Assembly: GCF_016629525.1 (NCBI RefSeq)
Contig: NZ_AP024269.1
Coordinates: 2,790,001-2,854,000 of the forward strand
DNA: 64,000 nt
From: Kaistia sp. 32K
Lineage (GTDB): Bacteria > Pseudomonadota > Alphaproteobacteria > Rhizobiales > Kaistiaceae
Direction: 5' to 3'
This document shows, piece after piece, positions 1-64,000 of this stretch. The position numbers and the translations under genes are program-made. Numbering within the stretch: position 1 is the stretch's first letter; each line of letters starts with the position of its first letter. The notes beneath the pieces were generated by a model. That model had not been told where the DNA came from. It worked only from the letters and a program-made list of their open reading frames with translations, and made no database searches.

Positions 1-230
1 ACGCGGTGGCCCCCGGCACGATCATGACGCCGCTCAACGAGAAGATCTTTAAGGAGCACGCCCATCCGGAAGAGCTGATCCGGACCTGGAACCAGGCGCA
101 TCCGCTGGGACGCTTCGGGCAGCCGGAAGAAGTGGCGGAGGCGGTTCTGTTTCTGGCGTCGCCGCAGTCGTCCTTCATCACGGGCACCATCGTCCGGGTC
201 GACGGCGGCCTGCTGATCAAGGGCGAGTAG
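1..230 (+). CDS. SDR family oxidoreductase, 3' fragment (5' end outside window)
   Basis: C-terminal 75 or so residues of a classical short-chain dehydrogenase/reductase, an NAD(P)-dependent alcohol/ketone oxidoreductase. The reading frame is open from base 3. Visible SDR hallmarks are the PG-T motif after strand 6 (APGTIMTPL), the P-E-E-VA-AV-FLAS helix region, and the terminal ITGTIVRVDGGL block that forms the last strand. The Rossmann and catalytic parts lie upstream of the window, so cofactor and substrate cannot be judged. It ends 117 bp before a UgpC-type ATPase gene on the same strand, probably in the same transport/catabolic operon. Confidence 0.9.
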   Translation, partial: AVAPGTIMTPLNEKIFKEHAHPEELIRTWNQAHPLGRFGQPEEVAEAVLFLASPQSSFITGTIVRVDGGLLIKGE

Positions 231-347
231 GACTGGGAATCAGGCGGCGCAACACCATTCGCGGCGCCCGTTCCCCCGAAGGTCGAACGTCAGGCCGGCA
301 CGGTTTTCGATGCCCGTCGAGACGGGTCTTCTTGGAGGAAATTCATC

Positions 348-1403
348 ATGGCGACAGTAACGCTCGCAAACCTGAACAAACAATGGGGCACGTTTACCGG
401 CGTCAGCGATCTCTCCCTCGATATCGCGGACGGTGAATTCCTCGTGCTGCTGGGCTCGTCGGGCTGCGGCAAGACGACGACCATGCGCATGATCGCCGGC
501 CTGGAAGAGCCGACCTCGGGCGACATCCGGATCGACGGCAGGCTCGTGAACGGCGTTCATCCGCGCGATCGCGATCTGGCGATGGTGTTCCAGAACTACG
601 GCCTCTACCCGCACATGTCGGTGGCGGAGAACATCGCCTATCCGCTGAAGATCCGAGGCGTCGGCCGGGCCGAACGCACGAAGATGGTGCAGCAGGCGGC
701 CGAGCGGGTCGAGCTGAATGCCCTTCTCGACCGCAAGCCGTCGGCGCTTTCCGGCGGCCAGCGCCAGCGCGTCGCCCTCGCCCGCGCCCTCGTGCGGACG
801 CCGAAGCTGTTCCTGATGGACGAGCCGCTCTCCAATCTCGACGCCAAGCTCCGGACGGTCATGCGCGCCCAGCTCAAGCATCTGCAGAAGGAGCTGGCGA
901 CGACCACCATCTATGTCACGCACGACCAGGTCGAGGCGATGACGCTTGCCGACCGGATCGCCATCATGCAGGGCGGCAAGCTCCAGCAGGAAGGCACGCC
1001 GGCAACGATCTACTCCAAGCCCGCGAACACCTTCGTCGCCGGCTTCATCGGCTCGCCGCCGATGAACCTGATCGAGGGCGAGATCGCCGACAACCGCTTC
1101 TCGCACCCGAACGGCCATGTCGCCCTGTCGTTCCCGCCCGCATCCGGCAAGGTCATCCTCGGCCAGCGGCCGGAGGACATCGCGCTTTGCGCCCACGACG
1201 CGTCGGAACTGCGGGGCATCGTCTACGCATCCGAGCTCCTCGGCGATTGCACGATGGTCTGCGTCCAGCTCGGCAGCGCCTTGGTCAATGTCCGCGTCGC
1301 GCCGGAAGAAGGCCGCAGGATCGGCGAGCCGGTCGGCATCCGCCTCAACCCGGACAAGCTCCATTTCTTCGACGCCAAGACGACGCAGCGGATCGGAGCA
1401 TGA
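348..1403 (+). CDS. ABC importer ATP-binding protein, UgpC/MalK family
   Basis: 351 aa ATPase of a carbohydrate-type (CUT1) ABC importer. Walker A GSSGCGKT at residues 36-43, Q-loop VFQNYGLYPH near 80-89, signature LSGGQRQR at 134-141, Walker B LFLMDEP at 154-160, switch His192. The C-terminal 110 residues form the OB-fold/TOBE regulatory region usual for MalK/UgpC proteins. Start chosen at ATG 348, ten bases after a clear GGAGG at 334-338; a small hairpin (313-326) lies just upstream. It overlaps the next gene by 4 bp (ATGA), so translation is probably coupled. Permeases of the system are not in the window and presumably lie upstream. Confidence 0.95.
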   Translation: MATVTLANLNKQWGTFTGVSDLSLDIADGEFLVLLGSSGCGKTTTMRMIAGLEEPTSGDIRIDGRLVNGVHPRDRDLAMVFQNYGLYPHMSVAENIAYPLKIRGVGRAERTKMVQQAAERVELNALLDRKPSALSGGQRQRVALARALVRTPKLFLMDEPLSNLDAKLRTVMRAQLKHLQKELATTTIYVTHDQVEAMTLADRIAIMQGGKLQQEGTPATIYSKPANTFVAGFIGSPPMNLIEGEIADNRFSHPNGHVALSFPPASGKVILGQRPEDIALCAHDASELRGIVYASELLGDCTMVCVQLGSALVNVRVAPEEGRRIGEPVGIRLNPDKLHFFDAKTTQRIGA

Positions 1404-2539
1404 CGCTTTTCAAGGGCCTGACCTGGGATCACCCCCGGGGCTACAACGCGCTGGCCGCGGCCGCTGACGATGTCCGGAAAGCGACCGGATCCGCTCTGAT
1501 CGACTGGCGGAAGCAGCCGCTCGAAGGCTTCGAGTCGCATCCGATCAAGGATCTGGCCGACGCGCACGACCTGCTCGTCCTCGACCACCCCCATCTCGGC
1601 GAGGCGGCCGCCTATGACCGCCTGCTGCCGCTGGAGGAGGTGTTCTCCAGCGACGAGATCGAGCAATGGAAGAAGCAATCCATCGGCCCCGCCATGGAGA
1701 GCTATATCTGGCAGGGCCACGCCTATGCACTGCCGCTCGACGTGGCGACACAGGTCTCCGTGCGCCGGCCGGATCTCTGCCCGAACCGTCCCGATAGCTG
1801 GGCCGATGTGCTGGCGCTGGCCGAGACCGGCAAGGTAGGCCTGTCGCTCGGCGGGCCACACGCCCTGCTCTCGTTCTATTCGCTGTGCCTGTCGCTTGGC
1901 GCAGAGCCCGGCCAGGACAGTCTGATCGACCAGTCGACGGGGCTGGAGGCGCTGGGCATTCTCCAGTCGCTCTACGCGCATCTCGACAAGTCGCTGGTCC
2001 TGCTCAACCCGATCCAGCTTCTGGAGACGATGAGCCGGGAGGACCGCCTCGGCTACATTCCGCTGATCTACGGCTATGTCACCTACAGCACGCCGGGGCA
2101 GCGTCCATTCCAGCTCGCCTTCGGCGAGGCCCCGCATGCCGGCCAGGGTCGCCGCGGCAGCGTACTGGGCGGGACCGGTATCGCGCTGACGAAGCGCTGC
2201 GCTCCCAACGACAAGCTGCTCGATCATCTGCGCTGGCTGATGCGAGAGCCGACGCAAAGCACCTTCATTCCGCGCCATGACGGGCAGCCCTCGGCACTGG
2301 CCGCTTGGGCGGATCCAGAGGTGAACGCAGCCGCCGGCCGGTTCTATCTCGATACGCTCGAGACGGCCTCGACGGCCTGGGTCCGGCCGCGCTTCGACGG
2401 CTACATCGCCTTCCAGAACGCCGCCTCCGGCATCGTCCGGCAGACGCTCGCCGGCGAGTTCGACCATGGCGCCGCCCTCGATCAGATCGAAATACGATGG
2501 AAGCACGCGCGCAGCATCGCGCGTGGTCCGCTTGCCTAG
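1400..2539 (+). CDS. Extracellular-solute-binding-like protein lacking a signal peptide
   Basis: 379 aa. The fold signature is that of family 1 solute-binding proteins (PLEEVF...W, a YALPLDVATQV block, and a late IEIRWKHARS helix), and the N-terminus begins LFKGLTWDHPRGYNAL. There is no hydrophobic leader or Tat motif after the ATGA-coupled start at 1400, so the protein should stay in the cytoplasm. Two roles are possible: intracellular binding or sensing of the imported ligand or its CoA ester, or loss of the leader by mis-start. The latter is unlikely because upstream in-frame sequence lies inside the ATPase gene. Located between the UgpC-type ATPase and a CoA transferase. Confidence 0.8.
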   Translation: MTLFKGLTWDHPRGYNALAAAADDVRKATGSALIDWRKQPLEGFESHPIKDLADAHDLLVLDHPHLGEAAAYDRLLPLEEVFSSDEIEQWKKQSIGPAMESYIWQGHAYALPLDVATQVSVRRPDLCPNRPDSWADVLALAETGKVGLSLGGPHALLSFYSLCLSLGAEPGQDSLIDQSTGLEALGILQSLYAHLDKSLVLLNPIQLLETMSREDRLGYIPLIYGYVTYSTPGQRPFQLAFGEAPHAGQGRRGSVLGGTGIALTKRCAPNDKLLDHLRWLMREPTQSTFIPRHDGQPSALAAWADPEVNAAAGRFYLDTLETASTAWVRPRFDGYIAFQNAASGIVRQTLAGEFDHGAALDQIEIRWKHARSIARGPLA

Positions 2540-2554
2540 TTGGGAGATATGGAA

Positions 2555-3712
2555 ATGACACAAAAGGCATTGGACAACATTACCGTCCTCGACTTCAGCC
2601 ATCTGCTGCAGGGGCCTTTCGCGACTCAGCTGCTGGCCGATCTCGGCGCGAACGTGATCAAGGTCGAGCGCCCCGGAAAGGGCGACCTGTTCCGCAGCCT
2701 CACCTTCAACAACCAGTGGGTCGGCGGATCGGAAAGCCCGAATTTCCTCGCCTGGAACCGCAACAAGCGGTCCCTCGCGCTCGACCTGAAGGATCCGCGC
2801 GCCAAGGAGATCATCTACAAGATCGTCGAGACCGCCGACGTGGTCGTACAGAACTTCCGCCCCGGCGTGCTGGACCGCCTCGGCTTCGGTTATGCGGATC
2901 TCGCCCGCATCAACCCGCGCATCATCTACTGCTCCGGTTCAGGCTATGGCGATAGCGGACCGTATGTGACGCGTCCCGGCCAGGACATGCTGCTGCAGGG
3001 CCTGACCGGCATCGCCGCCGCCACGGGCCGCGCCGACGGCCCGCCCGTCCCGGTCGGATCCGGCTTCGCCGACCAGATCGGCGCGATGAACATGGTCTAC
3101 GGCATCCTGAGCGCGCTGCTGTGGCGCGAGCGCTCCGGCGAGGGTCAGGAGATCAAGGTCGATCTCCTCTCCGCCCTGCTCGCGCATCAGGGCCAGGAAA
3201 TGCTGATGGCCATGAACTTCAACAAGGATTTCCAGCGCCCGAATTCCGGCATCGGCCACCCCGGCATGGACGCGCCCTTCGGCGTCTATCCGACGAAGGA
3301 TGGCTGGGTCACCGTCGCGATGAGCCCCTACAAGACGTTCGTCGGCATCCTCGGCGACGAAAGCCTGCTCGCCTATGACGATCCGAAGACGCTGTTCGAC
3401 CAGCGCGACGAGATCTGGGGCAAGCTCGCGGCGCTCACCAAGACCTGGACCACGCACGACCTGATCGAGGCCCTGCTCGCGGCCGACATCTGGTGCGGCG
3501 AAGTGAAGACGCATCTGCGTGTGGCGGAAGACCCTCAGGTCCAGCACATGAACGCCATCACGAGCTACGAGCACCCGAAGGCGGGAACGGTCAAGGTCGT
3601 CGCGCCGGCGGTCAAGTTCAGCAAGACGCCGGCCACGGTGGAACGCCCGGCGCCGCTGGTCGGCGAGCACACGGAAGAAATCCTGCGCGAATACGGCCTG
3701 GACAAGCTCTGA
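2555..3712 (+). CDS. CoA transferase family III (CaiB/BaiF type)
   Basis: 385 aa. Class III CoA transferases move CoA between carboxylic acids through an aspartyl-anhydride intermediate. The N-terminal VLDFSHLLQGPFATQLLADLGA block, the VQNFRPGVLDRLG motif and the probable catalytic Asp144 in RPGQDMLLQGLTG are all present. Length fits the family. ATG 2555 is preferred over ATG 2549 and TTG 2540 because GGGAG at 2542-2546 then has 8 nt spacing. It follows the solute-binding-like gene closely and ends just before a strong hairpin. Substrate unknown; context suggests activation of an imported carboxylate or its derivative. Confidence 0.93.
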   Translation: MTQKALDNITVLDFSHLLQGPFATQLLADLGANVIKVERPGKGDLFRSLTFNNQWVGGSESPNFLAWNRNKRSLALDLKDPRAKEIIYKIVETADVVVQNFRPGVLDRLGFGYADLARINPRIIYCSGSGYGDSGPYVTRPGQDMLLQGLTGIAAATGRADGPPVPVGSGFADQIGAMNMVYGILSALLWRERSGEGQEIKVDLLSALLAHQGQEMLMAMNFNKDFQRPNSGIGHPGMDAPFGVYPTKDGWVTVAMSPYKTFVGILGDESLLAYDDPKTLFDQRDEIWGKLAALTKTWTTHDLIEALLAADIWCGEVKTHLRVAEDPQVQHMNAITSYEHPKAGTVKVVAPAVKFSKTPATVERPAPLVGEHTEEILREYGLDKL

Positions 3713-3759
3713 GCCGGTTCGCCGGAGCGCGCCCCTGATCCGGCGCGCGCTATGGAAAA

Positions 3760-3792
3760 GACAATTCGGGCGCCCTTCGCGCCCGAATTGTC
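3760..3792. terminator. Bidirectional intrinsic terminator between convergent genes
   Basis: Perfect 14-bp inverted repeat, arms GACAATTCGGGCGC and its complement, with the 5-nt loop CCTTC. It lies between the converging CoA transferase and NmrA-like genes. Read on the minus strand the stem is followed by TTTT, so it should terminate the minus transcript best. Confidence 0.8.
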
Positions 3793-3797
3793 GCCCG

Positions 3798-4637
3798 TCA
3801 AAGCCAGGCGTCGCGCACGCGCCCGGCATAGGCGACAAAGTCGTTCGGCGGCCTGCCCGTCACGGCTTCGACATCGGGCGACAGCCGATCCTCGGCGCCG
3901 GACGCGATCCAAATGTCCATGCCGGCGAGGATCGCGGCATAGTCCGGATGCATGCCGGCCGCGCCGAAGCGCTCGACCAGCGCGCCTTCGCTGAGATTGA
4001 CGTGCCGCACGCCCGCTCCGATCGCGGCTCCGACGATCTCGGCAACGTCGCCATAGCTCAGCGCGCGCGGTCCGGTCAGGACGAGGTCCCGGTTGAAGGA
4101 CACGTCGCGCGTCAGGGCTTCGACCGCCACGGCGGCGATATCCTCGACGTCGATGAAGGGCACCCGCCCCTCTCCCGTCGCCGAGAAGATCGCCCGTTCG
4201 TCGCGGATCGTCGGCAGATGTTGCTGCTCGGAGAAATTCTGCATGAACCAGGTCGGACGCAGCACCGCCCATTCCGGCGCGTGCTCCTCCAGATAGGCGT
4301 GCACAGCCCCCATCATCGGGCCTCTCTTCGGGAGCGACGAGGCGCTGAGCAGCACGTAGCGCCGGATCCCGATCGCCAGCGCACGATCGAGGAAGGGCTG
4401 CATGGCCCGCAGCGATTCCGGCGCATCGGTCGGCGCCACCAGATAGACCGCCTCGCGGTTCGCCAGCGCCGCGTCGAAGGTCGACGGATCGTTCCAGTCG
4501 AAACGGATGCCGCGCAAAGCCCGGGCGTCGGCGCCGCGGCGCGAGGCCAGGCGGACATCATGGCCGGCCTCGGCGAGGCGGGGCGCGATGCGGCGGCCGG
4601 TCTTGCCGGTGCCGCCGGTCAGGAGGATGTTCGCCAT
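3798..4637 (-). CDS. NmrA-like NAD(P)H-binding oxidoreductase
   Basis: 279 aa. N-terminal Rossmann motif GGTGKTGRRIAPRLAEAGHDVRLASR (GxxGxxG), then the YLVAPTDAPESL, RYVLLSASS and LRPTWFMQNFSE blocks typical of NmrA/QOR2-type atypical SDRs, which use NAD(P)H or sense its redox state. No Tyr-x3-Lys pair is evident, as expected in this group. ATG 4637 is used because it overlaps the TGA of the preceding SnoaL-like gene by one base (TGATG); a GTG at 4640 is the alternative. The two genes form a small operon divergent from a TetR gene. Confidence 0.88.
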   Translation of the reverse strand: MANILLTGGTGKTGRRIAPRLAEAGHDVRLASRRGADARALRGIRFDWNDPSTFDAALANREAVYLVAPTDAPESLRAMQPFLDRALAIGIRRYVLLSASSLPKRGPMMGAVHAYLEEHAPEWAVLRPTWFMQNFSEQQHLPTIRDERAIFSATGEGRVPFIDVEDIAAVAVEALTRDVSFNRDLVLTGPRALSYGDVAEIVGAAIGAGVRHVNLSEGALVERFGAAGMHPDYAAILAGMDIWIASGAEDRLSPDVEAVTGRPPNDFVAYAGRVRDAWL

Positions 4638-5092
4638 CACTGCCTCCCGAGCGCCGCGTTCAGCGCGTCGAGGCCGCCGACGGCGTCGATGACAACAAGC
4701 GGGTTCCAGTAGTCGCGATAGCGCGCGATCCGGCCGTCCTTGAGCGTGATCACCGAAATGTAGCGCTGGTCATAGGGCTGGCCCGTCTTCAGGCCGAGCC
4801 CCTCGCAGCCGAATTCCAGGATCACGACATCCGCGTCGCGCGTGAAATGGACCGTCGGGTCGGTCATCCGGTCGATGGCGAGGATGTCGACGAACCGTCC
4901 GAGATAAGCGGCCAGCGCCTCGCGCCCTTCGATCCGGCGGACATAGCCGGCCGGCGCATAGGGAAACTCCATCACGCCATCGGGCGCCATCATCTCCACG
5001 AAATCGCCGGCTGCCGGGTCCAGCAGCGGTCCGAGCGCCCGCTGCAGCATGTCGGAAAAGCTCGACAGTTCGGTTGTCTTGTTCGTCGTCAT
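4637..5092 (-). CDS. SnoaL-like (NTF2-fold) protein
   Basis: 151 aa, single NTF2-like alpha+beta domain. The motif FVEMMAPDGVMEFPYAPAG followed by EGREALAAYLGRF and HFTRDADVVILEFGCEG is typical of SnoaL-like polyketide-cyclase or ketosteroid-isomerase relatives. Such proteins act as small isomerases or cyclases, or simply bind hydrophobic ligands; no specific reaction can be assigned. It is translationally coupled to the NmrA-like gene and probably repressed by the divergent TetR protein, whose putative operator lies 26 bp upstream of this start. Confidence 0.85.
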   Translation of the reverse strand: MTTNKTTELSSFSDMLQRALGPLLDPAAGDFVEMMAPDGVMEFPYAPAGYVRRIEGREALAAYLGRFVDILAIDRMTDPTVHFTRDADVVILEFGCEGLGLKTGQPYDQRYISVITLKDGRIARYRDYWNPLVVIDAVGGLDALNAALGRQ

Positions 5093-5110
5093 CGACTACT
5101 CCTGCATGGA

Positions 5111-5131
5111 AACGATAGAACGATACCGTTC
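5111..5131. promoter_or_regulatory. Putative TetR operator in divergent promoter
   Basis: The 62-bp gap between the divergent SnoaL-like and TetR genes holds a perfect palindrome with arms GAACG and CGTTC around ATAC (5118-5131). It is preceded by a direct repeat of AACGATA (5111-5117 and 5119-5125). Position and symmetry fit autoregulation by the adjacent TetR protein; binding is inferred. Confidence 0.6.
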
Positions 5132-5153
5132 CGTACATATAGGATTGACGACG

Positions 5154-5798
5154 ATGATACGCAACCGTTCCGACGAAGAGGACCCTGCTCCGCCACGGCG
5201 CACGCCGAGCGGCGCGGCCGTGATGCAGGTCGCGAAGACGGAAGCGATCGAGCGGGCGCTGTTCGAGGAATGGGCGACGACCGGATATGCGGCGCTGAGC
5301 ATGGAGGCGATCGCCAAGCGGGCCGGCGTCGGCAAGGCCGCGCTCTACCGCCGCTGGCCTTCCAAGCTGGCCATGGTGTCCGATGTGATGACGCGGATCG
5401 GAACCGAGCTGATTGAGGCGCCCGATAGCGGCGATCTCCGGCGCGACCTCCATCTCCTGCTGCGGCAGCTGCGCCGGGTGCTGCGCCACCGGACGATCGG
5501 CCTGATCCTCCCCGATCTGCACGCCGAGATGCCGCGCAATCCCGAGCTCGCCGACGCCGTCCGCGCGACCCTGCAGGTCGCCCGCCGGGACAAGGCCAAG
5601 GTGGTGTTCCGCCAGGCCATCGCGCGCGGCGAACTCGCCGCCGACATCGATCTCGATCTCGCCGCCGATCTGGTCGGCTCCATGATCTACTGGCGCCTCG
5701 TCGTGACGCGACAGCCGGCCGACGAGGCTTACCTTCACACGCTGGTCGACCTCATCCTGCGGGCGCTCGGCTACCGCGGTCGCGACGCGACGGGCTAG
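5154..5798 (+). CDS. TetR/AcrR family transcriptional repressor
   Basis: 214 aa. N-terminal helix-turn-helix: IERALFEEWATTGYAALSMEAIAKRAGVGKAALYRRWPSK split over residues 29-70, with the family's YRRW recognition-helix end. The C-terminal domain resembles the TetR_C_11 type ligand pocket. ATG 5154 is chosen because the longer frame would run into the divergent gene and its promoter. Probably represses itself and the SnoaL-like/NmrA-like pair in response to an unknown small molecule. Confidence 0.9.
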   Translation: MIRNRSDEEDPAPPRRTPSGAAVMQVAKTEAIERALFEEWATTGYAALSMEAIAKRAGVGKAALYRRWPSKLAMVSDVMTRIGTELIEAPDSGDLRRDLHLLLRQLRRVLRHRTIGLILPDLHAEMPRNPELADAVRATLQVARRDKAKVVFRQAIARGELAADIDLDLAADLVGSMIYWRLVVTRQPADEAYLHTLVDLILRALGYRGRDATG

Positions 5799-5867
5799 AG
5801 CCCCGCTTCAAGGAAGCGGCGCTCCAGCCTATGTCTCATCATGCGATGGGAAGACGCAGTCGCGGCG

Positions 5868-6227
5868 TCACTGAAAGTCCGACATCTCGTAGAGCGGCCG
5901 GATTTCGATCTCGCTCGGGCCGAGCATCGGATTGGGGCAACGCTTCACCCAGGCGACCGCCTCGTCCATGTCCTTGACCTCCCAGAGCCAGTAGCCGGCG
6001 ACCAGCTCGCGCGTCTCGGTGAAGGGTCCATCAATGACCGAGCGGCTGGGACCGTCGAAGGCGACGCGCTTGCCCGCCGACGAGGGCTTGAGGCCGTCGG
6101 CGGAACGCAGGATGCCGGCCTTTATCAGCTCCTCGTTGTACTTGCCCATCGCCTCGAACAATTCCGCCGAGGGAAGCGTTCCCTTTTCGCTGTCCTCGGT
6201 AGCCTTCACGAAAACCATCACGCGCAT
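5868..6227 (-). CDS. YCII-related (DGPF domain) protein
   Basis: 119 aa, a complete YCII domain with the diagnostic DGPFTETRELVAGYWLWEV segment and a C-terminal CPNPMLGPSEIEIRPLYE. YCII proteins have a ferredoxin-like dimeric fold; genes of this kind sit next to ECF sigma factors of the ECF42 type and relatives. ATG 6227 has AAGG at 9 nt spacing, whereas ATG 6236 has none, so 6227 is used. It lies 111 bp downstream of an ECF sigma gene on the same strand, matching that known pairing. Confidence 0.88.
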   Translation of the reverse strand: MRVMVFVKATEDSEKGTLPSAELFEAMGKYNEELIKAGILRSADGLKPSSAGKRVAFDGPSRSVIDGPFTETRELVAGYWLWEVKDMDEAVAWVKRCPNPMLGPSEIEIRPLYEMSDFQ

Positions 6228-6338
6228 CGTCTGCATCCTTGTTTGAAACGGCTGTCTCAGCCTCACATCGGAACGACGAACGGGACTTTCGAAAATCGAC
6301 ATCCGGCCGAACTGCAAGCGCCTCTTTCGCGAAATCCC

Positions 6339-7208
6339 CTAGCCGAGCCGCACCCAGTCGATGGACTCGAGCACATAGGGCGCGAACACGAAATCGCGGA
6401 TCGCGGCGATCTTGCCGTCCGACCAGTCGACCAGGACAAAATGCGCCGGCTTTTCCATCGGGCCGGTGCTGTCGAAGACCAGCATGGCCGGCCTTCCCTC
6501 CACCGCGCCGAGGGCAAAGCGCCATTTCGGGATTTCGGAATAGCGGGTGAAATAGATATTGACGCTGTCGCGGCCTTCCCGCCGCAGCCGGTTCACCAGA
6601 TCGAGCTTCACGTCGTCGGCGAGCATGGCGCGGATGGCGTCGAAATCGCCGCTGCGGAATAGCTCGACATAGGCAGCGAGCCTCCGCCGGTCGGGATCGG
6701 ACATCAGCGGCAACCGGGTGTCCTCCGGCGCGTCGGCGAGCAAGCGCAGCGCCACGCGGCCGCGCTGAAGCGCCGATTTGGCCGCCGCCGGCGAGCAGGC
6801 GGCGATGCCGGCGATCTCCTCGACCGAGTGCCCCAGAACGTCCTTCAGGATTACCGCGCAGCGCTGCAGCTCCGGCAGAAGCAGGAACGTCCGGAAGCCG
6901 ATCGCGACGATATCCGCCTCGGGGATCGGCGCCGCCTCGACGTCCTCGGTGAGCGGGACGACGTTGCTCCGCGCCCGCCCACGCAGAAAGTCGAGGCTGG
7001 CATTGTGGGCGATGCGGAACAGCCAGCCCTCGAGATTGTCGACCTCGGCGCCCTCGGCCCGCGCCTGAAGCGCCTTGACCAGCGCGTCCTGCAGGACGTC
7101 CTCGCCATGGATCGCCGATCCGGTCATGCGCGCGCAATAGCGGTGGAGGCGCGGCCGCAACGCCGTCAGGCGATCCTCGAATGCGTCGATATCTGCGTCG
7201 GTGCTCAT
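6339..7208 (-). CDS. ECF sigma factor with C-terminal SnoaL-like domain
   Basis: 289 aa. Residues about 10-80 carry sigma-70 region 2 (RLHRYCARMTGS, EDVLQDALVKAL, NLEGWLFRIAHNASLDFLR). Residues about 105-160 carry region 4 (LPELQRCAVILKDVLGHSVEEIAG and SAAKSALQRGR). From about 175 to the end there is an NTF2/SnoaL-like domain. Sigma factors with this fusion belong to the SigJ/ECF41-like groups, in which the extra domain controls activity. No separate anti-sigma gene is seen. Start ATG 7208 gives a full region 2. Upstream of the YCII gene and probably co-transcribed with it. Confidence 0.9.
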   Translation of the reverse strand: MSTDADIDAFEDRLTALRPRLHRYCARMTGSAIHGEDVLQDALVKALQARAEGAEVDNLEGWLFRIAHNASLDFLRGRARSNVVPLTEDVEAAPIPEADIVAIGFRTFLLLPELQRCAVILKDVLGHSVEEIAGIAACSPAAAKSALQRGRVALRLLADAPEDTRLPLMSDPDRRRLAAYVELFRSGDFDAIRAMLADDVKLDLVNRLRREGRDSVNIYFTRYSEIPKWRFALGAVEGRPAMLVFDSTGPMEKPAHFVLVDWSDGKIAAIRDFVFAPYVLESIDWVRLG

Positions 7209-7395
7209 GAATCGGAACCCATGGATTGGGGCCTGTGACGCTGCCGCGCGCCCGGCTGGGACCGGGCACCGAACTCGATCAGGATACGCGACAGATCGGC
7301 CGGTTGCGACCGGCACGGCGAATGGTGTTTGGCAATGCGCGGCGTTTCGCGCCGCGGTCTCCCCTCGCCCGCCGATGCGGGCAAGGGGAGCGCGT

Positions 7396-7701
7396 TCAGA
7401 CGGTTTCGCTCAACACCGCCGAGCCCAGAACCGAATCCAAGCTCGCGATCGCGGCGATCTTCGGGAAGTAGGCCTTCATGCGCGGGTCATTGCGCATCGC
7501 CTCGATCGCCGCGGGGCTTTCCCATTCGGAGTAGATGACGACGCCGGCGCCGTCCTTCGCGGCGATCAGCCGGGTCGTCTTCCAGCCCTTGAGCGTGCGG
7601 ATGACCGTGTCGGTGCTCTGCTTCAGAAGCGCGAGCAGCGCCTCCTGCTTGCCGGGTTCAACTTTGAGCAGGTTGATCAGGATGACGGGTTCGTTGGACA
7701 T
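7396..7701 (-). CDS. Antibiotic biosynthesis monooxygenase (ABM) domain protein
   Basis: 101 aa, single ABM-like dimeric alpha+beta barrel domain: VILINLLKVEPGKQEALLALLKQ, then GWKTTRLIAAKDGAGVVIYSEWES and the MRNDPRMKAYFP segment. Members of this family oxidise quinol-type substrates without cofactor or serve as small heme/quinone-handling proteins; the reaction here cannot be specified. It sits 89 bp downstream of an AraC-family regulator on the same strand and may be part of its regulon. Confidence 0.85.
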   Translation of the reverse strand: MSNEPVILINLLKVEPGKQEALLALLKQSTDTVIRTLKGWKTTRLIAAKDGAGVVIYSEWESPAAIEAMRNDPRMKAYFPKIAAIASLDSVLGSAVLSETV

Positions 7702-7790
7702 GGCGTGTCTCCTTTCAGTCCAGACACAGCCAAGACGATCCGGCGGGCGGAAACGGATCGCGCCGCCGGAGATTTTTTTTACGAACACCC

Positions 7791-8705
7791 TCAGCGCTTG
7801 TGGCGCATCACATCGTCGAGCGGGGCTGAGCCGAAGAGCCGCTTGTATTCGCGGCTGAACTGTGACGGGCTCACATAGCCGACCTTGTCCGACGCCGTGG
7901 TGGCGCTGGCGCCCGTATTCAGCATGAGCTGGCGCGCCGCCTGCAGGCGAAGCTGCTTCTGGTATTGCAGCGGGCTGGTGCCGGCGACCTCGCGGAAATG
8001 CTGGCGGAAGCTGGTCGGGCTCATGCCGACCCGCGCCGCGAGGCTGTCGATCGCGGACCTTTCGACGAAATTGTCTCGCAGCCAGCGCATAGCGTTGGCG
8101 ATCTTCTGCTTCGGCGACCCCACGATGAGCTGGCGGCGCAGCACCGGTCCATGCGCGCCGCTGACCAGCCGCAAGGCGATCTCCTTCTCGATCAGCGCGG
8201 CAAGCGACCGCTGCAGCTGCGGCTCGCGCGAGAGCGCCAAGAGGCGGATCAGCGCCTCGACCAGGCCGGGATCGGCGGGCGCCAGCGACAGCGGCGGAAC
8301 GCAATCATCGGCGGCCGGCGTCCCCTCGATTTCCTGCGCGGCTTCCACCAGCCGCGCCGCGTCCAGCTTCAGGAACAGGATCAGCGACGGCGATCGCGCG
8401 CTGGCTTCCAGGATCTGCGACATGACGGGCATGTCGAGGGTCACCAGCAGCGTGCTGCCCATCTCGTAGTCGACAATCTGGTCGCCATAGACGGCCTGCT
8501 TCTTGCCGCCCAACGGCACGATCAGGCCTCGCGGATAGACGCAGGGCATCGGCCCGTTCGTTCCATGCTGACGATGGAGCGAGAGGTTCGGAATTTCGGT
8601 CGGAAAATCGCCTTCGCCGGTGGCGATGCCGAGGGCGGAAGCGGCGAGTTGCTGGCAGAGAGCTTTGACCATTGGACTTTCCAAACCGGGGCTGCGATCG
8701 AACAT
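7791..8705 (-). CDS. AraC family transcriptional regulator with AraC_N domain
   Basis: 304 aa from ATG 8705 (an upstream ATG at 8759 would give 322 aa but reaches into the divergent promoter). The N-terminal half matches the AraC-type N-terminal ligand domain (SLHRQHGTNGPMPCVYPRGLIVPLGGKKQAVYG). The C-terminal 100 residues hold two HTH units, including SIDSLAARVGMSPTSFRQHF and the signature VGYVSPSQFSREYKRLFG. This class usually activates a divergent oxidoreductase operon, here the SDR and aldehyde dehydrogenase genes starting at 8860. Confidence 0.92.
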   Translation of the reverse strand: MFDRSPGLESPMVKALCQQLAASALGIATGEGDFPTEIPNLSLHRQHGTNGPMPCVYPRGLIVPLGGKKQAVYGDQIVDYEMGSTLLVTLDMPVMSQILEASARSPSLILFLKLDAARLVEAAQEIEGTPAADDCVPPLSLAPADPGLVEALIRLLALSREPQLQRSLAALIEKEIALRLVSGAHGPVLRRQLIVGSPKQKIANAMRWLRDNFVERSAIDSLAARVGMSPTSFRQHFREVAGTSPLQYQKQLRLQAARQLMLNTGASATTASDKVGYVSPSQFSREYKRLFGSAPLDDVMRHKR

Positions 8706-8755
8706 GCCGCCCGTCGATTTCGCCGACAATATGCCCAATCCGACATTTCCGCCAA

Positions 8756-8782
8756 ACAAGTCGGATCGGGCAAATAACTTGT
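8756..8782. promoter_or_regulatory. Possible operator between AraC gene and SDR gene
   Basis: Inverted ACAAGT (8756-8761) and ACTTGT (8777-8782) separated by 15 bp in the divergent 154-bp gap. AraC proteins commonly bind direct repeats instead, so this is a weak candidate. Confidence 0.3.
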
Positions 8783-8859
8783 CAGTCTGGGCAGGCAGGG
8801 CGTGCTGGCAGGCCCCATGTACCGTTCATCCTGGATCCATACGCAGTGGGGATGACGAC

Positions 8860-9708
8860 ATGTCTGCACAGAAATACTTCCTGACCGGCGCCTCTGGCGG
8901 CCTCGGCCTGGAGCTCGCCCGGGCCATCCTGGCGAAGAGTCATACGGTAGTCGCCGCCGTGCTGCGTACCGACGCCATGGCGGAGCTCGCTCGCGAATTC
9001 GGCGACCGCCTCGTGGTCGAGCGGCTCGATGTCACCGACCCCGCCCAGATCCGCGACGTCGCCGCCCGCCATGCCGATGTCGACGTCATCATCAACAATG
9101 CCGGCGGCGCGGTGATCGGCGCGATGGAGGAGCTGAGCGACGCCGAGGTCAAGCAGCAGCTCGACCTGAACCTCGTCGGCCCGATCAATGTCACCCGTGC
9201 CTTCCTGCCCGCCCTTCGCGCGAAGAAGAGCGGCCGGATCGTCTACATCACCAGCGTCGGCGGCCGCGTCGGCTTCGCCAGCGGCGCCATGTACCACGCC
9301 GCCAAGTTCGGGCTCGAAGGCTTCGCCGAGGCGACAGCGCAGGAAATCGCCGAATTCGGCATCCACACGCTGATCATCGAGCCCGGCTCGATGAAGACCA
9401 ACTTCCAGGCCAATATCCGCTGGACGCAGGAGACCGACGCCTATCGCAACTCGGCCGTCGGCGCGGTGCGCCGCTACATCGAGGAGCATGGCGAGGCGAA
9501 CACCGCCGGCGATCCGGTGAAGATCGCCGACGCCATCTACGAGCTCACGCAGCAGGCTGAACCGCCGCTCCGCACCGCGCTGGGCGTCGACACCTTCGCC
9601 ACGCTGCAGAAGGCCTACAGCGACAGTCTGAAGACGCTGGAGGCGCAGAAAGCGCTGGCCCAATCCGTCGCCTTCGAGGGCAAGACCGGCTTCATGCCGA
9701 ACGCCTGA
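8860..9708 (+). CDS. SDR family oxidoreductase
   Basis: 282 aa classical SDR. Cofactor motif TGASGGLGLELARA near residues 9-22, NNAGG at about 81-85, catalytic Ser in YITSVGGR and the Tyr-x3-Lys pair in YHAAK. The C-terminal variable region is long, as in SDRs acting on bulky ketones or alcohols. ATG 8860 lies 7 nt after GGGGA. It is divergent from an AraC regulator and 25 bp upstream of an aldehyde dehydrogenase, so the pair probably oxidises an alcohol stepwise to an acid. Confidence 0.92.
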   Translation: MSAQKYFLTGASGGLGLELARAILAKSHTVVAAVLRTDAMAELAREFGDRLVVERLDVTDPAQIRDVAARHADVDVIINNAGGAVIGAMEELSDAEVKQQLDLNLVGPINVTRAFLPALRAKKSGRIVYITSVGGRVGFASGAMYHAAKFGLEGFAEATAQEIAEFGIHTLIIEPGSMKTNFQANIRWTQETDAYRNSAVGAVRRYIEEHGEANTAGDPVKIADAIYELTQQAEPPLRTALGVDTFATLQKAYSDSLKTLEAQKALAQSVAFEGKTGFMPNA

Positions 9709-9733
9709 CCCAATCCTGTTGCGGACGATCCCC

Positions 9734-11152
9734 ATGAAAAAGCTCGACAAATTCTACATCGACGGCGAGTTCGTTGCCCCGCACGGCACGGCGACGCTCG
9801 ATCTCTTCAACCCCGTGACCAACGCCAAGGTGGCGGAGGTGGCGCTCGGCGACGCGGTCGATACGCAGCGCGCCATCACCGCGGCCAAGGAAGCGCTCAA
9901 GACCTTCTCGCAGACGGGCAAGGCAGAGCGCATCGAATGGCTGGAAAAGATCCACGCCGCTCTCTCCCGCCGCAAGCAGGACCTGATCGACGTGATGGTC
10001 GACGAATATGGCGGCACCACCGGCTTCTGCTCGATGATCATGCCGGCCAGCATCGACGACTTCAAGGAAATGGCCGGCGTGCTGCGCGATTTCGATTTCG
10101 AGCCGCGGACCGGCCGGGCGAGGACGCGGCTGCAGCCGGTCGGCGTTGTCGCCGTGGTCATCCCCTGGAACATGAGCAACGGCTTCATTTGCACGAAGCT
10201 CGCCTCCGCCCTCGGCGCCGGCTGCACCGTGGTCATCAAGCCGAGCGAGCTCAGCGCGCAGCAGACGCAAGTGATGATGGAATGCCTGCATGACGCCGGC
10301 CTGCCCAAGGGGGTCGTCAACATCGTCAACGGCATGGGCGACGTGGTGGGCGCCGAGCTGACGCGCAACCCGGACGTCAACAAGATCACCTTCACCGGCT
10401 CGACCGGCGTCGGCAAGATCATCGCCAAGGGCGCGGCGGACACGATGAAGCGCGTCACGCTGGAGCTGGGCGGCAAGTCGCCCAACATCATCCTGGACGA
10501 CGCCGATTTCGCCGAGGCGATCCCGCAGGCGATCTTCGCCGCCTACCTCAACAGCGGCCAGGCCTGCGCGGCCGCCACGCGCCGGCTGGTGCCGGCGGAG
10601 CGGCTGGACGAGGTCAACGCCATCGCAAGGGCGACGCTCGAGAACGTCGTCAAGGTGGGCGACCCGAAGGACCCGACCGTCAATGTCGGCCCGATGGTCA
10701 GCCGCAAGCAGTTCGAGCGGGTCGAGGACTATATCCGTATCGGCCTGGAAGAAGGCGCCACGCTGCTCGCGGGCGGCGAAGGCAAGCCGGAAGGCCTGGG
10801 GCAGGGCAATTTCGTCAAGCCGACCGTCTTCACCAACGTGAAGAACTCGATGCGCATCGCGCAGGAAGAGATCTTCGGCCCAGTGCTCAGCATCATTCCC
10901 TATGCCGACGAAGCCGACGCGATCGCCATCGCCAACGACACCGCCTATGGCCTCTGCTCCTATGTCACCTCGGCCGACAAGGCGCGAGCCTACCGGGTGG
11001 CGGGCCAGATCGACGCCGGCCGCGTCTGCGTCAACAACGAGCTGCATGATCCGCTGGCGCCGTTCGGCGGCTTCAAGCAGTCCGGCTTCGGCCGCGAATA
11101 CGGCGTCTTCGGCCTGGAAGCCTTCCTCGAGCCCAAGGCCATCATCGGTTGA
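9734..11152 (+). CDS. Aldehyde dehydrogenase family protein
   Basis: 472 aa, full-length NAD(P)-dependent aldehyde dehydrogenase. Visible motifs: PWNMSNGFICTKLASALGAGCT, KPSELS, FTGSTGVGK, general-base Glu244 in LELGGKSPN, nucleophile Cys278 in NSGQACAAATR, and EEIFGPVLS and PFGGFKQSGFGRE near the end. The glutamate and cysteine spacing is normal, so the enzyme should be active. It follows the SDR by 25 bp and ends before a hairpin. Substrate unknown; the operon suggests an aldehyde made by the SDR. Confidence 0.95.
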   Translation: MKKLDKFYIDGEFVAPHGTATLDLFNPVTNAKVAEVALGDAVDTQRAITAAKEALKTFSQTGKAERIEWLEKIHAALSRRKQDLIDVMVDEYGGTTGFCSMIMPASIDDFKEMAGVLRDFDFEPRTGRARTRLQPVGVVAVVIPWNMSNGFICTKLASALGAGCTVVIKPSELSAQQTQVMMECLHDAGLPKGVVNIVNGMGDVVGAELTRNPDVNKITFTGSTGVGKIIAKGAADTMKRVTLELGGKSPNIILDDADFAEAIPQAIFAAYLNSGQACAAATRRLVPAERLDEVNAIARATLENVVKVGDPKDPTVNVGPMVSRKQFERVEDYIRIGLEEGATLLAGGEGKPEGLGQGNFVKPTVFTNVKNSMRIAQEEIFGPVLSIIPYADEADAIAIANDTAYGLCSYVTSADKARAYRVAGQIDAGRVCVNNELHDPLAPFGGFKQSGFGREYGVFGLEAFLEPKAIIG

Positions 11153-11177
11153 GAGCGGCCGTTCGCGCTGAACGATC

Positions 11178-11208
11178 GCGGGAGGAAGCCCTCGGGCTTG
11201 CCTCCCGC
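11178..11208 (+). terminator. Hairpin terminator after aldehyde dehydrogenase
   Basis: Long stem: GCGGGAGG with CCTCCCGC outside, AAGCCC with GGGCTT inside, a 2-nt loop and one bulged G. It starts 26 bp past the stop codon. There is no T run, so it may be a weak or Rho-assisted terminator. Confidence 0.6.
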
Positions 11209-11372
11209 GTATCAACGCGATCGCGCGGCGCAGACGGCAGAGCGTCAGCGGCGGGTGGGGTGCATCGATACCCAGAACTTCCTGCGCGGAACGCGCCCGA
11301 CGCCCGGCCGCGCAATGCTGCCGCAACCGTCCATCTCCACGGTGGCCCGAGGGGGCCTACCGAGGAAGAAAT

Positions 11373-12332
11373 ATGGAAGTTCTTGCGATCATTCTCATGT
11401 TCGCTGCCGCGAGCGTCGTCTACGTCTACCGGTTCCGGGGCGAAGCTCGCTACCAAAGCCTGTCCGAGTACTTCCGCAAGGGGTGGCCCATCTTCGCCCC
11501 GTTCAATTGCGTGCTCTACATGACCACGCGTGCTCACGGATCGAAGGCCATCCTCGATCCGGCCGAGTTCCCGGAAATCGAGCGCCTGCGGCAGAACTGG
11601 CAGACGATCCGGGACGAGGGGCTCCAGCTTGTGCGCCAGAGTTATTTCGACGCCACCAAGCGTCCCGGCACGGCCGGCTCCTACGATGTCGGCTTCCGCA
11701 CGTTCTTCAAGTATGGCTGGAGCCGCTTCTATCTCAACTGGTACGGCTACACGCACCATTCCGCGCGACGGCTCTGCCCGAGGACGGTTGAAATCCTGGC
11801 GACGGTGCCCGGTTTGCACGGCGCCATGTTCGCCCTGCTCCCGGGCCGCTCGCAGCTCACGCGACACGCGGATCCCCTCGCCGTATCGCTGCGCTGCCAT
11901 CTCGGCCTCGCCACGCCCAATTCGGACGCCTGCTTTATTAACGTCGACGGACAAAACTTGAGCTGGCGCGACGGCGAGATCCTCCTGTTCGACGAGACCT
12001 ACCTGCACTATGTCCGCAACGACACGGACTCGGATCGCCTGATCCTGATGTGCGACATCCGCCGGCCGCTGAACCCTGTCGGCGCGCTATTCAATCTCGT
12101 CTACCACCGGCTGACGCAGGCCTCGATTGTCCCCAATACGCCGGAAGATCATCGCGGCCTGGCCAACCGGATCTTCGCCGAACTGGCGCCCGTATTGGCT
12201 CGGTTCCGATCCCTCAAATCAACGAACAGGCGAGCCTATTACGTCATGAAATGGACCCTGAACATCGTCCTGCTCATCCTGCCGATCGTGCTGATATTGC
12301 TCCTGATAAGCCTGATCCTCGGGCTGACATGA
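11373..12332 (+). CDS. Aspartyl/asparaginyl beta-hydroxylase family protein, LpxO-like
   Basis: 319 aa Fe(II)/2-oxoglutarate dioxygenase of the group that includes LpxO, which hydroxylates an acyl chain of lipid A at the inner membrane. An N-terminal hydrophobic helix (about 2-19) and a C-terminal one (about 290-318) would anchor it. Iron ligands fit H165-x-D167 (TRHADP) and H212 (LHYVRN), and R222 in DRLILMCDIRRP is placed to bind 2-oxoglutarate. It stands alone, 220 bp after the aldehyde dehydrogenase gene and separated by a hairpin. The lipid A role is inferred from family resemblance. Confidence 0.82.
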   Translation: MEVLAIILMFAAASVVYVYRFRGEARYQSLSEYFRKGWPIFAPFNCVLYMTTRAHGSKAILDPAEFPEIERLRQNWQTIRDEGLQLVRQSYFDATKRPGTAGSYDVGFRTFFKYGWSRFYLNWYGYTHHSARRLCPRTVEILATVPGLHGAMFALLPGRSQLTRHADPLAVSLRCHLGLATPNSDACFINVDGQNLSWRDGEILLFDETYLHYVRNDTDSDRLILMCDIRRPLNPVGALFNLVYHRLTQASIVPNTPEDHRGLANRIFAELAPVLARFRSLKSTNRRAYYVMKWTLNIVLLILPIVLILLLISLILGLT

Positions 12333-12396
12333 GGCCAAATTCACGGCCGGTTCGCTCTCGCTCCTGATCCCCGGCGAATGCGGCAAGGCGGACGCA

Positions 12397-12433
12397 GGAG
12401 GCCGTTGGGGGCACCCCTCCCCCAACGGCCTCC
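12397..12433. terminator. Bidirectional hairpin terminator
   Basis: Perfect 15-bp inverted repeat, arms GGAGGCCGTTGGGGG and complement, 7-nt loop, between the convergent LpxO-like gene and the XRE-type regulator. No T tract on either side. Confidence 0.7.
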
Positions 12434-12444
12434 CGGCGCGAAGC

Positions 12445-13287
12445 TCAGGCCTGCTGCGGCGGCTCCGGCGAACGCAGCAGCGACCGGATGCGGGCGGCGT
12501 CGGCGGGATCGACCGGGTTGTAGACGATCATGCCGAGATCCGGCCGGCCATCGACGGCGAAGCCCGAATATTCGAGCTCGATCGCCCCCAGAACCGGGTG
12601 GCGAAGGCGCTTGGTGCCTTCGCCATGGAAGCGCACGTCATTGTCGCTCCACAACGCCTCGAACTCCGGACTGGTCGCGCACAGCTCCCTGACGAGTTGC
12701 GTGACCTCCGATATCGCGCCGGCGCGCGCCGCATCCGCCCGGAAGGCGCTGACGACGAACTGCGCGATATCGTCCCAATCCTGCTGGGCGCCGCGCACGC
12801 GCGAATTGCCGAAGACGAGGCGCAGGATGTTGCGTTCGCGCGGCGGCAGCTTGCCATAATCCGTCAGGACCAGCGCCGCCGCGCGGTTCCAGGCAACCAC
12901 GTCCCACGTCGCCGTCTTGATGATCGCCGGGCTGGTCTCCATCGCGTCGAGCAGCCGTTGCAGGCGCGGCGTGACGGTATCGGCCGCCTTGTACCGCACC
13001 TCGGGCGGCCGGCCGAGCGCCAGCATGAACAGGTGCTCGCGCTCCGCTTCGGTGAGCATCAGCCCGCCCGCGATGCGGTTCAGGACGTCCGGCGACGGCG
13101 CGCCACCCCTGCCCTGCTCCAGCCAGGTGTACCAGGTCGGGCTGATATTGGCCCGCTGCGCCACCTCCTCGCGCCGCAGGCCCGGTGTCCGGCGACGCTG
13201 TGCCGAGAAGCCGAAGGCGGCGGGATCGAGCCGGGTGCGACGGTCCCGCAGGTAGTCGCCTAGCGCATTCCGGGGGGTATCGGTCAT
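12445..13287 (-). CDS. Helix-turn-helix regulator with MmyB-like ligand-binding domain
   Basis: 280 aa. The N-terminal XRE-type HTH (RTPGLRREEVAQRANISPTWYTWLEQGR) is followed by a PAS-like MmyB domain: LLDAMETSPAIIKTATWDVVAWNRAAALV, then LRLVFGN and the ELCATSPEFEALW segment. In actinobacterial and proteobacterial relatives this domain binds a fatty-acid-like ligand. The gene is usually divergent from an NAD-dependent oxidoreductase that it represses, and that is the arrangement here. ATG 13287 is preferred to the in-frame ATG 13305 because of a better upstream purine stretch. Confidence 0.9.
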   Translation of the reverse strand: MTDTPRNALGDYLRDRRTRLDPAAFGFSAQRRRTPGLRREEVAQRANISPTWYTWLEQGRGGAPSPDVLNRIAGGLMLTEAEREHLFMLALGRPPEVRYKAADTVTPRLQRLLDAMETSPAIIKTATWDVVAWNRAAALVLTDYGKLPPRERNILRLVFGNSRVRGAQQDWDDIAQFVVSAFRADAARAGAISEVTQLVRELCATSPEFEALWSDNDVRFHGEGTKRLRHPVLGAIELEYSGFAVDGRPDLGMIVYNPVDPADAARIRSLLRSPEPPQQA

Positions 13288-13305
13288 CCCGAGCCTGTTA
13301 GTCAT

Positions 13306-13360
13306 TATAATAGGAAAAGGTCACTACTTTTACTGGATAACAGGATAGGAAAAACAGGAT
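13306..13360. promoter_or_regulatory. Promoter and repeat cluster between MmyB regulator and SDR
   Basis: Contains TATAAT at 13306-13311 on the plus strand. There is an inverted repeat of AAAAG/CTTTT (13315-13319 and 13327-13331). ATAGGAAAA occurs twice in direct orientation (13310-13318 and 13345-13353), as does ACAGGAT (13340-13346 and 13354-13360). These AT-rich repeats stand out from the GC-rich surroundings and probably are the regulator's binding sites. Confidence 0.5.
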
Positions 13361-13384
13361 CGCATCTGCAATGGAGAATTCAGG

Positions 13385-14275
13385 ATGCGTGTTTTCCTTA
13401 CTGGATCGACCGGCTTCATCGGCTCGAAGATCGTCCCCGAACTGATCACGAACGGCCACCAGGTCCTCGGCCTCACGCGCTCGGACGCGGGTGCCACTAG
13501 GCTCGCGGCCATGGGCGCCGAGACCCATCGTGGCGATATCGAGGATCTGGAAAGCCTGAGAAGCGGCGCGGCGGCCTGCGATGGCGTGATCCACACCGCC
13601 TTCGACCACAATTTCGAGAATTTCATCGAGAACTGCCAGAAGGACCGGCGCGCCATCGAGGCGCTGGGATCGGCGCTCGCTGGCTCGGACCGGCCGCTGG
13701 TGATCACCTCCGCCACGGCGATGGGCACGGCGAAGCCGGGCGAGCCCGCGACGGAGGACTTCTTCAATCCGGACTCGCCGAACCCGCGCGTCGCCTCGGA
13801 ACTGGCGGGACGGGCGCTGTCGGAGCGCGGCGTCAACGTCTCGGTCCTGCGCCTGTCGCAGATCCACGACCGCCGCAAGCAGGGCCTCGTGACGGACGTG
13901 ATCGAACTCGCCCGCAAGAAGGGCGTCTCCGCCTATGTCAGCGACGGCGCGAATGCCTGGTCGGCCGCGCATCTCTCCGATACGGCGCGGCTCTTCCGGC
14001 TGGCGCTGGAGCGGCGGGAGGCCGGCGCGCGCTATCACGCGACCGCCGAGGCGGCGATCCCGTTCCGCGAGATCGCCGAGGCGATCGGCGCGACCCTGGG
14101 CGTGCCGGTGCAATCGATCCCGGCAGATGCGGCCGCCGAACACTTCGGCTGGCTCGCGGCGTTCGCGAGCAAGGACATGTCGGCTTTCAGCACGCGCACC
14201 CAGGTGCGGCTCGACTGGCACCCGCGGGGAGCGGGCCTACTCACCGATATCCGCAACCTGGAACACGTAGGCTGA
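13385..14275 (+). CDS. Atypical/extended SDR, NAD-dependent epimerase-like
   Basis: 296 aa. N-terminal Rossmann motif FLTGSTGFIGSKIVPELI, GVIHTAFDH, and VITSATAMGTAKPG at the usual serine position. No clear Tyr-x3-Lys follows (the region reads NPRVASELAGRAL), which is common in this oxidoreductase subgroup found next to MmyB-type regulators. The WSAAHLSDTARLFRLALE block matches the extended-SDR C-terminal domain. Divergent from its probable repressor; expected to reduce an aldehyde or ketone, substrate unknown. Confidence 0.88.
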   Translation: MRVFLTGSTGFIGSKIVPELITNGHQVLGLTRSDAGATRLAAMGAETHRGDIEDLESLRSGAAACDGVIHTAFDHNFENFIENCQKDRRAIEALGSALAGSDRPLVITSATAMGTAKPGEPATEDFFNPDSPNPRVASELAGRALSERGVNVSVLRLSQIHDRRKQGLVTDVIELARKKGVSAYVSDGANAWSAAHLSDTARLFRLALERREAGARYHATAEAAIPFREIAEAIGATLGVPVQSIPADAAAEHFGWLAAFASKDMSAFSTRTQVRLDWHPRGAGLLTDIRNLEHVG

Positions 14276-14288
14276 CCATCGAAACCGT

Positions 14289-14322
14289 CATGAGGCCGGC
14301 TCCGTCGCGGGTCGGCCTCATG
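14289..14322 (+). terminator. Hairpin terminator after SDR gene
   Basis: Inverted repeat with 10-bp arms CATGAGGCCG and CGGCCTCATG around a 14-nt loop, starting 13 bp after the stop codon. It separates the SDR from the P450 module that follows. Confidence 0.6.
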
Positions 14323-14431
14323 AGCCTGCAGAGCGGGAGTGTCGTTGAGAGAGGTGTCTCACGTTGTCAAATTGGCACGCGAGCCTAGTTAGACGCCCTT
14401 TCATTCGACGATTTCCGGACTGACGTGGCGA

Positions 14432-14449
14432 TATGACTACGTTGACAGC
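14432..14449. promoter_or_regulatory. Putative LacI operator, copy 1 (flavodoxin-lacI promoter)
   Basis: TATGACTACGTTGACAGC. Bases ATGACTACGTTGACA are identical to the reverse complement of the site at 20719-20736, and the CGTTGACA half matches the site at 20931-20948. It lies 155 bp upstream of the flavodoxin start, ahead of the lacI-type gene. Binding by that regulator is inferred. Confidence 0.65.
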
Positions 14450-14603
14450 GACCCTTCCGAACTTTACCAATCATCCAAACATTCCGGCTCGAAGGGCGGG
14501 AAGGATGAGACACGGCGACCCGGGTTTCGGCAAGCCTCATGGACTGGGCCGGCTCACTTTGCATGTTAGGGTGAAGCGGCAAGAGGTGGAAAGAATCGCG
14601 TCA

Positions 14604-15068
14604 ATGCGGCTGGTAATTCTCTTCGGCACGGAATCCGGAACCGCCGAATTCGTATCGGGTGAGCTGGAAGCCAAGCTGAGTTCTTCGTTCGATGTTTCGG
14701 TTCACGATCTGGCCGAGTACTCGCTCTCTGACTTCGACCCCGCCGATTTCTACGTGCTAGTCTGTTCCACCTATGGCGAGGGGGATCCTCCGCTCAGCGC
14801 CCGCCCCTTCCTCGCGGCACTGGCGAGCGAGACGCCCGACCTGACAGGCATCCGCTTCGCCGTTTTCGGCATGGGCGACAGCAGCTACGGGGAAACCTAT
14901 GGGCGCGGCAGCGAGGTTGTGGCGGAGCGCCTCGAGGATCGCGGCGCCAGGCGTGTCGGTCCCTATGGCCGGCACGACGCTTCCGGGCGGGACGACGCGA
15001 GCGACGCCGCCCTGGAATGGATCGACGACATCGTGCCCCTGGCAACGGATCACGCTAGAGCCGCTTAG
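14604..15068 (+). CDS. Flavodoxin (first paralogue)
   Basis: 154 aa FMN flavodoxin. Phosphate-binding loop FGTESGTAE at residues 7-15, CSTYGEGDPP in the 50s loop and FGMGDSSYGETYG in the 90s loop. It is strongly similar to the second flavodoxin at 17576-18055, including the GRHDASGRD and ALEWID segments. It would shuttle electrons from an NADPH reductase, most likely to the P450 at 19403-20584. It is followed at 26 bp by the lacI-type gene. Start ATG 14604 matches the paralogue's N-terminus; the ribosome-binding site is weak. Confidence 0.9.
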   Translation: MRLVILFGTESGTAEFVSGELEAKLSSSFDVSVHDLAEYSLSDFDPADFYVLVCSTYGEGDPPLSARPFLAALASETPDLTGIRFAVFGMGDSSYGETYGRGSEVVAERLEDRGARRVGPYGRHDASGRDDASDAALEWIDDIVPLATDHARAA

Positions 15069-15094
15069 CCCTTAGTCTGGAAAGTGCGAAGAAA

Positions 15095-16177
15095 ATGGCA
15101 GGACGGGTCAGAAAACAGGAACAGGCGACGGCCGAGAAGCCTTTGCAGCGGGCAACGATGCGCGACGTCGCGGCCCTGGCGGACGTCAGCATCAAGACCG
15201 TCTCGCGGGTCATCAACAAAGAGAAGTACATCTCCGAGACGATCTCGCGCCGCGTGAACGAAGCGATCCAGCGCCTCAACTATCGACACAATCTGGCGGC
15301 CAGCCAGCTCCGCGCCGGCGTCAATTCGTCGGCCGTCGGCGTCATCCTCGTCGACATCTCTAACCCGTTCTCCGCCGCCGTCCACCGGGCCGTCGAGGAC
15401 GTCTTCCGCGAGACGGGCATCGCCGTGTTCCTGGCGTCGACCGATGAAGAAGCGGATCGGGAAAAAGCCGCCGTGCACGCCTTTTCGAAGCGTCGCGTCG
15501 ACGGCTTCGTCATCATGCCGGCAAGCCATGACCAGGGCTACCTGCTCTCCGAGATCGCGGCGGGAACCCATGTCGTCATCATCGACCGTCCCCCAGCCTA
15601 TCTGAACGTCGATTTCGTCGTCTCCGAGAACCGGAAGGGAGCCAGGCTCGGCGTCGATCACCTGATCCGCCACGGCCACCGGCGAATTGGCTTCATCGGC
15701 GACTGGCCGACCGTCGCGTCGTCCCAGCTCCGCCTCGCCGGCTATGAGGACGCGCTCGCCGCCGCCGAAATCGAACGGGATCCCAGGATCATACTGCAGG
15801 GCTTTGCCGACGCCGCCGCCGTGCAACAGGCGACGGAAAATCTCCTGGCCGCCGACGCCGGCATCACCGCCCTCTTCGTCGCGCAGAACGCGCTCTGCGC
15901 GCCGGCGATGCGCGCCGTGTTTGCCCGCGGCAAGCGCAAGGAGATCGCCATCGTCGGTTTCGACGGGTTCGACGGCGCCGACCTGATTGAGCCCGGCCTG
16001 ACCGTCATCGCGCAGGATCCCACGCTGATCGGCAGGACCGCCGGAGAGCTGCTTCTGCGGCGCATGAACGGGGAGAATCCGGAGCCGACCGGGCAGATGC
16101 TCGACACGCATCTGATCGTCCGGGGTTCGGGCGAAATCCCCGGACCATTCCGGGTGAAGGATGCTTCCCTCGCCTGA
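15095..16177 (+). CDS. LacI family transcriptional regulator
   Basis: 360 aa. HTH at residues about 21-45 (TMRDVAALADVSIKTVSRV) and hinge helix N-LAASQLRAG near 67-76. The periplasmic-binding-protein-like sensor domain follows: VGVILVDISNPFSAAVHRAV, IDRP, HGHRRIGFIGD, IAIVGFDGFDGADLI. The full-length sensor domain implies a sugar-like effector. It sits between the two flavodoxin loci, and three candidate operators with a common core (14432, 20719, 20931) lie at the promoters of its own operon, the P450 operon and the sugar importer. Confidence 0.94.
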   Translation: MAGRVRKQEQATAEKPLQRATMRDVAALADVSIKTVSRVINKEKYISETISRRVNEAIQRLNYRHNLAASQLRAGVNSSAVGVILVDISNPFSAAVHRAVEDVFRETGIAVFLASTDEEADREKAAVHAFSKRRVDGFVIMPASHDQGYLLSEIAAGTHVVIIDRPPAYLNVDFVVSENRKGARLGVDHLIRHGHRRIGFIGDWPTVASSQLRLAGYEDALAAAEIERDPRIILQGFADAAAVQQATENLLAADAGITALFVAQNALCAPAMRAVFARGKRKEIAIVGFDGFDGADLIEPGLTVIAQDPTLIGRTAGELLLRRMNGENPEPTGQMLDTHLIVRGSGEIPGPFRVKDASLA

Positions 16178-16191
16178 GCCGGAAAAAGGAT

Positions 16192-16216
16192 GACGGCGAG
16201 GTTGCCCCTCGCCGTC
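16192..16216. terminator. Terminator between lacI-type gene and isomerase gene
   Basis: Perfect 9-bp stem GACGGCGAG/CTCGCCGTC with a 7-nt loop, followed by a T-rich TCATCTCTTTG on the plus strand. It separates the convergent genes. Confidence 0.7.
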
Positions 16217-16264
16217 TCATCTCTTTGTCGCCCCCTGCCCGCCTCGTGACCGACGACGATCGCC

Positions 16265-17107
16265 TCAGGCGGCGTTCGAGGCCTGCGCGGACCAGAGCTC
16301 GCGCACCAGCGCCATGAGGTCCAGGGCCTCGTTCCATCGGTCGGTCGTGTCGTTTCCGTCGCGACCGGTGATGGCATACGGCTTCGGCCCGAGCTCGCAA
16401 CAGAAGGCCAGCGCAGCCGTGGGAGCGGCCTTGCGTCTCCAGTTGTCAAACCCGTAGCGCCACCAGTGGCAGAACAGGTCGAGCCACATGCGATGATGCG
16501 GGAAGGAGATCTCGACCTGGATCTGCTCGTGCGAGGCGACGCGGCCGTGATAGGCGCCGGCATGATCCATGATCTTCTGCATCATGGCATGGTTTTCCTG
16601 CGAGACCGGAAAGGCGAACTCCCGCGCGACCAGATAGTGCGAGAGATCCGCGATCAGCCGCATTTCCGGAACCCGCGCGAGCAGGTCGAGCGTGAAGTCG
16701 AGATCCATCGTCAGCCGGTCCCGATGCGTCTCGAAATAGACCGCGAAATCGACCTCGCTGGCGAGATCCATCCATCCCTCGACAAGGGCCGCGGCCTCGC
16801 CGAGGCTCCGGGTCCGGCTGTCCGCCTGGATGTTCAGATGCAGCACCGGAAATTCGGTGCAGATTTCCAGCACCGGCTTCAATTCGTCGACCGTCTTCGG
16901 GAAGCAGATGCCTTCCACCTGCATGCCGGTCCCCGCCATCGTCGCGGTTGCCCGCCTGGCGACGTCCCGGTCGACCCAATGCGAGTTGATGCCGTCAAAG
17001 CCCGCTTCGGCGATCTTCCGGATGTTCTCTTCGATCGACGGCTCGAAACCGTCCGTATGGCGACGCTCCATCGCCCAGAGCGACTGCAGTACGAGTAGTT
17101 TTTGCAT
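16265..17107 (-). CDS. Sugar phosphate isomerase/epimerase-like TIM-barrel protein
   Basis: 280 aa AP-endonuclease-2-like TIM barrel (xylose isomerase-like superfamily). Segments seen: IRKIAEAGFDGINSHWVD, VLHLNIQAD, a YFETHRDRLTMDLD metal-site strand (Glu and His), RLIADLSHYLV and GRVASHEQIQVEI. Together these supply the usual Glu/Asp/His metal ligands. Members isomerise, epimerise or dehydrate sugars and cyclitols. It is the last gene of the operon beginning with the P450, 11 bp behind an ABM gene, so it likely acts on the product of the oxidation. Confidence 0.85.
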   Translation of the reverse strand: MQKLLVLQSLWAMERRHTDGFEPSIEENIRKIAEAGFDGINSHWVDRDVARRATATMAGTGMQVEGICFPKTVDELKPVLEICTEFPVLHLNIQADSRTRSLGEAAALVEGWMDLASEVDFAVYFETHRDRLTMDLDFTLDLLARVPEMRLIADLSHYLVAREFAFPVSQENHAMMQKIMDHAGAYHGRVASHEQIQVEISFPHHRMWLDLFCHWWRYGFDNWRRKAAPTAALAFCCELGPKPYAITGRDGNDTTDRWNEALDLMALVRELWSAQASNAA

Positions 17108-17118
17108 GGCTCTGTCGC

Positions 17119-17457
17119 TTACGGCTCGACGCCATCTTCGGGCGCGGTCAGGGGATCGAGGAAGGTGAGCTCCGTTCGCGGCTCGACGATGTACGGGGCG
17201 ACCCGGACGTTGAACTCGGCGCAGTGCGGCGTCGCGATATGGGCTTCGAAGGCAGCGCGATCGCGGTAGATCTCGCAGACGAAGAACCGGCTCGGCTTCT
17301 CGCGGTGCGTGTAGCAGGTGAAGTCGATATTGCCCGGCTCGCTCCGAACGTCTTCCGTGAACTTCGCCAGCAAGCCCTTCACGACGTCTTCCTTGCCGGC
17401 GACGGCGGTAAACTCCGCATAGAGAATGTGAGGCGGCTTCGTATTGGCCTGGGTCAT
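17119..17457 (-). CDS. ABM-domain protein, putative quinol/dioxygenase-like monooxygenase
   Basis: 112 aa. A single antibiotic-biosynthesis-monooxygenase domain: ILYAEFTAVAGKEDVVKGLLAKF, DVRSEPGNIDFTCYTHREKPSRFFVCEIYRDRAAFEAHIATPHC and the C-terminal EPRTELTFLDPL. This composition is that of the YgiN-like subgroup, which acts on quinols or small oxygenated products. It lies 118 bp after the second flavodoxin gene and 11 bp before the isomerase gene, within the P450 operon. Confidence 0.87.
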   Translation of the reverse strand: MTQANTKPPHILYAEFTAVAGKEDVVKGLLAKFTEDVRSEPGNIDFTCYTHREKPSRFFVCEIYRDRAAFEAHIATPHCAEFNVRVAPYIVEPRTELTFLDPLTAPEDGVEP

Positions 17458-17575
17458 GATATTGGATCCGTTTCCACTAAGGGGGCGCCAGGATGCGGCG
17501 TCGCAGGACATCGCCGGCAGGTGCCCCTCGTCGTTCTGATGGTCGGCAGCCGCCGGCGAGGACGCGCCGGACGGC

Positions 17576-18055
17576 CTAGGCAGCATCCGATTGAAGAAGG
17601 TCGCTTCCGGCCAGGGCGATCGGCAGGATGGTGTCGATCCATTCGATGGCAAGGTCGCTGGGATGATCGCGGCCGGAGGCATCGTGGCGGCCATAGTCGC
17701 CGACCCGCGTCGCGCCGTGCTTCTCGAGCAGATCCGACACGACCAGGCAGCCCTGGCAGTAGGTTTCCTTGTAGCTGCTGTCGCCCATGCCGAAGGCTGC
17801 GAACCGGATGTCCGTGAGATCGGGCGCTTCCGCGCTCATCGTGCGAAGGAACGGAACGGCGGAAGCCGGCGCATCGCCCTCACCATAGGTTGAGCAGACC
17901 AGAACGTAGAAGCTGTCCCGATCGAACGCCGCCGGCGAAACCTGGGCCAGATCGGAAATCGATACCTCGTGCTCGGCGGCGAGCTTGTCGGCGACATCGT
18001 TCGCGACGAACTCGGCGGTGCCGGACTCGGTACCAAAAATGACGACGAATTTCAT
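17576..18055 (-). CDS. Flavodoxin (second paralogue), P450 redox partner candidate
   Basis: 159 aa. FMN phosphate loop FGTESGTAE at 7-15, CSTYGEGDAP, and FGMGDSSYKETYCQGC in the 90s loop. That loop carries a Cys100-x2-Cys103 pair that the first paralogue lacks (it has GRGS). The gene begins 4 bp after the adrenodoxin-reductase-like gene stop and lies in the same operon as the P450. This matches the cindoxin arrangement of the P450cin (1,8-cineole) system, in which a flavodoxin rather than a ferredoxin delivers electrons. Functional partnership is inferred from position. Confidence 0.9.
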   Translation of the reverse strand: MKFVVIFGTESGTAEFVANDVADKLAAEHEVSISDLAQVSPAAFDRDSFYVLVCSTYGEGDAPASAVPFLRTMSAEAPDLTDIRFAAFGMGDSSYKETYCQGCLVVSDLLEKHGATRVGDYGRHDASGRDHPSDLAIEWIDTILPIALAGSDLLQSDAA

Positions 18056-18058
18056 GGA

Positions 18059-19378
18059 CTAGCCTCCCTCTGGCAGGTCAAGGCGCTGCTTCAGCGCGAT
18101 CTCGACGAGCTTTTCGTGTTCACGGATCTTGCGACGGCGCCGGTTCGGCGGCGCGGCGGTCTTCTCGAAGGCGTCGATCGCCTGCCAGCCCTCGAAGGAA
18201 ATCGCCTTGCCGATGACGGCGTCCGGCAGTCGCGCAAATCCCCCCTTGGCCGCCTCAGCGCTCGTCGCAAGCTCGGCAACGACCGCCGCGGCGACCGACC
18301 GTGCATCGTTGCGGTTTTCCGGGATCGTGCCGGTCGGCCCGCGCCGGAACCATCCGGTGCAGTAGAGCCCTGCCTCGATCCGCCCGGTCTCCGGATCGGC
18401 GACATCCGGCAAGGCGAAACCCTGATCGCCGGAGACCGCCTGCCGCGGCTTGAAGCCGATGGCGGTGATGACGCTGTCGGCCTCGAGCTCCAGGCGGCCT
18501 CCCTTGCCGTCGCTGCCGCCGAAGCGGATCCCGCGCAGGGTATCGCCCTCGAGGTTGACGCCGAGCGGCGCCCAGCCGAAATGGAAGGTGACCGTGACGG
18601 TCGCGTCTTGCGCCCCCGACTGCGCCGACAGTTGCCGGAGAGCCTCCAGCTTACCGTTCGCGCCTTCCGATCCGCCGTCCGCGTCGTCGAGATCGCGCAC
18701 TTCGAAGCGGACGCCCTCGATCGCCTGGAATTCGCGGATCAACGACGTGTCGAAGCGGGCACTGCCGGCCGGCGACCGGCCGACGATGTCCACATGCCGA
18801 AGCGGCGCGGAAACCAGATGGGCCCGGGCCTCGTCATCGATGTCGGTATCGACGAAGCCGCTCTCGGGCCGAACCAGCAACCGCAGGACATCGATCGCGA
18901 CATTGCCGTTGCCGACAATGACGCACGAGCCTCCGAGGTGGACGGAGCGCGCGGCCTCGCCCGGATGCGCGTTCAGCAGCCGCGTGACCTTGCCGGCGCC
19001 GTAGATGCTCGGATGATCGTCTCCGGCGAAGCCAAGCGGACGGTCCTCGTAGAGACCGGTCGCCAGGACGACGACGTCGAAGCGCGACCGGAGTTCCTCG
19101 AGCGAAAGATCGCGGCCGATCTCGATATTTCCGGCGAAGACCACGTCCTCGCGCTCGAATTGCCGGTCGAACTGCCGGGTCACCGCCTTGGTGCCCTGAT
19201 GGTCCGCCGCGACGCCATATCGGACGAGCCCATAGGGCACGGGCAGCCGATCGAAGACCACGATCTCGACGTCGGGGGCGGCCTTGCGGACGAACTGGGC
19301 CAGGTAGCAACCGGCAGGGCCCGATCCGACAACGGCGACGCTCCGGCGCGAACCTCCCTCGTCAATGGGATTGGACAT
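18059..19378 (-). CDS. FprA/adrenodoxin reductase-like NADPH flavoprotein
   Basis: 439 aa from ATG 19378 (GGGAG at 6 nt; an in-frame ATG 19399 lacks a site). FAD motif VAVVGSGPAGCYLAQFV near residues 15-31, the LPVPYGLVRYGVAADHQGTK block typical of adrenodoxin reductases, VLATGLYEDRPLG, the NADP motif VGNGNVAID, and a late TGWFRRGPTGTIPENRNDA segment. It should transfer electrons from NADPH to the flavodoxins. It lies 24 nt after the P450 stop and 3 nt before the second flavodoxin. The counterpart in P450cin systems is cindoxin reductase. Confidence 0.94.
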   Translation of the reverse strand: MSNPIDEGGSRRSVAVVGSGPAGCYLAQFVRKAAPDVEIVVFDRLPVPYGLVRYGVAADHQGTKAVTRQFDRQFEREDVVFAGNIEIGRDLSLEELRSRFDVVVLATGLYEDRPLGFAGDDHPSIYGAGKVTRLLNAHPGEAARSVHLGGSCVIVGNGNVAIDVLRLLVRPESGFVDTDIDDEARAHLVSAPLRHVDIVGRSPAGSARFDTSLIREFQAIEGVRFEVRDLDDADGGSEGANGKLEALRQLSAQSGAQDATVTVTFHFGWAPLGVNLEGDTLRGIRFGGSDGKGGRLELEADSVITAIGFKPRQAVSGDQGFALPDVADPETGRIEAGLYCTGWFRRGPTGTIPENRNDARSVAAAVVAELATSAEAAKGGFARLPDAVIGKAISFEGWQAIDAFEKTAAPPNRRRRKIREHEKLVEIALKQRLDLPEGG

Positions 19379-19402
19379 TGTGCGCTCCCAAAGTCCCACG
19401 CG

Positions 19403-20584
19403 TCAGGCGGGATCGAATTCGAGCGGCAGGGTCTCGAAACCGCGCTCGTTCATCTTGAGGGTCCGCTCCGGCTTTCCGGCGAGACGGAACGCGCCGAAGC
19501 TCGGCAGCGCCCGCTGCAGCACGACCTTCGCCTCGAGGCGAGCGAGCGGCGCGCCGATGCAGAGATGGATGCCGCCTCCGAACGCCATGTGCTTGCCGAT
19601 CCTGCGGCCGATATCGATACGGTCGGGATCGTCGAAGCGGTTGGCATCCCGATTGGCCGAGCCATAGACGAGCGTCACGCGCGAGCCCTTCGGAATATGC
19701 GTGCCGTGCAGCTCGACGTCGCGGGTCGAAACGCGGGTCGAATTCTGGATCGGCCCGTCATAGCGGAGGAATTCCTCGATCGCGTTCACCGGCGCGGCGC
19801 TGGCGGCCTGCACCTCGGCCCGCAGATCGGGATCTTGCGCCAGATACCAGAAGATGTTGGTCAGAAGGTTCTTCGTGGTCGAGATGCCGGCGGCGATGAC
19901 CAGAGTGCTCATGCCGACCTGCTCGAGCTCGGTCAGGGGCCGCCCGTCGATCTCACCCTGCGAAATCGTGGTCAGCAGATCCCCGCGCGGTGTCTTGCGG
20001 CGCAGCGCCAGCTCGTCGGCCAGCATGCCGCGAACTTCGCGCGCCGCCTGGAGCGCGGATTCCGGGATCGCTTCGCTGCCGGATTCACGGACGAACATGT
20101 CCAGGAAACGCTGGTAGACCCAATCGCGATTGTCCGGATCGACGCCGAGGAGATCGTTGATGACGCCGAGCGGAAGCCGGGTGGCGAAAGCCGTCGCGAA
20201 ATCGACGTGCCGCTGGTCGCGCAGCTCCTCGACCAGCCCATCGACGCGGCGGATGACGTCCTCTTCCTGATTGCGGATGAAGGTGGGCGTCAGATGATCC
20301 TTGAGGACCGAACGCAGCATGTCGTGCGAGGGCGGATCGGATTCGACGATGTTGCCGTCCCCGAAAAAGATGCTGCCGGTATTGTCGAGATCGACACCTT
20401 CCGCGCTGCTGTAGGTCTGCCAGTCACGATTGGCCTCGACGACATCATCATAGCGAGACAGCGCGTAAAAGTTCCGCTCCTCATTGAAGTAGACCGGATA
20501 TTCCTCGCGCAATCTGCGGTAGGCCGGCCACGGATCCTGGATGAACGCCTCGTCAAACGGATCCCATACCTGCGCCACGCTCAT
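19403..20584 (-). CDS. Cytochrome P450
   Basis: 393 aa soluble bacterial class I-type P450. Conserved ExxR at E271-R274 (EEFLR). Heme loop FGGGIHLCIG has axial Cys342. I-helix at 228-240 reads LVIAAGISTTKNL. Here the acidic residue normally paired with the catalytic Thr (D251-T252 in P450cam) is Ser235, followed by Thr236-Thr237. The N-terminal FYALSRYDDVVEANRDWQTYSSAEG is standard. First gene of an operon with its reductase, flavodoxin, ABM protein and isomerase; divergent from a sugar importer. Substrate probably a sugar-like or cyclic ether compound taken up by that importer (inference). Confidence 0.95.
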   Translation of the reverse strand: MSVAQVWDPFDEAFIQDPWPAYRRLREEYPVYFNEERNFYALSRYDDVVEANRDWQTYSSAEGVDLDNTGSIFFGDGNIVESDPPSHDMLRSVLKDHLTPTFIRNQEEDVIRRVDGLVEELRDQRHVDFATAFATRLPLGVINDLLGVDPDNRDWVYQRFLDMFVRESGSEAIPESALQAAREVRGMLADELALRRKTPRGDLLTTISQGEIDGRPLTELEQVGMSTLVIAAGISTTKNLLTNIFWYLAQDPDLRAEVQAASAAPVNAIEEFLRYDGPIQNSTRVSTRDVELHGTHIPKGSRVTLVYGSANRDANRFDDPDRIDIGRRIGKHMAFGGGIHLCIGAPLARLEAKVVLQRALPSFGAFRLAGKPERTLKMNERGFETLPLEFDPA

Positions 20585-20718
20585 CCTGTGCCTCCCACAG
20601 TTCCAGAAACGGAGTTCGCCCCTAGATCCATCGGCAAAAGCCGCGATGGAACGGACAACCCTCCCAAGCCTTGGCCCGCATCCGAGCCGTTAACGCCAAG
20701 CTAGGGTCCCGAACGCCG

Positions 20719-20736
20719 TATGTCAACGTAGTCATT
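20719..20736. promoter_or_regulatory. Putative LacI operator, copy 2 (P450 promoter side)
   Basis: TATGTCAACGTAGTCATT, 135 bp upstream of the P450 start. The left half TATGTCAACGT matches the consensus palindrome of copy 3, and its reverse complement shares 15 bp with copy 1. The right half is degenerate. The 474-bp divergent region around it (20585-21058) contains no gene I can support. Confidence 0.65.
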
Positions 20737-20930
20737 TTGATCACCCCGACAGAATCTGTTGAGAGGCCAGCCCCTTCCCTCGCCCCGGGACGGGGTCCAT
20801 GAGACAGGCCCCTAAATCACCGATAATGTTAGGCATTCGAACAATTTCGCCGCGATTCCCGGCCGAGCCATGAACGCCATTCCGGCCCAGGAAAGACAGC
20901 GATCTTTGCCGTTAGCTTCAGACAACAGCG

Positions 20931-20948
20931 TATGTCCACGTTGACATA
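20931..20948. promoter_or_regulatory. Putative LacI operator, copy 3 (importer promoter side)
   Basis: TATGTCCACGTTGACATA is an 18-bp palindrome with one mismatched pair around a central CG, the usual form of LacI-family operators. It lies 111 bp upstream of the sugar-binding-protein start and 195 bp from copy 2, a distance compatible with repression looping. Confidence 0.7.
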
Positions 20949-21058
20949 CAGGTCCATTGTCCGCTAATCCATGCTGGCTGATGGACGTTCGATTGGCTGA
21001 GAGGGCCCTGAAAATCGGACGCGCCACGACCGGCGAATTCCATTTTCGGGAGGATCGA

Positions 21059-22030
21059 ATGGGAACTGGAGCGCACCCTAGGCTTGCCAACTACCTGCAG
21101 CGGATTTCGATTGCCGCTGCCGTTGCGCTGGCCTCGTCAACGGCCGCCTTCGCGGCCGATCTGACGGTCGGATATGTCACCAAGTCGGCGACCAACCAGG
21201 GTTGGATTCTGATCAACAAGGGCGCCGCTGACGCCGCGAAGGAGGCGGGCGTCGAGCTGATCACCGTCGGCCCATCGGCTGCCAACGATCTTGGTGGCCA
21301 GCTGGCCACCATCGAGAACATGATCAATCGCAAGGTGAACGCGCTGGCGATCGCGCCGGCTGACTCGTCCGGCGTGACCCCTGCCGTCAAGAAGGCGCTC
21401 GAACGCAAGATCCCGGTCGTCGCGATCGATACCGCGATCTATGGCGCCGATGTCACCAGCTTCGTGGCGACCGACAATCTGGCCGCCGCCAAGGCTCAGG
21501 CCAAATGGGTCTCGGAGAACATCGACGACAAGGGCAGCCTGATCCTGGTCAACGGCTCCGTCGCCCAGTCGACGGGCCGCGATCGTCGCGATGGCTTCGT
21601 GAACACGCTCAAGGAGCTGAAGCCCAACGCCACGGTCTACGAAGTCCAGACGAAGTGGGACCAGACCGAAGCGCAGAACGGCGTCGAGGCCCTGCTGCGC
21701 GCGCATCCGGAAGTCACGGTCATCGCGAACGCCTGGGACGGCGGCACGATGGGCTCGATCGCCGCGCTGAAGGCCGCCCGCAAGAAGGCCGGCGACATCA
21801 AGGTCGTCGGTTTCGACGGCGCTCCGGACGCGCTCAAGCAGATGAAGCTCGGCTGGGTCCAGGCCGATATCGCCCAGCTGCTCTATCTGCAGGGCTTCAA
21901 GGGCGTCACCGCGGCGATCAAGGCCGCTCGCGGCGAGAAGATCGAGGAGCGCATCGACACCGGCCACGCCGTGGTCGTCCCGGAAAACCTGGAGAAGTAC
22001 GTTCAGGATAACCACCTCGGCTCGCTCTGA
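21059..22030 (+). CDS. Sugar ABC transporter substrate-binding protein (FrcB/RbsB type)
   Basis: 323 aa periplasmic binding protein of the CUT2 class. Signal peptide residues about 1-32 ending TAAFA before ADLTVGYV. Mature motifs: GWILINKGAADAAKEAGVEL, NALAIAPADSSGVTPAVKKA, PVVAIDT, VNGSVAQSTGRDRRDGF and VVGFDGAPDALKQMKLGWVQADIAQ, the last being the typical xVGFDG/ADIAQ region. ATG 21059 follows GGGAGG. First gene of a binding protein-permease-ATPase operon divergent from the P450; the ligand is presumably sugar-like. Confidence 0.94.
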   Translation: MGTGAHPRLANYLQRISIAAAVALASSTAAFAADLTVGYVTKSATNQGWILINKGAADAAKEAGVELITVGPSAANDLGGQLATIENMINRKVNALAIAPADSSGVTPAVKKALERKIPVVAIDTAIYGADVTSFVATDNLAAAKAQAKWVSENIDDKGSLILVNGSVAQSTGRDRRDGFVNTLKELKPNATVYEVQTKWDQTEAQNGVEALLRAHPEVTVIANAWDGGTMGSIAALKAARKKAGDIKVVGFDGAPDALKQMKLGWVQADIAQLLYLQGFKGVTAAIKAARGEKIEERIDTGHAVVVPENLEKYVQDNHLGSL

Positions 22031-22043
22031 GCGGCCGACGGAC

Positions 22044-22065
22044 GGGCCGGCGCACGCGCCGGCCC
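22044..22065 (+). other. GC-rich intercistronic hairpin
   Basis: GGGCCGGCGC and GCGCCGGCCC arms with a 2-nt loop (or 8-bp stem with a larger loop) between the binding-protein and permease genes. Such hairpins often protect the upstream message and let the binding protein be made in excess over the permease. Confidence 0.55.
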
Positions 22066-22102
22066 CAACTGATCACCTTCACTTCAGGATTAGGGTCGTA
22101 TC

Positions 22103-23104
22103 ATGAATACTGCCGTTCACACGCGCGGTCAGACGCAGAAGCCTGCGTTCGCCCTCAGCATCAATCGCCTGCTGAAAATGGATTGGCTCGGTGCGGGCTG
22201 CGGCGTGGTTCTGGTCGTTGCGCTGCTCAGCTTCGCCTCGCCGTATTTCCTTACGTCGGACAACCTTCTCACGATCTTGGTCCAGACCGCCGTCGTCGCC
22301 ATCCTGGCCGGCGGACAGACATTCGTCATCCTGACGGGTCAGATCGACCTCGCGACGGCGTCGGTCACCGCACTTGCCGGCGCCGTCGTCGGCATGCTGA
22401 TGGTCTCAACCGGGCTTGATCCCTATCTGGCGATCGGGCTCGCCATCTCAATCGGCGGCGCGGTCGGCCTGTTCAACGGCTTCCTCGTGGCGGTGTTCCG
22501 CCTGCCCGCCTTCATCGTCACGCTGGCCGGCCTCTCGCTCTGGCGTGGACTGGGGCTGCAGCTGACCGGCGGTTTCGATTCCTCGCCCATGCCGGATGCG
22601 ATCGCCTTCCTCGGCCGCGGCGAAATCGGGTTCGTTCCCGTGCCGGTCATCATCATGCTGGCCTACTTCGTGATCATGGCGTTCGTCCTCAAGCACACGA
22701 AGCTCGGGCGCTACATCTATGCCATCGGCAGCAACGAGGACGCCGCCCGCCTCGCCGGCATTCGCGTCACCCCGTACAAGATGGCGGCCTTCTTCATCGG
22801 CGGCCTGAGCTCGGGTCTCGCCGCGATCGTCCTGATCGGTCGCCTCGACAGTTCCGGCGGCACAATCGCCCAGGGCCTCGAGCTCGATGCGATCGCGGCG
22901 GTCGTCCTCGGCGGCACGTCGCTGTTCGGCGGTCGCGGCAGCATCTGGGGCGCCCTGCTCGGTGCCGTGCTGATGGCGACCATCCGGAACGGCATGGACC
23001 TTCTGCAGATCTCGCCCTTCATCCAGTTGATGACGCTCGGCATCGTCATTCTCGTCGCGGTCGGGCTGGATGTGCTCCGCGTGCGCCGCTTCAGCCGGTC
23101 TTAA
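22103..23104 (+). CDS. Sugar ABC transporter permease (FrcC/RbsC type)
   Basis: 333 aa inner-membrane permease with about ten predicted hydrophobic segments. Diagnostic CUT2 motifs: GGQTFVILTGQIDLATASV, GLFNGFLVAVFRLPAFIVTLAGLSLWRGLGLQLTGG, AIGSNEDAARLAGIRV and ELDAIAAVVLGGTSLFGGRGSIWGALLGA. Follows the binding-protein gene across a hairpin and precedes the ATPase gene by 12 bp. The gene order B-C-A and sizes match frcBCA of rhizobia. Confidence 0.94.
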   Translation: MNTAVHTRGQTQKPAFALSINRLLKMDWLGAGCGVVLVVALLSFASPYFLTSDNLLTILVQTAVVAILAGGQTFVILTGQIDLATASVTALAGAVVGMLMVSTGLDPYLAIGLAISIGGAVGLFNGFLVAVFRLPAFIVTLAGLSLWRGLGLQLTGGFDSSPMPDAIAFLGRGEIGFVPVPVIIMLAYFVIMAFVLKHTKLGRYIYAIGSNEDAARLAGIRVTPYKMAAFFIGGLSSGLAAIVLIGRLDSSGGTIAQGLELDAIAAVVLGGTSLFGGRGSIWGALLGAVLMATIRNGMDLLQISPFIQLMTLGIVILVAVGLDVLRVRRFSRS

Positions 23105-23116
23105 GGGAGGTTGGTT

Positions 23117-23923
23117 ATGGAGCTTCAGACAAGCGTGCGTGAAGGTCATGGCGCCAAGCCCGGCGCGGATGAATTGCTTCTCGATGCACGGGGGATCAGC
23201 AAGCACTATGGCGGCGTCGCCGCCCTTGACGGGGTCAACTTCTCCATCCGCCCCGGCGAGCACGTCGCCCTCGTCGGCGACAATGGCGCCGGCAAGTCGA
23301 CCCTGGTCCGGGCGCTCACCGGCGCGATCCGGCCCGACAGCGGAACCCTCCGGTTCGACGGGCAGGACTGCCAGTTCGCGTCGCCGGTCGATGCGCGGAA
23401 GGTCGGGATCGAGACCGTCTATCAGAACCTCGCGCTGGCCGATCACCTCGACGTGGCCTCCAATTTGTTTCTGGGACGAGAAGAATTCAGGCTTCGCCTC
23501 GGCCCGCTGAGCCTGCTGGCGCACGACCGGATGAAGAAGAAGGCGGTAGAGCTGCTGGCGAGAACCGGCGTTCACATCCCTCGCCTCGGCGACGCCGTGC
23601 TCAACCTCTCGGGCGGCCAGCGCCAGACGGTGGCGATCGCCCGCGCCGTCGGCTGGGGCTCGCGCCTCGTCATCATGGACGAGCCGACGGCGGCCCTCGG
23701 TGTGCAGGAGACGAAGCATGTCGAGGACATCATCAAGCGGCTGAAGGAACAGGGCATGGCGGTTCTGATCATCAGCCATAATCTGCGGCAGGTGTTCGAG
23801 CTCTGCGAGACGGTCTGGATCATGCGGCGCGGCCGCGTCGCCGGCAGCCGAAAGACGGCGACGACCACACCGGAAGAAGTGATCCGCCTGATCACCGGCG
23901 CGAACGAGATCGCGGCGGCCTAG
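23117..23923 (+). CDS. Sugar ABC transporter ATP-binding protein, single domain (FrcA type)
   Basis: 268 aa with one nucleotide-binding domain, unlike the double-domain RbsA. Walker A GDNGAGKST near residues 55-63, Q-loop VYQNLALADHL, signature LSGGQRQTVAIARA, Walker B LVIMDEPTAAL and switch His in IISHNL. ATG 23117 has GGGAGG at 23105-23110. Closes the importer operon and is followed by a strong terminator. The single-domain form is known for fructose-type importers of rhizobia, where two copies form the dimer. Confidence 0.93.
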   Translation: MELQTSVREGHGAKPGADELLLDARGISKHYGGVAALDGVNFSIRPGEHVALVGDNGAGKSTLVRALTGAIRPDSGTLRFDGQDCQFASPVDARKVGIETVYQNLALADHLDVASNLFLGREEFRLRLGPLSLLAHDRMKKKAVELLARTGVHIPRLGDAVLNLSGGQRQTVAIARAVGWGSRLVIMDEPTAALGVQETKHVEDIIKRLKEQGMAVLIISHNLRQVFELCETVWIMRRGRVAGSRKTATTTPEEVIRLITGANEIAAA

Positions 23924-23977
23924 CCTCTCCGGCAGGCTGTCGGTCGCGCCATCCAGCGGCCGGTAAGCGAAACCAAT

Positions 23978-24016
23978 AGCCCTGCGGAGAGCCTCCTCCG
24001 CAGGGCTTTTCTTTTG
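23978..24016 (+). terminator. Intrinsic terminator after the sugar importer
   Basis: Perfect 12-bp stem AGCCCTGCGGAG/CTCCGCAGGGCT with a 6-nt loop, immediately followed by TTTCTTTT. The best intrinsic terminator in the window. Confidence 0.9.
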
Positions 24017-24026
24017 GTACTTCGGC

Positions 24027-25457
24027 TCAGGCGGCGACGGGCGGCAGGACCGGATTGGGATGCGGACCAGCCAGCCTTTCGAACGCCCGCGCGGCGCGCA
24101 GCACCAGCGCGTCCTCGTGCAGGCGCCCGGCAATCTGGAACGAGAGCGGCAGGCCGACGGAATCGAAGCCCGCCGGCAGGGCGATCGCCGGCTGGCCTGT
24201 GATATTGAACGGCGGACAATAGCGCGTCATGCCGCTCATCAGGTTTTCCGTGACGTTGTCATAGGTGACGTCCTCATCGCCCACCCGCCAGGCCGGGAAG
24301 GGCACGACCGGCATCGCGATCAGATCGACGCTCTGCATGATTTCGGCATAGCTCCGCGCGATCGTCTGGCGGACGCGCTGGGCGTGGATGTATTCGGTCG
24401 CGGGCAGGAAGGCGCCCTGGGTGATCAGGCCGCGAACCCGCGGCGAATAATCGTTCGGGCGCTCGCGCAGAGAGTCACTATGCCCTTCGGCAAGCTCCGA
24501 GGCGGCGATCGCCCACATCAGGCTGCGCGAGGCCAGATGATCGGGAAGCTCGATCTCGACCAGGCGGGCGCCCGCCCGCCGCAGCAGGTTGAGGCTTGCA
24601 TGGAAGGCGGCGAGCATCTCCTGCCCGATGCGCTCGTTCGCCTGCCGGCGCGGGACGCCGATGCGCAGGCCGTCGATGCCGAGCTCGATGCCAGAGAGAT
24701 AGTCGGACGCGGGCCGCTCGCTGCCGGCGGGATCGCGCGGATCGGGCCCGGCCAGCACCTGCATCAGGATCGCGGCATCAGTCACCGTGCGGGTCATCGG
24801 GCCGACATGATCGAGGCTATAGCCGGCCGGCAGCACCCCTGCCCGGCTGACCACGCCATAGGTCGCCTTGAGGCCCACGATGCCGCAGGCGGCGGCCGGC
24901 AACCGGATCGAGCCGCCGGTATCGGAGCCGAGCGCCGCATAGGCGAGGCCCGCCGCGACGGCCGAGCCGGAGCCGCTGCTGGAAGCGCCGCAGGACCGCT
25001 CGAGGTTCCAGGGATTGCGGGTCTCGCCGAAATCCGGATGCACGCCGCCAAAGGCCAGTTCGTACATGTTGAGCTTGCCGAGGATCACTGCGCCGGCGCG
25101 GCGGAGCCGTTCGACCACGGTGGAATCGCGCTCGGGAACATGGTCGGCATAGAGCGGGGAACCGCCGGTCGTGCGCACGCCGGCGGTTTCCATGTTGTCC
25201 TTGATCGCGATCGGCACGCCGTGCAGCGGACCGAGGCGAATGCCCTCGGCGCGCAAGGCGTCCATCGCCCTCGCCTGCGCCAGCGCGGCCTCGGTGCAGA
25301 CGGTGATGTAGCAGTTCAGCTGCGGATTGTGGGCGGCGATCCGCGACAGCATGAGCTCCGTCACCCGAACGGAAGTCACCTCGCCATCGGAGATCCGGGC
25401 GGCGAGCTCGCCGAGCGGCAGGAAGGCCAGCTGCTCGTCGGACAGCGCCGCGCTCAT
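24027..25457 (-). CDS. Amidase signature enzyme
   Basis: 476 aa amidase of the GatA/AtzE/AtzF-like type, which cleaves amide bonds by a Ser-cisSer-Lys triad. Lys86 lies in PIAIKDNM, Ser159 in GASSSGSGSAVAAG and nucleophile Ser183 in GSDTGGSIRLPA. All three are intact. ATG 25457 overlaps the stop of the GatC-like gene by 4 bp. It is the last gene of a peptide-type ABC operon, so it probably hydrolyses the imported amide or a product of it. Only the family can be assigned, not the substrate. Confidence 0.93.
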   Translation of the reverse strand: MSAALSDEQLAFLPLGELAARISDGEVTSVRVTELMLSRIAAHNPQLNCYITVCTEAALAQARAMDALRAEGIRLGPLHGVPIAIKDNMETAGVRTTGGSPLYADHVPERDSTVVERLRRAGAVILGKLNMYELAFGGVHPDFGETRNPWNLERSCGASSSGSGSAVAAGLAYAALGSDTGGSIRLPAAACGIVGLKATYGVVSRAGVLPAGYSLDHVGPMTRTVTDAAILMQVLAGPDPRDPAGSERPASDYLSGIELGIDGLRIGVPRRQANERIGQEMLAAFHASLNLLRRAGARLVEIELPDHLASRSLMWAIAASELAEGHSDSLRERPNDYSPRVRGLITQGAFLPATEYIHAQRVRQTIARSYAEIMQSVDLIAMPVVPFPAWRVGDEDVTYDNVTENLMSGMTRYCPPFNITGQPAIALPAGFDSVGLPLSFQIAGRLHEDALVLRAARAFERLAGPHPNPVLPPVAA

Positions 25458-25657
25458 GCCTGCACCCGATCGATCGGGAAGACCACGAAGGGCTCGACGC
25501 CGTCCGTCTCGATCTTGCGCAGGTCGGCCAGCCCCTCGAAGCCGCCCCGGAGTTGCTCCGTCAGCGCGGCCTCGTCGAGGCCTTCGAGGTTGATCTCGAA
25601 CAGGCGGGCCAGCGCCTGCATTGCTTCGACGGTCATATCGAATGCCGGTCTCTTCAT
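25454..25657 (-). CDS. GatC/AtzG-like small amidase partner
   Basis: 67 aa. Helical protein resembling the GatC subunit of Asp/Glu-tRNA amidotransferase and the small AtzG partner of AtzE amidase: ALARLFEINLEGLDEAALTEQLRGGFEGLADLRKIETDGVEPF, in pieces, shows the GatC-like helix pair and the T/D-GVEP turn. It overlaps the amidase by 4 bp, as obligate partners often do. ATG 25657 has GAGGAG at 5 nt. It likely stabilises the amidase as a heterocomplex; that is an inference from context. Confidence 0.75.
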   Translation of the reverse strand: MKRPAFDMTVEAMQALARLFEINLEGLDEAALTEQLRGGFEGLADLRKIETDGVEPFVVFPIDRVQA

Positions 25658-25693
25658 GGTCACTCCTCACGGGCCAGGCCGGGTTTGGGGGAA

Positions 25694-27076
25694 CTAACGG
25701 ATCCTGATTTTCGCAAGCGGCTCGGCGTTGATGATCAGGCAGACGGCGAAGGCCAATCCCGACATGCCGAGGACGATCGGAAACGCATCGTCGAGATGCC
25801 CCTGGTAGAGATTGGCTAAGGCGCCGAAGAGGCCGATGCCGAGCACGGCGCCGATCTGGCGCGTGGTGTTCAGCAGCCCGGATACGAGGCTCGCCATGCC
25901 GGAGCCCGTGCGGCGCACCACCAGGAAGGTCATGGCCGGCACCGCGATCGCCACGCCGAGGCCGATCAGGGCCAGGCAGGCGTAAATGGCGACGCCTTCG
26001 CTCAGGCCCGGGATCGAGGCAAGGGTCCCCGACAGGCCCATCGCGGCGCCGATCGAAATGGTGCGATGCGGCCCCTGGGTGACCGTCAGCTGCCCGCCGA
26101 TCATGTTTCCGAAGACGGTGGTGCCGGTCATCGGCAGGAAGGCGAGACCGGTCTGGCTGGGCGAATAACCGAGCTGGAACTGGAAGAACACGCCGAGGAA
26201 GAACAGCAGGCCGTAGAAGCAGAAGCTGACGAGGATGCCGGACAGGCAGCCACGCCAGACGTCGGATTGCCGGATCAGCGTCAGGGGCATCAGCGGGTTG
26301 GCGCTGCGGCGCTCGACGAGCAGGAAGGCCGTGGCGGCGGCGAGGAAGGCGCCGAGCGAGACGAGGAAGGTACGGCTCGCCAGCCCTGCCCCCAGTTCGA
26401 TGCAGGTCCAGGTCAGGGTGGCCAGCGCGACGATCGAGAGCACCAGCCCCGGCACGTCCAGCTGCCTGAGCTCCGAGATGCGGTCCCGGGGGCCGGCCAA
26501 TTGGTCCCGCCACAGGGCTCGCCCGAGCAGAAGCGCGGCGAGCCCGACCGGCAGGTTGAGGAAGAAGATGCTCTGCCAGCCGAGCCATTCCACCAGCGCG
26601 CCGCCGAGATACATCCCGACCGCCAGCGACAGGCTGGAGCAACCGATCCAGAGACTGATGGCGCGCGCCTGCTCGGGACCGTGGGGGAAGCTCTGCTTGA
26701 TCAGCGTCAGTGACGTCGGCACCGCCAGCGCCGCGCCGATGCCCTGCCCGATCCGGCCGATCATCAGCCAGCCGATGCTCTCCGCGAGCCCGCCGACCAG
26801 CGAGGCCGCGACGAACACCGCCGTGCCGATCATGAACAGCAAGGCCGGGCCCAGGCGGTCGGCGATGAAACCGCCGGCCACCAGCAGGCTGGCGAAGATC
26901 ATCAGATAGACCGTCGTCATCCATTGCAGCGATTCCATCGTCGCGCCGAGCGCCTGACGGATATCGGCCATCGCCACGTTGACGATGGTGACGTTGAGGA
27001 TCGTCAGGCTGAAGGTGATGCTGACGGCGGTCAGGACGGCCCATCTATCGTCCCGCCGCCGGAGTGGCGCGTGCAT
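25694..27076 (-). CDS. MFS transporter, DHA2/EmrB-QacA type
   Basis: 460 aa inner-membrane protein with about 14 hydrophobic segments. Motifs: LTILNVTIVNVAMADI in helix 1 (typical of DHA2), GGFIADRLGPALLFMIG (motif A), GRIGQGIGAALAVPTSLTLI and a late SGLLNTTRQIGAVLGIGLFG (motif C-like for drug:H+ antiporters). It probably exports a drug, toxic intermediate or excess substrate. Embedded in the ABC/amidase operon with 3 bp to the upstream permease gene, so its cargo is likely related to that pathway. Confidence 0.93.
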   Translation of the reverse strand: MHAPLRRRDDRWAVLTAVSITFSLTILNVTIVNVAMADIRQALGATMESLQWMTTVYLMIFASLLVAGGFIADRLGPALLFMIGTAVFVAASLVGGLAESIGWLMIGRIGQGIGAALAVPTSLTLIKQSFPHGPEQARAISLWIGCSSLSLAVGMYLGGALVEWLGWQSIFFLNLPVGLAALLLGRALWRDQLAGPRDRISELRQLDVPGLVLSIVALATLTWTCIELGAGLASRTFLVSLGAFLAAATAFLLVERRSANPLMPLTLIRQSDVWRGCLSGILVSFCFYGLLFFLGVFFQFQLGYSPSQTGLAFLPMTGTTVFGNMIGGQLTVTQGPHRTISIGAAMGLSGTLASIPGLSEGVAIYACLALIGLGVAIAVPAMTFLVVRRTGSGMASLVSGLLNTTRQIGAVLGIGLFGALANLYQGHLDDAFPIVLGMSGLAFAVCLIINAEPLAKIRIR

Positions 27077-27079
27077 GGG

Positions 27080-27997
27080 TCAGCGCTTCATGATGGTGCG
27101 CTGGCGCGGGTCCATAGCATCGCGGATGCCGTCGCCGACGAAGTTGAAGGAGAGCGCGACGATGACGATGATGATGCCGGGTATGGTGGCCACATGCGGG
27201 CTGCCGCCCAGCACCTTCAGCCCGTCCGACGACATGATGCCCCAGTCCGAGATCGGCGGCTGCACGCCGAGCCCGAGGAAGGACAGCCCGGAGGCAAAGA
27301 CGATCATCGAACCGATGGCCGTGGTGGCATAGGTGAGCACCGGCGCCAGCACGTTGGGCAGGACCTCCTGGAACAGGATCTGCCCCGTCGAGCTGCCGGC
27401 GACACGCGCCGCGTCGATATAGTCGCGGTTCCGGATGGACGCCGCCTCGATATAGACGACCCGCGTGAAGTACGGGATCATCACGATCGACATCGACAGC
27501 ATGATGTTGACGACGCCCGGCCCGAGCACCGCCGATACCGCGACGGCCAGAAGCACCATCGGGAAGGCGAAGAGCACGTCGAGCGGCCGCATGATGATGG
27601 CGGCGACGCGCCCGCCGAAGAAGCCGGCCGTGATGCCGAGCGTCAGCGCCACGATCGCCGTCGCCAGCGGCGGCAAAATGCCGATCGGCAGCGAGACGCG
27701 GCCGCCCCAGATCAGCCGGCTCAATATATCGCGGCCCTGCCCGTCCGTTCCGAGGAGATGGCCTTCGGAGAAGGGTGGCAGCAAGCGCCGCACCTGGTCG
27801 CCGGCGCTGTAGGGATCATAGGGCGCGATCCAGGGCGCCAGGATCGCGACCAGCGAGACGATCGCGATCATGACGAGGCTGATCGTGGCGATGCGGTCCC
27901 TGGTAAAGGTTCTCCAGGCGAGAACCGCCTGCGACTGATGCGTGGCGCCTTGCGCCTGCGGGACAACATCGGCCGTGTCGACGGCGGCGTCTGTCAT
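27080..27997 (-). CDS. Peptide/nickel-type ABC transporter permease (DppC-like)
   Basis: 305 aa inner-membrane permease. The N-terminal hydrophobic helix follows a cytosolic stretch ending RDRIATISLVMIAIVSLVAI. The DppC-type segment LLGTDGQGRDILSRLIWGGRVSLPIG and the EAA loop YIDAARVAGSSTGQILFQEVLPN are present, as is FLGLGVQPPISDWG. Pairs with the DppB-like gene 37 bp upstream. Directs uptake of oligopeptides or other short amides. Confidence 0.94.
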   Translation of the reverse strand: MTDAAVDTADVVPQAQGATHQSQAVLAWRTFTRDRIATISLVMIAIVSLVAILAPWIAPYDPYSAGDQVRRLLPPFSEGHLLGTDGQGRDILSRLIWGGRVSLPIGILPPLATAIVALTLGITAGFFGGRVAAIIMRPLDVLFAFPMVLLAVAVSAVLGPGVVNIMLSMSIVMIPYFTRVVYIEAASIRNRDYIDAARVAGSSTGQILFQEVLPNVLAPVLTYATTAIGSMIVFASGLSFLGLGVQPPISDWGIMSSDGLKVLGGSPHVATIPGIIIVIVALSFNFVGDGIRDAMDPRQRTIMKR

Positions 27998-28034
27998 GGA
28001 GGTCTCCTGTCGGATGCGGACGGCTCGGGCGCGG

Positions 28035-28982
28035 CTAGGCGCGCACGCGCGGGTCCAACGCTGCCTGGGTGATGTCGGAGATGAAATTGACGAGGACGAA
28101 CAAGGCGCCGACGCACAGCACGACGGCCTGGATCACCGGCACGTCGCGGGAAATGATCGAGTTGTACATGAGCTGGCCGATGCCCGGCCAGTTGAAGACC
28201 ACTTCGCTGAACAGCGCAGTGCCGAAGAGATAGCCGAGCTGCAGGCCGCAGATGTTGACGATGCCGGGCATGGCGTTGCGCAGGGCATAGCCGGTGATCA
28301 CGCGCCATTCGGAAAAGCCGCGGGCGCGGGCCGCCGTCACATATTGCTGCTTCAGGATGTCGATCATGGCGGCGCGGGTGAGCCGGAGGATGACCGCGAG
28401 CGGAATGAGCGCCGCCGTCACCGCCGGCAGGATCAAGTGGCTGAGGATCACCAGCGGACCGGACGGCCTGCCGATCACCGTCATTCCTGAGGATGGCAGC
28501 AGCTTCAGATGCAGGGCGAAATAGATCGCGAGCAGAAAGCCCAGCCAAAAGGGCGGCGCATTGGCCAAAAGCAGCGAGCCGGTCACCGAGATCTTGTCGA
28601 TCCGGCTGTTCTGCTTCACGGCGGCGAGCACGCCGAGCCCGATGCCGAAGACGGAGGCGATCAGGAAGGCGGCGAGCGTCAGGAGCAGGCTGTTCAGCGC
28701 CCGCGGCACGAGGACGTCGAGCACCGGCATGCTGAACGAGATCGAGCGGCCGAAATCGCCGACGATCACGTGCTTGAGCCAGATCCCGTATTGCTGGACC
28801 GCCGGCAGATCGAGGCCGAGGCCGCGCCGGAGTTCGGCGACGGCTTCGGGCATCGCATAAGGTCCGAGCAGGACCGCCGCCGCATCGCCCGGGATCAGCC
28901 GCATCAGGAAGAAGACCAGCAGCGACATGCCGAAGAGGATGAAGGGAACGACGATCAGCCGATTGGCGATGAACCGGAGCAT
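28035..28982 (-). CDS. Peptide/nickel-type ABC transporter permease (DppB-like)
   Basis: 315 aa. The N-terminus MLRFIANRLIVVPFILFGMSLLVFFLMRLIPGD is the standard DppB first helix. The EAA loop YVTAARARGFSEWRVITGYALRNA, SEVVFNWPGIGQLMYNSII and the final DPRVRA are as in the family. ATG 28982 is chosen over a longer in-frame start because the family N-terminus begins there. It lies 75 bp behind the substrate-binding gene and ahead of the DppC-like gene. Confidence 0.94.
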   Translation of the reverse strand: MLRFIANRLIVVPFILFGMSLLVFFLMRLIPGDAAAVLLGPYAMPEAVAELRRGLGLDLPAVQQYGIWLKHVIVGDFGRSISFSMPVLDVLVPRALNSLLLTLAAFLIASVFGIGLGVLAAVKQNSRIDKISVTGSLLLANAPPFWLGFLLAIYFALHLKLLPSSGMTVIGRPSGPLVILSHLILPAVTAALIPLAVILRLTRAAMIDILKQQYVTAARARGFSEWRVITGYALRNAMPGIVNICGLQLGYLFGTALFSEVVFNWPGIGQLMYNSIISRDVPVIQAVVLCVGALFVLVNFISDITQAALDPRVRA

Positions 28983-29057
28983 GCGTCTGCCTCGCTTTCC
29001 AGAAACAAGTCGATCAATCCGGAAAAAAGGGCAGGCCATCCGGCCTGCCCCGCTCGC

Positions 29058-30662
29058 TTACTCGGAGATCCAGATGGTGTTGTAGGATTCGATCCAGTCC
29101 GCCGCCCGGATGAAGCCCTTGACCTTGCTCGCCATCGCATAGGCGCCCATGTCGCTCACCACCGGCAGGTGGTAGGCCTGCTCCATGTCGCGCTCGGCCA
29201 GCTTGCGGGCCAGGTCGATGCGGGCCTTCTGGTCCGTGGCGCCGATCATGCCGGTCAGCATGGTGTCGACTTCGGCATCGTTGACGTGGCCGGAATTGCC
29301 CCAGGACTTGCTCTGCAGCGGAACCTGCAGCCAGAAGTCGGAATTCGATCCCCACGACTGCTGGTTCATTCCGACATTGTCCTCGAGGCCCTTGAGCCAG
29401 CGGCCGAGATAGGTGTTCCACTCATAGGTCTGGAGCGTGACGTCGACGCCGATCTTGCGCAGGTCGCGCTGGATCCATTCCGCCATCTGGACCGGCATGA
29501 TCTGGCCGGAACCGGAGGTGGATTCCTCGTAGACCGTCTTGAACCCGTCCGGATAACCCGCCTCGGCGAGCAGCGCCTTGGCCTTCACGGGGTCATACGG
29601 ATAGGGCTCCTTCCAGTTCGGGTCGTAGGCGGGCGACGAGGAGGAGACCATGGAGAAGGACGGCTTCGCGGTGCCGCGCAGCAGCTCGCGGGCCATGCCC
29701 TCCTTGTCGATCGCCATGGAGACGGCCTGGCGCACCTTCTGGTTGGCGAAAGGTCCGGTCTTGGCGTTGAAGTCGACGTACCAGATATGCGGCAGCGGCC
29801 CCATGGCGACGGTGTAGCCTTCGCCCTTCAAGGGTTCGACGTCGTCAGGCGGAACCGAGATGATCAGATCCACCTCGCCGGCGCGAAGCGCGTTCACCCG
29901 CGTCGTCGAATCCGGAATCTGGCGGAAGATCAGTTGGTCGAGATAGGGGTAAGGCTTGTTCCAGTAGTCCGGGTTCTTGTCGAGCGTGATGTATTCGCCC
30001 TTGACCTGCTCCGTGACCTTGAACGGACCCGTCCCGGCCGGATGATTGCCGACATCGTCATTGCCGTAGGTCTTGATCGAGGTCGGGCTGGCGATCGTCG
30101 GCAGGCCCGGCGACGCGCCTTCGGCCAGCTGGTCGATGAAGAAGGCGTTGCGCTGCGACAGCGTGAAGACGACAGTCGCGTCGTCCTTGGCCTCGATGCC
30201 CTTCAGATACAGATAGCGGAACTGCGGAATGCCGGCGCCACGCGAATTGTAGAACTCGAACTTCGGATCCCAGACGCGGCGGACGTTGAACACGACCGCA
30301 TCGGCGTTGAACGGCGTGCCATCGTGAAACTTCACGCCCGGGCGCAGGTGAAAGGTGTATTGCAGCCCGTCGTCGCTGACGTCCCAGCTGGTGGCGAGAA
30401 CGGGGATGATCGGCGGCGGCGCGCCCTTGGTGTCGACCGTGTAGTCGCGGGCGACGAGCCCTTCGAAGACCAGCTGGTTGACGCGGGCGGCCGCGCCGGA
30501 TTCGCTCACGGCGGGATCGCGCGTGCCGATATCGGTCTCGGCGCCGATGATGAGGCTTCCGCCGGGCTTCGGCTCCTCGGCGCGCAGCAGGGACACCGGC
30601 GCCGCCGACAACAGCAACGCACTGGCGAGCATGACAGTTCTGAGTAGCGACTTGCCCAACAT
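29058..30662 (-). CDS. Peptide-type ABC transporter substrate-binding protein (SBP_bac_5)
   Basis: 534 aa periplasmic protein with a Sec signal peptide of about 28 residues ending SLLRA. Mature motifs include GGSLIIGAETDIGTRDPA, WDVSDDGLQYTFHLRPGVKFHDGTPFNADAVVFNV in pieces, and ARVNALRAGEVDLIISVPP; the RPGVKFHDGTP block is diagnostic of DppA/OppA-type proteins. Determines the specificity of the importer. It lies between the ATPase genes and permease genes of the operon. Confidence 0.95.
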   Translation of the reverse strand: MLGKSLLRTVMLASALLLSAAPVSLLRAEEPKPGGSLIIGAETDIGTRDPAVSESGAAARVNQLVFEGLVARDYTVDTKGAPPPIIPVLATSWDVSDDGLQYTFHLRPGVKFHDGTPFNADAVVFNVRRVWDPKFEFYNSRGAGIPQFRYLYLKGIEAKDDATVVFTLSQRNAFFIDQLAEGASPGLPTIASPTSIKTYGNDDVGNHPAGTGPFKVTEQVKGEYITLDKNPDYWNKPYPYLDQLIFRQIPDSTTRVNALRAGEVDLIISVPPDDVEPLKGEGYTVAMGPLPHIWYVDFNAKTGPFANQKVRQAVSMAIDKEGMARELLRGTAKPSFSMVSSSSPAYDPNWKEPYPYDPVKAKALLAEAGYPDGFKTVYEESTSGSGQIMPVQMAEWIQRDLRKIGVDVTLQTYEWNTYLGRWLKGLEDNVGMNQQSWGSNSDFWLQVPLQSKSWGNSGHVNDAEVDTMLTGMIGATDQKARIDLARKLAERDMEQAYHLPVVSDMGAYAMASKVKGFIRAADWIESYNTIWISE

Positions 30663-30681
30663 TGTTGTGACGCTCCTGTTG

Positions 30682-31464
30682 TCACAGTGGATGTGAGGAA
30701 TGGTGCCTCGCCGAGAGCGAGGCGTTGATGAGACGGCGCGTGAAGGGATGTTCGGGCTGCTCGAAGATCTGATCGACCGCGCCGCTCTCGATGACGCGGC
30801 CCTTGTCCAGGACTGCGACGCGGTCGCTCATGTAGCGACCCATGAGCAGATTGTTCGCCACGAACAGGTAGGTCAGCCCCAGCGAGGCCTGCAGGTCCTT
30901 GAGCAGGTTGGCGACCTGCGCCTGGACCGAGACATCGAGCGCCGAAAGCGGCTCGTCGAGGAAGATGAAGCGCGGACGGGACACCAGCGCGCGGGCGATG
31001 CCGGCGCGCTGGCACTGGCCGCCGGAAAGCTCGTGCGGGTAACGCATGGCGAAACGCGGATCGAGTCCGACCTGGGTCAGCGTCTCAGCGATGCGATCGC
31101 GCATCTCGCCGCGCTGGGTGACGCCGAAATTGCGTATCGGCAGTTCCAGGCTCTCGCCGATCTGCCGGCGCGGATTGAAGGCGGCCAGCGGATTCTGGAA
31201 GATCATCTGGATTTCGCTGCGCTTCGCGCCGGATTCCTGCCAGCGGAAATCCAGCTTCTTGCCGTCATAGAAGACCTCGCCATAGGTCTGGCGCAGCAGG
31301 CCCAGAATGATGCGGCCGACGGTCGACTTGCCGGAACCGGAGGGGCCGACGAGCCCGAAGGTTTCGCCGGCCCGTATCTCGAGGTCGATGTCCTCGAGAA
31401 TGTCCTTGCTGCCGACGCGGAAGCAGATCTGGCGCAGCCGCACCAGCGTGGGGGTCTCTGTCAT
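30682..31464 (-). CDS. Peptide-type ABC transporter ATP-binding protein (OppF-like)
   Basis: 260 aa from ATG 31464. Walker A GPSGSGKST, QMIFQNPLAAFNPRRQI, signature LSGGQCQRAGIARAL and Walker B FIFLDEPLSALDVSVQAQ, then HPFTRRLINASL at the end. Note VANNLLMGRYMSDRV where most members have THDL: the switch His appears to be replaced by Asn. Begins 7 bp after the OppD-like gene. Energises the peptide-type importer with the OppD-like subunit. Confidence 0.92.
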   Translation of the reverse strand: MTETPTLVRLRQICFRVGSKDILEDIDLEIRAGETFGLVGPSGSGKSTVGRIILGLLRQTYGEVFYDGKKLDFRWQESGAKRSEIQMIFQNPLAAFNPRRQIGESLELPIRNFGVTQRGEMRDRIAETLTQVGLDPRFAMRYPHELSGGQCQRAGIARALVSRPRFIFLDEPLSALDVSVQAQVANLLKDLQASLGLTYLFVANNLLMGRYMSDRVAVLDKGRVIESGAVDQIFEQPEHPFTRRLINASLSARHHSSHPL

Positions 31465-31471
31465 CGCAGCC

Positions 31472-32491
31472 TTATGCCTCGGCATAGAGCCAGCAGCGCG
31501 CCGCTCGCTCTGGGCTTACCGGATAGGTTTCGGGGAGCTGGATCCCGCAGCGATCGGAAGCCTTGTCGCAGCGCGGGCGGAACGAGCATCCGGACGGGAG
31601 CGCGGTGAGATCCGGGATTTCGCCCGGGATCTGGCGCAGCCTGCCATGGCCGCCATCGGAGGGCACGGAGGCGATCAGGCCCCGCGAATAGGGATGATAG
31701 GGCCTGTCGAGCAGGTCGGCCGCCGGCCCCACTTCCACGGCGCGGCCGGCATACATGACGACCACGCGATCGGCGAGACGCGAGACCACGCCGAAATCAT
31801 GGGTGATCAGCCAGACCGCCATGCCGGTGCGGGACTGGATCTCTTTCAGCTGGATCAGGATCTCGTCCTGCGCGACCGCGTCCAGAAGCGAGGTCGGCTC
31901 GTCGGCGATCAGGAGGTCCGGCTCGCCCGCCAATGCCAGCGCCAGCATGGCGCGCTGCGCGTCGCCGGCGCTCACCTGATAGGAATAGCAGCGCATCAGC
32001 CCCACCGGATCGGCGAAGCCGATGTCGCTCAGGATCGCCCGGCCGATCCTGTCGGCCTCGTAGCGGGAGACGTTGCGGTGGAACCGGATGGTCTCGATCA
32101 GCTGGTCGCCGACCCTGCGCATTGGATGCAGCGCCGAATAGGCGTTCTGGAACAGCATCGCGATCCGCTTGCCGAGCACCTTGCGCAACTGGGCGGGCGG
32201 CAGCGCCAGAATGTCGACCCCGTCGAGAAAAGCGGAGCCCTTTTCGATGACCGCCGGCGGCTGCGGCACGAGGCGCGTCACGCTCAGCGCCGTGACGCTC
32301 TTGCCGGAGCCCGATTCTCCGACCACGGCGACCACTTCACCGCGATCGATCGTGAAGCTGACATCATTGACCGCACGGACGGTTCCCGATGCAGACGGGA
32401 AGGTGGTGGTCACGCCCTGGATATCGAGCAACAACGGCCTGCTCCTCTCTAAAGGACACACCAAGCCGTTGCTCACGGCGGCGACCGCCAT
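31472..32491 (-). CDS. Peptide-type ABC transporter ATP-binding protein (OppD-like)
   Basis: 339 aa. Walker A GESGSGKSVTALSVTRL, AMLFQNAYSALHPMRRVG, a signature region reading VSAGDAQRAMLALAL in place of the usual LSGGMRQR, Walker B LLIADEPTSLLDAVAQ and switch His in LITHDFGVV. The C-terminal Cys-containing CSFRPRCDKASDRC region is the usual OppD-type tail. First gene of the operon. The in-frame start ATG 32491 has a poor ribosome-binding site; the domain itself begins near residue 20, so the true start could be slightly downstream. Confidence 0.9.
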   Translation of the reverse strand: MAVAAVSNGLVCPLERSRPLLLDIQGVTTTFPSASGTVRAVNDVSFTIDRGEVVAVVGESGSGKSVTALSVTRLVPQPPAVIEKGSAFLDGVDILALPPAQLRKVLGKRIAMLFQNAYSALHPMRRVGDQLIETIRFHRNVSRYEADRIGRAILSDIGFADPVGLMRCYSYQVSAGDAQRAMLALALAGEPDLLIADEPTSLLDAVAQDEILIQLKEIQSRTGMAVWLITHDFGVVSRLADRVVVMYAGRAVEVGPAADLLDRPYHPYSRGLIASVPSDGGHGRLRQIPGEIPDLTALPSGCSFRPRCDKASDRCGIQLPETYPVSPERAARCWLYAEA

Positions 32492-32636
32492 GAAGCCCGT
32501 TACTGCGACCTGATGCTATTTGCGGGAGAAAGCCATTCGACCGACACAAAGGCGATAGGCATTTCTCTTACGGCCGAGACGCTATCTGCTTGCCAGCGGC
32601 CGTCAAGCTGGAATGACTTCTGCGAATTAAATTAGC

Positions 32637-32658
32637 ATGCAAATACAATTACTTGCAT
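32637..32658. promoter_or_regulatory. AT-rich inverted repeat upstream of the peptide ABC operon
   Basis: ATGCAA (32637-32642) and TTGCAT (32653-32658) separated by 10 bp, in a markedly AT-rich patch (about 32620-32670) 146 bp upstream of the OppD-like start. Likely part of the operon's promoter or a regulator site. The rest of the 490-bp gap to the GNAT gene at 32981 holds nothing I can name. Confidence 0.45.
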
Positions 32659-32980
32659 AAAATATCCTCAGGCTGCCCAGTGTTCATGTGCGAATCCTGA
32701 GCACAACTATGTTCGGACAAATCCGGACGAAATCACCTTCCCAAAGGGCACATCCGTCGCGAAAAATCGGCTCGAGACGGAGACCTCGTCGACGCCTGTC
32801 AGCGCGAGGCGACGGATGCGCCCCCCCCGGCCCTCGCCCACACTGAAACTGCCGCTCCGGCTCCAGGCGGAGCATTCTCCGCTTCCCAGCGATGACGTCG
32901 TGCGGCTACACGGGGACGCGGCCATGCAGCCTGCCCTCTCCCGGCGCAGCCCTCCTATCGATGAAAGAAACATCTTTCGA

Positions 32981-33460
32981 ATGAGCGCAAAGCCTTATCT
33001 CCATCTCTGCAAGAAGCTGGAACCCGGCACGGCGCATCTGCCTGAATGGCCGGAAGGGGCTCGGCTGGTCGAGTTCACGCCGCAACTGGCTGAAGCCTCG
33101 CATCGCCTGCTACGATCCGCCTACTCCCAGGGCGGCGGCGAGGTGCCGGAGTATCCGTCCTGGCTGAACGCGCTTCTTAATGATCCGGAATACGATCCGG
33201 CACTCGTGTTTCCGGTGCTGGATTCTTCGGGACGCGTGATCGCCTTCGCCCAGTGCTGGACCAGCGGCTTCGTCAAGAACCTCGCCGTCGACGCCAGCCG
33301 GCGACGACAGGGTCTGGGCGAGGCTCTGCTCCAGCACATCCTGAACGTGTTCACACGGAGAGGCTCGCAGCGACTGTGCCTGAAAGTCGAAGCCGACAAT
33401 CCCTCCGGAGCGGAGCGTCTCTACCGACGCCTCGGCTTTGACGATTTTCGCGAGGGCTGA
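32981..33460 (+). CDS. GNAT family N-acetyltransferase
   Basis: 159 aa. Acetyl-CoA binding core: VKNLAVDASRRRQGLGEALLQHIL with the R-R-x-G-x-G motif, then LCLKVEADNPSGAERLYRRLGF (motif B), the common N-acyltransferase end. ATG 32981 is the natural start, giving a compact single-domain protein. The target substrate is unknown. Stands alone, ahead of a strong hairpin. Confidence 0.9.
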   Translation: MSAKPYLHLCKKLEPGTAHLPEWPEGARLVEFTPQLAEASHRLLRSAYSQGGGEVPEYPSWLNALLNDPEYDPALVFPVLDSSGRVIAFAQCWTSGFVKNLAVDASRRRQGLGEALLQHILNVFTRRGSQRLCLKVEADNPSGAERLYRRLGFDDFREG

Positions 33461-33591
33461 AGCTGGGACCCAGCCAACGCGCCCCCCGCTGTTCGACTAC
33501 AGCGCCGCCGACGAAGGCCCCGCCCTGAGGCGCAGCAACTCAGGCTCCCTCATTCAGGACCAGATGGACAGCCGAAGGAGCGCTCACTGCT

Positions 33592-33617
33592 AGAGAGCGC
33601 CAATTGGGGCGCTCTCT
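33592..33617. terminator. Bidirectional terminator between GNAT and SDR genes
   Basis: Perfect 10-bp stem AGAGAGCGCC/GGCGCTCTCT with a 6-nt loop, lying between convergent genes. Confidence 0.7.
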
Positions 33618-33647
33618 TCGCACGCCGATTACGTGCCTCAACCTGTC

Positions 33648-34433
33648 TCACACGCTGGCGATCAGGCCGCCATCCACGCGGATGACCGAGCCCGTCAGAT
33701 AGGAGGAGCGGCTGCTCGCCATGAAGGCCACGACATCCGCATATTCCTGCGGATCGCCGTAGCGACCGAGGGGAATCGAACTCGTGCTGGCTGCGGCAAC
33801 TTCCTCGATGGACTTGCCTTCGCGCTCCGCCTTTTGCGCATCGAGGAACGTGATGCGCTGCGTCGCGACGCGGCCTGGCAGGATGACGTTGACCGTCACG
33901 CCATCCTTGCCCACCTCGCCGGCAAGGGTCTTCGACCAACCCAGCAGCGACATCCGCAGCGAGTTGGAAAGGCCCAGATTGGCGATGGGAGCAATGACGC
34001 CCGACGAGGTCGACGTGATGATGCGACCCCACTTGTTTTCCCGCATCTTCGGCAGCACGGCGTCTGTGATCGCGATGACCGACAGGACCATGCTGTCGAA
34101 GTATTTCCGCCAGTTCTCCACGCTTTGGCCGGAAACCAGCGTGGGCGGCGGGCCGCCGGTGATGTTTACAAGCACATCAACCGATCCCAACTTCGTTTCT
34201 ATCTCGGCAAGATTGGGGGCTATTTTCGCGAGATCGGCGAGATCCCATTCGATGGCTGCGGCCGATCCACCCTTGGCGCGAATGTCGGCTGCCGTCTTCT
34301 CGGCGGCATCCAGGTTGATGTCCGCGACGGCAATCCGCGCACCTTCTTCCGCCAGCGTTTTTGCGATCGCGCCGCCAAGGCCGCCACCGGCACCAAGCAC
34401 GAGGGCAGTCTTGCCACCCAATCCCAGATCCAT
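33648..34433 (-). CDS. Divergent SDR family protein (Tyr-x3-Lys replaced)
   Basis: 261 aa with a normal SDR frame: VLGAGGGLGGAIAKTLAEEG cofactor motif, LVNITGGPP and a terminal TGSVIRVDGG. After S144 (TSTSSG) the catalytic position reads NLGLSNSLRMSLLGWSK, so S156 and R160 occupy the Tyr and Lys places. This belongs to a divergent SDR subgroup that keeps the fold but lacks the standard catalytic Tyr. It follows the RraA-like gene by 121 bp on the same strand, presumably one operon. Confidence 0.88.
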   Translation of the reverse strand: MDLGLGGKTALVLGAGGGLGGAIAKTLAEEGARIAVADINLDAAEKTAADIRAKGGSAAAIEWDLADLAKIAPNLAEIETKLGSVDVLVNITGGPPPTLVSGQSVENWRKYFDSMVLSVIAITDAVLPKMRENKWGRIITSTSSGVIAPIANLGLSNSLRMSLLGWSKTLAGEVGKDGVTVNVILPGRVATQRITFLDAQKAEREGKSIEEVAAASTSSIPLGRYGDPQEYADVVAFMASSRSSYLTGSVIRVDGGLIASV

Positions 34434-34554
34434 AACAGACTCCCAATTTTGTGGTTTTTTGCTCGGCATCTGGCCGGGCGCAGGCCGGTGCCCCCTCGTG
34501 CGCACGATCGGTTCGGCCTTGATCGATCGTGCTTTCTGTGGCGAGGGGCGCCCT

Positions 34555-35256
34555 CTAGCGGTTTCGGGTCGCGGAGGCTCTAAACCGCTCGCGCACGGCC
34601 TCATCCGGCGGATAGATGTCTGTCAGCCGAGCACCGCTGAGGACCTGTTCCCGAACCCAGAGATCCAGCCTCTCCTCGTCAGGGCCCGATGCAGCGATCT
34701 GCTCCGCATAGCGAGGCGGCACAACAACGGCGCCGTCACCGTCGGCAACGATGTAATCGCCGGGAAAGACAGCAACACCACCGCACGATATGGGTCTCTG
34801 CCAGTCTACAAAGGTCAGTCCGCTCGTCGAGGGAGATGAAGACACTCCATTGGACCACACCGGGAATCCGATTTCCTCAATGGCATCGCGATCCCGGATC
34901 GCTCCATCGGTCACCAAACCCGAAACACCGATCACCTTCATCCGGGCGCACAGTATATCGCCGAACGAGCCCGCATGTGTAACGCCCCCGGTATCCGCAA
35001 CCGCGATACAGCCCGCAGGCATGTCCTCAACAGCGGCCCGGGTTGAAATTGGCGCGCTCCAGATGCTTTCCGTCGCCAGATCTTCCCGCGCCGGAACGAA
35101 CCGCAGCGTAAAAGCAGCACCAACTTGACGCTCCTGGCCCGGACGCAGCGGCGAGGCGCGCCGTATCCAGACATTCTTGAGCCCCTTCTGGAACAAAAAC
35201 GTAGTAATTGTCGCAGTCGAGACCTGCTTCAGGGCCTGGACAATATTTATGGACAT
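34555..35256 (-). CDS. RraA/HMG aldolase family protein
   Basis: 233 aa. The RraA-like fold includes 4-hydroxy-4-methyl-2-oxoglutarate and oxaloacetate lyases as well as the RNase E regulator RraA. Diagnostic stretch CIAVADTGGVTHAGSFGDILCARMKVIGVSGLVTDGAIRD (in pieces) gives the G-D-x-L-x-A and the G-x-V-x-D-G-x-x-R-D motifs with Arg and Asp of the lyase active site. The RNA-regulator role is unlikely with this context; a pyruvate-releasing aldolase in a catabolic operon is more likely. Confidence 0.85.
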   Translation of the reverse strand: MSINIVQALKQVSTATITTFLFQKGLKNVWIRRASPLRPGQERQVGAAFTLRFVPAREDLATESIWSAPISTRAAVEDMPAGCIAVADTGGVTHAGSFGDILCARMKVIGVSGLVTDGAIRDRDAIEEIGFPVWSNGVSSSPSTSGLTFVDWQRPISCGGVAVFPGDYIVADGDGAVVVPPRYAEQIAASGPDEERLDLWVREQVLSGARLTDIYPPDEAVRERFRASATRNR

Positions 35257-35856
35257 TTAGTCGCCTATTCTGAATGTAGTTCTTGTCTACGGCATGCGCG
35301 CTGGATGTAGTGACAAGAGGAACTTCGCAACGGCCTGTTCAACAGCAATTCGGGCAAGAAGCTTTCTGCGGATGCAGGGTTCGTCCTTTTCCGGAGCGGC
35401 GCTTCCGGCGCTCTCATGAGGTCCCAGGCGCATACATTCGGCAGAATGCCTCCCTTTTGATCAGGGCAGCGTAAGAGGCTTTGGCGGCCCCTTCTTAGTA
35501 AAAGGCGTCGCTAATTAGTCCCAATCCGCCCACAGGAGGGCGCTGCTGGACCGCATCGGATCTGCCCGAGGCACCCGTGGCAATGTGGGGCCGCTATAGG
35601 GCGCGAGGGCCTTGCTCGACACCCCGAGGACCATGCCTGGGCCCTCCATCTGGATCAGAAGCCCACGCTGCGGACGAGCAAAGCGATTTTGGCGGCCCGC
35701 GCCGGCTCCCCTCTACGGGCGACCTTGGTTGTCGACCGATCGCGGTCAAACGTCAGCAGGAACCCCTCCCCTGGCCTCGCGCTGCTCGGCAGCTCCGATG
35801 ATCAGCCGTCCAGGAAGCGCCCCCTGGCACAAAAACGTCTACCGTCGGATCGGGTA
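35257..35856. other. 600-bp stretch without a supported gene
   Basis: Between the RraA-like gene and the LysR gene. Short open frames exist here but none shows a conserved motif or a good start, so no gene is called. Base composition is slightly lower in GC near 35257-35300 and 35480-35520. Confidence 0.5.
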
Positions 35857-36759
35857 TCAGGCTTCGGTCTTGAAGTAGTTCACGATGAACTCGAGCAGGG
35901 CCTGGGTCGCTCTGGTCATGGATCGGTTCTTCGCGAACGACAGCACCACGGGCTGGGGCGGCACCGAATCCAGAATGGGAATGCAGACAAGCGGCGCCCC
36001 ATCGTAGCTGATGTCACCGACGGGCCGCGTGACGGAAATGGCGACGCCAAGTCCGTGGGCGACCATTCCCCGCAACATCTCCAGATTGGCCGCGTACCGC
36101 GTGACGCGGGGCACGCGCCCGGTCCGCGTAAACAGGGACAGCTGGTACTGCTTGCTCTCCGGCCAGTCGATCAGGATGTAGTCTTCGTCGACGATGTCGC
36201 CCAGACTGACGCCGGGCCGCCCCGAAAGCCTATGGCCCTTCGGAAGCAGGACAAAGGGCGAGACATGCCAGAGGGTGATCGACGACACGTCCTCCCACAT
36301 GCCGGTATCGTATGTGATCGCTAGATTCAGATCATTATTGAGCAAGGACTGATGCAGCTCAGGCTGATCTTTCAAGTAATACTGAACGTCGAGTTTGGGA
36401 AATTCCAACGTCAGCCGGCGCATCAGCGCCGGGAGATAGTAGGAAGCGATCGGGTCGAAGCAGCCTAGCGATACCCTCCCCGCGACGAAACGCGGGTCGA
36501 CGCCCAAAGACTGCTCGAGGTCCTGGGCCTGGTCGAGCAGCTTAAGGGCCTGCTCGAAGACGATCTTTCCCTCGGCCGTCAGGCGAATCCCGTGCCGGTT
36601 GTGGCGCGTTACCAATGCCGCGCCGAACAGGTCTTCCAGGTGGCTGATAGCCGCCGAAATCGAAGGCTGGGAAATGCTGAGCCTTCTGGCCGCGGCACTG
36701 ACGCTGCCAATGTTGGCCGCCGTCACGAAGTAAGTGAGCTGTGTCAGGCTGAAGCGCAA
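35857..36759 (-). CDS. LysR family transcriptional regulator
   Basis: 300 aa. N-terminal winged HTH residues about 1-60 (LTQLTYFVTAANIGSVSAAARRLSISQPSISAAISHLEDLFG). The C-terminal periplasmic-binding-like effector domain follows from about 90: GRVSLGCFDPIASYYLPALMRRL, LNLAITYDTG, and GMVAHGLGVAI. Transcribed away from the degenerate STAND gene and the catabolic island starting at 36977, whose promoter it likely controls. Effector unknown. Confidence 0.93.
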   Translation of the reverse strand: MRFSLTQLTYFVTAANIGSVSAAARRLSISQPSISAAISHLEDLFGAALVTRHNRHGIRLTAEGKIVFEQALKLLDQAQDLEQSLGVDPRFVAGRVSLGCFDPIASYYLPALMRRLTLEFPKLDVQYYLKDQPELHQSLLNNDLNLAITYDTGMWEDVSSITLWHVSPFVLLPKGHRLSGRPGVSLGDIVDEDYILIDWPESKQYQLSLFTRTGRVPRVTRYAANLEMLRGMVAHGLGVAISVTRPVGDISYDGAPLVCIPILDSVPPQPVVLSFAKNRSMTRATQALLEFIVNYFKTEA

Positions 36760-36856
36760 TTTCCCGAACCTCGATCATCCGTGCCCGCGAATCCCGGCGG
36801 CGAGAACGCGGCCTCTGCCTAATGGCCTTTCCGCCGGAGGAAGGCGGCGCTCCGTC

Positions 36857-36902
36857 CCACATATCAGAAAAACGGATATGTGGCCTATGCAAATAATATT
36901 AT
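36857..36902. promoter_or_regulatory. Inverted repeat and AT palindrome in LysR divergent promoter
   Basis: Perfect 9-bp inverted repeat CCACATATC (36857-36865) and GATATGTGG (36875-36883) with 9-bp spacer, followed by the palindrome ATAATATTAT (36893-36902). Size and spacing suit a LysR site, and the AT palindrome may overlap a -10 element of the rightward operon. Confidence 0.6.
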
Positions 36903-36976
36903 CGCTGATGACTCCGCGCCGGCTACATTCAGCCCAACAGCTTCCGAACTTCACTTCCATCAGGATTTTGACGCGC

Positions 36977-39139
36977 ATGTGCAGCCGATGCTTGGACAAC
37001 GATATCTCGTTTCTCGGTCCTGACTTTCCGACGTTTTTCCGGAATCCGCTCCATCATGGCCAAAACGGGCTGCTGCTCATCGACACCAGGCAATCTGGCG
37101 AAACGACCTTCGATCGAGTGTTCGCAAGCTCCATAGAGGGCGGGCAGCTGCGCTATTTCGTCGTTGAAGGTTTCCCGGGCGAGCCGTTTGGGCCTTGGCG
37201 GGCCTTGGTCGGCGGCTTGTCGGCCGACGTGGCCGGTCTCGGCGACACCGAACGTCGCGTGCTCGGCAATTTCGTGAACGGCCGGGACTTGAGCCTGCCC
37301 CTGCTCAACGCCCATCATGCGCGCTACCGGACCTTCGACGCCGTCCGCCAGCTCCTTGACCATGCCTCCAAAGCCAGGCCGCTGGCCATCCTGTTTCACC
37401 GGCTGGACCTGAGCGATGAAGCGTCGCTTCAGCTCCTGAGTTTCCTCTCCCCGTTCCTCGCAGACATGCGGGTATTCGTGGCGGCGACGGTCGATGCCGG
37501 AGACGAGGCCTCGCTGGCCCGCATCAAGGGCTCGTTCCCCCGGGCCTCCGTCAACGCAGTCGCCAGCCCCGGCGGGGAGCAGGCTGAAACGAGTCCGTTC
37601 AAGCTGACGCTGCCGACTGTCGAGGCGCTCCCCGTCGCCTCGGATGCCTCGTCCGACACGGCTTCGGCCGGCCAGTGGGCCGATGCCGCGACATGGGCAA
37701 AGAGCATCGGCGCCGCGGAATTCGTGGCCAGGTATCTGAGCAGATGTCTGGAACTCGCCGCGGACGCGGACCAGCAATGGGACATCCTGATCGAGCTGAT
37801 CAAGAGCCACGCGGAAAACAACCGCAGCGAAGACGCCGAACGCTACCTCGCCTTGTGGCTCGAGCACGACAAGACCGGACGATTGGATCCCGGTCCGCTT
37901 TCCGAAATCGCCCTAGCCTTCTGTGATGCAGGGCTGAGCCGGACGCAGCTTTCCCCGCTCCTCGAGCGGCTTGCGGGATCGAGCGACGGGATTGCCTGGG
38001 CAAGGGGCGAGCTGCTCGAAGCTCCTGAGATCGCCAGCATTGCCAGCGGACGCGTGACCCAAGGGCGCTGGCTCGGCGCGAACCAGAAGGCCACGCGCAT
38101 CGCCAGAGAGCTTGGAACGGAGGAGGATTTCGCGCGCACCCTCTATGTCTACGATTGGTGGTCCAAGGCAGATCTGGACGCCATGCTGACGGCATCCGAG
38201 GGTTGGCAAAGCCTTTCCGGACGCTCCAGGGCTCTGTCGGTCGCGGCGGAAACGCTGATGTACCGGTATGGAGGCTTTGCGCGCGCCTGCGAGCTGCTCG
38301 AGGAACAGGCCCGCATGCACAGGCAGACGGGCTGGATCGAGGAGCAGGCCAAGTCGCTGGTGCGCCTCTCCATGGCGCTTCTTGCCAATGGCGAACTGGA
38401 TCGTGCCGACGAGACGCGCGTCAAGGCGCGGGAGACGGTGTGGCGCCTGGGGCCGGAATACCTGATCTACGAGCATGCCGGCACCAAGAGCGGCGGCGAT
38501 CTCTACCCCGAGATTTCAATGGAATCGAACTTCGCATGGTATCGCGAGGGCGATTGGCTCGCGGTCGCGGAACATTGGGCCATGGCCGTCGCCATGCATG
38601 AAGGCGCCGGCAGCCCCGTGCATATCGTGGAAGCCGCGATGACCGCGCAGGCCTATGCGCGGCTCGGTCGCTTCGACGATGCTCGCGTGTATCTAGACGA
38701 GCTGATGGCCATCCTCCCGCTGCTCCAGCCGCGCGACTGGGCGTTCAACGGCGCGGTCGGCCGAGCCACTCACGCCATCTGGGACATGCTCGACGTGAAG
38801 TACGCTTCGGCGTTCCTCGCATTCACCGAGGCTCTGCTCGCCGATGGCGTCGGTGACTGGACCAATACGTCGCTCGAACTCAGCGCCGCCCGGATGGCAG
38901 CCCTCCTGGGGAAACCCGAGCTTGCGACTGAATACTTCTCGAAGGCACGACAGGGCCTCAACGAGGACCAGGCACCGCAACGCGGTATCGTCGACTTCGA
39001 CGAGGCGATTGCCCTCCGTCTGGCCGGAGACACCGGCTCGGAGCGACGGCAGGCGCTGCTCGCATCTGCCATCGACTGTTTCACCGCCAATCGCATGACC
39101 GGATGGCACGAGAGAGCGGAACGAGAGGCAAGGATCTAG
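36977..39139 (+). CDS. Degenerate STAND/AAA-ATPase with TPR-like repeats
   Basis: 720 aa from ATG 36977 (other in-frame starts 36878 and 36908 are possible). The N-terminus lines up with AAA_16/STAND ATPases of LuxR-LAL regulators: FLGPDFPTFFRN, LLLIDTRQSGETT, EPFGPWRALV, RPLAILFHRLDLSDEASL. The P-loop reads D-TRQS-GET with Lys replaced by Glu42 and the first Gly by Asp36; Walker B acids are replaced by His141-Arg142. The rest (about 240-720) is helical with TPR-like units. No HTH at either end. Ends 3 bp before the epimerase gene, so it belongs to the island's first operon, possibly as a signalling scaffold or regulator. Confidence 0.75.
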   Translation: MCSRCLDNDISFLGPDFPTFFRNPLHHGQNGLLLIDTRQSGETTFDRVFASSIEGGQLRYFVVEGFPGEPFGPWRALVGGLSADVAGLGDTERRVLGNFVNGRDLSLPLLNAHHARYRTFDAVRQLLDHASKARPLAILFHRLDLSDEASLQLLSFLSPFLADMRVFVAATVDAGDEASLARIKGSFPRASVNAVASPGGEQAETSPFKLTLPTVEALPVASDASSDTASAGQWADAATWAKSIGAAEFVARYLSRCLELAADADQQWDILIELIKSHAENNRSEDAERYLALWLEHDKTGRLDPGPLSEIALAFCDAGLSRTQLSPLLERLAGSSDGIAWARGELLEAPEIASIASGRVTQGRWLGANQKATRIARELGTEEDFARTLYVYDWWSKADLDAMLTASEGWQSLSGRSRALSVAAETLMYRYGGFARACELLEEQARMHRQTGWIEEQAKSLVRLSMALLANGELDRADETRVKARETVWRLGPEYLIYEHAGTKSGGDLYPEISMESNFAWYREGDWLAVAEHWAMAVAMHEGAGSPVHIVEAAMTAQAYARLGRFDDARVYLDELMAILPLLQPRDWAFNGAVGRATHAIWDMLDVKYASAFLAFTEALLADGVGDWTNTSLELSAARMAALLGKPELATEYFSKARQGLNEDQAPQRGIVDFDEAIALRLAGDTGSERRQALLASAIDCFTANRMTGWHERAEREARI

Positions 39140-39142
39140 TCG

Positions 39143-40201
39143 ATGCCGGCCGCGTCCAACACCATGACAAATACCGTTCTGATCACCGGCGCCGCGGGCT
39201 TCATCGTGAGCAATGTCGCGAAGGAGTATCTCAGCGCGGCACCGGAAGCCCGGGTCATCGTCTTTGACAAATACAAGGGCGACGACCTGGCGCAGGAGCA
39301 CCTCCGGCCGTACGCGGATCGCGTCGAGCATGTCTTTGGCGATATCCGCGACAAGGCGCTGATGCGCGATGTGGTCCAAACCTATCGGCCGCAGGAGGTC
39401 ATCCACGCGGCGGCGATCACGCATCAGGCCCAACTGGAGCGGGACGACCCGAGCGTCTTCATCGACGTCAACATCAACGGGACCGTCTCGCTGCTGGAAG
39501 CCGTCAAAGCCGACAGCGGACTGCGCCGGTTCGTCTACGTCAGCACAGGCGGCGTGTATGGCGAGCCCTCCGAGCGCTCGCCTGCCGGGCCGCAGGGCGA
39601 AGAAGGCCCGTTCGACCCGCCGGAGCTCTATGCCGTCTCCAAATATACTAGCGAGCTCCTCGTCAGACGATACGGAAAGCTGTTCGGCTTCGAGACGCTA
39701 CGCGTCCGCTTCGCCGATGTCTTCGGGCCGATGGAACGGGCGACGGGCGCGCGCACGACCCTTTCGCTACCCTACGGCATGATGCGAGCGGTCCTGGAAG
39801 GAAGAACACTCAAGGTCTCGTCATCAGCGCTGGACGCGAAGATGGACATCATCAGCGCCGAGGAAATCGCCCTCGCCTTCACCAGGCTCCTGCTTCAGCC
39901 CGGCCTTCCCCATGATGTCTACAATATCGCCTCCGGGCAGCACCTCTCGATCCGGGACCTGCTGGAGGCCTTTCGCTCGGTGGAGCCCCGGTTCTCCTAC
40001 GTTGAGACCACGACGGCCGAGGCCGACGTCACGGCCGATCCGTCGCTGACCCGAGGTCGCTACAACGCCTACGACGTCAGCCGCATGCGAGATCTCGGCT
40101 GGCAGCCGCGTCCCCTGAAAGAGCAGCTGGAGCGATATCGGGATTGGGTCGCCCACGATCCGGTCAACCGCTGCCCGGCGACCTCGCCTGCCCGGTCCTG
40201 A
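39143..40201 (+). CDS. NAD-dependent epimerase/dehydratase family protein
   Basis: 352 aa extended SDR. Cofactor motif TGAAGFIVSNVAKEYL: the third Gly of GxxGxxG is Val22. Active-site elements: YVSTGGVYGEP, ELYAVSKYTSELLVRRYG (Y-x3-K) and FADVFGPMERATGARTT. The C-terminal half looks like a sugar-nucleotide or acid-sugar epimerase/dehydrogenase. The shift from Gly to Val at this position may weaken or alter NAD binding. Three bp after the STAND gene. Confidence 0.88.
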   Translation: MPAASNTMTNTVLITGAAGFIVSNVAKEYLSAAPEARVIVFDKYKGDDLAQEHLRPYADRVEHVFGDIRDKALMRDVVQTYRPQEVIHAAAITHQAQLERDDPSVFIDVNINGTVSLLEAVKADSGLRRFVYVSTGGVYGEPSERSPAGPQGEEGPFDPPELYAVSKYTSELLVRRYGKLFGFETLRVRFADVFGPMERATGARTTLSLPYGMMRAVLEGRTLKVSSSALDAKMDIISAEEIALAFTRLLLQPGLPHDVYNIASGQHLSIRDLLEAFRSVEPRFSYVETTTAEADVTADPSLTRGRYNAYDVSRMRDLGWQPRPLKEQLERYRDWVAHDPVNRCPATSPARS

Positions 40202-40255
40202 ACCGGGCCAGCGCCGCCATCCCATTCCGCCCAACGATCCTTGCGAGGAAAGCCA

Positions 40256-41173
40256 GTGTCAGCCCAGCCCTATCCCCGTGACCTCATCGGGTACGCAGAC
40301 CAACCGCCCCATGCCGCCTGGCCGGGCGGAGCGCGAATTGCCGTTCAGTTCGTGCTGAACGTGGAAGAAGGCGGCGAGCACTGCATTCTGCACGGCGACT
40401 CCCATTCGGAATCGCACCTGTCCGAGACGGCCGCCCTGCCGCTGGACGGCAGGCGCAACTTCATCGTCGAGTCCTTCTACGAATATGGTGCTCGGGCCGG
40501 GGTCTGGCGCATCCTGCGCCTGTTCGACAAATATCGCATGCCGTTCACCTGCTTCGCGGTCGGCATGGCCGTCCTGAGAACGCCGGATACCATCCGCGCG
40601 ATGCGCGACGCCGGGCATGAGATCGCCACGCACGGATGGCGCTGGATCAGCTACCAGGACGTGCCCGAGGCCGTGGAGCGCGATCACATCCGTCGGGCGA
40701 TCGCGGCCCATGAGGAGGTGCTTGGCGAGCGTCCGCTCGGGTTCTATGCGGGGCGCCTCAGCCCGAATTCGCGGCGTCTCAGCATCGAGGAAGGCTTTCT
40801 CTATGATGCCGATTCCTATGCTGACGATCTGCCGTACTGGAACCACGACTATGGTCGCCCGCATCTCGTGGTGCCCTACACGTCCGACACGTCGGACATG
40901 AAGTTCCAGACCGCGATCGGGACCTTCAGCGAGGGCGAGCAGTTCTTCACCTATCTGAAGGACAGCTTCGATTGCCTGTATGAAGAGGGGGCGGTCGCGC
41001 CGAAGATGATGTCGGTCGCGCTGCACAGCCGGATCATCGGTCGGCCCGGGCGTATCCGCTCGCTGGAGCGCTTCATGGCCTATATCGCCGAGAAGGAGGG
41101 CGTCTGGGTTCCCCGCCGGATCGATATCGCCCGCCATTGGATCGAATGCCACAAACCCGTCGTGTCGCTCTGA
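40256..41173 (+). CDS. PuuE-type polysaccharide deacetylase family hydrolase, first copy
   Basis: 305 aa from GTG 40256, with GAGGAAA at 40245-40251. Strong resemblance to the PuuE (cyclic amide hydrolase/allantoinase) branch: PRDLIGYADQPPHAAWPGGARIAVQFVLNVEEGGE in pieces, ESFYEYGARAGVWRILRLFD, AGHEIATHGWRWISYQDVPE, YAGRLSPNSRRL and LHSRIIGRPGR. Such enzymes open cyclic amides with a modified deacetylase site. It overlaps the amidohydrolase gene by one base (TGATG), so the two products likely act in one pathway. Confidence 0.9.
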   Translation: MSAQPYPRDLIGYADQPPHAAWPGGARIAVQFVLNVEEGGEHCILHGDSHSESHLSETAALPLDGRRNFIVESFYEYGARAGVWRILRLFDKYRMPFTCFAVGMAVLRTPDTIRAMRDAGHEIATHGWRWISYQDVPEAVERDHIRRAIAAHEEVLGERPLGFYAGRLSPNSRRLSIEEGFLYDADSYADDLPYWNHDYGRPHLVVPYTSDTSDMKFQTAIGTFSEGEQFFTYLKDSFDCLYEEGAVAPKMMSVALHSRIIGRPGRIRSLERFMAYIAEKEGVWVPRRIDIARHWIECHKPVVSL

Positions 41174-42531
41174 TGTTCGATGAAAACACGCCTCGCAAGG
41201 CCTTTCGCAACGGGACGGTGATCACGAGCGCGGGCCCGGTCCGGGCGGACGTGCTGGTCGAGGGCGACAAGATCCTGGACCTTGTCCAGGAGGGCGGGTT
41301 CGAAGGGGCCAAGGAGATCGACTGTCGGGGCAAGCTTCTGCTGCCCGGCCTGGTCGACGCCCATGTTCACTTTCGCGATCCGGGAATGACCGAGAAGGAG
41401 GACTTCGTCAGCGGAAGCACGGCGGCGATCGTCGGTGGCGTGACCACGGCTCTCATCATGCCCACGGACGAACCCTATACCGCGAGCGAGGAGGATTTCG
41501 CCGACAAGGTGGCGCTGGCCAGCCGGCGCCTGCGATGCGACATCGGCCTGCAGGTCGCCGTCCGGCATGATGCACAGTCGCTAAGGCCGATGCGCGACCG
41601 CGGCGCTGTCTCCTTCGAAGTGTTCACCGCGGATGTGCCGGATCCGTTTCTGCATGATGATCTGGCGAAGGTTCAACGCGCCCTGGAGCGGGTTGCGAAG
41701 GTCCATGCCGTCGCCGGCATCAGCCCGGGAGACCAGTCGCTCCTCGACAGCTGGAGCCAGCTCCCGCTGTCGCAGCGGATCGGATTTGAGGATTTCTGCC
41801 GATCGCGCCCCCCGACCGCCGAGGCCATGGGCATCGCCCGGGCCATGACGGCCGCCATCGCCACCGGCTGCGCCATCCACATCCGGCAGGTCAATTCGCG
41901 ACTCGGCGTCGAAGTCATCCGCAGGCTCAGGGATCTCTGCGACGTTTCCGTCGAAACCACGGTTCAATGCCTGCTCTTCGATCAGCACATCTACGAAACC
42001 AAGGGAGCCTTGGCCAAGGGATCGCCGCCGTTCCGAACCGCGGAGGACGTCGCCGCGCTCCGGGCCGCGGCCAAGGACGGCGTGATCGACATCGTCGCCA
42101 CCGACCACGCGCCGCACACGATTTCCGAGAAGGAAGCCGCGTATGAGACGTTCGCTGCCATACCCGGCGGCATGCCGGGGGTCCAGACGCTTCTGCCCGC
42201 CATGCTCAAGTTGGTCGAGGACGGTGTGCTTTCCCTGAGCGACGTGGTGCAGGTCTCGGCGGAACGTCCAGCGAAGCGCTTCGGCCTCGGCGGCCGCAAG
42301 GGCACGGTGGCAAAAGGCCATGACGCCGATATCCTCGTCGTCGACCCGGGGCGTTCGACACGCATTCGGAATGCCGACCAGATCAGCAAGGCCGGGTACA
42401 CCTTGTTCGACGGGATGGAAGTCCAGATGGCGCTCGAGCAGGTGTATCTGCGCGGCCAGCTCGCCGTTCAGAACGGTGAATACGCGCCCGGCTTCAGGGG
42501 GCAGGTTCTCGGGCCCGGCGCTTCAACGTAG
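41173..42531 (+). CDS. Allantoinase/dihydroorotase-like amidohydrolase with altered metal ligands
   Basis: 452 aa cyclic amidohydrolase; family members hydrolyse hydantoin, allantoin or dihydroorotate. Present: H64-x-H66 (DAHVHFRDPG), His178 (KVHAV), the LAKGSPPFR loop and Asp311 (ATDHAPH). Altered: the bridging carbamylated Lys position (GAVSFEVF) is Glu149, and the ligand His of the HVSS motif is Gln239 (HIRQVNS). It may bind one metal, or act on a different amide. Alignment was by eye against AllB-type sequences. One-base overlap with the upstream PuuE-type gene. Confidence 0.85.
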   Translation: MFDENTPRKAFRNGTVITSAGPVRADVLVEGDKILDLVQEGGFEGAKEIDCRGKLLLPGLVDAHVHFRDPGMTEKEDFVSGSTAAIVGGVTTALIMPTDEPYTASEEDFADKVALASRRLRCDIGLQVAVRHDAQSLRPMRDRGAVSFEVFTADVPDPFLHDDLAKVQRALERVAKVHAVAGISPGDQSLLDSWSQLPLSQRIGFEDFCRSRPPTAEAMGIARAMTAAIATGCAIHIRQVNSRLGVEVIRRLRDLCDVSVETTVQCLLFDQHIYETKGALAKGSPPFRTAEDVAALRAAAKDGVIDIVATDHAPHTISEKEAAYETFAAIPGGMPGVQTLLPAMLKLVEDGVLSLSDVVQVSAERPAKRFGLGGRKGTVAKGHDADILVVDPGRSTRIRNADQISKAGYTLFDGMEVQMALEQVYLRGQLAVQNGEYAPGFRGQVLGPGAST

Positions 42532-42590
42532 AACCCGCGCCACGCTTCGGACCCGCAGGCGCATCGGGATGCCTCGGGCAAAATGACGAG

Positions 42591-42621
42591 AACGGCGGTG
42601 AGGCAAAGTCTCGCCGCCGTT
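42591..42621 (+). terminator. Hairpin after amidohydrolase gene
   Basis: AACGGCGGTGAG and CTCGCCGCCGTT (one G-T pair) around a 7-nt loop, 59 bp past the stop. Ends the first operon of the island; no T run. Confidence 0.6.
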
Positions 42622-42898
42622 TCGCATTGGTGGCGAGCCAGGGTCCATACTCGATTGCGAACGCGGCGGCGGGCGCTTGGCGGAGCCCGGCCATTTCGAC
42701 ACCTGCAGCAGGCACTTCAGGCCTCGCGCCGAGCCCCCTTTCCTGGCTCAGGATCCACGCAACGCGCTGTTCGCACTTCCGATCGTGCCCAGGTCCGGAC
42801 CTCTCCATCGTCATTCGCTTTTAGCAAAATATTGTTCGCGTTGGGATCATACGCAACCGAGAGGCTGGCGCATCATCGGACGCGAAAGGGTTAGTTCC
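42622..42898. other. Spacer and probable promoter before the betaine-type importer
   Basis: 277 bp without a supported gene. The AT-rich patch TTTTAGCAAAATATTG (42820-42835) about 65 bp upstream of the permease gene is the likely promoter element. Confidence 0.4.
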
Positions 42899-43756
42899 AT
42901 GTACAAGCTCAACGAACTTTTCGCCGGGTTCACAATCCCGGCAAACGAGTGGATCCAGACCACCATCCTGTGGGCAGTCATTCACCTCCGGCCGGTGTTT
43001 CTGGCCATTAAATGGCCTGTCTCGAACTCTTTGGAACTCCTTGACCAGTTCCTGCGAGGCGTTCCCGCCCTGATAACCGTGGTCGCAATCGGACTGCTGG
43101 CATGGCGGGCATCCGGGACCCGACTGGCCGTCTGGAGCATCGCGGGCTTCCTCCTCATCGGCTTCCTGGGACTATGGGACATGGCCATGACGACGGTCGC
43201 CATGGTGCTTACCTCGGTGATCTTCTGCGTCGTCATCGGCGTCCCGATTGGCATCCTCGCATCGCGCAGCAGCCGGCTGGAAAAGTTCATCCGACCTGTG
43301 CTGGATGCCATGCAGACCACGCCGACCTTCGTCTACCTGGTCCCGATCGTCATGCTTTTCGGCATTGGCAATGTGCCCGCCGTCATCGCCACGATTATCG
43401 TCGCATTGCCCCCGACGATCCGCCTGACGAGCCTGGGCCTCAGGGAAGTCGACGAGGAAATGGTTGAGGCGGGTCGCGCCTTTGGCTGCACAAGCATGCA
43501 GCTTCTCAGGGAAATTCAGGTTCCGCTTGCGATGCCGACGATCGTGACGGGCATCAACCAGTCGCTGATGTTGTCGCTGAGCATGGTCGTCATCGCCGCG
43601 CTGATCGGCGCTGGCGGACTGGGGCTTGCCGTGTATTCGGGCATCAATCGCCTGGATGTCGGGGTCGCCGCAACGGCAGGTCTGGCAATCGTCCTGATCG
43701 CGATCATCACGGATCGCATTGGCCAGGCATTCGTCAATCGTCACTCCAACAACTAA
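42899..43756 (+). CDS. Glycine betaine/proline-type ABC permease (ProW-like)
   Basis: 285 aa. About seven membrane segments. Motifs: ANEWIQTTILWAVIHLRPVFLAIKWP (ProW N-terminal), the IGVPIGILASRS loop, PVLDAMQTTPTFVYLVPIVMLFGIGNVPAVIATIIVALPPTIRLTSLGLR (pieces) and the EAA region EEMVEAGRAFGCTSMQLLREIQVPLAMP. Ligand class: compatible solutes such as betaines, choline or carnitine. Followed after 39 bp by the binding-protein gene. Confidence 0.94.
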   Translation: MYKLNELFAGFTIPANEWIQTTILWAVIHLRPVFLAIKWPVSNSLELLDQFLRGVPALITVVAIGLLAWRASGTRLAVWSIAGFLLIGFLGLWDMAMTTVAMVLTSVIFCVVIGVPIGILASRSSRLEKFIRPVLDAMQTTPTFVYLVPIVMLFGIGNVPAVIATIIVALPPTIRLTSLGLREVDEEMVEAGRAFGCTSMQLLREIQVPLAMPTIVTGINQSLMLSLSMVVIAALIGAGGLGLAVYSGINRLDVGVAATAGLAIVLIAIITDRIGQAFVNRHSNN

Positions 43757-43795
43757 AAAAACAACAATACAACAATATACCAGAGGGTAATTACC

Positions 43796-44782
43796 ATGAA
43801 TACGAACAAGACCAAATCAACAAAACTTGCCATCTTCTGCGCCGCGGCAATGACCGCGCTGATTGGCACAGCCAACGCCGAGGAACCGAACGGTGGGAAA
43901 ACCGTCGTTACCTGCACCTCGACGTCTATCGAGGGCCTCTTCCACCAGATGATCCCGATCCTCGGCCTGCGCGAGCTCGGCTACAAGGTCGACATGCCGA
44001 AGACGCTTTCGGTCCCGCTGGTCCACCAATCCATCGCCATGGGCGACTGCGACTATGCGGTCGACGAATGGGTTCCGCTGCACCAGACGTTCTATGACGC
44101 CGTCAAGGACCTGACCACGCGCCTGGGCCCGACCATTGCGGGCGCCTCGCAGGGCTACCTCATCGACAAGGCGACGGCCGACGCCCACAACATCAAGAGC
44201 CTGGAGCAGTTCAAGGATCCCGCCATCGCGGCACTCTTCGACACGAACGGAAACGGCAAGGCCGACCTCGCCGGCGCGAACCCGGGCTGGGGTTCCGAGA
44301 AGATCATCAACAACGAGATCGCCAAAATCGGCCTCAAGGACACCGTCGACCATAATCAGGGCGAGTACTCGGTCCTGATCTCCGACGTCCTGGCCCGCTT
44401 CAAGAGCGGCAAGCCGGTGTTCTTCTATACCTGGACACCCAATTGGACGACGGCCGAGATGAAGCCGGGCGAGCAGACGGTCTGGCTGACGGTCGATCCC
44501 GCCAATTGCAGTGCAGACGAGCCCTGCGGCACGTCGACAAGTGGCTTTCCGGTCAACGACATCATGATCCTGGCCAACAACGAATTCCTGAAGCGCAATC
44601 CGTCGGCGAATGCCTTCCTTTCCGCGGTGCGCATTCCGCTCGCGGACGTCAATGCCGAGAACCTGCTGATCCATCAGGGCCAGTCGTCCGAAAAGGAAGT
44701 GATCGGCCATGCCGAGAAGTGGGTCGCGGACAACCGGGCGCAGTTCGACGCGTGGCTGAAGCAGGCGCGCGCCACTCAGTAA
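43796..44782 (+). CDS. Betaine-type ABC substrate-binding protein (ProX/OpuAC-like)
   Basis: 328 aa with a signal peptide of about 28 residues ending GTANA before EEPNGG. GAGGG sits 8 nt before ATG 43796. OpuAC family signatures: PILGLRELGYKVDMPKTLSVPLV, GDCDYAVDEWVPLHQTFY, AGANPGWGSEKIINNEI and YTWTPNWTTAEMKPGEQTVWL. The Trp residues in VDEWVPL and PNWT fit the aromatic box that binds quaternary ammonium groups. The mature domain includes Cys pairs (C502-like GDCDY and NCSADEPC) that might form a disulfide. Ligand is probably a betaine-like amine. Confidence 0.93.
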   Translation: MNTNKTKSTKLAIFCAAAMTALIGTANAEEPNGGKTVVTCTSTSIEGLFHQMIPILGLRELGYKVDMPKTLSVPLVHQSIAMGDCDYAVDEWVPLHQTFYDAVKDLTTRLGPTIAGASQGYLIDKATADAHNIKSLEQFKDPAIAALFDTNGNGKADLAGANPGWGSEKIINNEIAKIGLKDTVDHNQGEYSVLISDVLARFKSGKPVFFYTWTPNWTTAEMKPGEQTVWLTVDPANCSADEPCGTSTSGFPVNDIMILANNEFLKRNPSANAFLSAVRIPLADVNAENLLIHQGQSSEKEVIGHAEKWVADNRAQFDAWLKQARATQ

Positions 44783-44890
44783 TTCGCGACAATCCCAAGC
44801 CTGCAGGACTGACGGATATCAGTTCCCCGCTGCGGGGGAGCACATCGCCCCCTGCAGCCCCAGCGCCATATAAACCGAGGCCAGACTAGA

Positions 44891-46096
44891 ATGACTGCAA
44901 AGAGCTTTGTCGGATCGACATTTCCTGCCGTGGACGACATGGGCAAAAGTGCGCAGATCCGACTGACCAGCGACGAAGAGCGGAGCCGGCGGCTTGCTGA
45001 GCTGCGCGCGATGATGACGAGCAACGCGCTGGAAGCCATCGTGATCTCGGGTAAGAGCGATCTGCGCTTCCGCGGCCGCGTCCTCTACACGTCCGACGTC
45101 TTCCAGTTCACGGCCGATTCCTTCGTCGTGATCACGCATAGCGGCGCCCCCATCTTCATCACCACTCCGGTTGTCGGCCTGGGCCAGGCTCGCCGCACCA
45201 ATTGGGCCGAACAGTTTCATGTCAGCGCCCAGCCCGGTCATGTAATCGGCGAGATCCTCGGCAAGGAGAATATTCTTTCGGGCAAGGTGGGCGTGGTGGG
45301 TCTCTCGGATGCGATTTCCGCGATCCACATGAAGGAAATGACCGAGTCCGCGCCGGCCTCGATCGAGTTTGTGGACGCCACGGATGAGTTCGAGCACGTC
45401 CGCCGCGTCAAGAGCCCCGAGGAACTGGCCAACCTCCAGCACATCTCGGCCGTGTTCCGGAAGATCTTCCAGGCCATGGAGGCTGAAATCCGTCCCGGCG
45501 TGCAGGAGTCCGACATTGCCGGCGCCGCGGCGCGGCTGGCCAAGCTGCATGGCTGCCGGGATGTGAAGGTCGCGATGGCGACGACCCCGTTCAACGCCGT
45601 CAGCTACGGATCCAACCGGCGCATCGAGCGGGACGATGCCTTCATGCTCTGGATCGAGTCTCCGGGTCCCTCCGGATACTGGCTTGAACTGCGTCGGTCC
45701 TACTGCTTCGGCGCGCCTTCCGCCGAGATCGTGGAATTCTGGGCGATGCTGGATCAGGTATGGGCCACGGCTCTCGAGGCCATGCGCCCCGGCGTCACCG
45801 GCGCAGAGGTCTTCGCTTCGATTGAACCGCTTCTTTCGGCATATGGATGCCGGCTCAGCCCATCGAACTACAGCCTGCACGGAATCGGCGCCGATGCGAT
45901 CGAAGGGATGTGCTACCCCGGCAACGACAAGCCGTTGCTCGAGGGCGAGGTCGTGTCGTTCCATCCCTCCCTGGTCTTCGACGATGCGAAGAAGGCCGAG
46001 AGGATTAGCTTCCTGGGCATGACGGACAACGTGTTGATCACGCCGGAAGGTGGCCTGCGCCTTACCTACGATTCCGACGCCATTCGCGTGCTCTGA
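44891..46096 (+). CDS. M24 peptidase/creatinase-like protein with altered metal ligands
   Basis: 401 aa. Two-domain pita-bread architecture: an N-terminal creatinase/prolidase domain (about 30-180) and a C-terminal M24-like domain from about 185. At the positions of the five M24 metal ligands I read Glu256, Glu266 (GYWLELRR), His330 (SLHGIG), His358 (VVSFHPS) and Thr378. The usual Asp/Asp/Glu/Glu are therefore missing, as in metal-free creatinase, which opens creatine with His and Glu residues. Hydrolysis of an amidine or N-acyl compound is the best guess. Lies 108 bp behind the binding-protein gene. Confidence 0.8.
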   Translation: MTAKSFVGSTFPAVDDMGKSAQIRLTSDEERSRRLAELRAMMTSNALEAIVISGKSDLRFRGRVLYTSDVFQFTADSFVVITHSGAPIFITTPVVGLGQARRTNWAEQFHVSAQPGHVIGEILGKENILSGKVGVVGLSDAISAIHMKEMTESAPASIEFVDATDEFEHVRRVKSPEELANLQHISAVFRKIFQAMEAEIRPGVQESDIAGAAARLAKLHGCRDVKVAMATTPFNAVSYGSNRRIERDDAFMLWIESPGPSGYWLELRRSYCFGAPSAEIVEFWAMLDQVWATALEAMRPGVTGAEVFASIEPLLSAYGCRLSPSNYSLHGIGADAIEGMCYPGNDKPLLEGEVVSFHPSLVFDDAKKAERISFLGMTDNVLITPEGGLRLTYDSDAIRVL

Positions 46097-46104
46097 GGGA
46101 CGCC

Positions 46105-46908
46105 ATGAACACCTCCCCTTCAAGTCCACTCGCTGCCGGCTTCCTTTCGGGCAAGACGGCCATCGTTACCGGAGCTTCATCGGGCATAGGCAGGGCGATC
46201 GCCGTCGCCTATGCGGCGGCAGGCGCCTCCGTGTTCATCGCGGACATCACGGAAACGCCCAAGGAGGGCGGCGAAACGACCGCCGCGCTGATCACGAAGG
46301 CTGGCGGATACGGGCAATTCGTGGCCACGGACATCGCCAGCGCGGAATCGGTCCGGAACCTGATCGAGACAGCGACCGGCTTGACCGGACGGCTGGATAT
46401 CCTGGTCAACAACGCGGCGACCTATGTCAGCAAGAAGCTGACGGAAACGACGGACGAAGAATGGTCGCACGTCGTTTCGGTGAACCTCACGGGGCTCTTC
46501 AACTGCAGCAAGCAGGCGATCGAACAGATGCTGCGCCAGGATCCCGTGAATGAGGTCCGAGGCCGCATCATCAACATCACGTCCCAGCATGGGATGGTCT
46601 CGGCGCCGAAGGATTTTGCCTACGGCGTGACCAAGGCTGCCGGCGTCTATGCGACCCGTCAGATCGCCGCCGACTACGCGAAAGATCTGATCATCTGCAA
46701 TGCCATTGCACCGGGGAAGATACTGACCGGAAAGCCTGGGGTCGCCGTGGACCCGGATGCCCTGGCCTATTCCAAGATGCGGACCCCGATGCCTCGCTTT
46801 GGCGAGCCGCAGGATATCGCAAACGCCGCGCTCTACCTCGCCAGCGATCTCTCTTCGTACACCACTGGCATCAACCTGATGGTCGACGGTGGATGGATGG
46901 CGGCCTGA
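46105..46908 (+). CDS. SDR family oxidoreductase
   Basis: 267 aa classical SDR. TGASSGIGRAIAVAYAAAG cofactor motif near residues 22-40, NNAAT, catalytic Ser in NITSQHG, Tyr-x3-Lys in YGVTKAAG and a terminal TGINLMVDGGWMAA. All catalytic residues are intact, so it is a genuine NAD(P) oxidoreductase, probably oxidising a hydroxyl group of the pathway intermediate. Starts 8 bp after the M24-like gene and lies 40 bp before the second PuuE-type gene. Confidence 0.93.
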   Translation: MNTSPSSPLAAGFLSGKTAIVTGASSGIGRAIAVAYAAAGASVFIADITETPKEGGETTAALITKAGGYGQFVATDIASAESVRNLIETATGLTGRLDILVNNAATYVSKKLTETTDEEWSHVVSVNLTGLFNCSKQAIEQMLRQDPVNEVRGRIINITSQHGMVSAPKDFAYGVTKAAGVYATRQIAADYAKDLIICNAIAPGKILTGKPGVAVDPDALAYSKMRTPMPRFGEPQDIANAALYLASDLSSYTTGINLMVDGGWMAA

Positions 46909-46948
46909 CCCCCGCCCCTCCCCGTTCATCGACTTGCTAGGACAAAGA

Positions 46949-47860
46949 ATGACCTATCAGCCACATCGGGATTTGATCGGCTACGGCCCGAATCCGCCAA
47001 AGGTTCAATGGCCGAACAACGCGAGGGTCGCGCTCAACTTCGTCATCAACTACGAGGAAGGCGCAGAATACAGCATCGGCGAAGGTGACGGCCGGTCGGA
47101 GACGATCCTCTCCGACGTCTCGCCTTCTGCCCCTATCGCCGGCCGTCGCGACCGGAACATGGAGTCTCTCTACGAATATGGCTCCCGCGTCGGCATCTGG
47201 CGCCTTGCCCGGCTTTTCTCGGAACGCCAGGTCACGCCGACATTCTACGTTGTCGGCCGGGCGCTTGAGCTGAACCCTGAAGTTGGCAAGGTGATCGCTT
47301 CCCTGGGAAGCGACATCGTGTGTCACGGATGGCGTTGGATCGACTACGAAGAGCTGGACGAAAACGAGGAACGCCGTCACATCGCGCAGACGGTTGAGAC
47401 GATCCGGTCCATTACCGGTATCGAACCGACCGGCTGGTACACCGGACGCCCCAGTCTCAATACGAGGCGCCTGGTCGTCGAGCACGGAGGCTTTCTCTTC
47501 GACAGCGACGACTACAATGACGACCTGCCCTATTCCGTGACGGTCTCGGGCAACCGGCATCTCGTTGTTCCGCACAGCTTCGATTGCAATGACAGCCGCT
47601 TTTCGCGGGGCTCGGGCATCGAAACGGGCGACCAGCTCTATGCCTATCTGCGCGATGCCATGGAATGGCTGGTTGCCGAGGGCGAGGCGTTGCCGCGGAT
47701 GATGACCGTGTCCCTGCACTGCAGGCTGAGCTCGCGGCCCGGCCGCATCGGCGCCATAGCCCGGTTTCTGGATCTCGCCCGGTCCAATCCCCATGTCTGG
47801 ATATGCCGGCGCACCGACCTGGCAAGGCACTGGTTGAGCCAAGTGGGAGAAGGTCAATGA
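46949..47860 (+). CDS. PuuE-type polysaccharide deacetylase family hydrolase, second copy
   Basis: 303 aa, the second member of the same family as the gene at 40256. Motifs: RDLIGYGPNPPKVQWPNNARVALNFVINYEEGAE in pieces, MESLYEYGSRVGIWRLARLF, SDIVCHGWRWIDYEELDENEERRH, GWYTGRPSLNTRRLV and LHCRLSSRPGR. It is closer to the canonical PuuE pattern than the first copy (CHGWRW and YTGR retained). It overlaps the ATPase gene by 4 bp (ATGA). Cyclic amide hydrolysis is inferred from family. Confidence 0.9.
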   Translation: MTYQPHRDLIGYGPNPPKVQWPNNARVALNFVINYEEGAEYSIGEGDGRSETILSDVSPSAPIAGRRDRNMESLYEYGSRVGIWRLARLFSERQVTPTFYVVGRALELNPEVGKVIASLGSDIVCHGWRWIDYEELDENEERRHIAQTVETIRSITGIEPTGWYTGRPSLNTRRLVVEHGGFLFDSDDYNDDLPYSVTVSGNRHLVVPHSFDCNDSRFSRGSGIETGDQLYAYLRDAMEWLVAEGEALPRMMTVSLHCRLSSRPGRIGAIARFLDLARSNPHVWICRRTDLARHWLSQVGEGQ

Positions 47861-49020
47861 ATGCGATCGCTTCCGTAGCAGACCGCAACAGCCAGCGCGA
47901 AGTCCTGCTTGCCATAGAGCATCTATGCAAAATCTACGGTGGCGACGAAGCCCGCGCCGCCAAGCTTGCCCTGGAGGGCAAGGGACGCGCGGAGATCCTG
48001 GACGAGTGCGAGTCCTTCGTCGCGGTCGCCGACGCGACGCTGAATGTGCATCGCGGCGAGATCTTCGTGATCATGGGGCTTTCCGGTTCCGGAAAGTCCA
48101 CCTTGCTTCGCTGCATCAATCGGCTGATCCGTCCCACCTCCGGAACGGTTCGATTTGGGGCGGAGGACTTGACCTCCGTCTCGGAGGAGAGGCTGCGAGA
48201 GCTCAGGTTGTCCAAGATCTCCATGGTCTTTCAGCACTTCGCCCTGCTGCCGCACAAATCGGTGATCGACAACGTCTGCTTTGGCCTGAAATTGCGCGGG
48301 GTCGAGAAGTCCGAGCGCTATGCTATCGCCAAGGAATTGCTGGGCCAGGTCGGCCTGGCCGGCTGGGAGAGCCGCTTTCCGCACAATCTGAGCGGCGGCA
48401 TGAAGCAGCGCGTCGGATTGGCAAGAAGCCTCGCCGTAAACCCGGATATCCTGCTGATGGACGAGGCATTCAGCGCGCTCGATCCCGTCATTCGCCGGGA
48501 AATGCAGATCGAATTGCTGCGCCTGCAGAAGGAGCTGAACAAGACCATCCTGTTCATCACGCATGACATTCAGGAAGCGCTGCTTCTTGGCGACCGTATC
48601 GCGATGATGAAGGATGGGCGGGTCGTCCAATGCGGGAGCCCGTCCGACCTGATCCTCACGCCTGCTGACGACTTCGTCGCCGAATTTACTCGTGACGCCG
48701 ATCGCGCACGAATGCTGATGGCTAGGGACATCATGCTGCCGATTGAACGGTTCAACCAATCGGAAGATCAGAGCAGCCTCTTCAGTATCGACATGGACCC
48801 GACAGGATCGATTTCGATCCTTGAACGAGACTGCTCAACGCGCGAGACGCGCAAACTCTCCGTGGACCGGTCCAGGTTTGCGCGCGATACCGATCGTCTG
48901 GGACAATTGCTTCCGCTCGCGGACAGCCCCCTTCCGATTCTTGTCACCGACGCGAGCGGCCGCGTTGTGGGTGCGACGACGAGGGAAAAGCTTCTCGCGA
49001 CGATCAGCATCAAGCATTGA
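47857..49020 (+). CDS. Glycine betaine/proline-type ABC ATPase (ProV-like)
   Basis: 387 aa. Walker A GLSGSGKST at residues 74-82, Q-loop VFQHFALLPHKSVIDN, signature LSGGMKQRVGLARSL, Walker B ILLMDEAFSALDPVIRREMQ (Ala in place of the usual Pro after Asp-Glu, as in ProV) and His in THDIQEAL. The C-terminus carries a weak CBS-like strand (LPILVTDASGRVVGATTREKL). It lies about 4 kb downstream of the permease and binding-protein genes with the catabolic genes in between, an unusual layout. Overlaps the upstream gene by 4 bp. Confidence 0.93.
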   Translation: MNAIASVADRNSQREVLLAIEHLCKIYGGDEARAAKLALEGKGRAEILDECESFVAVADATLNVHRGEIFVIMGLSGSGKSTLLRCINRLIRPTSGTVRFGAEDLTSVSEERLRELRLSKISMVFQHFALLPHKSVIDNVCFGLKLRGVEKSERYAIAKELLGQVGLAGWESRFPHNLSGGMKQRVGLARSLAVNPDILLMDEAFSALDPVIRREMQIELLRLQKELNKTILFITHDIQEALLLGDRIAMMKDGRVVQCGSPSDLILTPADDFVAEFTRDADRARMLMARDIMLPIERFNQSEDQSSLFSIDMDPTGSISILERDCSTRETRKLSVDRSRFARDTDRLGQLLPLADSPLPILVTDASGRVVGATTREKLLATISIKH

Positions 49021-49064
49021 GGGCCGCCGGTTGGGCAAGAGGGTGAAGTGTTGGAGACCATGTG

Positions 49065-50078
49065 ATGCCGCAAGCTAAGACCGGTGCAACTCCTCCGCTG
49101 CTTCCCGCGTTCGGCGAGAAAGTGGAGCCGCAGCGGTTCGGATTTCTCCTGGTTCCAAACTTCTCGCTGATTCCGTTTGCCGCGGCGACCGAAGCCCTGC
49201 GCGTTGCAAACTGGTTGTCCGGCCTGACCCTGTACGAATGGTACTTTCTCACGGAGGACGGCCGCAGCGTTCCTGCGGCCAACGGCCTCGAGGTCGCCCC
49301 CCATGCCAAGTACGATGAGGCGCCGCCGCTCAACAACATCATCGTCTTCGCGGGCGGAAGGGTCCCCCCCACTCTGCGCGAAGAGCGCGTTCTCTCGTGG
49401 ATGAGACGACAGGCGCGAGCGGGCGTGCGGATTGGCGCTGCCGGCCTCGGCAGCTTCATCCTGGCACGGGCGGGACTTCTCAATGACTATCGCTGCACCG
49501 TCCACTGGAAGCTCCTGCCGAAGTTTCGGGACGAGTTTCCGCATTTGAACGCGACCGACGAAATCTACGAGATCGATCGGGATCGCCATACATCCTCAGG
49601 CGGCACCGGCACGCTGGACGTCATGCTCGCCCTGATTGCCGGCGACCATGGCGAAACCCTCGCTTCGCATGTCGCCGAAGAGTTCATGCATGACAGGATA
49701 CGTCCCAGCTCACACTCGCAGCGCATGCCATTGCGCTTTCGCTTGAACATAACCAACCGCAAGGTTCTCAACGCCGTCGGACTGATGGAGAAAAGCATCG
49801 AGAACCCGCTGAGCTGCGCCAGCATCGCGGAATCTCAGGGTGTCTCCGTCCGACAGCTCGAGAAGCTGTTCCGCGCTCACCTCGACACGACGCCCAAGGA
49901 ATATCAGCGTCAGATACGGCTCAAGTTCGCCCGCCGCTTGCTCATGCAAACGACGCTCTCCGTGCTGGAAGTCGGAATGGCGACGGGATTCTCGTGTCAG
50001 TCGCATTTTTCCAAGGCATACCGGGCCGAATTTGGCGTACAGCCTCGGCATGACCGTGGCAAGGACAGCCTTCTCTAA
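49065..50078 (+). CDS. GlxA/GbdR-type AraC family activator
   Basis: 337 aa. Residues about 22-190 form a DJ-1/PfpI-like glutamine amidotransferase-type domain (RFGFLLVPNFSLIPFAAATEALRVANWL, GLGSFILARAGLL). The C-terminal 100 residues carry the AraC double HTH (CASIAESQGVSVRQLEKLFRAHLDTTPKEYQ and VGMATGFSCQSHFSKAYRAEFGVQP, in pieces). Regulators of this architecture include GbdR, which activates glycine betaine and carnitine catabolism. It follows the ATPase gene by 44 bp and closes the island, suggesting it activates it. ATG 49065 is preferred to GTG 49062 (GGAGA at 7 nt). Confidence 0.93.
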   Translation: MPQAKTGATPPLLPAFGEKVEPQRFGFLLVPNFSLIPFAAATEALRVANWLSGLTLYEWYFLTEDGRSVPAANGLEVAPHAKYDEAPPLNNIIVFAGGRVPPTLREERVLSWMRRQARAGVRIGAAGLGSFILARAGLLNDYRCTVHWKLLPKFRDEFPHLNATDEIYEIDRDRHTSSGGTGTLDVMLALIAGDHGETLASHVAEEFMHDRIRPSSHSQRMPLRFRLNITNRKVLNAVGLMEKSIENPLSCASIAESQGVSVRQLEKLFRAHLDTTPKEYQRQIRLKFARRLLMQTTLSVLEVGMATGFSCQSHFSKAYRAEFGVQPRHDRGKDSLL

Positions 50079-50130
50079 CGGGCTCAACGGCTACCGATGC
50101 CGCAGGGGCTGAGAACGTGGCCGCGTCAGG

Positions 50131-51888
50131 TCATGAGCCGCAGCAGCACGACGCAGCCGTGACTTCGGCCGGCAACTTCGGAGCCGGAGCCGTGGCCCGC
50201 GTCGTTGTCGACCGGCAAAGACAGGCTGCCGTGATGGGCGTGTCAGCAAGGCTCTGAGCTTTCGCGAGCTTTTGCTCATAGAGGGCCAACTCGCCATGCT
50301 CGTCCTTGAGCCTTAGGCATTCCACAAGCCCGTGGAGCGCCCAGACGTTGTCGGGGTGCTGGGCGCATCGCTGGATCTGATTGGTCAGACCGAGATCGTC
50401 CCGGTAGATCTGCTCGGCCTCTTCAAAATGCCCTTGCTCGGCGAGCAGGGCTGCCAAGGCGTGCCGCGGCGGATGCATCCACGCCCAAGGTTCGATATAG
50501 TTCAAACTGTCGTCGAGCCGCACGCTTTCGCGGAGGTGGTCGAAGGCAACGGCGTAGTCGCCCCTGTGATAGGCCAATTCGCCCTCAAGCATCTGCTCTC
50601 CGACGGCGAGCACGTCGTGGGCCATGTTGTTGAAGAAGCGGCGCTCGGCAGGAATACGCGCCAGGCTCTCTCTAAAGAGCTGTCTTTCGACGTCGGCACG
50701 CGAAAAATCCTTCAAGGCAGCGGCCGCGATCGTGCTCGCGTAGTGGTGCATCGCGGTCGAGACCAGGTAGAGAGCCGGCTCATCGGGAGCCGGTTCCGCA
50801 AGGATCGCCTCCCAGCGGCCAAACCGTACGAGGACATGCGATCGAACGGAGTAATACCCTTCGAGCGTCATCGCGAGCTTGGGTCGATCCTTCACGCTCA
50901 GGACGTCTTTCGTGATGATCCCACGAAGTTTATCGGCGGCTGCAATCGCCTCGGAATAGCGCCCCAAGAACATGCATGCATGGATCATCAGATGTAGATC
51001 GTGCGCGCAAGCGACGGTGTAGTAATTGTGCTTCCCGGCGTAGGCGAGAAATTTGTCGTTTGCCGCAATTGCTTTCTTGCTGGCGACCCGGGCGCGATCG
51101 TAGTCGCCACAAAGCACAAAGACATGGCCGGGCATGTGATTCATGTGGCCGGCCTCAGGGCAAAGATCCTCCAAGGCAAGTGCCGCCGCCATCGAGCGCC
51201 CGGGCTCGGTAGACATCTCAAGCGCATGTATGTGCAAATGGATGATTGCAGGATGCTGCGTGGCCCCGGCATGGTCCTTGGCCGCCATCGAGCGTTCGCA
51301 TACCTCGATGGCCTCCAGAACGTCTGAGCCTGCTGCAGGCCGACCGGACTTGAGGTCCCAAAGCCGGCGGGGCGTCCGGGTTAACAGCGCCTCTGCAAAA
51401 AGTGCTGCCACGTCGTGGTGATCGCGGTTGGCATGATAGAGGCGCCGCATCGACGCGGTGTAGTCGTCTTCCCAGCGCTCGAATTCGGCAAGCGGCACAG
51501 GGTTTGGCAGCTGGAATCGCCGCGCGAGCGCTTCGACAAGCGCATTCTCCAACTCGGAAGCGCTGTGGGCGTACAGCCGCGCGCGCTGCACACTGTCAAA
51601 GGCCAACCGCGTGACGGCGATGGCCTCCTTCTCTCCCAATTCGCGCCAGGTCAGATTGTAGAAGGGTCCTGAGCCATAGGCGATGCCCCAATGGGCCATG
51701 ACGCATTCAGGATCGGTTTCCAGGGCCTCGCGAAAGCACCGGACGCCCTCTTCGCGGTTAAAGCCGTGACACCAGTTCAATCCGAGATTGAACCACATCC
51801 GCGTCTCTGCAGAGGGCGAAGAAATCGCCCACCTATGCGGCCCAAGGTCGAATACTTGTGGGCTAAATGTCGTCTTGTTCTCAAACAT
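50131..51888 (-). CDS. His-rich TPR protein, function unknown
   Basis: 585 aa, no signal peptide. About a dozen TPR-like helical pairs (for example LGLNWCHGFNREEGVRCFREALETDPECVMAHWGIAYG in pieces). Two histidine clusters stand out: IIHLHIHALEMS and GHMNHMPGHVFV, both near the middle and typical of a widespread uncharacterised family, where they may bind a metal. The C-terminus ends ITAACLCR followed by a short extension with a Cys-Cys-Cys-Gly-Ser end. ATG 51888 is used because the longer frame is not family-like. It is convergent with the GlxA-type gene. Confidence 0.8.
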   Translation of the reverse strand: MFENKTTFSPQVFDLGPHRWAISSPSAETRMWFNLGLNWCHGFNREEGVRCFREALETDPECVMAHWGIAYGSGPFYNLTWRELGEKEAIAVTRLAFDSVQRARLYAHSASELENALVEALARRFQLPNPVPLAEFERWEDDYTASMRRLYHANRDHHDVAALFAEALLTRTPRRLWDLKSGRPAAGSDVLEAIEVCERSMAAKDHAGATQHPAIIHLHIHALEMSTEPGRSMAAALALEDLCPEAGHMNHMPGHVFVLCGDYDRARVASKKAIAANDKFLAYAGKHNYYTVACAHDLHLMIHACMFLGRYSEAIAAADKLRGIITKDVLSVKDRPKLAMTLEGYYSVRSHVLVRFGRWEAILAEPAPDEPALYLVSTAMHHYASTIAAAALKDFSRADVERQLFRESLARIPAERRFFNNMAHDVLAVGEQMLEGELAYHRGDYAVAFDHLRESVRLDDSLNYIEPWAWMHPPRHALAALLAEQGHFEEAEQIYRDDLGLTNQIQRCAQHPDNVWALHGLVECLRLKDEHGELALYEQKLAKAQSLADTPITAACLCRSTTTRATAPAPKLPAEVTAASCCCGS

Positions 51889-51964
51889 AGTTCCGCGCAA
51901 CCGACTAGATTGGGGCGCAATGTCGGCACAGGGCGATAGTCTGTCAATGGATTCACAGCTCGCA

Positions 51965-52080
51965 TTGTAGAATGTTATGCTCAAGAATGGACAGAATATA
52001 GAATAAATCTAAATGTTACGCGAATTAGCTTATGCTTGGAATATTTATATTCAATTATACCTGACATCAAAATCTGGTTC
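51965..52080. promoter_or_regulatory. AT-rich promoter island with GAATAT palindrome
   Basis: Distinctly AT-rich stretch in a 406-bp gap. It contains the palindrome GAATATTTATATTC (52039-52052), GAATATAGAATA near 51994-52005 and several TATAAT-like boxes. It probably carries promoters for the divergent TPR gene and the downstream ABC operon. Nothing else is recognised in 51889-52294. Confidence 0.45.
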
Positions 52081-52294
52081 TCTTGACCCATTCTGGTGAC
52101 GCTGATTGTATCGGCGAGCTTGCCGACGGGTTGATGCAACCTTCGGGGCAGGTAGCAGGGGCTAGATTTCGGCAGCAGGGCAGCAAGTGACTGTCGCTGC
52201 GCCGGCTTCGGATCACCCAACGAGATTGTGGAGCGCCGCCAGCCGCTGTTCGAACAACGGGGGCGGGACCGTTGTTTAAAGAGAGGGGCATTTT

Positions 52295-53893
52295 ATGCTG
52301 AGCCGCCGCGAATTTGTTCTCGCTGCCTCCATGGGAGCGATGGGCCTGCCACTGCTCGGAACCGCCGCGGGGGCTCAATCTCGCTCTGATACATTGCTCG
52401 TTGCGGCCGAGATGACCCCGAACAGCCTGGACACCCACACGGTCGGTGCAAACCGGGCAAGCTATGGCGCAGCGTGGCTGATCTACGACAGGCTTTTGAA
52501 GTTCGGGGTCAAGTCGCTTCCGGAAGGCGGGCTTTCCTACGACTACTTCAAGCTGGAGCCCCAGCTCGCAGAGAGCTGGGAGATTTCACCCGATAATTCG
52601 TCGGTGACGTTCAACCTTAGGCGCGATGCCGTCTTCCACGATGGAACACCGGTGACGGCGCATGACGTCAAATGGTCGTTCGACCGGATGGTCAAGGTTG
52701 GTGGATTTCCCCAGAGGCAGATGGAACAGGCCTCTCTGACGGACGTCAATCAGTTCGAAGTGGTGGATGACCACACATTCAAGCTGACGTTCTTGCGCGC
52801 GGACAAGTTGACGCTTCCGTCACTCGCGATCGTCGTGCCCAACATCTACAACAGCAAGCTCTGCCAACAGCATGCCACGGAGGCGGATCCGTGGGCGCTT
52901 GAATGGACAAAGAACAACGGCGCCGGCAGCGGCCCCTATAAGGTCGATACATTCAAAGCCAGCGAGCAGATAGCGCTGACACGTTTCGACGAATGGAAAG
53001 GCGGAGAGGCGCCCAAGATCGCGCGGGCTCTGTTCCGGAATGTCGGCGCAGCCGGAACGCGCCGGGCGCTGCTGGAGCGGGGCGACGTCGACGTTGTATC
53101 CGATCTGCCTCCGCGCGACGTAGCAGATTTGCTCAAGGACAACAAGCTTCGGGTGTCCTCCACGCCGATGGCCAATACCCTGAAGTATCTGGCGATTTCT
53201 ACGATCATCAAGCCGTTCGATGACGTGCGGGTCAGGCAGGCGATCGCCTTCGCCATCCCTTACCAGTCCTTGATCGATACGGCCGTGCACGGCCGGGCCC
53301 AGCCTCTTTTTGGCGGCGCGGCGGAGCCACAGGACGCATCCTGGCCCCAGAAATTCCCGTACACCTACGATCCGGACAGATCGAAAGCCCTGCTTGCCGA
53401 GGCGGGCTTGGCCGGCGGTTTCGAAACCAGCCTGGCCTTTGATGCCCAGGCGGCTTCCGCGGATGAGGCGACGGCTCTGCTGATCCAAGACTCTCTCGCC
53501 AAGCTCGGCATCCAGGTGCGCATCGACAAGCTGGCGGACTTCGCGGCCCGCAGAAACCAGAAGGCCTGGCCGCTGGCCCTCGACCTTTTCGGAGCGTGGT
53601 TCGACGATCCTGACTTCTTCTTCCGCTGGCTCTGGCACAGCCAGAATACGATCTGGAACCTGGCGAGCTACAAGAGCCCGGATATGGACCGCCTCCTGGA
53701 TCAGGCACGCGTCGAACGGGACGGCGCGCGCTATACCGAACTCGTCAAGCAGTTCATCAAGCTGGCTGCGACCGATGTACCCTATGCGCCGCTGTACCAA
53801 CCGACCCTGGACGTCGTGACGAGCCAGGCGGTAAGCGGGAACGTGTATATGTTCCATCGCCAGCTCGATGTGAGAAACCTACGCAAGGACTGA
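52295..53893 (+). CDS. Peptide-type ABC substrate-binding protein with Tat-like leader
   Basis: 532 aa. Begins MLSRREFVLAASMGAMGLPLL, a twin-arginine (SRREF) signal followed by a hydrophobic stretch and an AGAQS cleavage region near residue 27. Mature SBP_bac_5 signatures include LVAAEMTPNSLDTHTVGANRA, NLRRDAVFHDGTPVTAHDVKWSFDRM (pieces) and VRQAIAFAIPYQSL. Export by Tat would imply folding in the cytoplasm, sometimes with a cofactor. First gene of the second peptide-type ABC operon. Confidence 0.94.
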   Translation: MLSRREFVLAASMGAMGLPLLGTAAGAQSRSDTLLVAAEMTPNSLDTHTVGANRASYGAAWLIYDRLLKFGVKSLPEGGLSYDYFKLEPQLAESWEISPDNSSVTFNLRRDAVFHDGTPVTAHDVKWSFDRMVKVGGFPQRQMEQASLTDVNQFEVVDDHTFKLTFLRADKLTLPSLAIVVPNIYNSKLCQQHATEADPWALEWTKNNGAGSGPYKVDTFKASEQIALTRFDEWKGGEAPKIARALFRNVGAAGTRRALLERGDVDVVSDLPPRDVADLLKDNKLRVSSTPMANTLKYLAISTIIKPFDDVRVRQAIAFAIPYQSLIDTAVHGRAQPLFGGAAEPQDASWPQKFPYTYDPDRSKALLAEAGLAGGFETSLAFDAQAASADEATALLIQDSLAKLGIQVRIDKLADFAARRNQKAWPLALDLFGAWFDDPDFFFRWLWHSQNTIWNLASYKSPDMDRLLDQARVERDGARYTELVKQFIKLAATDVPYAPLYQPTLDVVTSQAVSGNVYMFHRQLDVRNLRKD

Positions 53894-53896
53894 ACC

Positions 53897-54919
53897 ATGC
53901 GTAGCATTCCAGGGCTGGCGATCCGCCGAGTAATCGCTGGCGCGCCGACATTGGCGGGCATTGTGATCGTCTCGTTTCTGATGACACGTGTCCTGCCCGG
54001 TGATCCGGCGGTCTATTTTGCGGGCGCCGCTCCGACCCCCGAGGCGATTGCCGATTTGCGACGCACCCTGCAGCTGGACCTGCCGCTCTGGCAGCAGTTT
54101 CTCGCCTACATAGGGCAGTTGAGCCGAGGGGATCTGGGCCGTTCGCTTGTGACTGGCCAGCCGGTGACGGCGGATTTGCTGGCGCGGCTGCCCAACACTC
54201 TGGAGTTGACCCTCACGGCGCTGCTGATCGCAGTTATTGTCGCGATACCGCTTGGTGTGCAGGTGGCGTTGCATCGCGGCCGGGCTCTGGACCACGCGTT
54301 TCGCGTTGGATCGACGATCGTTTTGTCCGTGCCGGGCTTCTTTTCGGCGCTGATTCTGGTGTTCGTTTTCTACTACCAGCTGGACTGGGCGCCCGCGCCA
54401 CTCGGGCGGCTGGATCCTATGGCCTTCGAGCCACCGACGCGGACTGGCTTTCTCCTGATTGATGCGCTCCTGGTTGGTGATTGGGGAAATTTTCGCGACG
54501 CGCTCGCGCACATGATGCTTCCAGCGATCGCCCTGGCCTTGACGGCGGTCGGCCCGCTGGCGCGCATCACGCGTGCCTCGATGCTCGCTGTCCTGTCGAG
54601 CGATTACGTGAGAGCCGCGCGATCGCATGATCTCCCACGACGGACGATTATCTACGTCTATGCCCTGAGAAATGCCCTTCTGCCGGTCCTGACCACTGCG
54701 GGGTTCGTCCTTTCGTATCTGATCAGCGCCAATGTGGTGATCGAGAAGGTATTTGGTTGGCCTGGAGTGGGCACCTACGCACTCGATGCGCTCGCATCGT
54801 CGGACTATGCAGCCGTCCAGGGCTTCATTCTGGCGATTGCGACGCTCTACCTCGCGGTCAGCATCGTGCTCGATATCCTGGCTGCCACGCTCGACGTACG
54901 TACCCGGATTGCGAATTGA
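53897..54919 (+). CDS. Peptide-type ABC permease (DppB-like), second operon
   Basis: 340 aa. N-terminal RRVIAGAPTLAGIVIVSFLMTRVLPGDPAVYFAG is the DppB first helix. EAA loop YVRAARSHDLPRRTIIYVYALRNALLPV and the VIEKVFGWPGVGTYALDAL end segment are intact. Three bp after the binding-protein gene, one base before the next permease gene. Confidence 0.94.
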   Translation: MRSIPGLAIRRVIAGAPTLAGIVIVSFLMTRVLPGDPAVYFAGAAPTPEAIADLRRTLQLDLPLWQQFLAYIGQLSRGDLGRSLVTGQPVTADLLARLPNTLELTLTALLIAVIVAIPLGVQVALHRGRALDHAFRVGSTIVLSVPGFFSALILVFVFYYQLDWAPAPLGRLDPMAFEPPTRTGFLLIDALLVGDWGNFRDALAHMMLPAIALALTAVGPLARITRASMLAVLSSDYVRAARSHDLPRRTIIYVYALRNALLPVLTTAGFVLSYLISANVVIEKVFGWPGVGTYALDALASSDYAAVQGFILAIATLYLAVSIVLDILAATLDVRTRIAN

Positions 54920-54920
54920 G

Positions 54921-55763
54921 ATGAGCGTGCTTGGTACGATAGCGCCTCGAGGCTGGCGCCCTGCCCTTTCGTCTGCAACGCTGACGGCCTGCGTCCTGAT
55001 CCTGGCAATTGCCGTGCTGGGAGAATTCATCGCGCCCTATGATCCGATAGCGACAAACAGCGCGCTTCAACTGATGCCGCCCAGTCTGGCCCACCCCTGC
55101 GGGACGGATCAGCTCGGGCGCGACATCTGCTCACGGATCCTCGTCGCCACCCGTATCGATCTGTTTATCGGGGTCGCCTCGGCGGCATTGGCGCTCCTCT
55201 TCGGAGGAGCAATCGGGGCCATCGGCGGATTCTTCGGGGGGTGGTTCGATCGGGTCTGCACCTGGCTCGTCGACACCATCATCGCCTTTCCGCTGTTTCT
55301 GCTGGCCATGGGCATCGTCGCTGCTCTCGGGAACTCGTTCATGAACGTGATCTATGCGACGGCGATCGTGAACCTGCCGTTCTACGCCCGTGCGATGCGG
55401 GCCGAGATCCTGCAGCGCCGCCATGCCGGCTTCGTCGAAGCCGCCCAGGTGGCCGGCAATAGCCAATGGAGGATATTGCTGATTCATCTGGTGCCCTGCG
55501 CTCTGCCCGGTCTTGCCGTTCAGGCCTCGCTGACGATGGGGTGGGCGATATTGAATGCCGCAGCCTTGTCGTTCATCGGTCTAGGAATCCGGCCGCCGAC
55601 GCCGGAGTGGGGCCTGATGGTCGCGGATGGCGCCAGCCTCATTATCAGTGGGCAATGGTGGGTATCGATCATGCCAGGCATCGTCCTCGTGGCGGTCGTC
55701 TTGTCGTTCAACCTGCTTGGCGACGGATTGCGGGATCGCCTCGATATCCGGGAACGTCGCTGA
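54921..55763 (+). CDS. Peptide-type ABC permease (DppC-like), second operon
   Basis: 280 aa. LAHPCGTDQLGRDICSRILVATRIDLFIG marks the DppC group; EAA loop GFVEAAQVAGNSQWRILLIHLVPCALPG and LSFIGLGIRPPTPEWGLMVADG are as in the family. ATG 54921 follows the upstream stop by one base. Its TGA overlaps the ATPase ATG (TGATG) at 55763. Confidence 0.94.
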   Translation: MSVLGTIAPRGWRPALSSATLTACVLILAIAVLGEFIAPYDPIATNSALQLMPPSLAHPCGTDQLGRDICSRILVATRIDLFIGVASAALALLFGGAIGAIGGFFGGWFDRVCTWLVDTIIAFPLFLLAMGIVAALGNSFMNVIYATAIVNLPFYARAMRAEILQRRHAGFVEAAQVAGNSQWRILLIHLVPCALPGLAVQASLTMGWAILNAAALSFIGLGIRPPTPEWGLMVADGASLIISGQWWVSIMPGIVLVAVVLSFNLLGDGLRDRLDIRERR

Positions 55764-56671
55764 TGTTGGAGGTCAACGGACTAACCGTCGTTTTCGAGAA
55801 TCGGCGACGGACCGTACAAGTTCTCGATCGGGTCTCCCTCAGAATCGAACCTGGAGAGACGCTTGGCCTGGTTGGGGAGAGTGGATCGGGAAAATCGGTG
55901 CTGTCTTACGCGATCAGCGGCCTTCTTGACCCGGCGGCCCGCATCACGAGCGGCACCATGGCCTGGCGGGGCGAACCAATGAGCCCCTTGCGCGAAAATC
56001 GTCGACCCCGATTGCCGATCGCTCAGATCTTTCAGTCGCCGCGGAGCAGTCTCAATCCGACCCTGACGGTGGGGCGCCAGATTTCAGATGTGGCAGGACC
56101 GGAACGTGTGGCTGAACTGCTCCGCACCGTTCGCATCCCGGAATCGAGAGCATCCGCCTATCCCTCCGAGCTCTCCGGCGGCCAATGTCAGCGCATTGGC
56201 ATCGCCCTAGCGCTTGGGCGCGAACCGCAGCTGCTGGTGGCCGACGAGCCGACGACGGGTCTGGATGTGCTTACGGAAGCAGCGGTTCTCGACGTCATCG
56301 GGGAATTGTCCCGCGAACGAGGCATGGCGACACTGCTCGTGACCCACAACCTCGCGCTGGCGGCGGCGCGCTGCAGCCGTATCGCCGTCATGCACGCTGG
56401 CCAGATTGTGGAGAGCGCGCCGGCAGATGCCATTATTTCCGCGCCTCGGCATCCGTACACGGTCGCGTTGCGTGGCTGCGCACCCCAGTTCAACGCCAGC
56501 CCGGCCTCCCTGGCTGTCATACCGGGTCAATTGCCCGATCTCTCGGCGCCGCTACCCGCATGCCGCTTCAGTCGCCGTTGCGTGAACTATGGGGTCGAGT
56601 GCGAGGAACGCCCGCCCGTGGAGCTGGTCGCGAAAAACCATTTCGTCAGCTGCTGGCATCCGTCATGCTGA
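55763..56671 (+). CDS. Peptide-type ABC ATPase (OppD-like), second operon
   Basis: 302 aa. Walker A GLVGESGSGKS, IFQSPRSSLNPTLTVGRQ, signature LSGGQCQRIGIALAL, Walker B LLVADEPTTGLDVLTEA and switch His in THNLALA. The C-terminal Cys-containing CRFSRRCVNYGVECEER tail is present. It overlaps the following ATPase by 7 bp. Shorter than standard OppD (about 330 aa) but the ATPase core looks complete. Confidence 0.93.
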   Translation: MLEVNGLTVVFENRRRTVQVLDRVSLRIEPGETLGLVGESGSGKSVLSYAISGLLDPAARITSGTMAWRGEPMSPLRENRRPRLPIAQIFQSPRSSLNPTLTVGRQISDVAGPERVAELLRTVRIPESRASAYPSELSGGQCQRIGIALALGREPQLLVADEPTTGLDVLTEAAVLDVIGELSRERGMATLLVTHNLALAAARCSRIAVMHAGQIVESAPADAIISAPRHPYTVALRGCAPQFNASPASLAVIPGQLPDLSAPLPACRFSRRCVNYGVECEERPPVELVAKNHFVSCWHPSC

Positions 56672-57447
56672 AAGTTGAGGGACTTGGCAAAAATTACGGC
56701 GGCGGGTGGGGACGAACACCGGTTACCGCCGTCCGCAGCGCTACGTTCGAGATCGCGCGAGGCGAAAGCCTGGCGCTCATTGGAGAGAGCGGTTCGGGAA
56801 AGACGACAGTAGCGCGCATGGTCTCGCGTCTCCTTCAGCCGAGCAGCGGCCGGATCACCTTTGATGGCATCGACATTGGTGACATCGCGCCCGGCCGTTT
56901 TTCCCGCAGTCCCATGCGTCGGTTGATCCAGCACGTCTTTCAGGACCCGGATGATGCACTGACCCCGCATCTGACGGCCTTCGACGCCATTGCCGAGCCA
57001 TTGAGAAGGCTCGACAAGCCGCACGATTTATCCAGGCAGGTTGAGGAATTGGCGGATGCGGTGTTCCTGCCGCGCAGTGTCCTGCAGCGATATCCCCACC
57101 AGCTTTCCGGCGGCCAGAAAGCCAGGATTGGCATCGCACGAGCCCTCGCACCTCAGCCACGCCTCCTGGTGTTGGACGAGCCAACAGCATCGCTCGACGT
57201 TTCCGTGCAAGCCGGAATTCTCAAGCTGCTGGATGAACTGCGCAGCGCTCTCGGGCTCAGCTTCCTGTTTGTCACGCACGACATCGAAGTCGTGAAGCTG
57301 ATGTGCTCCCGGTTCGTTCTGATGCAGCATGGCGATGTTGTCGAAGCCGGCGACGTGGCGTCGTTTCTTCGACACCCGCAAAGCTCCTACGGCCGAGCCT
57401 TGCTGGACGCCATTCCACGGTTCTCGTCTACCAGCATTTCCTCCTAG
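56665..57447 (+). CDS. Peptide-type ABC ATPase (OppF-like), second operon
   Basis: 260 aa. Walker A GESGSGKTTVARMV, VFQDPDDALTPHLTAFD, signature LSGGQKARIGIARAL, Walker B LLVLDEPTASLDVSVQAG and switch His in THDIEVVKL. Lacks the longer C-terminal peptide-specific tail, as many minimal OppF proteins do. Followed after 10 bp by the PhnD-like gene. Confidence 0.93.
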   Translation: MLKVEGLGKNYGGGWGRTPVTAVRSATFEIARGESLALIGESGSGKTTVARMVSRLLQPSSGRITFDGIDIGDIAPGRFSRSPMRRLIQHVFQDPDDALTPHLTAFDAIAEPLRRLDKPHDLSRQVEELADAVFLPRSVLQRYPHQLSGGQKARIGIARALAPQPRLLVLDEPTASLDVSVQAGILKLLDELRSALGLSFLFVTHDIEVVKLMCSRFVLMQHGDVVEAGDVASFLRHPQSSYGRALLDAIPRFSSTSISS

Positions 57448-57457
57448 CCACGGCTCC

Positions 57458-58279
57458 ATGGGATCCAAGCGGATGCGATCGATAAGCCTTCCGATGTATT
57501 TCCTCCCGGAAATTGCGGCAGCCAACTCTGCCCTTTACGACGAGCTACGCAACAGGCTCGCACGGCAAGGATTTGACGCAGCCACGATCCAGTTTGACGG
57601 CGGTCGAGCGTCTGTCCCGGATGGCATCGAGCCCAATGTGCTCTTTACGCAAATCTGCGGCTATCCGCTCTTCAAGCGCTTTCGGTCGCAAGGCCGGATG
57701 CTGGCAACGCCATGCTACAATTTCGCGGGCTGTGAAGGCCCAACGCATCGCGCCTATTTCATTGTGCGTTCAGACGATCCAGCCAACTCGCTCGAGGATC
57801 TGCGCGGCCGCATTTTCGGCTGCAACAGCTTGGTGTCCAACTCCGGCATGAACCTGCCCCGCTTGTCCTTGGCCCACATTGCGGACGGCAAACCGTTCTT
57901 CTCGGCTGTCGTCATGACGGGCGGCCACATGCTCAGCCTCGATCACCTGCGCGAGCGAAAAATCGATGTCTGCTCCATCGACAACGTCACGTGGGGTTTC
58001 TTTCAGAAGCACCGGAAAGCCGATTCCGCTCAGTTCCGGATTTTGGATGAAACCGTCGCCAGCCCGTCGCTGCCCTTTGTCACGTCATCCGAGACGAGCG
58101 AAAAGCAAGCGCAATTGCTGACGGAGGCCCTTTTCGAGGCTTTTGAAGACCCATCAACGCTGCACATTCGCAATGCGCTGGAAATCAGTTCCCTCGAAGT
58201 TCCGGACATAGCCGCATACGAGCAATTGGCCCTTTATGAGGAGCAGGCGCGGCAGCTGGGCTATCCCGAGATCATCTAA
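57458..58279 (+). CDS. PhnD-like substrate-binding protein without leader
   Basis: 273 aa resembling the phosphate/phosphonate PhnD binding fold: LPMYFLPEIAAANSALYDELRNRL, NVLFTQICGYPLFKRFRSQGRMLATP, YNFAGCEGPTHRAYFIVRSDDPANSLEDLRG. These motifs define a common cytoplasmic PhnD-like group with no assigned function. No signal peptide is seen from ATG 57458 (alternatives 57473, 57494), so it likely stays in the cytoplasm. Last gene of the second peptide-type ABC operon. Confidence 0.8.
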   Translation: MGSKRMRSISLPMYFLPEIAAANSALYDELRNRLARQGFDAATIQFDGGRASVPDGIEPNVLFTQICGYPLFKRFRSQGRMLATPCYNFAGCEGPTHRAYFIVRSDDPANSLEDLRGRIFGCNSLVSNSGMNLPRLSLAHIADGKPFFSAVVMTGGHMLSLDHLRERKIDVCSIDNVTWGFFQKHRKADSAQFRILDETVASPSLPFVTSSETSEKQAQLLTEALFEAFEDPSTLHIRNALEISSLEVPDIAAYEQLALYEEQARQLGYPEII

Positions 58280-58455
58280 CGATCATACAGCGAAACCGGC
58301 CGATTTCGCCCTGCGGCGACACCGCCTGAGAAGCGCGTCTTGTTGGGCCACGCGCGCAGGATGCCAAGCGTGAAGCAGCGGCTTCGCTTTTGCCACCGCG
58401 TCGTTGATGGCGCTCAGAAGCAGCGAACCACCATCCTGGACGCTTGGTCCGGCGA

Positions 58456-59067
58456 CTAAGGGAATGCAGATTCAAGCGCGTCGAGAATCTCGACGAAGAG
58501 TTGCTGGAGCGGACGCTGGTTGCCGGGAAGATCCCACCTCTCGACGGCCACGCGAAGCGCACCCACGGCACTCATCGCTACGAGGCGGAGTTCCAACCTG
58601 CGTTCAGGTTGGCGCCATACCTCGCAGAGCACTTCGAAAAGAAGCATCTCCTGCTCGGCAAACGCGGCGTGCTTGGTAGCCCGCAACCCCTCGCTTGAGG
58701 ACATGATCTTCGCGATCGCCTTCAACTGATCGGCGCTGTAGCGCGACAAATGTTCTGGAAACAGGCCGCGGATCGCTTGAAGCGGCAATTCGTCGGGCGA
58801 CGCCTGGCGCAGGTCGTCCAGGAATGCCTCCCAGCCGCCAAGTTGCCAGCTTCGAAGGATTTCGTCCTTGCTTCTGAAGTAGGCGAAGAACGTCCTGCGC
58901 GAGATTTCCGCAGCTTCGGCAATGGCATCCAGCGTCGTCGCTTCATAGCCTCGCTCGAGAAACAGACGCACCCCGGCCTCTGCGATCCTGCGATGCGTTT
59001 CGCGCCGCTTGGTTTCGCGGATGCCGTCCCCGCGCCCCGCATTGTCCCGGACTTTGAATGTTGACAT
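58456..59067 (-). CDS. TetR family transcriptional regulator
   Basis: 203 aa from ATG 59067 (TTG 59076 is the only longer start). N-terminal HTH: RRIAEAGVRLFLERGYEATTLDAIAEAAEISRRTFFAYFRSKDEIL (in pieces), with the typical R-R-T-F-F-x-Y-F recognition region. The C-terminal helical domain is unremarkable. Divergent from an SDR gene with two palindromic operators between them. Confidence 0.92.
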   Translation of the reverse strand: MSTFKVRDNAGRGDGIRETKRRETHRRIAEAGVRLFLERGYEATTLDAIAEAAEISRRTFFAYFRSKDEILRSWQLGGWEAFLDDLRQASPDELPLQAIRGLFPEHLSRYSADQLKAIAKIMSSSEGLRATKHAAFAEQEMLLFEVLCEVWRQPERRLELRLVAMSAVGALRVAVERWDLPGNQRPLQQLFVEILDALESAFP

Positions 59068-59081
59068 GGCTCTCAATAAAT

Positions 59082-59115
59082 TGCACTCAGTGCATATATT
59101 TTCGCACCTAGTGCG
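59082..59115. promoter_or_regulatory. Twin TetR operators
   Basis: TGCACTCAGTGCA (59082-59094, perfect 6-bp arms) and CGCACCTAGTGCG (59103-59115, 5-bp arms) share the pattern YGCACYYAGTGCR and lie 21 bp apart centre to centre, two helical turns. They fill the gap between the TetR and SDR starts, so both genes should be controlled. Confidence 0.75.
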
Positions 59116-59148
59116 GAAAATGCAAAGAGCTTTTCAGGAGATGGTGCG

Positions 59149-59847
59149 ATGGACGTAGCGCTGGTCACTGGTGGCAATTCCGGCATCGGATATGAGGTCG
59201 TTCGGCAACTCGCCAAGGAAGGGATGGTCGTCTATCTCGGCAGTCGCGATGCAGAAAAGGGTATCATCGCCGCGGCCGAACTTTCCAGCGCGGGCGACGT
59301 TCGGCCGATACATCTCGATCTGGCCGATGAGGCAACATTGCGATCCGCCGTGGAGCGCATCGACAGGGAGCAGGGCCGCCTCGACCTGCTCGTCAACAAT
59401 GCGGGCGTCGCGCTGCCTGGCGACAGGCCTGAAACCATCGCCATCGTGTTTCAAGCGAATCTGCACGGCCCGGTGCAGCTTGCGCAGCTATGCGTGCCGC
59501 TGCTTCGCAGGTCGGCAGCGGGACGCATCGTCAACGTCTCCAGCGGCGCGGGCCGGTTTTCCTTCATGGCCGGCGATTTCTTCAAGATGGATCCGGAGAA
59601 GCTGCACTACGCCTATCCGGTCTCCAAGACGGCGCTCAACGCCGCCACGGTGCTTCTGGCGAAGGCATTGGAGCGCGAAGGCATCAGGGTGAACGCCGTG
59701 TGTCCGGGAATGGTCGCCACAAGGCTTAGCGGCATGCGAGGCAAAAGCCCGACCGAAGGCGCCGCTATCATCGTATCGGTTGCCAAGTTGAGCGTGAATG
59801 GGCCTACAGGCGGCTTCTTCGACGGAACCGGCCCCATCGATTGGTGA
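59149..59847 (+). CDS. SDR family oxidoreductase
   Basis: 232 aa classical SDR. TGGNSGIGYEVVRQLAKEG motif at residues 7-25, LVNNAGVAL, catalytic Ser in NVSSGAGR, Tyr-x3-Lys in YPVSKTALN and PGMVATRLSG. Active-site residues are intact. The C-terminus is shorter than average. Likely repressed by the divergent TetR protein and induced by its substrate, as with the carbonyl-reductase-like SDRs found beside TetR genes. Confidence 0.93.
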   Translation: MDVALVTGGNSGIGYEVVRQLAKEGMVVYLGSRDAEKGIIAAAELSSAGDVRPIHLDLADEATLRSAVERIDREQGRLDLLVNNAGVALPGDRPETIAIVFQANLHGPVQLAQLCVPLLRRSAAGRIVNVSSGAGRFSFMAGDFFKMDPEKLHYAYPVSKTALNAATVLLAKALEREGIRVNAVCPGMVATRLSGMRGKSPTEGAAIIVSVAKLSVNGPTGGFFDGTGPIDW

Positions 59848-60042
59848 CCTTGTGCCCAATGGCGCAGTCCAGGAACTACGGATCGCACGAAGGACTAGCG
59901 ACTCCTAAACAGATTTCACCTGAAGCGAGCGCGCGGTGCGGGTGGCACTGAATCGCTAGCATGAGCCCCCTCGTTTGTGCCGCTGTCTGGCAGCGGAGGA
60001 GCGGGACGCGCTCGAGGAGGGCGCCCCGCTCGGCTTGGCGGG

Positions 60043-61761
60043 CTATTGCCCGGACTGGTTCTTGATCGCCTCGTCGATCTGCGTCTTGACCGCGTCGAGA
60101 TTGAACGAGGCCGGCGCCTGCATCGGCGGGAACTTCAACGCCGTCTTCGCCAGCTCCGCCACCTCGTTCTGCACCAGGACGAAACGCCAGAACTGGCGGG
60201 CGTAGAAGTCGTTCATGTAGCCGCCGCCCATATCGTTGAGCGTCTCGCCCCGGATCGACGGCGTCCTTTCGAACGGGTCCTGCCGGATGTTGACGATCGA
60301 CGGCATGTCGGTGGTCGCCTTTTCGCCCGGCCAGCCATAGGGCTGCTGATAGAACTGGAACTTGAAGTCGTCGATGCGGATAGCGCCCAGCTTCGCGCCG
60401 CCGAAATAGAACAGCTCATGCCGGGCCGAAGGCCCCTTGCCCAGCAGCAGGTCGAGCTGGTTGTAGCCGTCGAGATGGTTCTTGTAGGTTCGCCCACCCA
60501 GTTCGACGCCCTGCAGCAACTGATCCTTGATGTCGGGATTGCCGGCGGCGGCGGCCAGCGTCGGCAGCCAGTCGAGGCCGGAGAAGATGCCGTTCTCCAC
60601 GCTGCCGGGCTTGATGTGGTCCGGCCAGCGGATGATTGCCGGGACCCGGAAGCCACCCTCCCAGACCGTCCCCTTGGTCGCCTTGAACGGCGTCATGCCG
60701 CCGTCCGGCCAGGTGAAGACCTCGGCGCCGTTGTCCGTGGTGAAGATGACGATGGTGTTGTCTTCCTCGCCCATGTCCTTCACGTGCTGCAGCAGCGCGC
60801 CGATGCTGTCGTCCATCTGCGCCATGCCGGCTTCCTCGAGCCCATAGTTCGTGGTCGCGTTCATCATCGCCTGATACTTCGGCGGGACGAACGTGAAGAC
60901 ATGCATGCGGGTCGTGTTATGCCAGACGAAGAACGGCTTGCCGTCCTGCTTCGCCTTGTCCATGAAATTGGTGCTGGCCTGGACGAGCGCGTCGTCGAAC
61001 GTCTCCATATTGTACTTGGCCTCGCGACCCATCTGCCAGTTCTGCCGTCCCGCCATGTTCGGGAACGGCGCCAGCGGGCCCTCGTCGACGATCTTCTGCT
61101 TGCCGACCTTGCCCCAGCGCGGCTGGAGGGTCGGATCCTCGGTATCGGTCGCATAGGTGTGGAGGAGATCGCGCGGTCCGTACTTGTCGATCCAGTCCTG
61201 CGGATAGTCGTGCCAGTACGGATCCGACATCGCGTCGAGATGGTAGAGATAGCCGAAGAACTCGTCGAAGCCGTGCAACGTCGGCAGGTATTTGTTCAGA
61301 TCGCCGAGGTGGTTCTTGCCGAACTGCCCGGTCGCATAGCCCTGAGCCTTCAGCACGGTCGCCAGCGTCACGGCCTCGGCCGGCATGCCGACGTCGGCGC
61401 CCGCCTGGCCCACGGTGGTAAGGCCCGTGCGGATCGGCAATTCGCCGGTGATGAAGTTGGCCCGGCCGGCCGTGCAACTCGCCTCGGCATAATAGTCGGT
61501 GAACATCATGCCTTCCGACGCCAGCTTGTCGAGGTTGGGCGTCTTGCCGGACATCATGCCCCGATGATAGGCGCCGATGTTGAACCAGCCGACATCGTCG
61601 CCCATGATCACCAGGATGTTGGGTTTCGCAGCCGAGGCTTGAGCCAGGGCTGGACCGGCAACGCCTAGGGTCGACGCCACCATCATTCCCGCAGCGAGAA
61701 GGCGCAATCTCGCGCGCGTTTTCCCGGTCACCGTTTCGGGTGATGCTTCTTTCAGGCTCAT
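60043..61761 (-). CDS. Secreted Cys-type arylsulfatase family protein
   Basis: 572 aa. Sec signal peptide about 1-40 (ALAQA cleavage region). The sulfatase signature C96-T-A-G-R100 (C-x-[PA]-x-R) is in the right place after GDDVGW (Asp55, Asp56 metal ligands) and before TTDNGAE and KATKGTVWEGGFRVPAI. Cys96 must be converted to formylglycine by a maturase that is not in this window. ATG 61761 has GAGGAG at 6 nt; a longer frame has no support. The enzyme would release sulfate from an ester in the periplasm. The gene stands alone between a TetR/SDR pair and a MocR gene. Confidence 0.93.
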   Translation of the reverse strand: MSLKEASPETVTGKTRARLRLLAAGMMVASTLGVAGPALAQASAAKPNILVIMGDDVGWFNIGAYHRGMMSGKTPNLDKLASEGMMFTDYYAEASCTAGRANFITGELPIRTGLTTVGQAGADVGMPAEAVTLATVLKAQGYATGQFGKNHLGDLNKYLPTLHGFDEFFGYLYHLDAMSDPYWHDYPQDWIDKYGPRDLLHTYATDTEDPTLQPRWGKVGKQKIVDEGPLAPFPNMAGRQNWQMGREAKYNMETFDDALVQASTNFMDKAKQDGKPFFVWHNTTRMHVFTFVPPKYQAMMNATTNYGLEEAGMAQMDDSIGALLQHVKDMGEEDNTIVIFTTDNGAEVFTWPDGGMTPFKATKGTVWEGGFRVPAIIRWPDHIKPGSVENGIFSGLDWLPTLAAAAGNPDIKDQLLQGVELGGRTYKNHLDGYNQLDLLLGKGPSARHELFYFGGAKLGAIRIDDFKFQFYQQPYGWPGEKATTDMPSIVNIRQDPFERTPSIRGETLNDMGGGYMNDFYARQFWRFVLVQNEVAELAKTALKFPPMQAPASFNLDAVKTQIDEAIKNQSGQ

Positions 61762-61978
61762 GATCAACTCCTCAAGATCAAGGAAGTTCGACAAGGCTCG
61801 AATAGCAATCGACCGGCGCAGCGCCCGCTGGGACCATACTTCGTCAAACTTGGGGGCACCCAATGACAAGGTCGCGAGGAGCGATTGATGGATAGCCCGT
61901 CCTCCGCGTCTCGACCCGCGGCAGGATCTGCCGCACCGCGAAGGCACAGGATGCAGCTTTTCCAGAAAGCGACCGGAG

Positions 61979-63379
61979 CTAGAGGACGCGGGGCGTCTCG
62001 TCGAGCAGCAGTGTTCGGAGCCTATGCAGGGCCGTCTCCAAGGTGCTCCGATCCCGCGCGCCGTTGATGCAGATCCTTATCCCGTCGCTATGGTTGAGGG
62101 AGGACACCTCGAAGACTGTGAACGGCGTTATGCCGACGTCGCGCTTGTGGGCCTCGCGGACAAAGGCCTCGGCAGACCATCCGTTCGTCAGCTTGAGCCA
62201 GGCATAGTAGGCTTCCGGCCGGGTGATCAGGTGTCGCTCCGAAATGATGCCGGTCAGAATGGCCTGCCGGGCGCGGGCTTCGGTCCGCAAGGCGGCGATC
62301 ACCGTCTCGATCGACTTTGAGGTCAGGAGGCGGACGACATGCTCGGTCGTCACGGCCGATGCCATCAAGGTGGTGGCGCGCAGGGCAACGCCGAGCGCGT
62401 GCTGCGCATGCCGGGGCATGCGCAGGAGGCCGACCCGGAGGCCCGGGCCGATGATCTTCGAGAAGCTCGTGACATAGACGGTACGGTCGGGGTCGAGGGC
62501 CGCGAACGGAACGGCCGGCGTATCCAGCATGAAGTTCCAGACGTCGTCCTCGACGATCGTGACGTCGTGCCGCCGGCAAACCTCCAGGATCTCGTGGCGT
62601 CGCTCCAGCGACATGATCGCGGTCGTCGGATTGTGCAGGGTGGGCGTGCAGAACAGGACCTTGGCGCCTGTCCGGCGACAGACGATGTCCAGGTATTGCG
62701 GCATCAGCCCTTCCCGGTCCATGCGGACGCTGACGAGCTGCCGCCCCATCATGCCCGCCGCGGATTTCAGTCCGTAGAAGGCAAGCTCTTCCGTCATGAC
62801 CACATCCCCTGCCCGGCTGAGGGCGGCCATGGCGAGGAGGAGACCGTGCTGTCCGCCGCAGGTGATCATCACATCGTCCGGCCCGCATTCCAGACCGAAG
62901 CGAGACAGCCAATGCGCCCCGATCGCGCGGTGGCGGCGTAGCCCGGCGTCGATCTGACGGGCCAGCAGGGAGGGTATGTCGATATCCGCGTGCCATTCGC
63001 GCAGGATCTCGGCGGCGGCCGGGTGAACCGGCGCCTCGTCGGGAAAGCTATGGGAGAGATCGATGAAGGATCGCGGTGCCGAGCGCTCCCACAGGGAACT
63101 TGGCCCATCCACCCCGGCGGGCTCCTGGAGGAACGTGCCGCGGCCGACCTCGCCCGACGTCACGCCGCTGTCCCGCATCATCGCATAGGCGCGGCTCACC
63201 GTGCCGATATTGACCCCGACCTTTTTGGCAAGGTCACGCTGCGGCGGCAGACGATCTCCGGGCCTGAGGTCGCCCGTGTCGAGCGCGAGCTCGACCGCCT
63301 TGACGATCGCCAGATAGCGGGGGCCCGCGATCGAGGCGATCGACCGCGTCCAGTCGTTTGATTTCGGAGAGGAGGTCAT
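61979..63379 (-). CDS. MocR-type GntR/aminotransferase regulator
   Basis: 466 aa. N-terminal GntR winged helix: IVKAVELALDTGDLRPGDRLPPQRDLAKKVGVNIGTVSRAYAMM (pieces), then a fold-I aminotransferase domain with FCTPTLHNPTTAIMSLERR, VEDDVWNFML and the PLP lysine in TSFSKIIGPGLRVG. MocR proteins sense amines or aldehydes through PLP. It diverges from a RidA-family gene, whose product removes reactive enamine/imine intermediates made by PLP enzymes, so that gene is the likely target. Confidence 0.93.
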   Translation of the reverse strand: MTSSPKSNDWTRSIASIAGPRYLAIVKAVELALDTGDLRPGDRLPPQRDLAKKVGVNIGTVSRAYAMMRDSGVTSGEVGRGTFLQEPAGVDGPSSLWERSAPRSFIDLSHSFPDEAPVHPAAAEILREWHADIDIPSLLARQIDAGLRRHRAIGAHWLSRFGLECGPDDVMITCGGQHGLLLAMAALSRAGDVVMTEELAFYGLKSAAGMMGRQLVSVRMDREGLMPQYLDIVCRRTGAKVLFCTPTLHNPTTAIMSLERRHEILEVCRRHDVTIVEDDVWNFMLDTPAVPFAALDPDRTVYVTSFSKIIGPGLRVGLLRMPRHAQHALGVALRATTLMASAVTTEHVVRLLTSKSIETVIAALRTEARARQAILTGIISERHLITRPEAYYAWLKLTNGWSAEAFVREAHKRDVGITPFTVFEVSSLNHSDGIRICINGARDRSTLETALHRLRTLLLDETPRVL

Positions 63380-63400
63380 CGCTGCGCGCCATATGCCGGA

Positions 63401-63461
63401 ATTGTCCTAGCGATTGTCCTAGCAAACTTCGCGCCACGATCATCCCTTGATCAGATTGTCC
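63401..63461. promoter_or_regulatory. Direct repeats in the MocR-RidA divergent promoter
   Basis: ATTGTCCTAGC occurs at 63401-63411 and 63413-63423, and a third ATTGTCC at 63455-63461. MocR regulators usually bind such direct repeats upstream of the gene they control, here the RidA-family gene at 63569. Confidence 0.6.
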
Positions 63462-63568
63462 GATTTTTCTGCCCCGGAAGGTCCTTCAGCCTCGCGCGCG
63501 CAAGGCCAGTCCGACTGGCCTATCAATTGCAATGACATGTCGTCCATCCCGAAACGGAATAGCCGACC

Positions 63569-63988
63569 ATGTCATCCGATAAGCCCTCCGCTCCCCTCTT
63601 CCACATGATCGCCGACGGGCCGACGCCGGTCGCTCCGTTCAGCCATGCCGTCGAGACCGACGGCTTCGTCTTCGTCACCGGGCAGATGCCCGACACCCCC
63701 GGAAATCCGGGCCTTCTGCCCGAGGGGATCGAGGCCCAGACCGTCAACGTCATGCTCAATCTTGCCATTGTTCTCAAAGGTTTAGGGCTTGGGCTCGAGC
63801 ACGTCGTCATGGTGCGGGCCTATCTCACGCATTTCGCGCAAGACTATGCCGTCTTCAACGAGACCTATCGCCGCTTCTTCGCCGAGGGCCGCCTGCCGGC
63901 GCGCACCTGTGTCGGCGTCACCGGCCTCGCCTACGACGCCCGCGTGGAGATCGATCTCGTCGTCCGCAGGCCTGCCACGCCGGCCTAG
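63569..63988 (+). CDS. RidA family protein
   Basis: 139 aa YjgF/YER057c/UK114-type domain. Characteristic segments: SHAVETDGFVFVTGQMPDTP, QTVNVMLNLAIVLKGLGLGLEHVVMVRAYLTHFAQDYAVFNETYRRFFAEGRLPARTCVGVTGL (pieces) and a terminal Arg-V-E-I-D strand (ARVEIDLVV), where the Arg binds the imine substrate. Likely deaminates reactive imines or another small carbonyl intermediate. Divergent from the MocR regulator, which probably controls it. Confidence 0.93.
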   Translation: MSSDKPSAPLFHMIADGPTPVAPFSHAVETDGFVFVTGQMPDTPGNPGLLPEGIEAQTVNVMLNLAIVLKGLGLGLEHVVMVRAYLTHFAQDYAVFNETYRRFFAEGRLPARTCVGVTGLAYDARVEIDLVVRRPATPA

Positions 63989-64000
63989 AGCGGCGTCTGG

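Follow-up and report, generated by a model that had tools for sequence, protein, structure and literature searches.

What compound could a bacterium take up and break down with genes that pair a betaine-type importer with two cyclic amide hydrolases? The question is raised by ten genes of Kaistia sp. 32K, which lie within a stretch of 64,000 nucleotides of contig NZ_AP024269.1, here called the window. A first-pass annotation, made from the letters alone, had proposed a catabolic island for a quaternary-ammonium-like substrate, and its author knew of no described pathway with such a set; the present study agrees, as no published description of one was found in the open-licence papers searched. 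The answer tentatively favoured here, drawn from gene families and their neighbourhoods, is that the island may be an acquired operon for the catabolism of a quaternary-ammonium compound, with a ring of cyclic ureide, imide or related kind that is either part of the compound or formed from it.

Gene content and layout of the island

All ten genes (39143..50078) lie on the + strand, and the families first given to them were borne out by matches in Pfam and NCBIfam (Table 1). Likelier starts were picked by reading for the amidohydrolase, ProW, PuuE2 and ProV, and on these re-chosen starts there are two start/stop overlaps. In TGATG (41171-41175), one base is common to the PuuE1 stop and the amidohydrolase start, if 41173 is right, and in ATGA (47857-47860) four bases are common to the PuuE2 stop and the ProV start, if 47857 is right. 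ProW is preceded by a gap of 367 bases. The GC3 of the island is 0.751, lower than the 0.837-0.846 of its flanks; the outside mean is 0.837 when two antisense-looking gene calls (17969 and 24060), otherwise left out, are kept. Composite in make-up and apparently acquired, the island belongs to a family of clusters for catabolism, of which the open-licence papers searched gave no description.

Table 1. Genes of the island and two outlying genes of the window, with the match or alternative start on which each entry rests
Feature	Position	Strand	Basis
Extended SDR (epimerase fold)	39143..40201	+	PF01370, Pfam 137 bits
PuuE1, canonical-type PuuE cyclic amide hydrolase	40241..41173	+	TIGR03212 449.8 bits (cut-off 424.6)
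Hydantoinase/allantoinase-fold amidohydrolase, altered metal site	41173..42531	+	longest open frame from 41137
ProW-type permease	42899..43756	+	NF008196 337.9 bits (cut-off 439); ATG at 42899; longest open frame from 42677
ProX-type binding protein	43796..44782	+	NF008334 359 bits (cut-off 215)
M24 'pita-bread' protein	44891..46096	+	PF00557 69 bits
Classical SDR dehydrogenase, orthologue of the cluster's SDR2	46105..46908	+	61-64% in 16 plasmid records
PuuE2, PuuE-type hydrolase	46949..47860	+	TIGR03212 392.1 bits (cut-off 424.6); longest open frame from 46889
ProV-type ATPase	47857..49020	+	TIGR01186 330.0 bits (cut-off 326.6); ATG at 47857; longest open frame from 47665
GlxA/GbdR-type AraC activator (DJ-1/PfpI-like domain and HTH)	49062..50078	+	Pfam
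SDRa, orthologue of the cluster's SDR3	33648..34604	-	78-85% in 16 plasmid records
RraA-like aldolase-family protein beside SDRa	34555..35256	-	PF03737 108 bits

Related clusters and the importer

Orthologues of the amidohydrolase, the classical SDR and the epimerase-fold SDR are co-located in the same 16 plasmid records, which stand at the top of the amidohydrolase search, and the gene set is therefore beyond chance. For the epimerase-fold SDR, the 20 best listed of 1487 plasmid records consist of the same 16 core-cluster records and four Klebsiella records with PuuE. A related core is found in at least 18 named genome loci, most of them read over 10 kb on either side, and among these 18 a core PuuE is present in all, the epimerase in 16 and SDR2 in 15. 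A locus counts as a member of the family when it has an epimerase, a PuuE or hydantoinase, an amidohydrolase and SDR2; the window has all four. Six of six further loci fetched have the SDR and epimerase pair with PuuE or hydantoinase, together with other importers. The same SDR and epimerase families have PuuE-type or hydantoinase genes beside them in Rhizobium, Paracoccus, Mesorhizobium, Bosea and Thioclava, and this neighbourhood occurs also in Paroceanicella, a Comamonadaceae, Methylobacterium and Klebsiella plasmids. Ureidoglycolate lyase genes of the AllA type adjoin PuuE in six loci (two by Pfam, four by annotation), and hydantoin-racemase-family genes accompany related modules. The recurring neighbourhood and the AllA-type genes uphold the earlier view that the island serves the catabolism of a ring compound of amide, ureide or imide character. 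Relatives of the gene set occur in many root bacteria.

The core cluster of pRL12 and Mesorhizobium, for which no name was found in print, has counterparts of the window's epimerase, amidohydrolase, SDR2, GlxA and SDR3; the window differs from it in having ProXWV, M24, PuuE1 and PuuE2. The Rhizobium form also differs in having a TPP enzyme, HydA, an MFS gene and a core-clade PuuE, all missing from the window. Within the order, the core was found in four of 297 genomes, and a PuuE2 orthologue in two of 283 (the window's genome included), both of which carry the core. Elsewhere, PuuE2 orthologues (69-71%) are present in nine of the 18 core genomes, these being all nine Mesorhizobium carriers, in which the gene lies 23-29 kb from the core.

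The Mesorhizobium islands supply a link to betaines. In all nine core genomes, the island holds PuuE2, an FAD-GcvT demethylase-like gene and a methyltransferase gene that is, judged by its closest solved relatives, of the MtgB (glycine-betaine) type (4yyc, 2qne and 9yce at 340-314 bits, versus 154 for 7xcl). The FAD-GcvT and MttB-type genes do not reach the equivalog cut-offs of their matching NCBIfam models. PuuE2 and the FAD-GcvT gene are convergent, and so do not form one operon. Genes for methyltransferases and sarcosine oxidases are widespread among rhizobia. No counterpart of the MtgB-type methyltransferase or the FAD-GcvT protein was found in the window, nor were any betaine-annotated genes found in the stretches read of the annotated Rhizobium, Neorhizobium and Paracoccus clusters.

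The importer of the window is itself of a betaine type. ProX and ProV pass the cut-offs for ProX and the ProV subfamily (Table 1), so that ProV, first described as distant, is not very distant, while ProW falls under its own. ProX aligns with the E. coli ProX structure 1r9l (278 bits), and its W92, W165 and W213 match W65, W140 and W188, which we take to be the three-Trp cage of that protein. The choline importer models were all failed (TIGR03414, 38.5 bits against 379.05; TIGR03415, 353.3 against 483.75; TIGR03416, 271.7 against 363). The pocket of E. coli ProX is suited to compact betaines, and a ring compound may be too large for a pocket of this kind. The regulator scores 330 bits on the GbdR model NF052371, under the cut-off of 480, and is 38-42% identical to the regulators heading related clusters.

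Across the family, however, importers vary in type (Dpp, MFS, amino-acid type, ECF and other ABC types), and none of the 26 other core loci examined has ProX. The pairing of importer and enzymes, which had been set as a test of the first reading, is thus not conserved; the substrate cannot be read from the importer alone, which could be incidental. No further ProXWV-bearing variant came from a scan of the phylum (2 of 398, own included), nor from a scan of the class with M24 (1 of 385, own only). The quaternary-ammonium part of the earlier proposal is supported by betaine and methylated-amine genes that lie outside the window, in Mesorhizobium.

Two other readings concern the importer. The island could be a scavenging operon for cyclic ureides (hydantoin, pyrimidine or purine fragments), in which the native importer was swapped for a ProXWV that takes a non-betaine zwitterion, with no quaternary nitrogen in the substrate. 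This is possible, if rather doubtful: it is consistent with the variable importers and with the AllA-type and hydantoin-racemase-family genes beside related modules, and ProU-type importers for other ligands exist, such as the histidine importer HutXWV, but the conserved tryptophans of ProX, its passing of an equivalog cut-off and the added betaine-demethylation-type genes of Mesorhizobium speak against it. It is unlikely that an ordinary osmoprotectant importer came by chance to lie within an unrelated amide-hydrolase operon. ProX shares 40-42% identity with its closest listed plasmid relatives, several of which are annotated as glycine betaine ProX, and the gap before ProW would suit such an event; against this, ProWX and ProV enclose the M24, SDR and PuuE2 genes, and ProV and PuuE2 overlap. 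Compared with ProVWX of ProU, the window genes are split around catabolic enzymes.

The ring-opening enzymes

Both PuuE proteins cover the PuuE allantoinase model TIGR03212 nearly end to end, PuuE1 scoring over its cut-off and PuuE2 under. In a tree of 46 sequences, PuuE1 falls in the canonical PuuE group, nearest to a Vibrio sequence (support 0.946), and PuuE2 forms one clade with the PuuE2 of Mesorhizobium (support 1.000). The same tree places no window protein as an orthologue of the core clade's own PuuE, in whose place the canonical-type PuuE1 is found. PuuE1 also matches the solved PuuE allantoinase structure 3cl6 (402 bits). Neither window PuuE lies in a urate operon. A duplicated allantoin (purine) degradation operon would account for the TIGR03212 score of PuuE1 and for its place in the canonical group, which includes an enzyme of a urate cluster, and yet it is very unlikely. 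A higher-scoring PuuE (531.6 bits) is encoded elsewhere in the genome, at 2135801, uricase, AllC and allantoicase are absent among the ten genes (Pfam, NCBIfam), and the SDRs, M24 and ProXWV would be left unexplained. Because of that other PuuE and the gene content, a plain purine operon was rejected.

The amidohydrolase, first described as hydantoinase-like, does have the hydantoinase/AllB/dihydroorotase fold, but it scores under the cut-offs of the NCBIfam models listed for it. Three metal ligands are replaced throughout its family, by E161 (28/28), S196 (27/28, T in one) and Q251 (28/28). The four HydA controls have K, H and H there, the bridging carboxylated Lys and the two beta-side His of the binuclear site kept by L-hydantoinase, AllB and dihydroorotase (1gkr, 3hm7). 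Hydantoinase-like catalysis is therefore doubtful. The ErtD models NF058538 and NF058539 (195.7 and 202.8 bits, cut-offs 600 and 650) were also failed, and the ergothioneine pathway was rejected. Breakdown of a histidine-betaine (hercynine or ergothioneine) via hydantoin acids is the least probable reading, since it leaves the epimerase unexplained as well, in spite of the HisC-like aminotransferase, hydantoinase and carbamoylase-like genes of the Mesorhizobium island and the precedent of EgtU, a ProU-family ergothioneine importer according to PMC9732360.

The M24 protein had been called creatinase-like, of which membership of the superfamily stands; as a creatinase it gives no clear match, the best chain standing at E 0.053. 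The guanidino part once suggested for the substrate rests on this protein, and is not supported; a creatinine pathway, for which superfamily membership was the sole support, was likewise rejected. Aligned with PepE, at the positions that we take to be those of the five M24 metallopeptidase metal ligands, it keeps only the His, plus a Glu that replaces one Asp, and by this alignment it has lost most of the ligands. Of four distant plasmid relatives fetched, two have EhuABCD ectoine importers as neighbours, a third has an aminotransferase and an oxoprolinase-family gene, and the record of the fourth is unannotated. Among four relatives aligned with it, one, the second M24 of L167, also lacks the usual ligands. 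The ectoine hydrolase DoeA models NF038259 and TIGR02993 were failed (31.6 and 28.4 bits, cut-offs 575 and 613), and a single-sequence structure model of the M24 protein (pLDDT 36.8) was left unused.

Candidate pathway and accessory genes

For the favoured substrate, a betaine with a ring of ureide or imide kind, we propose a route of oxidation and then hydrolysis by analogy with the nicotinate pathway of Aspergillus nidulans. There, according to PMC9304392, the SDR HxnW makes a cyclic imide and the PuuE-related imidase HxnM opens the ring, the same order as is proposed here, although substrate and host differ and the likeness is one of chemistry, without family assignment. The betaine would be taken up by ProXWV, and it or a product sensed by the GlxA/GbdR-type activator. 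A ring or side-chain carbinol would be oxidised by the epimerase-fold and classical SDRs (e.g., hydroxy-lactam to cyclic imide), the former being probably an NAD-dependent dehydrogenase that works ahead of ring opening. PuuE1 and PuuE2 would hydrolyse the activated ring, or two rings in succession. The hydantoinase-fold enzyme, with a single (alpha) metal position left, could perform a related, non-classical C-N cleavage, and the M24 protein a metal-independent hydrolysis, after which ammonia or urea would carry off the nitrogen, and a small hydroxy or oxo acid the carbon. In Mesorhizobium, demethylation might be carried out by the MtgB-type methyltransferase and the FAD-GcvT protein, of dimethylglycine-dehydrogenase type.

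It could be speculated further, with a good deal of doubt, that these clusters represent an undescribed pathway of root-associated bacteria that joins betaine N-demethylation to cyclic-ureide opening and serves a common, unrecognised betaine-ureide, and that the hydantoinase-fold enzyme represents a single-metal subtype new among the cyclic amidohydrolases. The favoured explanation, if right, points to a nitrogen-rich betaine of soil and root zones that is used by bacteria but missing from the usual lists, and functions would be gained for the hydantoinase-fold family with the changed metal site and for the epimerases found alongside PuuE genes. The idea can be tested in ordinary laboratory strains, thanks to the conserved Mesorhizobium island and the plasmid cluster of Rhizobium johnstonii.

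The small acid might be finished by SDRa and the RraA-like protein. SDRa is without the YxxxK motif in a motif scan, and its use as an exclusive marker of the cluster is weakened by relatives of 61-72% at other loci of Ensifer and Sinorhizobium. The SDRa-RraA pair (61% and 55%) is also found in Ensifer adhaerens, where the other cluster genes are absent over 31 kb. SDRa is likely an accessory partner, and the RraA-like gene possibly an accessory too.

Layout, origin and probable function of the operon

All ten genes that the first-pass annotation had read as one catabolic island were recovered on a single strand. PuuE1 overlaps the amidohydrolase and PuuE2 overlaps ProV, which suggests translational coupling at both points, and gaps of 367 bases upstream of ProW and 108 upstream of the M24 gene leave room for internal promoters. 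Since the M24, SDR and PuuE2 genes are enclosed between ProWX and ProV, the importer looks like a part of the operon and not a mere neighbour.

Features of the operon and its surroundings (window positions)
Feature	Position	Strand	Remarks
Ten-gene operon	39143-50078	+	epimerase-fold SDR, PuuE1, amidohydrolase, ProW, ProX, M24 protein, SDR, PuuE2, ProV, GlxA/GbdR-type activator
Epimerase	39143-40201	+	third Gly of the nucleotide motif TGxxGxxG is Val
SDRa	33648-34604	-	no SDR YxxxK motif
Dpp-type importer	25694-32491		one of the two importers has an MFS gene
Dpp-type importer	52295-57447		as above
Large flanking protein	36734-39139		weak AAA_16 match, below cut-off
Large flanking protein	50131-51984		TPR matches
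Large protein	60043-61947		presumably sulfatase-like; just past the low-GC3 stretch

With gene calls made in this analysis, mean GC3 was 0.751 for the 23 genes at 32.8-59.9 kb versus 0.846 for the 30 outside, a set that drops two likely antisense calls (0.837 with all 32), and GC was 61.8% in this stretch versus 65.6% over the first 32 kb of the window. The M24 protein (E 1e-40) and amidohydrolase (E 1e-110) were found in none of six sampled same-genus genomes, the PuuE2 orthologue (E 1e-115) in none of five, and a tRNA gene nowhere in the window. Judged from sequence, the operon region looks acquired.

The operon probably serves the catabolism of a cyclic amide or ureide. The nearest worked chemistry we found is that of HxnW and HxnM, in which an SDR converts a hydroxy-lactam to a cyclic imide whose ring is then opened by a PuuE-related imidase (PMC9304392). 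On this analogy we propose an oxidise-then-hydrolyse route, in which the substrate would be oxidised before hydrolysis.

A core cluster around the amidohydrolase

Among the best 30 of 1042 plasmid records, the top 16 matched the amidohydrolase at 47-51% identity with 93-97% query coverage, after which identity falls to about 33%; by this similarity it defines a family. These 16 are mostly Rhizobium, many from one species complex, and hence non-independent. Five were examined in detail, and the four with annotation share one cluster of a GlxA regulator, Dpp importer, MFS, HydA, SDR, epimerase, PuuE, thiamine-diphosphate (TPP) enzyme (NF004807, 974.5 bits, cut-off 607) and amidohydrolase, with one or two additional annotated SDRs. 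By tblastn, the epimerase, PuuE, TPP enzyme, amidohydrolase and both SDR2 and SDR3 (counterparts of the window SDR and of SDRa) are in all five loci. Against three plasmid clusters, the window proteins showed 49-50% (amidohydrolase), 61-64% (SDR), 34% (epimerase) and 39-42% (GlxA) identity, and SDRa, 5 kb off the operon, 79-83%. Among the matches listed, the SDR search gave 60-80% in exactly the 16 amidohydrolase records and the SDRa search 78-85% in the same 16; SDRa lacks its motif despite this identity to SDR3. The best 20 of 1487 records for the epimerase were the same 16 and four Klebsiella plasmids with PuuE. In the few Mesorhizobium counterparts read by eye, the altered epimerase glycine is Met. 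The flanking Dpp genes are 24-42% identical to those of related clusters.

A scan of 84,980 species genomes with the amidohydrolase gave at least 18 loci at 47-55% (Mesorhizobium nine, Rhizobium three, Ancylobacter two, and one each in 'Rhizobiales bacterium', Phyllobacterium, Caballeronia and a Rhizobiaceae MAG); below these, among the matches listed, one stood at 41% and the remaining 61 of 80 did not exceed 38%. Up to about 10 kb from the match, the 18 loci hold core PuuE (18), epimerase (16), SDR2 (15), TPP enzyme (6) and SDR3 (6). Among sampled genomes, Kaistia included, 4 of 297 from the order and 2 of 398 from the phylum carry the family. One sampled locus (L104, genome G050) has the epimerase, TPP enzyme, amidohydrolase and SDR2, its PuuE missing.

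In a tree of 46 sequences, PuuE1 groups with canonical PuuE, nearest to that of Vibrio (support 0.946), and PuuE2 with Mesorhizobium PuuE2 (1.000). The core PuuE form a separate clade (1.000) with no window member, so PuuE1 appears to substitute for the core enzyme. The Kaistia genome holds another, higher-scoring PuuE outside the operon. Two extra clades are formed by pairs of adjacent PuuE-type genes close to ABC importer ATPases (L125, L126 and L128, in G294, G065 and G183).

The importer and a possible betaine link

On the ProX equivalog, whose cut-off is 215, ProX reaches 359 bits. Against E. coli ProX (1r9l) it reaches 278 bits, and its W92, W165 and W213 align with W65, W140 and W188 of that protein, which we take to be the betaine cage. 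A ring-bearing betaine has a precedent in a ProU-family importer, as EgtU binds ergothioneine (PMC9732360). That the substrate carries a methylated or quaternary nitrogen is a live but tentative possibility. The expectation that importer and enzymes stay paired in homologous loci did not hold: at E 1e-8, ProX and M24 matches were found in none of the 5 plasmid, 18 named and 3 unnamed core loci (26 in all) and none of 17 neighbouring stretches.

Of the 18 named core genomes, the nine Mesorhizobium and no others have a PuuE2 orthologue (69-71%; 49% or less in the other nine), on the same contig as core PuuE and 23-29 kb from it; among 283 genomes of the order it was in G000 and G105 only, both of which carry the core. 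All nine Mesorhizobium stretches hold PuuE2, a HisC-like aminotransferase, FAD-GcvT protein, Dpp-type binding protein, LysR, and PrpD-like, DapA-like, 2-hydroxyacid-dehydrogenase-like and MttB-superfamily genes, and five hold sarcosine-oxidase-like genes. The G105 FAD-GcvT protein, which we label dimethylglycine-dehydrogenase type, scores 200.7 bits on soxA and 137.0 on GcvT, both under cut-offs, and the MttB-superfamily gene of the same genome, at 312.7 bits, falls below the cut-off of 525 of the TMA methyltransferase model. The closest solved relatives of this methyltransferase are 4yyc (340 bits), 2qne and 9yce (314 each), 9yce being a named glycine betaine methyltransferase; the trimethylamine methyltransferase 7xcl gives only 154. 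A hydantoinase, carbamoylase-like nitrilase and M20 hydrolase lie between these genes and the core. In Ancylobacter, the core adjoins a FAD-GcvT protein that shares 80% identity with the G105 one, along with M20 (65%) and LysR (66%); the 20 kb examined there showed no MttB gene. In Mesorhizobium, PuuE2 runs convergently with the FAD-GcvT gene, so the two do not share one transcript, and the window holds no relatives of the extra Mesorhizobium genes at 130 bits or more. The betaine link is one of guilt by association.

Related modules

A second, simpler module draws on the same two families. It comprises GntR, an AllA-type ureidoglycolate lyase, PuuE, an amino-acid-type importer and, from the shared families, an epimerase and an SDR. 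Neorhizobium, Bosea, Paroceanicella, Thioclava and a Comamonadaceae have all of it, and in Rhizobium WYJ-E13 it was seen as far as the epimerase, where the locus ends; its epimerases are more distant from that of the window (27-31%). Methylobacterium nodulans and Klebsiella oxytoca have the SDR-epimerase pair with HydA and Asp/Glu/hydantoin-racemase-family genes. Eight of the best 24 SDR plasmid records lie outside the core, and all six fetched have the pair with PuuE or HydA. PuuE-type genes were also found in many other importer loci that lack the window-type epimerase, so PuuE by itself is non-diagnostic. The recurring unit is a ring hydrolase with these two SDR families (classical SDR and epimerase), the importer being variable. 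Klebsiella pneumoniae plasmid pKPN-80a carries an epimerase (35%), PuuE (53% to PuuE1), ECF importer, RidA, HydA and M20 hydrolases, and further holds a cytosine-permease gene. At another locus (L130, genome G231), a triad of epimerase, PuuE and SDR adjoins an ABC importer, with a second PuuE at 5 kb.
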